Positions 1 to 27,040 of a stretch of 27,040 nt of DNA are shown here, piece after piece; positions within the stretch are counted from its first letter, which is position 1, and each line of letters starts with the position of its first letter. Source of the DNA: a virus; IMG/VR virus record IMGVR_UViG_3300024999_000330, positions 1-27,040 of that record; one strand, written 5' to 3'. The translations under genes were made by a program, and so were the position numbers. Under the pieces are notes generated by a model. The model saw only the letters and a list, made by a program, of their open reading frames with translations. It had not been told where the DNA came from and made no database searches.

Positions 1-3000
1 TGGCTGTTTTAATATCTATATTTCTATACTCCATTGCAAGTTGCTTATCTACATTTAACAATCTTGTATAGGATGAGCCTCCAAATTTATCTATAAACTG
101 CTTAACTTCACTAGCCCGCATATGAAGAGTCTTCCCAATTCTACGAACTATATTATTTTTATCTTTATATCGTTGTTGATATTCTTCATCGCTGATCTTC
201 TGAACTGGAGTTTCACGAACCTCGAACATCGGCATACCTTCACGGAGTGCCTTGGATTTCATGCGGTTCGTGATTGGAATAGCTTTGACAAATATAGAAC
301 TAATATCTTCAGTTATTGGATTAACTTCTCCATAAGGCATTTCAATTTGTTCTACTCTTGCATTCCCCCACTTGTTCTTATTGAATTCTGCATTAAAAGT
401 ATTCGGGAGTATCTTATCATAAAATTCCTGCATCCCACGAAGTCTTTTAGCCTTTTCTTCTTCAGTGCCCTGAGCATAACGATCAAATTGCTGCTGTCCA
501 GTAGTCCATGCAATTTTATCAAAACCATTCTCAGCAGCATACCTGACCATTCGCTTCATGGCAAGCAGGGACCATTGAGTAGAGTTCTTGAATGGTGCAT
601 TGGGCACACCAATCAACATTTCATTATCTTGATACCATTTCTTTTCTTCTTCAGTAAGTTTTTCTCCGACTAGTATTTTTGCATCTAATTCTTTAAATCG
701 TTTATCTAACAGTTCTTTATAACCTATATCTCTTCCAGCCTGATGCCAATCACTTTGAATCTCTTCAAGGAAAAGAACTTTATTTCCATCTGCATCAGTT
801 CGTTCATTAAATCTGACATGGACTAAAATGTTTGGTTCTTCCCAATGACCTGATTGGTAGTTATTATTTTTAGAAAATTTTATTGGATCTTCAAGATAAT
901 ATTTATATTCCTCCTGAAGTCTTTCATCATTACCATAAATAATTCCTCTAGCTGCCTCATGATTAGAAAATTCTTCTTTTGTCATTGGAGCTGGAGGCAA
1001 AGTAATCAAAAGTTCTTTATAATTCTTTCCACCTGGAAGTTGATATCCTGAATATTTAGTATCAACCCTATCAGGATATTCATTATATATAGCTTCTTGA
1101 ATATCATCTGATAATTCATTAAATTCTATATCTTCTCCTGTAGAATCTTTAAAATAATATTCATCTACTTGTGAATCATATTCAGCAGAGATTCCTTCAG
1201 AAGATAATAATTCTTGAATTTTAGGTGATAGAAATGAATCTCCTTTAACAACTTCTTCAAGCTGAACATTATTTTCCTGAACAAACTTCAACAATTCTGC
1301 CTGACTGACTTTTCCTTCCTGCTTATCAAGCCATTCATTTACACCAACCCAATCAAGTTCATTCTGCTTAATCCCTGGGAAGTTCTTAATCATTCCTTTC
1401 CATTGATCAGGTGTTGCTTGCTTCTGATTAAACCCAGCAATCGCATTTTCAAGTGCAGAGTACCACTTATTTGCTACTTCTGCAGCTTGAGGAACAGTAA
1501 CTTGAACAGTTTGTCCATTAACTTGACGTTCATAAATCTTTCCACTTTCTACTTCACGAGCTAACCCTGAGATTGTTTGCTTGCCAAAGATTAGCAGTTG
1601 CTGAAAAAAATCCATCACTCTTTGAATTACTTTACCAAACGCAGTGTTGCGATATTCAGCTCTGTTGACCATGATTTGAGCAAACATGTTCGCACGATTC
1701 TCAACCATTCGCTGCTTCTTATTCTCATTCTCACTCTTCTTTGGATCATTATAAGTACTCAGAGCAAAATCAAGTTTGCCTGCCTTGCGAAGTTTATTAA
1801 ACTCCTTATTAAGCGCGCTGTTATCTGCTTCTGTAATCAATCCCAAGTTGTCAAGGACATGCTTTTTCTCATGCCAAAGAGTTTTATTATCTGCAAAGTT
1901 TTCATCAAGAAGAATTTCATTCCCAATCGTAATGCCAAGGATCTTTCCATTCTTTGACATCTGTCCAGTTTCAATAGCTAACCTGACAAAGCCATCACCA
2001 GCATTTTGAATGCTATTGATTGTTACGCCTTGTCCATTTTTTAGCTGAATAGAGATTGAACCATTTTCATGCTGGATAACTTTTTGATCATGGAAAGCTT
2101 CTTTAATATAATCAATAGTTATATTGCCTAATGCTTCTTGATTTTCACCAACCTGAAACTGTGGAACACTACCTACTTGCTGTTCATTAGTGAACCCACT
2201 CTGCAAACCTCCAGGCAAGTTTCTAGGAATTTCTGTTTGAACTGCCTGGCTATTTACTGACGGAACATCACCAAGATCTTTAGCAATTTGTTGAAACCAC
2301 TGCTGTCGTTTGTTCTGCTCAGCTAAAGATGGAACAACATTTTGTTTTGCTTCACCTTGAGCTGCTGTATCACTTTTAACGTTACCTTCAATATTAGCAA
2401 GTTGCGTCTCAAAGAACTTCTTCCTCATGAAAGCTTCTGTCCCAGGAGTCATTTCTTCCTGTCGAAGATTCAATTCTTTTTTAACGCCCTGCCAATAATT
2501 TTCAATAATAGCCTGCTCTGGAGGAGTAAACCTTTCACCAATCTTTCTTATATAATTTGCATAATCCTCAATCTGTTTTAAATTATTTTCTTCAAGTGGT
2601 TTAAGTGCTTGCTGTTCAGAATCTAATGTTTGTTGATCAGATTTAAGCTTAATTAAGCCATTTGCATAATTAGCCATTTCTACAGGCAATAAATTATTAG
2701 CCTCAAAATTTTGAAAAGATTCAGCAGCATCTTTTTCTATACCAACTTTCTCTCCTACATTTACTGTACCAAAAAGTTCTTCAAGATATTTCTGTCTACC
2801 ATCTCTAGTAGTGTATGGAGCAAAAGCCTTCTTAACCTCAGGAGTTTCTTTATCAAGTAACTCATTACGCCTTTTGTTTAATTGAATAAGTTTATCTTCA
2901 ATTACTTTTCTTTCTTCTGCACTTGGTGAGGTTTTAGCATCTAACGCATAAGGATCAAACTTACGATTATATTGTTCAGAGAGAGTTGTAATCTCTTTAT

Positions 3001-4345
3001 CAATATTTGTAATCCGTTCATTAAGCTGACTTGCAGATTCATATCTATGAGCAGTTAACTTATTTTCAATTTCTCTAACTTGCTTCTCTTCAGGAGAAAG
3101 AGCCTCATATTCTTTCTTAGCAAGTTCTTCTTTCTTCTGGATTCCAGAATTAATCCGATCAAGAAGACTCTGGCTATTTTTATTATCATCAACAATCTTT
3201 CTAATCAGTTCAGCCGGATTAACATTTTCTTTCCTTGCTTTTGCTTCAAGTTTATCAAGATCATTAATAAGTTCCTGGTTTGAATTAATGTCAGTGGTTA
3301 ACTTTTGAATGCTTTGGCCAAGTTCATCTTCCTTCAAATTGAGAATATTTGCTGCTCGCCTGTCAAGTTCAATCTCTGCATCAGTCTTTTCAGCTGGCTT
3401 ATCTATTCCTGGAAGCAGGTTTGCTCCACCGCCCATTACTCCACCAAGAATAATAGCTTGTGCAGCTCCCTCAGGAACTCCATCCAGCAAAGGCTTATCA
3501 AGCGCTGCATTAGTAAATATTGTTTCTTGAACAGTTTGTGGTAATTCCTCAAACACACCTTCAGTTATACCACCCCCAACAATAGATTTCACAACACCTT
3601 TAAACCCTTCTTTCTTGGCAGGATTTAATCCAGCAACTACCATTGTATCTATGTCAGCAAAACCAAGTTTCTTGGCTAATGATCCACCAACTATACCAAA
3701 TACTGATGTACCCAATCCTGAAGCTACTGCAAGTGCAGATTGTTTAGCACTCAAAAGATCATCAAGTGTTGCATTTCTTATTTGTTCTGCAGTTTGTCCA
3801 GCAGATATTGCACCTTCACCAACTGATCCAGCAGCGATAGCAGATCCAGTTTTGCCTAATGCAGTTACAGCCTTTGGTAATAATTTACTACTAATTGCAA
3901 GAGCACCACGACCTAATACACCACCAGCAGCAACAGATGGTAAGGTTTCAACAATACCATGAGCAATAGTACTTGGATTTTCCAACATTGCTTGTGCTGT
4001 ATCAACAAAGCCTTTTGCCGCATCAACCTTTTTATTTGCTTCTTGTTGAGCAAGAGAATATTCTTCAGAAAGATCTGCTTGCCATTCTTCTGGTTTTATG
4101 CCAATGTACTCAAGACTACGACCAACTCTACCACCAGTTGGAATGTCAGCAAGACCTACGATTCCTTGACCTGCCCCAATAACACCTTTAGCAAGAGATA
4201 TGCCAGTGTCTTTTAAGGTAGATCCTAAAGTACGTTCAGGAGCAGGAGCAGCGTTAGCTACTGTATCAACATCACCAAACATTGCATAAAATTCGTCTGG
4301 TTCATCAGCATCACTAACGCCAAACATTTTATCAAACTCATCCAT
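1..4345 (-). CDS. giant phage polyvalent / internal virion protein, 3' end beyond window
   Basis: One minus-strand frame stays open from ATG at 4345 to the left edge: 1448 codons with no stop. The start overlaps the previous stop as TAATG and has GGAG seven bases upstream. Regions in order: acidic N-terminus (1-40); Gly/Ala-rich hydrophobic helices with amphipathic character (about 40-310), ending in an EGVFEELPQ-type segment; a charged coiled coil (about 315-510); a Gln/Asn-rich stretch; a zincin-like HEKKH motif at 825-829 with a plausible third ligand Glu882 in ENRANMFAQ; then a domain from about 1108 to 1370 with EEIQSDWHQ (1194-1202) and WTTG (1280-1283). The last resembles the domains found in large phage 'polyvalent' proteins thought to be injected with DNA; I cannot give its exact family. 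The hydrophobic N-terminus fits passage through a membrane. The real protein is longer than shown. The enzymatic role is inferred. Confidence 0.85.
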   Translation of the reverse strand, partial: MDEFDKMFGVSDADEPDEFYAMFGDVDTVANAAPAPERTLGSTLKDTGISLAKGVIGAGQGIVGLADIPTGGRVGRSLEYIGIKPEEWQADLSEEYSLAQQEANKKVDAAKGFVDTAQAMLENPSTIAHGIVETLPSVAAGGVLGRGALAISSKLLPKAVTALGKTGSAIAAGSVGEGAISAGQTAEQIRNATLDDLLSAKQSALAVASGLGTSVFGIVGGSLAKKLGFADIDTMVVAGLNPAKKEGFKGVVKSIVGGGITEGVFEELPQTVQETIFTNAALDKPLLDGVPEGAAQAIILGGVMGGGANLLPGIDKPAEKTDAEIELDRRAANILNLKEDELGQSIQKLTTDINSNQELINDLDKLEAKARKENVNPAELIRKIVDDNKNSQSLLDRINSGIQKKEELAKKEYEALSPEEKQVREIENKLTAHRYESASQLNERITNIDKEITTLSEQYNRKFDPYALDAKTSPSAEERKVIEDKLIQLNKRRNELLDKETPEVKKAFAPYTTRDGRQKYLEELFGTVNVGEKVGIEKDAAESFQNFEANNLLPVEMANYANGLIKLKSDQQTLDSEQQALKPLEENNLKQIEDYANYIRKIGERFTPPEQAIIENYWQGVKKELNLRQEEMTPGTEAFMRKKFFETQLANIEGNVKSDTAAQGEAKQNVVPSLAEQNKRQQWFQQIAKDLGDVPSVNSQAVQTEIPRNLPGGLQSGFTNEQQVGSVPQFQVGENQEALGNITIDYIKEAFHDQKVIQHENGSISIQLKNGQGVTINSIQNAGDGFVRLAIETGQMSKNGKILGITIGNEILLDENFADNKTLWHEKKHVLDNLGLITEADNSALNKEFNKLRKAGKLDFALSTYNDPKKSENENKKQRMVENRANMFAQIMVNRAEYRNTAFGKVIQRVMDFFQQLLIFGKQTISGLAREVESGKIYERQVNGQTVQVTVPQAAEVANKWYSALENAIAGFNQKQATPDQWKGMIKNFPGIKQNELDWVGVNEWLDKQEGKVSQAELLKFVQENNVQLEEVVKGDSFLSPKIQELLSSEGISAEYDSQVDEYYFKDSTGEDIEFNELSDDIQEAIYNEYPDRVDTKYSGYQLPGGKNYKELLITLPPAPMTKEEFSNHEAARGIIYGNDERLQEEYKYYLEDPIKFSKNNNYQSGHWEEPNILVHVRFNERTDADGNKVLFLEEIQSDWHQAGRDIGYKELLDKRFKELDAKILVGEKLTEEEKKWYQDNEMLIGVPNAPFKNSTQWSLLAMKRMVRYAAENGFDKIAWTTGQQQFDRYAQGTEEEKAKRLRGMQEFYDKILPNTFNAEFNKNKWGNARVEQIEMPYGEVNPITEDISSIFVKAIPITNRMKSKALREGMPMFEVRETPVQKISDEEYQQRYKDKNNIVRRIGKTLHMRASEVKQFIDKFGGSSYTRLLNVDKQLAMEYRNIDIKTA

Positions 4346-5592
4346 TAAATTTCTCCATTAGCTATTTTTTGAAGAATGATTTTCTTATCAATATTTGGAT
4401 TAGCTTTAGCATATTCAACTGCTTTAATTTTTTGCTGAGGTGTAAGTTTTGCTGCTATGTTTGGTGCTGATTGATCTTGCATACCACTAACATATCCAGT
4501 ACCCTCTGCATTTGGAATCATAATTCTTTGTCTTTTAGTTGCTCCAGTAGGATCATTTGGATCTGCTTCTTCAATGACCATAGGCTTCAAGGCAGTTTCT
4601 TTAACAGGTGGTTGCTGTGCTACTTGACCTTGAATTTCACGGAGCTTATTTTCTGAATTAACTCTTTGTTCATCTATGCGATTTTTATCCTGATCTATAG
4701 CAGCTCGCTGTCTTTGTTCTTCAATATTAGCTAAATTATTCTCTCTTGCTTGTTGATTATTTAATTCTTGTAGCATAAGATCTTTACGTGTCCTCCATCC
4801 CATAGGCTGTGCAGGAGTATTGTCTATCTTAGTAACACCAAAATTCTGTCCTCGTGGAGTGTTCATATATTTAGCATACTGAGCCATCTGTCCAGTTGGA
4901 ACAACAGGATTTTCTAAGAATCTTTTTCTTGCTTCAGGTGATACACTAGAATCGAATGATACATCCATGTTACCAACTCGTTGAATACCATTTGGATTTA
5001 TTCTTTCTAAATTAGTTTTAGTTTGGTTATCTTTAGTTCCTTCAAATGAAAGAGTATTTCCACCAATGTCATAAGTGGTTGTATTTCCATTAATGGAGGC
5101 TGTCATTTTGCCTAACTCTGCATCTCTTTGAGCATTAGAAGTTTCATTAATCTTAGGGCTTTCAATATTTACTGAAGGTAACATATTTCTTTCAACTACT
5201 CTAGTTCCTTGCCCTATTCTATCAGGACGAGAATTAATATCTCTTAAATTATTTTGATTTGTTTCTAGCACACTAAGTTTTTGATCTTTTGGAGTTACTT
5301 CTCCAGTGATGGCAGTTTTTCCAACATCAGCAGCAGCATTAATCCAAGGAGCAAAGGGTTTATTAATTGGATCAATTAACATTTCTTTTAAACCAACTGC
5401 AATATCACCAGGTGCTCGGCGCAATCCCATACCAGCAGCACTCATTACCCCACCTTTATCATATGCCTCACTTACCAACCTGCCAGTTTCTTGTCCGCGT
5501 TGAGCACCAGGCATCAGGTTAGCTACTTCATTCAAAAAAGGCAACTTTCTTTTCTTTTCTTCTTCAACTGCTGATTGAAAATCATTAAGCAT
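4345..5592 (-). CDS. putative internal virion / ejection-type protein, 415 aa
   Basis: Unrecognised by family. The first 100 residues are helical, with Gly/Ala and amphipathic segments (RGQETGRLVSEAYDKGG, then GMGLRRAPGDIAVGLKEM), much like the start of the giant protein encoded next. The middle is Asn/Thr-rich and probably disordered. Residues about 280-335 are a Gln/Arg/Asn-rich helix, likely a coiled coil, and the C-terminus has a short PQQKIKAVEYAKANP helix. It has no signal peptide and no enzyme motif. It starts at TAATG overlapping the preceding stop, with GGAG upstream, and its own stop overlaps the giant gene's start, so the two are probably translated together. By position and composition it is probably packaged with, or chaperones, the giant protein. 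That is inference only. Confidence 0.8.
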   Translation of the reverse strand: MLNDFQSAVEEEKKRKLPFLNEVANLMPGAQRGQETGRLVSEAYDKGGVMSAAGMGLRRAPGDIAVGLKEMLIDPINKPFAPWINAAADVGKTAITGEVTPKDQKLSVLETNQNNLRDINSRPDRIGQGTRVVERNMLPSVNIESPKINETSNAQRDAELGKMTASINGNTTTYDIGGNTLSFEGTKDNQTKTNLERINPNGIQRVGNMDVSFDSSVSPEARKRFLENPVVPTGQMAQYAKYMNTPRGQNFGVTKIDNTPAQPMGWRTRKDLMLQELNNQQARENNLANIEEQRQRAAIDQDKNRIDEQRVNSENKLREIQGQVAQQPPVKETALKPMVIEEADPNDPTGATKRQRIMIPNAEGTGYVSGMQDQSAPNIAAKLTPQQKIKAVEYAKANPNIDKKIILQKIANGEI

Positions 5593-7502
5593 TAGTTATT
5601 CTCCTTAGTTACTGTTGACTTGATAATCTTATTCGTCTGTGTCCAGAGTGGTGAAAAATAATCTCCCTCAGTCGGTGTTGATATAGTAACAAATCCTGAG
5701 TTAACATTCAAAGTAAAACTACTAAGAAAAGATATTTCATAAGCTGGTGTTATATCGCCTGTACCTGCATCTTCATGAATTGGAATAGTTGCATCGTCAG
5801 TATAAATAGTTAATCCTGGATTACTGAAAAACAATCCTTTTTGCTTACCAATTGGTGGACCAGCTCCAGGCAATTTCATAGTAATTGGTGAGGCATTTGA
5901 GACAATCTGGCCAGCTAAATAGATATCTCCACCTCTGGCTTTTATCGCTCTCAAGACTATACCAGAATAACTAATAAATGGTGCAGACAATTCCACCTCT
6001 ACCAATCTCTGCCAAAGCATTCCTCCGGTCTTGTCGAACTTCAGAATATGACTTCCCCATAATGTTGACGTTGCAGTATTAGGAAACCTTGGACAAATAA
6101 CATAAACTCCATCACTGCCTACAGCCAGTTGAGCTGTAAAAGCATATAGCCTTGCATCTGCATCACTGAAGTATTCAACCTCAAAAAATCTTTGCCATTG
6201 CAATTCACCAATAGAATTAATCTTTGTCAAGTGATAATGATAAAATCCACTGTTAGTAGCAACATCACATGGAACTAATGAAATAACATAAACAGAACCA
6301 TCAGTATCAATTCCACAGCCAGTTGCATTTAATCCTGTGTTCGCATCTCCATACAAAGCAAGAGTATCATCTCGCTTATGAAGGAATCCTTCTATAGCTC
6401 GCTTCCATTGAACTTCTCCGAGATTATTGAGTTTGACTATTAGTCCTGCTGGAATAGCTGCACCAACAGTATTCTCATGAATAGATCCGCAAACAACAAT
6501 ATCTCCCGCTGGAGCAACATCAATAGCATAAAGATGAACTGAATTTTTAGTCGTTGGATAACCATTTTCATCAGGCAATGGATCACCAATTTGTGCTGCC
6601 CAATTAACCTCACCATCATAAGCAAAAGATACTAGCATTCCTTTTGAATACATCAATGCATAAGCATCCCACGGACTATGAAATGTATCTCCGTTATAAA
6701 TATTTGCATGGCCAGTCACGACAGCATTTCCTACTAAGTCAGAATCAACACCCCAGCTAAAGATATCATTTATGCCATTTTCTCCTAGTGACAATCGTTT
6801 CTTCCATTTCACAGTACCACTCGAGCTATATTTAAACAGACTGCAATCATAACAATAATCATCTCGATAGAAAAAGAAATCAGATAAAACGTAAACTCCT
6901 CCATGAGGAATTTCAATTGGGTTAAGAGGATCAAGAGGATTTGGTACAGTAATGTCTATAGCTACACCAGTTCCTGATTCATTGCGATCAATGTTTGCAT
7001 ACTCTCCACCTTCAAGCACTCGACGCAACAAAAACTTTCCATCATTATCATATTTTATATGAATTGATTCATTCGACAATTCCATATCTACATTGAGATA
7101 ATTCTTAGTCCGCGAATAACCAACTACATAAACATTATTACTGCCATCTAAGTCAATATCAGACATACCTCCGCCGCCACCTGTAGGAATAAAAACTCCA
7201 GTATCATCAAGAGATACTGCAAAGGCATACCAGTACCATTTAAATATCTCTTCTGGAGCAAGTCTTTTTCTGATTAACTTTCCTGCTGGTGGCGTTACAT
7301 GTACTCTTGCTTCATCGAAGCCAAAGACCGATCGAGTCTCTATAGTTACACCTGGAGATATCGTAACAAAGCGCCTTCCTTGTTGAAGTCCCAAGTATTT
7401 CATATCATCTTTCAACATGCCAACTTGAACCCGAGCTTGTTTAGCAAAGACCTTACCAGCAAAGATATCACCAGTATATGTTATTTTAATAGGAACTGTC
7501 AT
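5592..7502 (-). CDS. phage beta-propeller protein, 636 aa
   Basis: After an N-terminal region of about 88 residues, the protein carries at least five blade-like repeats. Each pairs a strand such as GDIVVCGSI, GSVYVISLV or GDIYLAGQI with a second strand of the form K-x-x-x-x-G-x-x-x-W-x-R (SGTVKWKKR, LGEVQWKRA, IGELQWQRF, TGGMLWQRL). This alternation is typical of propellers that bind surfaces or act as phage tail appendages. No catalytic motif or signal peptide is visible. About 50 C-terminal residues form a separate beta-rich piece. It overlaps the coiled-coil gene by four bases (ATGA) and the next gene by one base. It probably belongs to the tail tip or a fibre. The ligand is unknown; a purely structural role is equally possible. 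Confidence 0.8.
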   Translation of the reverse strand: MTVPIKITYTGDIFAGKVFAKQARVQVGMLKDDMKYLGLQQGRRFVTISPGVTIETRSVFGFDEARVHVTPPAGKLIRKRLAPEEIFKWYWYAFAVSLDDTGVFIPTGGGGGMSDIDLDGSNNVYVVGYSRTKNYLNVDMELSNESIHIKYDNDGKFLLRRVLEGGEYANIDRNESGTGVAIDITVPNPLDPLNPIEIPHGGVYVLSDFFFYRDDYCYDCSLFKYSSSGTVKWKKRLSLGENGINDIFSWGVDSDLVGNAVVTGHANIYNGDTFHSPWDAYALMYSKGMLVSFAYDGEVNWAAQIGDPLPDENGYPTTKNSVHLYAIDVAPAGDIVVCGSIHENTVGAAIPAGLIVKLNNLGEVQWKRAIEGFLHKRDDTLALYGDANTGLNATGCGIDTDGSVYVISLVPCDVATNSGFYHYHLTKINSIGELQWQRFFEVEYFSDADARLYAFTAQLAVGSDGVYVICPRFPNTATSTLWGSHILKFDKTGGMLWQRLVEVELSAPFISYSGIVLRAIKARGGDIYLAGQIVSNASPITMKLPGAGPPIGKQKGLFFSNPGLTIYTDDATIPIHEDAGTGDITPAYEISFLSSFTLNVNSGFVTISTPTEGDYFSPLWTQTNKIIKSTVTKENN

Positions 7503-8950
7503 GCTGTAGGATCATGAGTAAAATCATGCGATTCAGTAATGCTAGAGTGAAAGCTGTGTTGTTCACTAATTGATTCACTCTTGTTATAATCCTCTGAGCG
7601 ACTTTCATTCTCAGTGGCACCAACTGAAGCAGATACATTAACTGCATTCAATGCAGACGCAACTGATTGAGCGGCAATCTGAGCTAAGTCATTACTAACT
7701 TTTTCCTTCAAAGAAGATTCGCCTATATAGGCTCGAATTGCCGCATCAATCTGGGCAATCATCAAACGTAATTCAAGATCAGCCTTTTCAATCTTCGCCT
7801 TATTATCTTCGACTAAAGCCATTTGGCTTGCAGTCAATGCTTTAGTTTCTGCTTCATAACCAGTAATTTGTGCTTCAAAGCCTTTAATAATTGCATCATT
7901 GATACTGCCTTTAGCTTCTACTCCAACTTTGAACGCTTCTATTTGAGATTTGTAAACCTCATTTAGTCCTTTATTACTCTCGATTGCTCCACGCAGAACC
8001 TCTACTTGTGCTTGAATATAAGCTTTCTTTGCTTCAAGAGTAGCAACATAACCTTTGATACTTTCTGAATATAACTGAATAACAATTTCAGCGGAAATCT
8101 TAGAATAATCAAGAGCTCGTTGAGATTCACCATCTCTGGTAGCTCGGATCAGTTTTTCTAATTCTGTTGCTTGCTGAATGATGAACTGAGCATTTTTCTG
8201 CACCAAATCAGCACGCTCAATCATTACCTTTTCAGTAACATCTGTTTCGTTCCGAGCAATTTCAGCAGACGCCTCAAGAAGCTTACCCTCTTGAGCACCC
8301 TGAGGTTCATCCCAACCCCGGGCCGAGAAATAGGTCTCAATCTCGGTATACATCTTACTATTGGTATTCAAGTTTCGCGCAATGGCACGATCATAAATCG
8401 CTTGCTCTACCAAAGTATCAAGACCCGTCGAATCATCTGCCATCGTAGCAAGGATCTTTGCCAACAATGGAGTATAAACAGACGTAGCGAGTGCAGTCTC
8501 AGACCATGTGACACTCGCATCAGGAACTACCGGAGCAGTACCTGGAGTTAATAATGTAGTATCAATAGCTGGCATTGCTGCCATTGTTGGAGCAACTTCA
8601 GAAAATGTACCAAAATCAGTAATTAATGAAGCAAGCCCAGTAGGCAATGGACGCTCAGGAATAGTTACAGCAGTTGTTGTCAGAGTAACAGAAAGTGGAT
8701 CAAGAACTGGCTCTGAATAAGTTGTAATTAATGAGTTAAGAGTTCCAAGATATCCACTAGCTCCATCAATCCCGACCAACCGCACCATCATATCATCGGC
8801 CAATTGCATGGTCGAAGTCAATTTTGTTTCAACTAAAGTGCGTGTACCACCAATGATAATTGGCGGATCAGGCGCGTTAATATCAGCAAGGTTTGGAGTA
8901 ACAGTTGCAACGGGCAGGACTACTCCTGCTGATGATACAAAATCTGCCAT
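7499..8950 (-). CDS. long coiled-coil tail or structural protein, 483 aa
   Basis: The N-terminal 180 residues are Thr/Pro/Ala-rich and extended, with repeated Pro-containing strands. Residues about 180-430 are almost entirely helical, with heptad character and Ala/Glu/Lys/Gln bias, including FSARGWDEPQGAQEGKL and an EIARNETDV segment that I associate with structural proteins of podovirus-like phages. The last 35 residues are Ser/Glu/His-rich and polar (SESISEQHSFHSS). No membrane segment or enzyme motif is seen. The start has a good TAGGAG site, nine bases after the nozzle-like gene. The end overlaps the propeller gene by ATGA. Likely an elongated tail or needle-like component; the function is inferred from shape and position. 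Confidence 0.8.
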   Translation of the reverse strand: MADFVSSAGVVLPVATVTPNLADINAPDPPIIIGGTRTLVETKLTSTMQLADDMMVRLVGIDGASGYLGTLNSLITTYSEPVLDPLSVTLTTTAVTIPERPLPTGLASLITDFGTFSEVAPTMAAMPAIDTTLLTPGTAPVVPDASVTWSETALATSVYTPLLAKILATMADDSTGLDTLVEQAIYDRAIARNLNTNSKMYTEIETYFSARGWDEPQGAQEGKLLEASAEIARNETDVTEKVMIERADLVQKNAQFIIQQATELEKLIRATRDGESQRALDYSKISAEIVIQLYSESIKGYVATLEAKKAYIQAQVEVLRGAIESNKGLNEVYKSQIEAFKVGVEAKGSINDAIIKGFEAQITGYEAETKALTASQMALVEDNKAKIEKADLELRLMIAQIDAAIRAYIGESSLKEKVSNDLAQIAAQSVASALNAVNVSASVGATENESRSEDYNKSESISEQHSFHSSITESHDFTHDPTA

Positions 8951-8959
8951 AACTAGCTC

Positions 8960-10345
8960 CTATGAAATTCCACCTGATTTAATAATTGGTAATACTGCAT
9001 TCGTATCTATTGAAAAGTCACTTCCAAGAACATTCGATATCTTCGGCGTCCAATACCGTCCATACAAATCACGTCCTATTTTGGTTCTGACAACTTGATG
9101 CACATTCCTTGGAGGTGAAATCCTGACTGATTTAGTATTCGTCATCTTACCTTCTGCTGTCAAATCAAGTTGTATCTTGCCATCAGTTTTTACTCCCATG
9201 TACCAGAAACGAAGATGTTTGTTATTTTGTGAGCCTAAATCAGTAGTTGGCAAAGTAAAGGTAGAAGCAATCAAAGCAGTGTTATCTGTGCTTCCACTAG
9301 CAATCTGAAATAATCCATCACTTCTTGCACCATACAATCCACCATTAAACTTAACCATCGAGTTAAATCCATAATTCTGATACTTACTAGATGCTGCTCC
9401 AATCAAATTAGTTCTGATGCAAACTGAATCATCAATCGTATTGATAACTGTGCTATTATTGATAATTGTAGCACCTCTAGTTCCAGCCTGATAATTGAGT
9501 TTATCTTTAGTAACTACGATCAACTGTCCCTGTGGAGTGCCAATACACAGTCCATCATTGCATGACCATGCAGCACATTCTCCTACATCTGGTGAAAGGC
9601 CAAAGTCTGCACCATTAATATGACCGATTGCTTCTGAATATTCATGCGCAGGACATTCAAGACGTGGATGCCTGATGAGTTCTTTAATATTTGATCCTTC
9701 AAGAAAATAAGTACGCTTGCTATCTGACGCCCACACTCCACCATCAACCGGCTTAAACATCTTTACGTTACTAGCAAACCTTAATCTTGATCGAGCATTA
9801 TCATACAAACCATATCCTAATGGCTCAGAATAATTTACTATTGCCCCATTAACCACGCACATACTTGAAGAAAATAAAGCAAGATGAGTCCCAAGTGGAA
9901 GTGTGCCAAATATCTTAGTTGTCGGCGGACCTACATAAGTTTGTGCTGTCCATGGATAAGATACTCCTGCAGTAATATATCCACTCTCTACTCCGTTACT
10001 ATAATAAGTTCCAAGGCTTGTCTGACACCATCCCATCCTGAGATTCTTAGTCAAGCCTGAACGAACCCCAACAAGAACATTGTTAGTTCCAACTTTATAA
10101 ATGGCTGCGTCACCTACAGTCTCAAGAATAACGAAGCAATCTCCACCGTCACAAAAGATAGAATGATAATTGCCATTTGCAATTAAAACTTGTCCTAGTC
10201 TTCTGGACAATCGACCATTATCATCTATATCAACATCAAGAGCTTCTGCCAGTTCGACGATACCAGTCTCAAAATCAATCTTGAGTCTGGTTGGATCAGC
10301 AATATTGTTCCAACCCGTAGTCCCTGAAAATAATTTTATAGTCAT
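8960..10345 (-). CDS. tail nozzle / tail tubular protein B-like, 461 aa
   Basis: The N-terminus has the pattern typical of phage tail nozzle or stabilisation proteins: a 'WNNIADPTRL' stretch, an acidic ELAEALDVDID segment, then GRLSRRLGQ, which leads into repeated beta strands. The remainder is beta-rich with many short strand-turn-strand units (VCIRTNLIGAASS, FNGGLYGARSDGLFQIASG), consistent with a propeller-like fold as in T7 gp12-type proteins. The length is below that of T7 gp12 but usual for the shorter phage families. It overlaps the upstream Ig-domain gene by four bases. It probably forms the distal tail or a ring contacting the fibres. Family assignment is from N-terminal pattern recognition, not a search. 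Confidence 0.7.
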   Translation of the reverse strand: MTIKLFSGTTGWNNIADPTRLKIDFETGIVELAEALDVDIDDNGRLSRRLGQVLIANGNYHSIFCDGGDCFVILETVGDAAIYKVGTNNVLVGVRSGLTKNLRMGWCQTSLGTYYSNGVESGYITAGVSYPWTAQTYVGPPTTKIFGTLPLGTHLALFSSSMCVVNGAIVNYSEPLGYGLYDNARSRLRFASNVKMFKPVDGGVWASDSKRTYFLEGSNIKELIRHPRLECPAHEYSEAIGHINGADFGLSPDVGECAAWSCNDGLCIGTPQGQLIVVTKDKLNYQAGTRGATIINNSTVINTIDDSVCIRTNLIGAASSKYQNYGFNSMVKFNGGLYGARSDGLFQIASGSTDNTALIASTFTLPTTDLGSQNNKHLRFWYMGVKTDGKIQLDLTAEGKMTNTKSVRISPPRNVHQVVRTKIGRDLYGRYWTPKISNVLGSDFSIDTNAVLPIIKSGGIS

Positions 10346-10683
10346 TTCGTATTATCCTGAACTATATCAAATTTTGCTTTTTGAACAGTCCTTACATCCG
10401 TTCCACTAGTTAACTGAATATCATAAAAATAATTTCCAATAGCCGCTGTATTCACTGTAGTTGGTTTAAAGACTACTATTCCAGTTGTTGGATCAGCATC
10501 TACAGTTCCTGTCATATCGAACAGTTTTGTAGTAGCATCTGGTGGATCTTTAATCGTAGTAACTGTCATCTTCAAAGTTGCTCCACTAAGTGATACCGGA
10601 AGAGCTGTATCACTATCAGTAATTGTAAAGGTAAGATCGTAAGAATCACCTCGGTACATTCTGATATCATTTTCGTTTGCCAT
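10342..10683 (-). CDS. BppU-like Ig-fold baseplate / fibre-attachment domain, 113 aa
   Basis: A single small beta domain: IRMYRGDSYDLTFTITD, then SLSGATLKMTV, DADPTTGIVVFKPT, GNYFYDIQL and VRTVQKAKFDIVQD. This strand order (RGDS start, SGATLK, GxVxF, YxYDIQ, KFxI end) is the classic N-terminal domain of phage upper baseplate proteins. I chose ATG at 10683 (MANEND) because GGGAGAATGAT lies just upstream and the large preceding gene stops at 10685; the frame is open further upstream to 10734, but that part overlaps the 1387-residue gene. It probably joins the large surface protein to the tail. As a stand-alone domain it is shorter than typical BppU. Confidence 0.75.
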   Translation of the reverse strand: MANENDIRMYRGDSYDLTFTITDSDTALPVSLSGATLKMTVTTIKDPPDATTKLFDMTGTVDADPTTGIVVFKPTTVNTAAIGNYFYDIQLTSGTDVRTVQKAKFDIVQDNTK

Positions 10684-10684
10684 A

Positions 10685-13600
10685 TCATTCTCCCTTTGTT
10701 GCGATGTATGTAGTCTGACTGAGGGTCGCAACAATCTCCGCAGCTACTATAGCCTCTATTTCGTGAGTATCATAAGAAGCCATAATCTCATCCTGAGTAG
10801 AAATAGCTTCAATTTCACTATCTTGAAATATACCCATAATTGTTTCTCGACTTAAAACTGCTTTAATTGTTGGAATAAATAAAGTAGCCTTATATGCTGT
10901 TTCGCCATAACTAACAATCATTTCTGGAAAGTAGCATTCAATTCTGATTGCTGAATAACCATCAATAATTGTGAACAACTCTATCCGACCAGTGTTCATG
11001 ATCGCGGTATTTGTAGGTACATCAACGGCAAAGGATGTCTCGACCTCGAATCCCCAAATAACCACTGTTGTCGTTGAATTATCTTCTGTTGCCAGAGCTT
11101 CTTCAATTATCATAGTAGCAATGATGTATGCTGAAGCTATCTCTTCAATCGCCGCTGTATCTGCAAGAGAAACGTAAATACCTCTCCATGCCACGATGAT
11201 CTCTAATGGTGTCAAAGTATCAGTCAAGCTATCTTCAGATCTCTTGTTAGCACTCTGTATAGCCCTGGATATCGCCCAAGCGTATCCCATGCTATTTGCA
11301 GTACGTTCTCCAGTTAGAGTATCAACTACAGACATACTATTAGAAGTCAATGCTACTTCTGGAGCGTTACCGTCTCCAGCAACAACAATGCTTGCTGTTT
11401 CTATTTCTACTCCCGAAGTAGCAGTGACTTGCCATGATACCTCGGTAATTATTTTTGTTTCAGTTGTACTTGCAGTGAAGGCAAGTATCGCTGGAGAAGC
11501 AACATCAATTGTCAAGGAGTCAGCACCAGCATCCGAGAAAGAAAGTGAACCGATTTCCGTAGAGGTTGGCGCAATTGTTGCAGTCCCAGTATCATTTAGC
11601 GTTGCTCCGATAACATCTCCACCACACTTAATCACCAAGGCGAACCCGTATAGTTCTGCCTGATTGATGTTGTTCAAGAGGATACTGGAATCTCCACCTA
11701 TCCTGGTGCATCCAACTGATAGGGCCTGCTCCCAATCAGTATAAGGCGGAACAGTGTCGTAAAAGTAATCGGATGCCAAAGTAATTCTTGGATATACTCC
11801 TATTTCGGGAACGGAATAATAGTCATTTGTAGAAAGAACTCCGACCACCATATCTCCGAGAACATAGTCAATATCCGAAATGGTGATGCCGTTCAAATAC
11901 CCTGCTGTCGTTCCCGACAGACTCCTGATCGGATCGCTTGAGATATCGGCATGTTTGACTTGAAAGGCGATAAACAGATCTGAATCGCGTTCATCAATCT
12001 CATTGCCATAATGTGGATTGTCTATGCCAATAGCTAGCGTCCCAGAGGTAGGATTCTTGACATAGGCAACAGTTATCGCCCGATCCGAAGAGTCGAGCAT
12101 GGTGTAATGCGTGGCAGAGACACCGTTCAAGGTCAGCGTGTAATCTCCGATTCCGAGCCAGGTGTCGGCATTGCTCCAATGTGAGGAAAAGATAACAACA
12201 AAAAGATTCACTCCTGACTCAATGATAACGCCCACGGCCGATGGATTGCTCCTGATAAGATAGGCATAACACCCAGTACGTGGTGCATTCACCACACCTG
12301 TGGGAATATCCACATACGATCCGTCGATCACGATAGGCAGGAGAGAGTTCTCAACGTCAGCATCATACAGCTCGTAAACCTGCGGTCTGTCAGAGATGGC
12401 CGCAGTCTCAGGCACGGACACATCATTGAGCAGGGTATCTATCCACTCAGGAGCATTCTTACATCGCAGACACAAGGCAACCGCGATGGGAGGGCGTTGT
12501 CCTGCCTGACGAAGGATTCCGAAGTCTGTCTCTGGTCCCATTGATATGCCAACAACTCCGTGCCATCCGCCCCAACTACCACTGCCCCCTTGAGTGACCT
12601 TGGCGTACTGCACTAATGGAGACGGAGGTGGCGGATATGTAGCCATTGGAGGAGCCTCGGTCATATCTGTAAACTCAACATCGCTGCAAATCATTCCAAT
12701 CAGAATATCCCCTGGAGAATGAGTTAAGTCATCAGGGGGGATATACGTGTCATAAGTGAATCCAAAGTCGTTTCTGGCGACACTGACTACCGAGTCGGTG
12801 ATGATGTCGACGTTTTTCAGGAAATTCAGCACGAACATAGAGTACGTCGAAGTATTCTCCATGTAGCAGTCCCAACTGAGTGCCTGCTCTCCCTGCGGTG
12901 GATTAACGAAGACATACGCTGCGACAGCGGCCAGGTTTGTGGTCTCGTAATAAGTGGCTATGCGCTGCGTGAAAGGTTCCCCGTTCAGGTAGAAGAACGT
13001 CCTTGTTGTAGATGTAGGCGTAGCCCAATCAGAGAAAGCATAAGGAGAATACGCCGTACAGAACAGCACGATGACCTCAGTCCCTGCCGGAATATTAATC
13101 GTGTAGCCGAAGTTTACTTGTGTCTCCGGGATTATTACGAGCGGAGCAGCCCTGTTGATCGTCGCATACGGACCTTCAAGTACGAGGATATTACTCACCT
13201 CGTCTTGGTGCGCATTTGGTGCTTCTCCGTCAGAAATTGTGGCAGGAGCACTACTCTCATCTTGGGCGACTATCACTACATCGCCGCCATCCAATCTGCC
13301 CTGAAGGTTGATTGCCATCAGGGACATCGCGTTACGGGTGGTATTTGTCGTGTAAACTCTGTGAGTGTTGATGGTCTTGTCAAAAACCACCATCCCTGCA
13401 TCTATGCCGTTTGGGGAAAACGATCCAATAAGTGTTTGAAAGTCGTCGGTGTAAGTCTCTCCGATGAGTTGAGTTTCGTAACTTAATACTGCCACTCCCA
13501 CCGTAAGTCCTATGGGGTCGTAGGCGTAGCCAGAAAGGATAGCGGGATCAGCCGAAATTGTCCCGCTGGAATGCATGGTGCTGACAATGGGATTCTCTCC

Positions 13601-14848
13601 GGTGCCTGTGTAAAACATCAGGCAAATGTGGTCTACTTTTTCGTCAGCATCCCCAGAGTTCCACGCAAATGTCTGTGCACCGATCAGCGGGTCGTGCTGG
13701 ACTATGAAGCACGTTTGCCCCCAATCGTTAAGAATGCCCTCCTGTACGAACGATTCTCCGCCCATCGTTGGCATCGGAATGCTGGAGATTGGCCCCATAT
13801 AGGAATAGTCGAAAACGAGCATTACTCCCACGACGAGCGTCGTCCCTGCGGGAACTGTAACGGAGAAACTTACCGATGACTGCGGCCCAGAAAAAGAACT
13901 CAGATATGCAGCCCCGGTTTGCGACGGGGGGGTGCTGGTCCTGACAGTGTCTTCAACACTTGCCGATTCTTCAGCACCATCTGTAGGCATATAGGGGAGT
14001 CGTCCGTCTGCGGTATCTGCGACCTCGTCTGTCTCTTCCTGGCTCACTCCGTATATTACCCCAGCGTCGGGCGTATCTCCTGCTGAAGAAGACTCCGCTG
14101 CATCTGTGAGAACAGGCAGAGAGCCGTTTGGCGAATCGGAGGTGGCGGCAGATTCTGTAATCCCTGCATCGTATGTGGTACCTCCCACGGGAGCCAGGGC
14201 GATGGTCAGGAATGCCGCCGTGACCGCTGTTGCACTGGAAACCGATGTTGTCCCGGTGTTCCCCGCCGTAGACTTGGTCGCTGTGCAAAGGCCAAGTCCG
14301 CCGCCCACACCTGAATTCCCGGTCTGGTCAACACGCGGAAACATCGAATCTGTGTCAAAACCGTAGTTAATCCACCATGTCAGCAGTGTATCTGTCTGTG
14401 TGGCATCGCGATCATTGCCGATGCACAAGAGAATGAGACAGTCTGCGACGGTGGTTACGACAGCGGGAAGAGTCCACGATGTAGACCCAGTCGCTCGGAC
14501 CGATCCAGCAGTAACATTTATCGGAGTGGTAGCGTTAGCATTGTAGAAGCTGAACATTTGGCCTGCTGTATAACTGCCAGCATCAGCAATACTGACTGCA
14601 GACTCAGAAGAGGCAGATACTTTCCAGAATGCATACAGGCGAACACCACCAGCAGATCCAGCAGTACCAGTGCCTTGAGGAGAGTTATCAACCTGCGTCC
14701 ATCCGCTCGGAGTAGCGACTGCTTCATTGGCAGTGTTCACCAGCAGGAGAAGGATATCTCCAGCTGAATATGTAGCAGGTACAGGAACAGAGATTGCCCC
14801 TGTTCCTATCGTAAATGTACCCTTATTTCTATATGATGGAGCAGCCAC
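10685..14848 (-). CDS. 1387-aa multi-module phage surface / tail protein
   Basis: GTG start nine bases after the previous stop, with AGAG as a weak ribosome site. Residues 1-220 form a beta-sandwich module (YSAGDILLLLVNT, LTIALAP). An acidic Ser/Thr/Asp linker with degenerate ES-A-DT repeats follows (about 222-300). Three diverged modules then come at roughly 334, 588 and 879; each has a hydrophobic strand (PAGTTLVVGVML; PAGTEVIVLFC; SGVNLFVVIF), then an NGE/GVS turn, then an NP/Q-x-x-x-W/I strand (GAQTFAWN; GEQALSWD; SGTLAIGI). From about 1100 on there are more acidic linker repeats, and the C-terminus has LSRETIMGIF- and EIEAIV-type repeats. No catalytic motif. Likely an adhesive tail or capsid appendage. 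Most of it (about 11.5-14.5 kb) is GC-richer than the flanking genes. Confidence 0.8.
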   Translation of the reverse strand: MAAPSYRNKGTFTIGTGAISVPVPATYSAGDILLLLVNTANEAVATPSGWTQVDNSPQGTGTAGSAGGVRLYAFWKVSASSESAVSIADAGSYTAGQMFSFYNANATTPINVTAGSVRATGSTSWTLPAVVTTVADCLILLCIGNDRDATQTDTLLTWWINYGFDTDSMFPRVDQTGNSGVGGGLGLCTATKSTAGNTGTTSVSSATAVTAAFLTIALAPVGGTTYDAGITESAATSDSPNGSLPVLTDAAESSSAGDTPDAGVIYGVSQEETDEVADTADGRLPYMPTDGAEESASVEDTVRTSTPPSQTGAAYLSSFSGPQSSVSFSVTVPAGTTLVVGVMLVFDYSYMGPISSIPMPTMGGESFVQEGILNDWGQTCFIVQHDPLIGAQTFAWNSGDADEKVDHICLMFYTGTGENPIVSTMHSSGTISADPAILSGYAYDPIGLTVGVAVLSYETQLIGETYTDDFQTLIGSFSPNGIDAGMVVFDKTINTHRVYTTNTTRNAMSLMAINLQGRLDGGDVVIVAQDESSAPATISDGEAPNAHQDEVSNILVLEGPYATINRAAPLVIIPETQVNFGYTINIPAGTEVIVLFCTAYSPYAFSDWATPTSTTRTFFYLNGEPFTQRIATYYETTNLAAVAAYVFVNPPQGEQALSWDCYMENTSTYSMFVLNFLKNVDIITDSVVSVARNDFGFTYDTYIPPDDLTHSPGDILIGMICSDVEFTDMTEAPPMATYPPPPSPLVQYAKVTQGGSGSWGGWHGVVGISMGPETDFGILRQAGQRPPIAVALCLRCKNAPEWIDTLLNDVSVPETAAISDRPQVYELYDADVENSLLPIVIDGSYVDIPTGVVNAPRTGCYAYLIRSNPSAVGVIIESGVNLFVVIFSSHWSNADTWLGIGDYTLTLNGVSATHYTMLDSSDRAITVAYVKNPTSGTLAIGIDNPHYGNEIDERDSDLFIAFQVKHADISSDPIRSLSGTTAGYLNGITISDIDYVLGDMVVGVLSTNDYYSVPEIGVYPRITLASDYFYDTVPPYTDWEQALSVGCTRIGGDSSILLNNINQAELYGFALVIKCGGDVIGATLNDTGTATIAPTSTEIGSLSFSDAGADSLTIDVASPAILAFTASTTETKIITEVSWQVTATSGVEIETASIVVAGDGNAPEVALTSNSMSVVDTLTGERTANSMGYAWAISRAIQSANKRSEDSLTDTLTPLEIIVAWRGIYVSLADTAAIEEIASAYIIATMIIEEALATEDNSTTTVVIWGFEVETSFAVDVPTNTAIMNTGRIELFTIIDGYSAIRIECYFPEMIVSYGETAYKATLFIPTIKAVLSRETIMGIFQDSEIEAISTQDEIMASYDTHEIEAIVAAEIVATLSQTTYIATKGE

Positions 14849-14857
14849 AATACTCTA

Positions 14858-15565
14858 TTAGGTCAGAGTGGCAGTATAACTAACATTCAACGTATCACCA
14901 TTAGCAAGAATCTTGTCACCACCAGTAAAAAGCCCAGCCGAAAACAGAGTTCCAGTAGTCCCAGACTTAGTAGATACTGAGTTCAAGAAGCAACCTTTGA
15001 TTGTTGTACCATCACCATTGATTGAATAGACACAAGCTGCGGACAGCGCTTTACTACCTGCTGCCGCTGCACTCCACGCGGTCGTTACTCTGGCTGCCTG
15101 TGAATATTCAACGTCTTCAGCCCATCCACCATGTGAAGCCATAGTATCGGTTACAGCTGCACCAGTCGTATAACTGGTAGAACTGATCAAACCAATATAC
15201 CATGCAGCAGTATAAGATGATCCGGCAAGATACTTATCCAGCATGTCATTCTTGCCGGCAGTCGTAACAAGGTTATCAAATGCCTCGGTCCACTTGACTT
15301 CCAGCTGGATCGAGGCGAACTCGGCCAGCATCTTACGAATGGACGCCCGCCGCAGGAACCTCCGAACCTTCCCTGCTTTCTTGAAGGCGAGAATCTTGTC
15401 GCGCAACAGAACATACCGTGCCCGAAACTCTTCAACCGGGCCGACGCACTCGACCCCGTACCGGCCGATGGCCTTGGATTGCTCTACCGCCTCGACGTTC
15501 TTGCCGATACTCGCGCCCTGAATGGAGAGGCCAAAGGTTTTCTCGCTTTTAACCATGTTCAACAT
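14858..15565 (-). CDS. podovirus-like structural protein with an N-terminal insertion, 235 aa
   Basis: From KWTEAFDNLV onward (residue 91) the protein has the pattern of a common phage structural protein found near the adaptor: MLDKYLAGSSYTAAWYIGLI, an Ala/Thr-rich TDTMASHGGWAED stretch, SINGDGTTIKGCFL, SGTTGTLFSAGLF and a C-terminal GDTLNVSYT. Between GVEC (37-40) and this core there is an unusual, very basic helical piece (about 42-88) with KAGKVRRFLRRASIRK, encoded by GC-rich DNA. ATG at 15565 has GAGG seven bases upstream and overlaps the previous gene by seven bases. The function is unknown; by position, a head or tail accessory. Family membership is recognised by pattern only. Confidence 0.7.
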   Translation of the reverse strand: MLNMVKSEKTFGLSIQGASIGKNVEAVEQSKAIGRYGVECVGPVEEFRARYVLLRDKILAFKKAGKVRRFLRRASIRKMLAEFASIQLEVKWTEAFDNLVTTAGKNDMLDKYLAGSSYTAAWYIGLISSTSYTTGAAVTDTMASHGGWAEDVEYSQAARVTTAWSAAAAGSKALSAACVYSINGDGTTIKGCFLNSVSTKSGTTGTLFSAGLFTGGDKILANGDTLNVSYTATLT

Positions 15566-15852
15566 TTATCCACCTCGTCGGGACCAGCAGTAAAAGTTAT
15601 CGGGATAAGCATTCCTTGACCGGCAATGCGGATAGTGTCAGTAAGACGGAAATGGCTTAAAATCTTCCTGGACACCACCTCTCCACCAGACGAAAATTCG
15701 AGAGTGACGTCGCGGTCCTTCCCCTCTCTGTGTTTTTTTGATATGCTCACGCACACATTATCAACACGGAAAAACACGCCTTTTTTGTTTCTGATAACGC
15801 AATCTCCAGGGTCGCTGTCGCCTAGTAATTCAAGTCCTCTTTGTGTCAGCAT
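15559..15852 (-). CDS. small hypothetical phage protein, 97 aa
   Basis: Unrecognised. It is beta-rich and acidic/basic mixed: MLTQRGLELLGDSDPG, VIRNKKGVFFRVDNVCVSIS, a charged KKHREGKDRDVTLEF hairpin, and a C-terminal IRIAGQGMLIPITFT strand. No membrane segment or signal peptide. I prefer ATG at 15852 over GTG at 15855, because GAGG lies about seven bases upstream of the ATG and TGATG couples it to the previous stop. It sits between the adaptor and structural genes, so it may be a small head-completion or tail-joining protein; nothing in the sequence proves this. Confidence 0.65.
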   Translation of the reverse strand: MLTQRGLELLGDSDPGDCVIRNKKGVFFRVDNVCVSISKKHREGKDRDVTLEFSSGGEVVSRKILSHFRLTDTIRIAGQGMLIPITFTAGPDEVDKC

Positions 15853-16046
15853 CACGCCACCTCTTCCAATTCAGATTCAAGGAACCATCGATGATGTGTT
15901 TCTAATACTCCATCATTATTGATATCCGTAGTCCATTCAAGACAATGCTCAAGACACCGCTTCTGCTTGTTGTACTGCACATCAACTACAACCCCCTCAA
16001 CAGTCGGTTGTTTCAACCTTGCTCTTTTTCCTTCTTCCAATGCCAT
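15852..16046 (-). CDS. small hypothetical phage protein, 64 aa
   Basis: Short, charged protein: EEGKRARLKQPTVEGVVVDV, then YNKQKRCLEHCLEWTTDIN and HHRWFLESELEEV. The CLEHC pair and His residues could bind a metal, but no known motif is complete. CAGGAG upstream supports ATG at 16046. It follows the adaptor gene after 19 bases and is coupled to the next gene by TGATG. The pattern VEGVVVDVQYN resembles small phage KOW- or joining-type domains; that resemblance is weak. Confidence 0.6.
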   Translation of the reverse strand: MALEEGKRARLKQPTVEGVVVDVQYNKQKRCLEHCLEWTTDINNDGVLETHHRWFLESELEEVA

Positions 16047-16065
16047 AACAGACTCCTGTTTTAAA

Positions 16066-16734
16066 TTATTTAAGCATCAAACCACGAGAATAAAATGGAA
16101 GTGTTAATTCAAATGTTCTCATTGCTTCAAGAAAAAGCTTTTTAAATTTAATAGTATTTGGTGTCTCACCCTCAAGACCATCTTCAATATGCTCATAAGA
16201 TTTCCAAGCAGCAAAATTCACCAGCAAAGATATATGTAAATGTGATGGAATTCCATCAGGAACATCATCATCTTCAACCATATCAACAGGCATTCTATAA
16301 TAATGCAACGTTAGTGTTTCAGCACTTGCAGGAATACCTTGATAATATAACTTCCTTCCATGTTCAATAGATTCAAAAATCCTACCAGGTTTATTCAACA
16401 ATGGATAAGTTTCTGCAAACTCAATAAATGAATGTGCGATATCAATCTCACTTCCAGTAGGTGAAACTACTAACTGTAAGTCACGTTGAAAATCAGTAGG
16501 CATATCTACAAAAGCATCAGTAAGTGACGTTGTTACAGTATCTATAGTAAACAACTCAGGCAATGGTGGTGTAAGTATATTTGGGATTGGATTATCAATT
16601 CCATCCAATAACGATGGCATTCCACCAGCAATTTCAGAAACTCCTTGATTAATAAAATCTCCCAAGTAATCTTCAAAAGAATCATCATTAATAAGAAGAT
16701 CAACCTTTTCTTTTAATGCACTAAAAGTAGCCAT
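16066..16734 (-). CDS. phage head-tail adaptor-like protein, 222 aa
   Basis: Helical protein with the pattern of phage adaptors: N-terminal LKEKVDLLINDDSF and LGDFINQGVSEI; central DMPTDFQRDLQLV; ETLTLHYYRMPVDMVEDDD; and DGIPSHLHISLLVNFAAW then EHIEDG, ending in FKKLFLEAMRTFEL. The YYR-x-P and D-x-IPxxxH...IEDG series is what I recognise from adaptor/connector families near capsid genes. AAGGAG stands four bases before ATG. In most podovirus-like phages this gene lies close to the capsid gene; here some 9 kb of accessory genes separate them. Confidence 0.7.
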   Translation of the reverse strand: MATFSALKEKVDLLINDDSFEDYLGDFINQGVSEIAGGMPSLLDGIDNPIPNILTPPLPELFTIDTVTTSLTDAFVDMPTDFQRDLQLVVSPTGSEIDIAHSFIEFAETYPLLNKPGRIFESIEHGRKLYYQGIPASAETLTLHYYRMPVDMVEDDDVPDGIPSHLHISLLVNFAAWKSYEHIEDGLEGETPNTIKFKKLFLEAMRTFELTLPFYSRGLMLK

Positions 16735-16742
16735 AAAGCTCC

Positions 16743-16982
16743 TTATAAATCATCTGGAGTTATTGGGGTAGTTATAAAATTTTCCTCTGGTTCAGGCCTA
16801 TGCACAGGAACACTTTGCTTCTCGCCTAATGGTTTTGGATCAGTATACTGTGGATGCTTTTCTTCCCAACAGGTATCAGCACAAACAAACAACTTATCCC
16901 AAGTCATACGACATTCAGATGCATATCTTTGGAAGCCACATTGATCACAGATTACTAAATAATCACCAGGTTTATATGACAT
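16743..16982 (-). CDS. phage zinc-ribbon structural-region protein, 79 aa
   Basis: Two CxxC-type pairs: CDQCG near residue 12 and CADTCWEEKHPQ near 34-45. Between them lies YASECRMTWDKLFVC. This TWD-x-L-x-VC...W-x-x-x-HPQ pattern occurs in many small phage proteins near the capsid or tail genes. The last 30 residues are Pro/Glu-rich and flexible. AAGG lies upstream of ATG at 16982, 12 bases after the lysozyme stop. It probably binds one zinc ion. Its exact role in phages is not established; it marks the return to the virion-assembly block. Confidence 0.7.
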   Translation of the reverse strand: MSYKPGDYLVICDQCGFQRYASECRMTWDKLFVCADTCWEEKHPQYTDPKPLGEKQSVPVHRPEPEENFITTPITPDDL

Positions 16983-16994
16983 TATTTACCTTCT

Positions 16995-17471
16995 TTATGA
17001 CAACCATAATTGAATTTCTTTTTCTCTGCGATTAATCAAACCTTGAACCACTTTTCCGTTGTCATATTTCCAGCGCCGCAGTTGGCTCGGCACCACCCCA
17101 TACTGGTCCTGATTGAGAACTCGAAGCAGAGTAGAATCTAGAAAGCTTTCGTCGCCAACATTGAAAGTAAAGCTTACCAGTGTGTTAAACTGATTCTGTG
17201 TGAGTGGCACTTTGACTCCACGATTCACTACCTTAACCACCGCCCGAATATCTTGTTGACAGAGATCTAATACTTGTGCATCAGTTAATCCGTGTCTATA
17301 TTCTACAACAGCTTTACCAATTACAATCTTTCCTGATCTACGCTCAGATAATGTCAATAAATGACCAATACCAATAGTAGGCTCACCACCAGAATCAAGA
17401 TAAACTTGTCTATAGATTCCCTCAACATCCTTCAAAAAGACATAAAATTTGCCATCAACTTTCATGTTCAT
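16995..17471 (-). CDS. GH24 lysozyme (endolysin), 158 aa
   Basis: Hydrolyses the peptidoglycan glycan strand. The catalytic set E-8x-D-5x-T is plain: Glu17, Asp26 and Thr32 in the VEGIYRQVYLDSGGEPTIGIGH region, as in T4-like phage lysozymes. Later family markers are LTQNQFNTLVSFTFNVG and the C-terminal GLINRREKEIQLWL. The length is normal for the family. No signal peptide or signal anchor, so it probably needs a membrane pore for release. ATG at 17471 overlaps the peptidase stop (ATGA) with AAGG upstream, so the two are translationally coupled. Residues are seen in the sequence; lytic activity is inferred. Confidence 0.92.
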   Translation of the reverse strand: MNMKVDGKFYVFLKDVEGIYRQVYLDSGGEPTIGIGHLLTLSERRSGKIVIGKAVVEYRHGLTDAQVLDLCQQDIRAVVKVVNRGVKVPLTQNQFNTLVSFTFNVGDESFLDSTLLRVLNQDQYGVVPSQLRRWKYDNGKVVQGLINRREKEIQLWLS

Positions 17472-18193
17472 ATTATTGCCTTTCTAGCAAACGCACATTC
17501 TCCACCGCGCTTGATAAATACTTCTGCAAAATCATCAAGATCCATCACCCAGTATCCGTTACGCAGTAAGTTCCAATCCGGCCAGGAGTTTGGACCACCA
17601 ATAATGTTTTGGTGAAGATTAATAAATGTCCCAGCTGTACAGTGTCCGCCAATTACTTCACCACCTGGAGTACTTAGTCCATCTACTTCTCGAGGATACA
17701 TCATACCCTCAGTCCATTCCAGCCCAAGTATTGCACTACCATAATAGTCGATGCCACGAATTATTTCATCAACTGTCCGAGCTCGGCAATATGATTCAAT
17801 CAAGCCTTCTTGCTTAGCAGTCTGCATTACTGCTGCAAGTGATGTTCCATAACTAATTGGCTTTGATCCTGGTCTTTCTGAGCCTGCCCACTGATCATTA
17901 TCTTGACACCTGAAATAAAATTCTAATGCCCATTCATCACCAAGAGTCCTTATTCCTGGTTCATGCTCCATAAAAGCAGCAAATCCAAAGCCTCCGCAAG
18001 CACTCCACTTACCTTGATTAAGCAAAGGAGCTTTGAACTTCTTTACTCGATATTTACTAATCAATTCTCGATATCGCAAGTCAATACCAGCATCAATCGG
18101 TTGCACTGCTAGAATATTCGGAGCGAGTGAATCAGCTTGAAAAATCAACCCACAACGAGGATCTTGAGTTTCACTCCCATCTTTAAGTATCAT
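17468..18193 (-). CDS. papain-fold (C1-like) cysteine peptidase, 241 aa
   Basis: Papain-like catalytic parts are in order: Gln60 and Cys66 in NQGKWSACGGFGFA, His184 in IGGHCTAGTF, and Asn202 in GGPNSWPDWNLLRNGY. The preceding DLRYRELISKYRVKKF...LLNQG matches the mature start of C1A-type phage and bacterial peptidases. No signal peptide or propeptide is visible. It lies directly upstream of the lysozyme and overlaps it by ATGA; it also overlaps the membrane/coiled-coil gene by ATGA. The position suggests a peptide-cleaving partner in lysis, but processing of a phage protein, or attack on host proteins, is possible. The active-site order makes the fold secure; the substrate is not. Confidence 0.82.
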   Translation of the reverse strand: MILKDGSETQDPRCGLIFQADSLAPNILAVQPIDAGIDLRYRELISKYRVKKFKAPLLNQGKWSACGGFGFAAFMEHEPGIRTLGDEWALEFYFRCQDNDQWAGSERPGSKPISYGTSLAAVMQTAKQEGLIESYCRARTVDEIIRGIDYYGSAILGLEWTEGMMYPREVDGLSTPGGEVIGGHCTAGTFINLHQNIIGGPNSWPDWNLLRNGYWVMDLDDFAEVFIKRGGECAFARKAII

Positions 18194-18687
18194 GTATGTG
18201 TCTCGTTGTTATTTATTTGCTGAATTGCCTTAAGAATCGTTTCTAAGTTCTTCTCTTGAGCTTCCTTTACCTCTTTAACCTCACTCTCAAGTCTGCCAAA
18301 CCTTTCAGCACCTGCTGCCATTTTCTCATCAAGACGTTCGTGACATGTTTCTCTAGCATCAGAACAAGTTGGTCTAGTAATGAATCTTGGTTCTCCATCA
18401 GACATTTCAAACATTTTAAGCACAGACTTAATCGCATTTTCAATCTCTGATAACCTACGATCATAATCAAGAATCCTAATTCGTGTTTGAGTTGTTTCTG
18501 CAAGAATTAAGTCATTTGCAGTAAATTTAATGTCATGAGCATCAAGTCGTGTATGTGCGCGTTCTATTTCACCTTTTGTCTTTTGAATCTTTCCACCAAG
18601 GCCAACAAGAGAAAGTGCCCAGCCAAGAATAACTCCAAACACTCCAGCAGCACCAGCAAAAAAGGTAAATCCTCCATTCTCCGGCAT
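18190..18687 (-). CDS. membrane-anchored coiled-coil protein (holin- or spanin-like), 165 aa
   Basis: One membrane helix at about residues 8-30 (FFAGAAGVFGVILGWALSLVGL) is followed by a long charged helix with heptad pattern (KTKGEIERAHTRLDAH onward, then RRLSEIENAIKSVLK and LESEVKEVKEAQEKN). Two Cys (about 107 and 114) sit in the middle. The shape, N-terminal membrane helix plus coiled coil, fits an inner-membrane spanin or a lysis accessory; a classic holin would have more membrane helices or a shorter tail. It lies between the PLA2-like and peptidase genes, abutting one and overlapping the other. AAGGA supports ATG at 18687. Function inferred from topology and neighbours. Confidence 0.65.
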   Translation of the reverse strand: MPENGGFTFFAGAAGVFGVILGWALSLVGLGGKIQKTKGEIERAHTRLDAHDIKFTANDLILAETTQTRIRILDYDRRLSEIENAIKSVLKMFEMSDGEPRFITRPTCSDARETCHERLDEKMAAGAERFGRLESEVKEVKEAQEKNLETILKAIQQINNNETHT

Positions 18688-19236
18688 TTAATATTCCTTC
18701 TCGTCGTTTTTATAAAGCGCATCTTCATTATCAGGTAGTCTAGTGTCAAGGATCTTTGCCCAATGATTATTCCTAGCTATAGCTAATCTCTTTAGTCTGT
18801 CTTTTACAGTCGGATTCTCCAACGGATTAATATCTTCTTTACGGTTCTTAGTAAACCATGAAAAGAACAAGATTCCCATCGTACTAACTGCCGTTAAATA
18901 TATTCCAGTTACCGAAGTCAACATCTTAATCTTAGGCCACAAGTCAAGATCAGAAGCAAGAACTAACTCTACACAATTCAGAAAAAATCTACCGTTCGCT
19001 CCCATGAATGCTGACAAGTTCTTAGCTGAACAAGACCATTCAACATCATGACAAAGACCTGCTGGATTGAGATAAACCTTTCCGATTTTGTCTGGCACTA
19101 TTGCATCTCCCCAACCTTGGCCAGCTCCACAGAATGTTGGCCATGCCTCGGGAGGCAAATCATGCGGCCATAGAGGTTCAAGAAAATCAGGAATTGTTAG
19201 ATCAGCCCCCCAATATGAAATCTTAACAAAATTCAT
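18688..19236 (-). CDS. putative phospholipase A2-like protein with C-terminal membrane anchor, 182 aa
   Basis: ATG at 19236 has GGAGGAAGA before it and overlaps the nuclease stop (ATGA); the earlier in-frame start at 19281 would overlap the nuclease gene. Residues 36-43 (CGAGQGWG) resemble a PLA2 calcium loop, and C62-H63-D64 in the NPAGLCHDVEWS segment resembles the PLA2 catalytic HD. FMGANGRFFLNC follows, as in small PLA2 helices. A hydrophobic segment at about 105-124 (SVTGIYLTAVSTMGILFFSW) is a likely membrane helix, with a charged cytoplasmic-type tail after it. If right, it would cleave membrane lipids, perhaps in lysis or entry. The family call rests on short motifs only. Confidence 0.5.
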   Translation of the reverse strand: MNFVKISYWGADLTIPDFLEPLWPHDLPPEAWPTFCGAGQGWGDAIVPDKIGKVYLNPAGLCHDVEWSCSAKNLSAFMGANGRFFLNCVELVLASDLDLWPKIKMLTSVTGIYLTAVSTMGILFFSWFTKNRKEDINPLENPTVKDRLKRLAIARNNHWAKILDTRLPDNEDALYKNDEKEY

Positions 19237-19700
19237 TTCTTCCTCCAAACCCAAGGCCTTACAGGAGCAGGAGCAGCCCACAGCCCTACTCGATTACCAG
19301 CTGAAATACCTTGGAGTTTTTCCCAGGCTTGACAAAATGACTTCTTGCAATACTGAGGATAAACCCAAGCATAACCAGCAAGCAAAAGCTGCTCTTGTAC
19401 ACATTGTGTTCCAAGCATCACAACAGCTACTGTTCGTCCATATCTATCATAATGTTTAGCATCAACAGGAGCAATATCAACAACCTTACCTTTGATCATT
19501 ACTTCAACAAAATCTTTAGCTGCAAGACCAAATGCTTGTTTCTTTTCAGGAGAATCAATTCCATAAAGCCGAACAGTCGTTAGACCAGTCTCATCAACAA
19601 CTTTGATTGTATCACCATCAGTAACACTTACAACTGTGGCTGGTTTAGCTTGAACAATCGAAGCTACAAGTAAAAAGAATAAGATTATAATTTGACACAT
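19233..19700 (-). CDS. exported thermonuclease (SNase-like), 155 aa
   Basis: Cleaves DNA or RNA at calcium-dependent sites, as staphylococcal nuclease does. Residues matching the active site are present: Asp28 in VTDGDT, Arg44 in TTVRLYGID, Asp49, Glu52 in SPEKK, and Arg89 in HYDRYGR. C-terminal AGYAWVYPQYC and AGNRVGLWA are standard for the family. Residues 1-18 form a signal peptide ending VQA. I chose ATG at 19700 because AGGTG lies seven bases upstream; it overlaps the previous small gene by 16 bases. Export suggests it works in the periplasm or outside the cell, perhaps against competing phage DNA. Phage and plasmid genomes do carry exported SNases. Confidence 0.88.
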   Translation of the reverse strand: MCQIIILFFLLVASIVQAKPATVVSVTDGDTIKVVDETGLTTVRLYGIDSPEKKQAFGLAAKDFVEVMIKGKVVDIAPVDAKHYDRYGRTVAVVMLGTQCVQEQLLLAGYAWVYPQYCKKSFCQAWEKLQGISAGNRVGLWAAPAPVRPWVWRKK

Positions 19701-19873
19701 AATTTTACACCTGTTGGTTGATATCGAAAGCACTCACAACTTATACTGGCCCTGCCGTGGTCATCAAAAGAGAAGCATGGACCCGGTTCCTTGCAATATC
19801 GATCCTTGACAAAATGCAAACCCTGATCATTTTTCTTTAATAACTGCAAACTGTCTTCTGCAATCACCCTCAT
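19685..19873 (-). CDS. small Cys-rich protein, 62 aa
   Basis: Unrecognised. ATG at 19873 has a strong GGAGG site just upstream, preferred over a GTG at 19909. The protein starts MRVIAEDSLQLLKKN and has five Cys: YCKEPGPCF, ISCECF, and one near the C-terminus. The PCFSFDDHGRASISCECF pattern is compact and may bind metal or form disulfides, but there is no signal peptide. It is translationally linked to the exported nuclease by a 16-base overlap, so the two may act together; a nuclease inhibitor or partner is possible but unproven. Confidence 0.6.
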   Translation of the reverse strand: MRVIAEDSLQLLKKNDQGLHFVKDRYCKEPGPCFSFDDHGRASISCECFRYQPTGVKLCVKL

Positions 19874-19912
19874 CTCTCCCTCCAGGAAGTAAAGGAAAAC
19901 TTCAATCACAAA

Positions 19913-20602
19913 CTACCAATACATCGTTACAGTTTTACTGCTGTCACCATACGGAGCATGGAGATAGATGCCCCCGTGGCTGGTACCTGTATCGTTATCG
20001 CCATCACCATTCGGGCCGATACCGGGCTTGTAGACAAAGCCGTACATGGCCGCTTTCGAGTTACGACTGCAATTCTCTTGGTCCCGGCAATTCTTCAGCG
20101 GATTTTTGATGATGAAGGTTTTGTTGGATGCAAAGACAAACTTGATCGGACCCGCCCCCAGGTCTTTGCCGCTCTTGGATATCCGCCATGCCTGCCTGCC
20201 ACCATTGCGGACCCCATAACTGGTGTATGTTGCCTTATGGTCATAATCGCCGGTCGTCGCCGGTCCTGACGGTGTCTCGCCGGTCCCGGTCGTCGCAGTA
20301 TAGGTCTGCCCGTCGGCCATGGTAATAATCATTCTGAGCGGCCGGGAATATTGCTCTCCCGGTTTTGACATCAAGAAGACAGGCCCGCCATTGTAAGGCT
20401 TTCCCTCTGTGGCGAGTTCTCCGTTGACAGTCACTGCCTTGATATCGCCTGGCTTGAGCGTGCGAAATAATACTCCAGCCCGGCCATTTCCCTGCGTTGT
20501 CGCCCGCTCAAACTCGACCTTCCATGGAAAAGCCTTTGTCGGTTCAACCGTCGGCGTCGCTCCCTCAACGAATACGTGACCGCAGTTCGGGCATTTTGCC
20601 AT
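19913..20602 (-). CDS. zinc-knuckle N-terminus plus beta-rich protein, 229 aa
   Basis: Begins MAKCPNCGH (C4, C7), a one-pair zinc-binding start that may need partner Cys such as those in NCRDQENC near 170-178. The rest is beta-rich, with GRAGVLFRTLKPGDIKAVTVNGE, MIITMADGQTYTATTG and a C-terminal GGIYLHAPYGDSSKTVTMYW. No signal peptide. The GC-rich coding matches the lipoprotein before it. ATG at 20602 overlaps the lipoprotein stop (TGATG); a GTG one codon earlier is possible. It resembles no enzyme I know. The repeated short strands suggest a carbohydrate-binding or virion-surface fold. Confidence 0.65.
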   Translation of the reverse strand: MAKCPNCGHVFVEGATPTVEPTKAFPWKVEFERATTQGNGRAGVLFRTLKPGDIKAVTVNGELATEGKPYNGGPVFLMSKPGEQYSRPLRMIITMADGQTYTATTGTGETPSGPATTGDYDHKATYTSYGVRNGGRQAWRISKSGKDLGAGPIKFVFASNKTFIIKNPLKNCRDQENCSRNSKAAMYGFVYKPGIGPNGDGDNDTGTSHGGIYLHAPYGDSSKTVTMYW

Positions 20603-20973
20603 CACTCAATCTCCTCGATCTGACCCTCTGGTTCAACCGGCGCGTCTTCGAGGCCTTCCGATTCGGACGGTTCGGCCGGCTTGACCTCTTCCTTGATCTC
20701 GGTCTTTGTGGTCGTGGTCGTAGTCTTCTGAGACATATCCGGTACTAACTTGCCTACTGCATCTCGAATACCTCCAAGCGAAGCGAGTCCACCGTCAGCA
20801 GCTGCAGAACCAGAAGCATCCTGAGTCGGAGTAGTAGCAGTTGTCAAGCCCTGTGCATCGGTTTTCATTGTACCACTTCCAGTCTGATTAAATGTAATTT
20901 CAGTCGGACTGTAGTTTACAGAACAACTTGTTAACAGGCCAGAGGCCAGTACTACTGCTAAAAATCTCTTCAT
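20602..20973 (-). CDS. phage-encoded lipoprotein, 123 aa
   Basis: MKRFLAVVLASGLLTSC carries a lipobox (LLTSC) with lipid-attachable Cys17. Ser at +2 favours outer-membrane sorting under the Gram-negative Lol rule. The mature part is polar and probably extended: Thr/Ala/Gly/Asp-rich, then a poly-Thr stretch and an acidic Pro/Glu C-terminus (EIKEEVKPAEPSESEGLED). ATG at 20973 is used because GGGGGAG lies just upstream; a TTG at 20985 is in frame. A small lipoprotein near lysis genes could be an outer-membrane spanin, but it is several genes away from the coiled-coil partner candidate. A superinfection or host-surface role is an alternative. Confidence 0.75.
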   Translation of the reverse strand: MKRFLAVVLASGLLTSCSVNYSPTEITFNQTGSGTMKTDAQGLTTATTPTQDASGSAAADGGLASLGGIRDAVGKLVPDMSQKTTTTTTKTEIKEEVKPAEPSESEGLEDAPVEPEGQIEEIE

Positions 20974-21010
20974 TCTCTCCCCCAAAGGTTAATTTTTAAT
21001 TTCAGAAACC

Positions 21011-21047
21011 CCCGCTCGTTGCCGATCATCGCATATCTCCGAGCGGG
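21011..21047 (-). terminator. possible weak terminator at end of the IPT/TIG gene
   Basis: CCCGCTCG (21011-21018) pairs with CGAGCGGG (21040-21047), straddling the stop of the 378-residue gene. On the minus strand the stem is followed by GGTTTCTG, only a poor U-run. It lies just before the lipoprotein gene and may attenuate or separate the two groups. Confidence 0.4.
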
Positions 21048-22162
21048 ACTGTTCCGCGAGGTTGTGGGCCGCCTGGGATGGTGATTTGATAGCCTGTGGA
21101 TACCGCGCCAGCGTCATCAATTACATATAGGTAAGCAGTATCGCCAGGATCAAATTGCCCAAGATTGGCAGAGATGGTAATTCCCGTATCGCTCCATGCC
21201 GTAGGTATTTGGATCTCTTTTCGGTGTTGAACCGTATCGCTCCATGTGGCATATTCTGATATTTCCACCCTAGCCTGGGTGAGATCTGCATAAGCATCAT
21301 CCATATATTGAAACCACGTATAAGTATCGTCTCCCTGGAACTGGTACATTAGCCAAGATAGATAATTGAATCCATCACCCACACCTCTCGCGATTAAGTC
21401 GGCGTCTGAATTATAAAACTCATGAGTGCGAGATATTTTTTTCCCGTCAACGTACCAGTTATGGATCTTCTGTCCGTCTGGCTTGGTGAGATCAACGTAA
21501 ATGTCGAACCTATGCCAGGTCCCCATCGGGGAATAATTGAAAAGCGGATCATTATCTCCTTCGGAATAATATCCATCCTCGGTTTCTGTGCGAAGCGGAA
21601 TATCTACTGAATCCTTCCTTGTTTGGAAGTACGTTTTAGCGCCGTCACTGCCATCGAGAGTCCCGAGTGGTGTCATACATAAGAATTTCGTTTGATCAAC
21701 CATCGAGGTGTCGTAGTTTATTCCGTCATCGAACCCAGCAGGGAACATAAACCACCCGGAAATGAAAATCTTTTTCTGAAACGTCGCAAGTGGCAAGTGA
21801 AAACCATACATTAGCGCGGTGTTTTTAGCCGTTCCCCACACGTTCGTATATGCTTGAGGTGTGGCCCAGTAATATCCTTTTGCAGCGTAACTGCTATTTG
21901 TTTTTTGAAGGGCTGTGTTCGTCTCCAGGGCAACCCCTGTGTTGCCCGTAAATATCGAATCAGCAGTACCTGTTTCAAAGTTTTCCCACCCCGCCGCCAG
22001 GTATTCCCGAGAGGTGTTATGGTCTGCGTGAGATCCAAACCCCGAGCCTGCAATTGTTACCTGGCTCCCCTGAGAAATTGCCTCGGATACTGATGTTACA
22101 CTCGGGGCGGCCCATAACGTTGACGCCCATAGAGACATTATGACAACCAGTAGTATTCTCAT
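21026..22162 (-). CDS. exported IPT/TIG plus concanavalin-like surface protein, 378 aa
   Basis: Signal peptide (1-18) ends TLWA. The first mature strands, PSVTSVSEAISQGSQVTIAGSGFG, are the start of an IPT/TIG domain. The middle 80-300 is a sandwich-like region with an aromatic and Asp-rich pattern: FISGWFMFPAGFDDG, MGTWHRFDIYVDL, NWYVDGKKIS and WFQYMDDAYADL. This is the layout of polysaccharide-binding or lyase-like LamG folds; no catalytic set is clear. The C-terminal 80 residues end in a GDTAYLYVIDDAGAVS strand pair. It overlaps the LamG-like gene by four bases. A glycan-binding surface protein is likely; whether it sits on the virion or is secreted by the host is unclear. Confidence 0.7.
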   Translation of the reverse strand: MRILLVVIMSLWASTLWAAPSVTSVSEAISQGSQVTIAGSGFGSHADHNTSREYLAAGWENFETGTADSIFTGNTGVALETNTALQKTNSSYAAKGYYWATPQAYTNVWGTAKNTALMYGFHLPLATFQKKIFISGWFMFPAGFDDGINYDTSMVDQTKFLCMTPLGTLDGSDGAKTYFQTRKDSVDIPLRTETEDGYYSEGDNDPLFNYSPMGTWHRFDIYVDLTKPDGQKIHNWYVDGKKISRTHEFYNSDADLIARGVGDGFNYLSWLMYQFQGDDTYTWFQYMDDAYADLTQARVEISEYATWSDTVQHRKEIQIPTAWSDTGITISANLGQFDPGDTAYLYVIDDAGAVSTGYQITIPGGPQPRGTVPLGDMR

Positions 22163-22842
22163 TCCACTCTCACATCATCAATATAAAGCGGGTTGACAGG
22201 AACGGTGCCTGTGGTTGCCCCTACATCAATTCTGGCCGGGGTTACGCCTGAGTCCCACACTCCGGCCATAGAACCGCTCCCCGCTGCGCTCCCGTTAATC
22301 GCCAACGACCAGTCTGTTGCTCCGCCATTTTGGCTGTATGTAAGTGCAATATCATTCCACTGTCCTGACAGCATCGTGTTGTTGCTTGATATCGCGTACA
22401 GAATAGTTCCAGTCAGTTTGTAAGCGAAGACTACTCTATCTGTCGTTGTGTGATAGACTTCTATACTGTTGCTCGTATTTCCATAGATAGTTAATGCCCT
22501 TGCTGATGACCCTACGAGCGTGTAATTACTATACAGTTTCAGCCGAATAACACCGCCAAGCGGATTATAGGCATTCGCGGTGAAGCGGTAATAATCATAA
22601 CTCCCAGTCGCCTTGAGCGACTGTGTGGGAGATGCTGCGTAATCCGTGGAGAGTGTTGGATCTCCGTTGACTGTGGCCTGGACTGTACCAGAGCTTAGAT
22701 TTGCCGTATCTGTCTCGGCATCCCAGTCGAACAGATACGTACCACCCTGCACCTTCGCCATCGTCACACCGACATTATGTGATCCAGCAAACGACAGGCC
22801 GGGAATCAGCGCCAGCAATAAAACCAGTATGAGTTTTTTCAT
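22159..22842 (-). CDS. exported LamG-like lectin domain protein, 227 aa
   Basis: MKKLILVLLLALIPGLSFA is a clear signal peptide; ATG at 22842, right after the fibre-like stop, is preferred to 22854. The mature protein is one beta sandwich: YDYYRFTANAYNPLGGVIRL, VGSSARALTIYGN, VYHTTTDRVVFAYKL, SGQWNDIALTYSQNGG, WSLAINGSAAG and the final NPLYIDDVRVE. The W-x-x-I-A-L-T-Y...L-x-I-N-G and final I-D-D-V-R-V-E strands are standard LamG/concanavalin features. It contains no catalytic residues I can name. It probably binds sugars or host surface, paired with the two neighbouring signal-peptide proteins. Confidence 0.78.
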   Translation of the reverse strand: MKKLILVLLLALIPGLSFAGSHNVGVTMAKVQGGTYLFDWDAETDTANLSSGTVQATVNGDPTLSTDYAASPTQSLKATGSYDYYRFTANAYNPLGGVIRLKLYSNYTLVGSSARALTIYGNTSNSIEVYHTTTDRVVFAYKLTGTILYAISSNNTMLSGQWNDIALTYSQNGGATDWSLAINGSAAGSGSMAGVWDSGVTPARIDVGATTGTVPVNPLYIDDVRVE

Positions 22843-22844
22843 AA

Positions 22845-24878
22845 TCAATCCCAATCCCCCTCAATCTGCCACGAGCATTCATTCAAAGCGTCGTCCGGGT
22901 CGGAGAGCGTGACAAAAACTTTTGTGCCTGCCGGAATAGTTGTATCGTCAATACCTGATGTTATGGTTGCCGCGCCGTTGACAGTCAAGACAGCCTCAAT
23001 CGTGGTTGGAGTGCCGTAACCAATTCCCGCTGCCTTGTGCTGAAAAGTGAATGTCGTTTCTGTGGTCGGGTTGGCATCGCAGGAGACGGATATCTCAGTG
23101 ATGGTGAATGCTGCCGGAACATCGTTGATGAGCGTTACCGAGGGAGATACCGCGTAGATTGCCTGTGGGTCGAGCAGAGTGCCGTAGAAATCGGCTTCTG
23201 TGCCGCTGACGTATTTTGCCCTCACCTCAGTGTCCCTTGCGATTGCAGCATCAATTTTCGATTCGCTGAGTGTGCCATCGGCAAGGTCATCGAGGTCTGC
23301 GTCATATGCCTGGACCGCCCCGCCAATATCACGGGAGAGAATGATATCATACTCAGTGTCATTCTCGACCGCCTTCAGTGCACCACCTTCATTGTATATT
23401 TCTTCGCTGCCATCTGCGAGCGGGGCAATGCTGGTGTTGTTGGGAATGATTGATCTGCGGCTACCATCTGCGGCTGTGGTGGAGATGGATTTTACAGACA
23501 TATCGCCATCTGCATCAATCGTGAATCCTGCCGCGCCTGCGGAGATAGTCCCAACCGTGATATTTGGAGTACCAGAAAGCCCTGCTGCCGTGCCGGTGGT
23601 GTTCTGGTTGAGGGTTGGTACGTCTGCCGCTACCATCGCCCGGAAGGACGGCACGCCGGCTGATCCGTTTGGAGCAGCATAAATGTAATTCGCGGTCTTG
23701 CTGGTGATCAGTCCGCTATACTGCGAGTTCGTGGCATCGTCGCCGGTATTGGTGCCGCTATTTGTGCCAGTAATATCAGAGAGGCGAGCGAGTGTCCCGT
23801 CAGCAGCAGGCAAACTCAGGGTGTAATTCGTCGCGCTTGAGTTGGTGCTGTCAATCGAAGTAACACCAGTAGATGATCCTTTTACCTTCAGCATTGAGGG
23901 ATCAAAGGTCTTCGCGCCGGTGATAGACTGTGCTCCTGCCGCTACGATTGGGTTGGTCAGTGCCGCCTGCTTATTGTTAAATGTACTCCAATCCGTGCCG
24001 GACAATGCCCCAGTGACTCCCGCAGAGGCAAGGCCGAGAGAGAGTTGCTGTGTAGCAAGAGAAAGCCCGTTTGTCGGATCGCCCAGGGTGACGGCATCAT
24101 GCGCCGCACCAGAGGGGGTAGACCACGACGGAGCAACTGCTGCACCGTTGGATTTCAGGTATTCACCATCTGAACCAAGAGCGAGTTCCTTGACATCACC
24201 CGAGCCATCAGAGTAGAACATTCTCCAAGCTGTCTGAGTTAAAAAGGACGTAAGGTTAGTGTATCCGCCTGTTACCGAAAGATCATCAAGTTTTTGAGCA
24301 ACCTCCTGAACAGTATCATCGGTAATCGTCAAGTTGCCATCAAATCCAGTTGCTGTTACAGTAAGTGCAGAGGCTGAGGTCTGATCGCCTGTATTAGTGC
24401 CACTGGTGTTACCAATAACGGTCTTCTCAGCGTCCGTTACATAGTTATCATCTGTTCCAAGAGCTTCAGCGAATGTTGCCGGATCAACAAGACCCATTTG
24501 AGTATTCTCATCAACATTAATTAGCCTAGTAGTGCCGGCAGCCGGCGGAGCATCTATTGGCAATCTCCAGTTTCTGTTTACTACAGCATTACCAGCCTGC
24601 AACGAGGTCCAAAACCCGCTTGGTCCATATAGTTTAATTAAGTCTCCACCATCTGAAGTACCATCTAAGCAAGGTCCTACAGTACATGATCCAACGAGAG
24701 TTGTTGCTGTAGCGGGTACTCCAAGTGATGTTCTTGCATTTACCACAGTAGCTGAGTTTGTACCCCCTTTAGCCACATCTAAATAACCATTTGCATCTGA
24801 ATCACCATCAACATCAGCAAAAACAAATACGGGCAAGGACAGCAACGTTACAATGATAAAACTAAGTCTCTTTTTCAT
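22845..24878 (-). CDS. tail-fibre-like protein with a Sec signal peptide, 677 aa
   Basis: MKKRLSFIIVTLLSLPVFVFA is an obvious signal peptide followed by DVDGDSD. The body has fibre-like repeats: SGTNTGDQT and SGTNTGDDA units, SDGEYLKSNGAAVAPSWSTP, and TDWSTFNNKQ, all usual in phage tail fibres. The C-terminal 120 residues form a beta head: FTITEISVSCDANPTTET, GTPTTIEAVLTVNG and IPAGTKVFVTLSDP. Signal peptides are not usual on fibre proteins, which assemble in the cytoplasm. TAATG overlap with the small exported gene and GAGGGAATA upstream support ATG at 24878. Most of the gene is GC-richer than the neighbouring small genes. It may be displayed by the host or be a decoy. Confidence 0.8.
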   Translation of the reverse strand: MKKRLSFIIVTLLSLPVFVFADVDGDSDANGYLDVAKGGTNSATVVNARTSLGVPATATTLVGSCTVGPCLDGTSDGGDLIKLYGPSGFWTSLQAGNAVVNRNWRLPIDAPPAAGTTRLINVDENTQMGLVDPATFAEALGTDDNYVTDAEKTVIGNTSGTNTGDQTSASALTVTATGFDGNLTITDDTVQEVAQKLDDLSVTGGYTNLTSFLTQTAWRMFYSDGSGDVKELALGSDGEYLKSNGAAVAPSWSTPSGAAHDAVTLGDPTNGLSLATQQLSLGLASAGVTGALSGTDWSTFNNKQAALTNPIVAAGAQSITGAKTFDPSMLKVKGSSTGVTSIDSTNSSATNYTLSLPAADGTLARLSDITGTNSGTNTGDDATNSQYSGLITSKTANYIYAAPNGSAGVPSFRAMVAADVPTLNQNTTGTAAGLSGTPNITVGTISAGAAGFTIDADGDMSVKSISTTAADGSRRSIIPNNTSIAPLADGSEEIYNEGGALKAVENDTEYDIILSRDIGGAVQAYDADLDDLADGTLSESKIDAAIARDTEVRAKYVSGTEADFYGTLLDPQAIYAVSPSVTLINDVPAAFTITEISVSCDANPTTETTFTFQHKAAGIGYGTPTTIEAVLTVNGAATITSGIDDTTIPAGTKVFVTLSDPDDALNECSWQIEGDWD

Positions 24879-25078
24879 TATTCCCTCACAAGTACATAAT
24901 TGCCGCCAAGTGTTATTTTTTCAGCTCCAAATGCTAAATATGTTTTTGTTACTGTACCACCATAAAACATTGTTAATAGATATAATGGTTTCATAGCCCA
25001 CGCACTACCAGCTATTAACAAAACTACTAAAAGTGCTAATGTAATTGATTTGCTATAAGTATTTTTCATATTAATCAT
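24878..25078 (-). CDS. small exported peptide, 66 aa
   Basis: ATG at 25078 has GAGG nine bases upstream and overlaps the previous stop by eight bases; another ATG at 25069 is possible. The N-terminus is basic then hydrophobic (SITLALLVVLLIAG), ending SAWA, so a signal peptide is likely. The mature part is about 38 residues, with KPLYLLTMFYGG, TVTKTYLAFGAE and GGNYVLVRE. I recognise no family. It may be a processed short peptide or a small membrane protein (the hydrophobic segment could stay as an anchor). Its position before the fibre-like gene, with translational overlap, suggests a shared role. Confidence 0.6.
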   Translation of the reverse strand: MINMKNTYSKSITLALLVVLLIAGSAWAMKPLYLLTMFYGGTVTKTYLAFGAEKITLGGNYVLVRE

Positions 25079-25514
25079 TAACCATTGCCTCAGTAATAAC
25101 GCGAAATTTATCACCTACAGTAATTGTTCCTGTAAATGCATAAGTAAAGCCTTTTGCAAGACATAAAGGATTTCCAGTGTTTGGTTGATACAAGATTCCA
25201 TCCGCTATTAAAGCATCAGCTAAAGGTCCAGTAACAGTAAGTGCTGAACTATTTCTAACTGTAGTAGTAATAGAAGCTGGAGCTGGAGTAAGAAAATCAA
25301 GATATAGCCAAGTAATGCATCCACCAGCAGTCGGAAGAGTAAGTGTATCAATAGTATTTTCAACAGTAGCAGTAAACTCATAAGTAAATTGTACTGTAGG
25401 AGATCCATGACTACCTATTGCACCAGCTTCAATACCACCTACTCTTGACCAAGCAGCAAAAGAATTCGTACTACAAACTAATAACAACAAAAAGATAATA
25501 TTAATAATCTTCAT
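25071..25514 (-). CDS. exported beta-rich protein, 147 aa
   Basis: Signal peptide 1-20 (MKIINIIFLLLLVCSTNSFA). The mature protein starts AWSRVGGIEAG and has strands VQFTYEFTATVENTIDTLTL, WLYLDFLTPAPASITT and SALTVTGPLADALIAD, ending FTGTITVGDKFRVITEAM. The layout is that of a small Ig-like or jelly-roll sandwich. No catalytic residues. It is the first gene of the exported block: a hairpin lies upstream, and GAGG stands six bases before ATG. It may have its own promoter, but I cannot identify one. Function unknown. Confidence 0.7.
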   Translation of the reverse strand: MKIINIIFLLLLVCSTNSFAAWSRVGGIEAGAIGSHGSPTVQFTYEFTATVENTIDTLTLPTAGGCITWLYLDFLTPAPASITTTVRNSSALTVTGPLADALIADGILYQPNTGNPLCLAKGFTYAFTGTITVGDKFRVITEAMVND

Positions 25515-25569
25515 TATTTACCTCACCAATTAAATTAATAAGAAACCAGCTGATCTAAGTAAACTTAAG

Positions 25570-25602
25570 TTTCCATAGAAATTTATTTTGTTTCTATGGA
25601 AA
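25570..25602 (-). terminator. hairpin between head and exported-protein blocks
   Basis: TTTCCATAGAAA pairs perfectly with TTTCTATGGAAA (12 bp, nine-base loop). Flanks extend the pairing imperfectly to about 25 bp, with AAGTAA and TTACTT at the outer ends. No strong U-run follows on the minus strand, so it could be a weak terminator, an RNA stabiliser or a processing site. Confidence 0.5.
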
Positions 25603-25645
25603 GTTAAAGTTACTTAATTATTTTTAACTTCCTCTAAGCGTCATA

Positions 25646-26050
25646 CTAACTTACAGTACAAACAGAAGAAATCAGCAATGAACCATCAGGCTTGACAAAA
25701 ACAACATAATAACTAGCAGCAGCGGCAGTAATAGTCAGTCCAAGCAATCCAGCTGCAGTCGTAGTAAACAAACTCGGCCCAGCACTACCAAGATTAGTAA
25801 GAGCACCATTAGTCAATTTTACAAGACTTGTAGTAGCTAAATTATGAGATAATCCGGCAGAGCTTGTACTTAAATAAAGCATCCCAGATACAGGAGCCGT
25901 AACAGCATTACCAAAGACATCTTTGAAAACAAATTGAACTGCACAGGAACCTGATGCAGGTGTAGCAGTAGTAGTTACAGATGCGAAGGCAGGAAAGATT
26001 GCATTGCCTTCGAAAGTCGGGCCATTTTTACCAAAAGAATATTTTCCCAT
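25646..26050 (-). CDS. possible head-decoration / capsid accessory protein, 134 aa
   Basis: Beta-rich and hydrophobic, with little charge: FASVTTTATPASGSCAVQFVF, DVFGNAVTAPVSGMLYLS, GPSLFTTTAAGLLGLTITA and the final YYVVFVKPDGSLLISSVC. This order (QF-x-F-x-D-x-x-G, YLS, final YYVVF-x-PDG) is what I recall of small phage proteins next to capsid genes, probably capsid decoration. ATG at 26050 has GAGGAG eight bases upstream; a GTG at 26059 is in frame. It follows the major capsid gene after a 99-base gap with a hairpin and precedes a hairpin gap. Family recognition is by pattern only. Confidence 0.65.
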   Translation of the reverse strand: MGKYSFGKNGPTFEGNAIFPAFASVTTTATPASGSCAVQFVFKDVFGNAVTAPVSGMLYLSTSSAGLSHNLATTSLVKLTNGALTNLGSAGPSLFTTTAAGLLGLTITAAAASYYVVFVKPDGSLLISSVCTVS

Positions 26051-26073
26051 TTTTACCACTCCTCATTCAGAGC

Positions 26074-26103
26074 AGCGTTGGAAGATTGGGTCCTTCCAAC
26101 GCT
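26074..26103 (-). promoter_or_regulatory. hairpin just upstream of the capsid-accessory gene
   Basis: AGCGTTGGAAG and CTTCCAACGCT form a perfect 11-bp stem with an eight-base loop, in the gap after the capsid stop and just before the next gene's ribosome site. No U-run follows, so translation control, mRNA end protection or partial attenuation of the next gene is more likely than full termination. Confidence 0.5.
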
Positions 26104-26149
26104 AGTATTAAAATTTAGTCTTGGCCGTTCACTTATGAACACCAAGTTA

Positions 26150-27040
26150 TCATGCAGCACCAGGCGAACCAAAAATGCCTCGCGGATCAGACCAACCAAA
26201 CGAACCCCTGAAAGTTGCTTTAAACTTTGCATTCTCGGCATCAAAATCATTCTCAGTTCCAAATGCATCCGGCCGCCTTTCCATATACTTGAGGCCATCA
26301 GGACAGTTGGTCTTAATAAACCATGCATCACTATCCGTCAGGTAATGATTCACAGCGATGCCTTGTGGAAACTTCTTCGAAGCCCGAATAGCATTGATAT
26401 CATTATTCGCGCTGCCGGACTGCCCAATAGATTCGAGAATCCGCATAGCGTCAAACTCAAGTGCAGTAGGAATGATCAACTTCTGTGGCATAATCGCGAT
26501 CTTGAGTCCCCGATCAGTAGTAAATGCTGCAATGTCGATGCAAGCCTGCTCGAGAGCAGCTTCACTCAGGTCAGCGGCAGTAGAGAGTTCATTCTGCCAA
26601 GTTCCACCAGACTTATTCGGATGATCAGTAGCACAAAGCTCCTTACCATCACTATTAGTCCCCATAGTATAAGCAGCAGTAAACGCCCGATTAAGTATGT
26701 TTGCCCCAATGATCTCTTTGGGGCAAACATACTTAAAGGCCAGAGCATTTGCACGACGCAAAGCAACCGTAACCGCAATACCATCTTCGTACATTTCCCT
26801 AGTAATAATAAACCCAAGACCATACGTTACATGAGTGTAGCGACTAACAAATCCTTGCTCTTGCTCATCATATGCAATCCCTGCTCCTTCAGTCTTCACA
26901 GCTGCAAGCCCGAACCCAGTTACGCCAGCTTCCTCTTCAAAAGCCTTTGTAGAGTTACCCTTTTCAAAAATATCCAAATATTCAATCGGATACTCTTTAT
27001 ATTTCTGCCCGAACCAAGTCTTGACACCAGGCACCAGATC
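26150..27040 (-). CDS. major capsid protein (HK97-type), N-terminus cut by window edge
   Basis: The frame is open through the right edge; a GTG at 27034 is probably an internal Val (DLVPGVKTWFG), so the true start lies outside. The 296 visible residues show the capsid pattern: WFGQKYKEYPIEYLDIFEKG, VTYGLGFIITREMYEDG, then ANALAFKYV and IGANILNRAF, LCATDHPNKSGG, a TTDRGLKIAIMPQKLIIP shell strand, FPQGIAVNHYLTD and a C-terminal FRGSFGWSDPRGIFG. Length and order fit the HK97-fold family often found in podovirus-like phages. It heads the visible operon. A perfect 19-bp inverted repeat lies inside it (26691-26736). Confidence 0.88.
   Translation of the reverse strand, partial: DLVPGVKTWFGQKYKEYPIEYLDIFEKGNSTKAFEEEAGVTGFGLAAVKTEGAGIAYDEQEQGFVSRYTHVTYGLGFIITREMYEDGIAVTVALRRANALAFKYVCPKEIIGANILNRAFTAAYTMGTNSDGKELCATDHPNKSGGTWQNELSTAADLSEAALEQACIDIAAFTTDRGLKIAIMPQKLIIPTALEFDAMRILESIGQSGSANNDINAIRASKKFPQGIAVNHYLTDSDAWFIKTNCPDGLKYMERRPDAFGTENDFDAENAKFKATFRGSFGWSDPRGIFGSPGAA
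26691..26736. repeat. perfect 19-bp inverted repeat inside the capsid gene
   Basis: TTAAGTATGTTTGCCCCAA (26691-26709) and its exact reverse complement TTGGGGCAAACATACTTAA (26718-26736) flank an eight-base loop, entirely inside the coding region for FKYVCPKEIIGANILN. The downstream-coding half (GANILN) looks conserved in the family; the upstream half looks changed, as if copied from it in reverse. Confidence 0.95.

Follow-up and report, generated by a model that had tools for sequence, protein, structure and literature searches.

Tailed phages, in the textbook view, assemble complete particles in the cytoplasm; why, then, would one of them encode a run of exported proteins among its late genes? 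The window analysed here is the whole 27,040-nucleotide record IMGVR_UViG_3300024999_000330, in which the late genes all lie on the minus strand and lead from the major capsid protein (MCP; 26150..27034, minus strand), our anchor for the locus, through a signal-rich block to the endolysin and tail genes. The MCP is 52-54% identical to annotated podovirus MCPs and, with the MCP adjoining the block and the endolysin and tail genes downstream, the operon is of the podovirus type, in keeping with the phage late operon proposed in the initial annotation. A decoration- or cement-like protein (25646..26050, minus strand) is recognised by its position after the MCP, where a cement protein is annotated in DSL-LC04; many of the closest relatives have an unrelated 312-residue protein instead of this 134/137-residue one. 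A very large protein at the left end of the window (2-4345; more than 1448 residues, truncated there) is, to judge by its position, probably a polyvalent or internal virion protein.

Relatives of the MCP numbered 148 in viral contigs, from which 80 loci were kept, and in bacterial genomes, sought for host identification, they were confined to two distant MAG contigs. Where the capsid protein is 94-98% identical to that of the window, gene maps (with gene starts assigned in this analysis, and many of the contigs being fragments) show the capsid-to-lysis stretch swapped wholesale, with exported proteins still encoded. The G+C content is about 0.36 in the sequence flanking the block and 0.54 within it, a rise that fits the expectation for imported cassettes. 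The podoviruses DSL-LC04, CRP-901/902, HTVC023P and Pag-Yong1 have MCPs 44-53% identical to that of the window and arrange their capsid and adaptor genes in a similar order, but no comparable exported run was found in the seven regions scanned, in which HTVC023P has one convincing signal protein.

Export signals were called with rules of our own rather than with SignalP, based on n-region charge, h-region hydrophobicity and an AXA site or lipobox. Signal peptidase I signals were called for the 147-, 66- (from the ATG at 25078), 677-, 227- (ATG at 22842) and 378-residue proteins and for a nuclease from its 166-residue start; the 155-residue start of the nuclease has the same h-region and AQA site behind a neutral n-region. 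A signal peptidase II site (LLTS followed by C) was called for a lipoprotein of 123/127 residues. These calls agree with the six signal peptides and one lipobox on a single strand initially annotated, and the genes, all on the minus strand, mostly overlap or abut. By the same rules the n-, h- and c-regions and the signal peptidase I site expected of Sec substrates are present. None of the other window proteins tested passes at its listed start; one weak call for the decoration-like protein (h-region 1.9), from an alternative ATG, was treated as false. Across the window and eight related contigs, signals occur in 34 of 87 block genes versus 13 of 690 other genes (Fisher p 3e-25), so that their clustering in the block is not due to chance. 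Apparent mismatches between homologues with and without a signal proved to be start-codon errors, with the exception of a 229-residue protein described below. We regard export of the signal-bearing proteins, as predicted from their sequences, as very likely.

The first two genes of the block encode the 147-residue protein (25071..25514, minus strand; signal MKIINIIFLLLLVCSTNSFA, cut before A), which is kept in L022-L024, and the 66-residue protein (24878..25078, minus strand; signal ending LLIAGSAWA, cut before M, by rule-based call). Small signal-bearing proteins like the latter also precede the fibre in two T7-like phages, G412 and G416. In L066, whose MCP is 84% identical, six signal-called proteins surround the adaptor gene (8873-16752), one of them with a Tat-like RREFLK motif.

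At the core of the run are the 677- and 227-residue proteins. The former (22845..24878, minus strand) has the signal MKKRLSFIIVTLLSLPVFVFA, cut before D (24816-24878), tail-fibre-type repeats (GGTNSATVVNARTSLG and GTNTGDQT) and a C-terminal domain, the type-1 tip (22848..23219, minus strand), which ends ALNECSWQIEGDWD and was found in seven loci. The latter (22159..22842, minus strand) consists of a signal, a putative docking peptide beginning GSHNVGVT and a LamG-like domain (Pfam Laminin_G_3, 2e-7); the docking peptide, GSHNVGVTMAKVQGG (22741..22785, minus strand), starts at the predicted cleavage site. From these features we read the 677-residue protein as a fibre ending in a tip domain, with the 227-residue protein as its predicted tip adhesin. 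When the fibre is compared with that of L023, the N-terminal half is largely near-identical, the C-terminal tip differs, and the next exported protein differs too: tip and adhesin have been swapped together, the window having a type-1 tip and a GSH adhesin and L023 a type-2 tip and a GQGMGPGPG adhesin. Among the fibres of the seven type-1 loci at least six are distinct, and their stems are of five kinds; each has a signal wherever the fibre start is available, and in 7/7 the next gene encodes a signal-bearing protein whose mature start is GSH(N/S)V(G/S), variable thereafter. This paired exchange argues for binding between tip and docking peptide, and we consider such a pairing, with putative docking, probable.

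The type-2 tip and adhesin, a second pair built to the same design and orthogonal to the first, are present in many unrelated phages from many metagenomes. A single-query search for the tip returned 54 loci and a profile search 121 viral stretches, of which 80 were kept. A Sec signal was called in 70 of the 78 evaluable type-2 fibres, with three near-misses. The liberal start rule used for these fibres, applied to 249 other frames of the loci, scored 27 of them as signals. Shine-Dalgarno sites accompany about half of the fibre starts that have a signal, versus 9% of random ATGs. The remaining five fibres are signal-less, and in four of these the next gene also lacks a called signal. Related phages had been proposed as the place to look for missing signals, and these five are what was found there, the close homologues of the window proteins having retained theirs. 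The type-2 adhesins have the mature start GQGMGPGPGFKTY or similar behind their signals: PGPG occurs within the first 80 residues in 52 of the 76 genes that follow type-2 fibres, 3-18 residues (usually 5-8) past the predicted cut where one is called. At least four adhesins have a Tat-type signal instead (L258/L187 DRRRFLK, L261 SRRTFIK, L300 TRRLFLR, L255 PRRKLLR) and keep the PGPG docking peptide, so that the export route has changed and the mature start has not. Exactly two cysteines are found in 79 of 85 distinct tips, a set that combines the 80 kept stretches with the earlier loci and from which duplicates were removed only where tips were identical; both are invariant in a 20-row alignment, which fits an oxidising compartment. 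The tip is rare in bacteria (two weak matches among 399 Pseudomonadota genomes), and searches of 50,697 cultured-phage records, and of plasmids, with tip and adhesin gave no match at the sensitivity used.

The arrangement recalls gp37-gp38 of the T-even phages, in that a small adhesin gene directly follows the fibre gene (here usually with an ATGA overlap) and the adhesin combines a conserved N-terminal attachment segment, here GSH.V. or Q..PGPG, with a variable distal or receptor domain; among the adhesins, L173 has a match to Pfam Gly_rich_2. The difference lies in export, since both partners here mostly carry Sec or, for adhesins, Tat-type signals, whereas gp38 is signal-less and acts in cytoplasmic assembly. 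The window proteins have no match to the gp38 family in Pfam or PHROGs, and the open-access literature searched yielded no earlier description of exported fibre/adhesin pairs.

Whether such proteins reach the virion can be judged from relatives. Homologues of the fibre and adhesin in unrelated phages are located among tail genes. The exported proteins L197 (the same as L286) and L207 have a podovirus tailspike head-binding domain (PDB 7eeq, 9vyg/9vyh) directly after the signal, matched with E-values of 2e-4 and 2e-5 singly and of 2e-6 as a three-sequence profile with L161, which alone gives a weak match (0.0045) and continues into a beta-helix; Phage Tail Collar domains are also present in L197 and L207. 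These relatives differ from the tailspikes in having a signal before the domain, and the window fibre differs in that neither a head-binding nor any other recognised virion-attachment domain was found in it with Pfam and PHROGs. In the T7-like G412 and G416, PHROGs identifies genes for capsid or terminase, for the tail and for internal virion proteins. The exported fibre-like genes adjoin the last of these, and neither of the two records, which may be incomplete, showed an unexported fibre. A candidate T7 gp17 attachment domain in a 524-residue protein of G416 was unsupported by Pfam, PHROGs or PDB. Over 71 residues, a small exported protein of G416 shares 42% identity with an unexported protein of the isolated phage Pag-Yong1; ordinary genes of the virion region thus seem to have acquired signals. 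A further phage, G415, has unexported fibre-like proteins besides its exported pair; adjoining this pair is a 968-residue protein (34778-37684 of G415, also L311) with the Tat-like start MMRRRLLLGSALSS. Among siblings of the window, unexported SGNH-esterase or deacetylase-like fibres occupy the same slot, and in some an orphan copy of the N-terminal anchor of these unexported fibres sits before the exported fibre. In isolated phages, fibres with similar repeats are signal-less, so export is not generally needed for fibres. Taken together, the head-binding domains, the G412 and G416 loci and the sibling anchors speak for attachment at lysis rather than for secretion as a separate programme, short of proof, and by analogy with these relatives we propose virion attachment after lysis as a tentative conclusion, at somewhat less than even confidence.

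The explanation that we prefer, to which we would give an even chance on the sequence evidence, is that the core of the run consists of receptor-binding parts that pass into the periplasm and are added to virions when the cell lyses. Fibre and tip adhesin would be late products whose cleavable Sec signals take them into the periplasm, where the tip could form a disulfide and the N-terminal peptide of the adhesin, freed by cleavage (GSHNVGV..), would dock on the tip domain of the fibre. At lysis the fibre-adhesin complex would meet and join the virions, so that the host-recognition parts would be completed outside the cytoplasm. In the third slot, the 378-residue protein would be a glycan-binding or glycan-degrading partner, and the nuclease and lipoprotein secreted accessories.

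In the initial annotation, the run looked like a dedicated cell-surface or periplasmic programme. The nuclease (19233..19733, minus strand) is an exported homologue of staphylococcal nuclease (Pfam SNase, 3e-18), found in 18 relatives, in which the motifs D-G-D-T, R-L-Y-G-I-D-S-P-E and Y-D-R-Y-G-R can be read and the catalytic motifs look intact. The lipoprotein (20602..20973, minus strand) has Ser at +2 of its lipobox, the outer-membrane type by the +2 rule, and lipoproteins occur at the equivalent position in relatives; its conserved acidic C-terminus was dropped as a candidate tag, because the next gene has its ribosome-binding site in that DNA. Llp and Cor are small, late superinfection-exclusion lipoproteins of phages, to which the window lipoprotein compares by description, as a small late lipoprotein, though not by a defence-family match. 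Between lipoprotein and nuclease lie the 229-residue protein (19913..20602, minus strand), whose core is aligned behind a zinc-ribbon-like N-terminus in the window, L007, L014, L015, L018 and L033 and behind a Sec signal in other relatives, and a 62-residue protein called without a signal (19685..19873, minus strand); the AF2 model of the former (pLDDT 78) gave no confident fold match in Foldseek.

Lectins, lipoprotein and nuclease could act apart from the virion, on the infected cell, by hiding or changing its receptors and by degrading DNA that enters the periplasm, as a form of superinfection exclusion. The lipoprotein and nuclease are kept among relatives with differing fibres, and the window also encodes a 1387-residue repetitive, signal-less fibre-like protein (10685-14848; G+C about 0.5; no homologue in the loci of the 80 MCP relatives) which could be the real receptor-binding protein and leaves room for this alternative. 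Against it, unrelated phages encode the fibre/adhesin pair beside their tail genes, a head-binding domain is present in two or three of the exported fibres, and a defence-family search gave no match beyond the SNase domain itself. We consider a separate programme unlikely, at roughly one chance in four, with superinfection blocking by nuclease and lipoprotein a possible role. What stands of the initial reading is that an exported, mostly glycan-oriented set (LamG, beta-helix, GH123-like, M28 peptidase, SNase) is co-encoded and exchanged between near-identical phages; its separateness from the virion is not our leading reading, the 677- and 227-residue proteins being a predicted fibre and tip adhesin with homologues among tail genes.

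The third slot is filled in the window by the 378-residue protein (21026..22162, minus strand), with a TIG-like N-terminus and a jelly-roll, and in relatives by unrelated exported proteins, the forms across the group being TIG plus jelly-roll, beta-helix, M28 peptidase, GH123-like and PL14/disaggregatase-like. Its AF2 model is weak (pLDDT 57), and the top Foldseek matches, PL14 alginate lyase and TtX122, do not reach an E-value below 0.001, so the fold is not confidently assigned; homologues of its domain occur both with and without a signal. It ends in a tag, RGTVPLGDMR (21029..21058, minus strand), common to unrelated exported proteins and seen as RGTVPLG(D/N)M(R/Q) in the window, L014, L018, L006, L145, L146, L148 and L149. 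A DNA-pattern scan of all viral contigs found 12 such stretches, in this phage group only and each at the extreme C-terminus of such proteins, with three kinds of downstream DNA and variable third codon positions at 8 of 10 codons, a count that overstates conservation since the pattern fixes most first and second positions. Pairing of the tag with lipoprotein type was dropped, as no correlation was seen among the loci compared. A second C-terminal tail, SLSG.QGAGLGG.GSVTI, is present on L118 and L004 proteins, and past the tag in L006/L145 and L014 lie apparent remnants of two different endolysin starts (MTGNERAFLDMI.. and MTQALFWLALTVYHEARGES) after the third-slot gene.

Third-slot proteins of the beta-helix, GH123-like, M28 peptidase and PL14/disaggregatase-like kinds, all signal-bearing, together with the unexported SGNH or deacetylase-like fibres in the fibre slot of relatives, are what might be expected of a secreted depolymerase/adhesin set that clears or binds extracellular polysaccharide for progeny dispersal and is never on virions. 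We regard this as improbable, the head-binding domains and the dedicated pairing of tip and adhesin being left unexplained; nuclease, lipoprotein and 378-residue protein may still be secreted helpers. It is very improbable that the N-terminal hydrophobic segments are virion or membrane anchors and not export signals, for although cleavage is a prediction and one nuclease start has a neutral n-region, AXA sites are present, the docking peptides start at the predicted cleavage point, and Tat-type signals replace Sec with the mature N-terminus unchanged.

For this phage and dozens of unrelated ones, then, signal-bearing fibre-like proteins and tips suggest that host-recognition parts are finished outside the cytoplasm. 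More tentatively, and at rather less than even odds, many uncultivated phages may export fibres and adhesins via Sec (adhesins sometimes via Tat) for folding in the periplasm, with virions left incomplete until lysis or later. The exported fibre/adhesin class is widespread in metagenomic contigs and, at the sensitivity used, has no match among the cultured-phage records searched. If the proposal is right, host recognition in many environmental phages would rely on periplasmic folding, which would account for the usability of disulfide-bonded adhesins, and the combination of signal, tip domain and docking peptide would provide a sequence rule for finding receptor-binding proteins missed by virion-based annotation.
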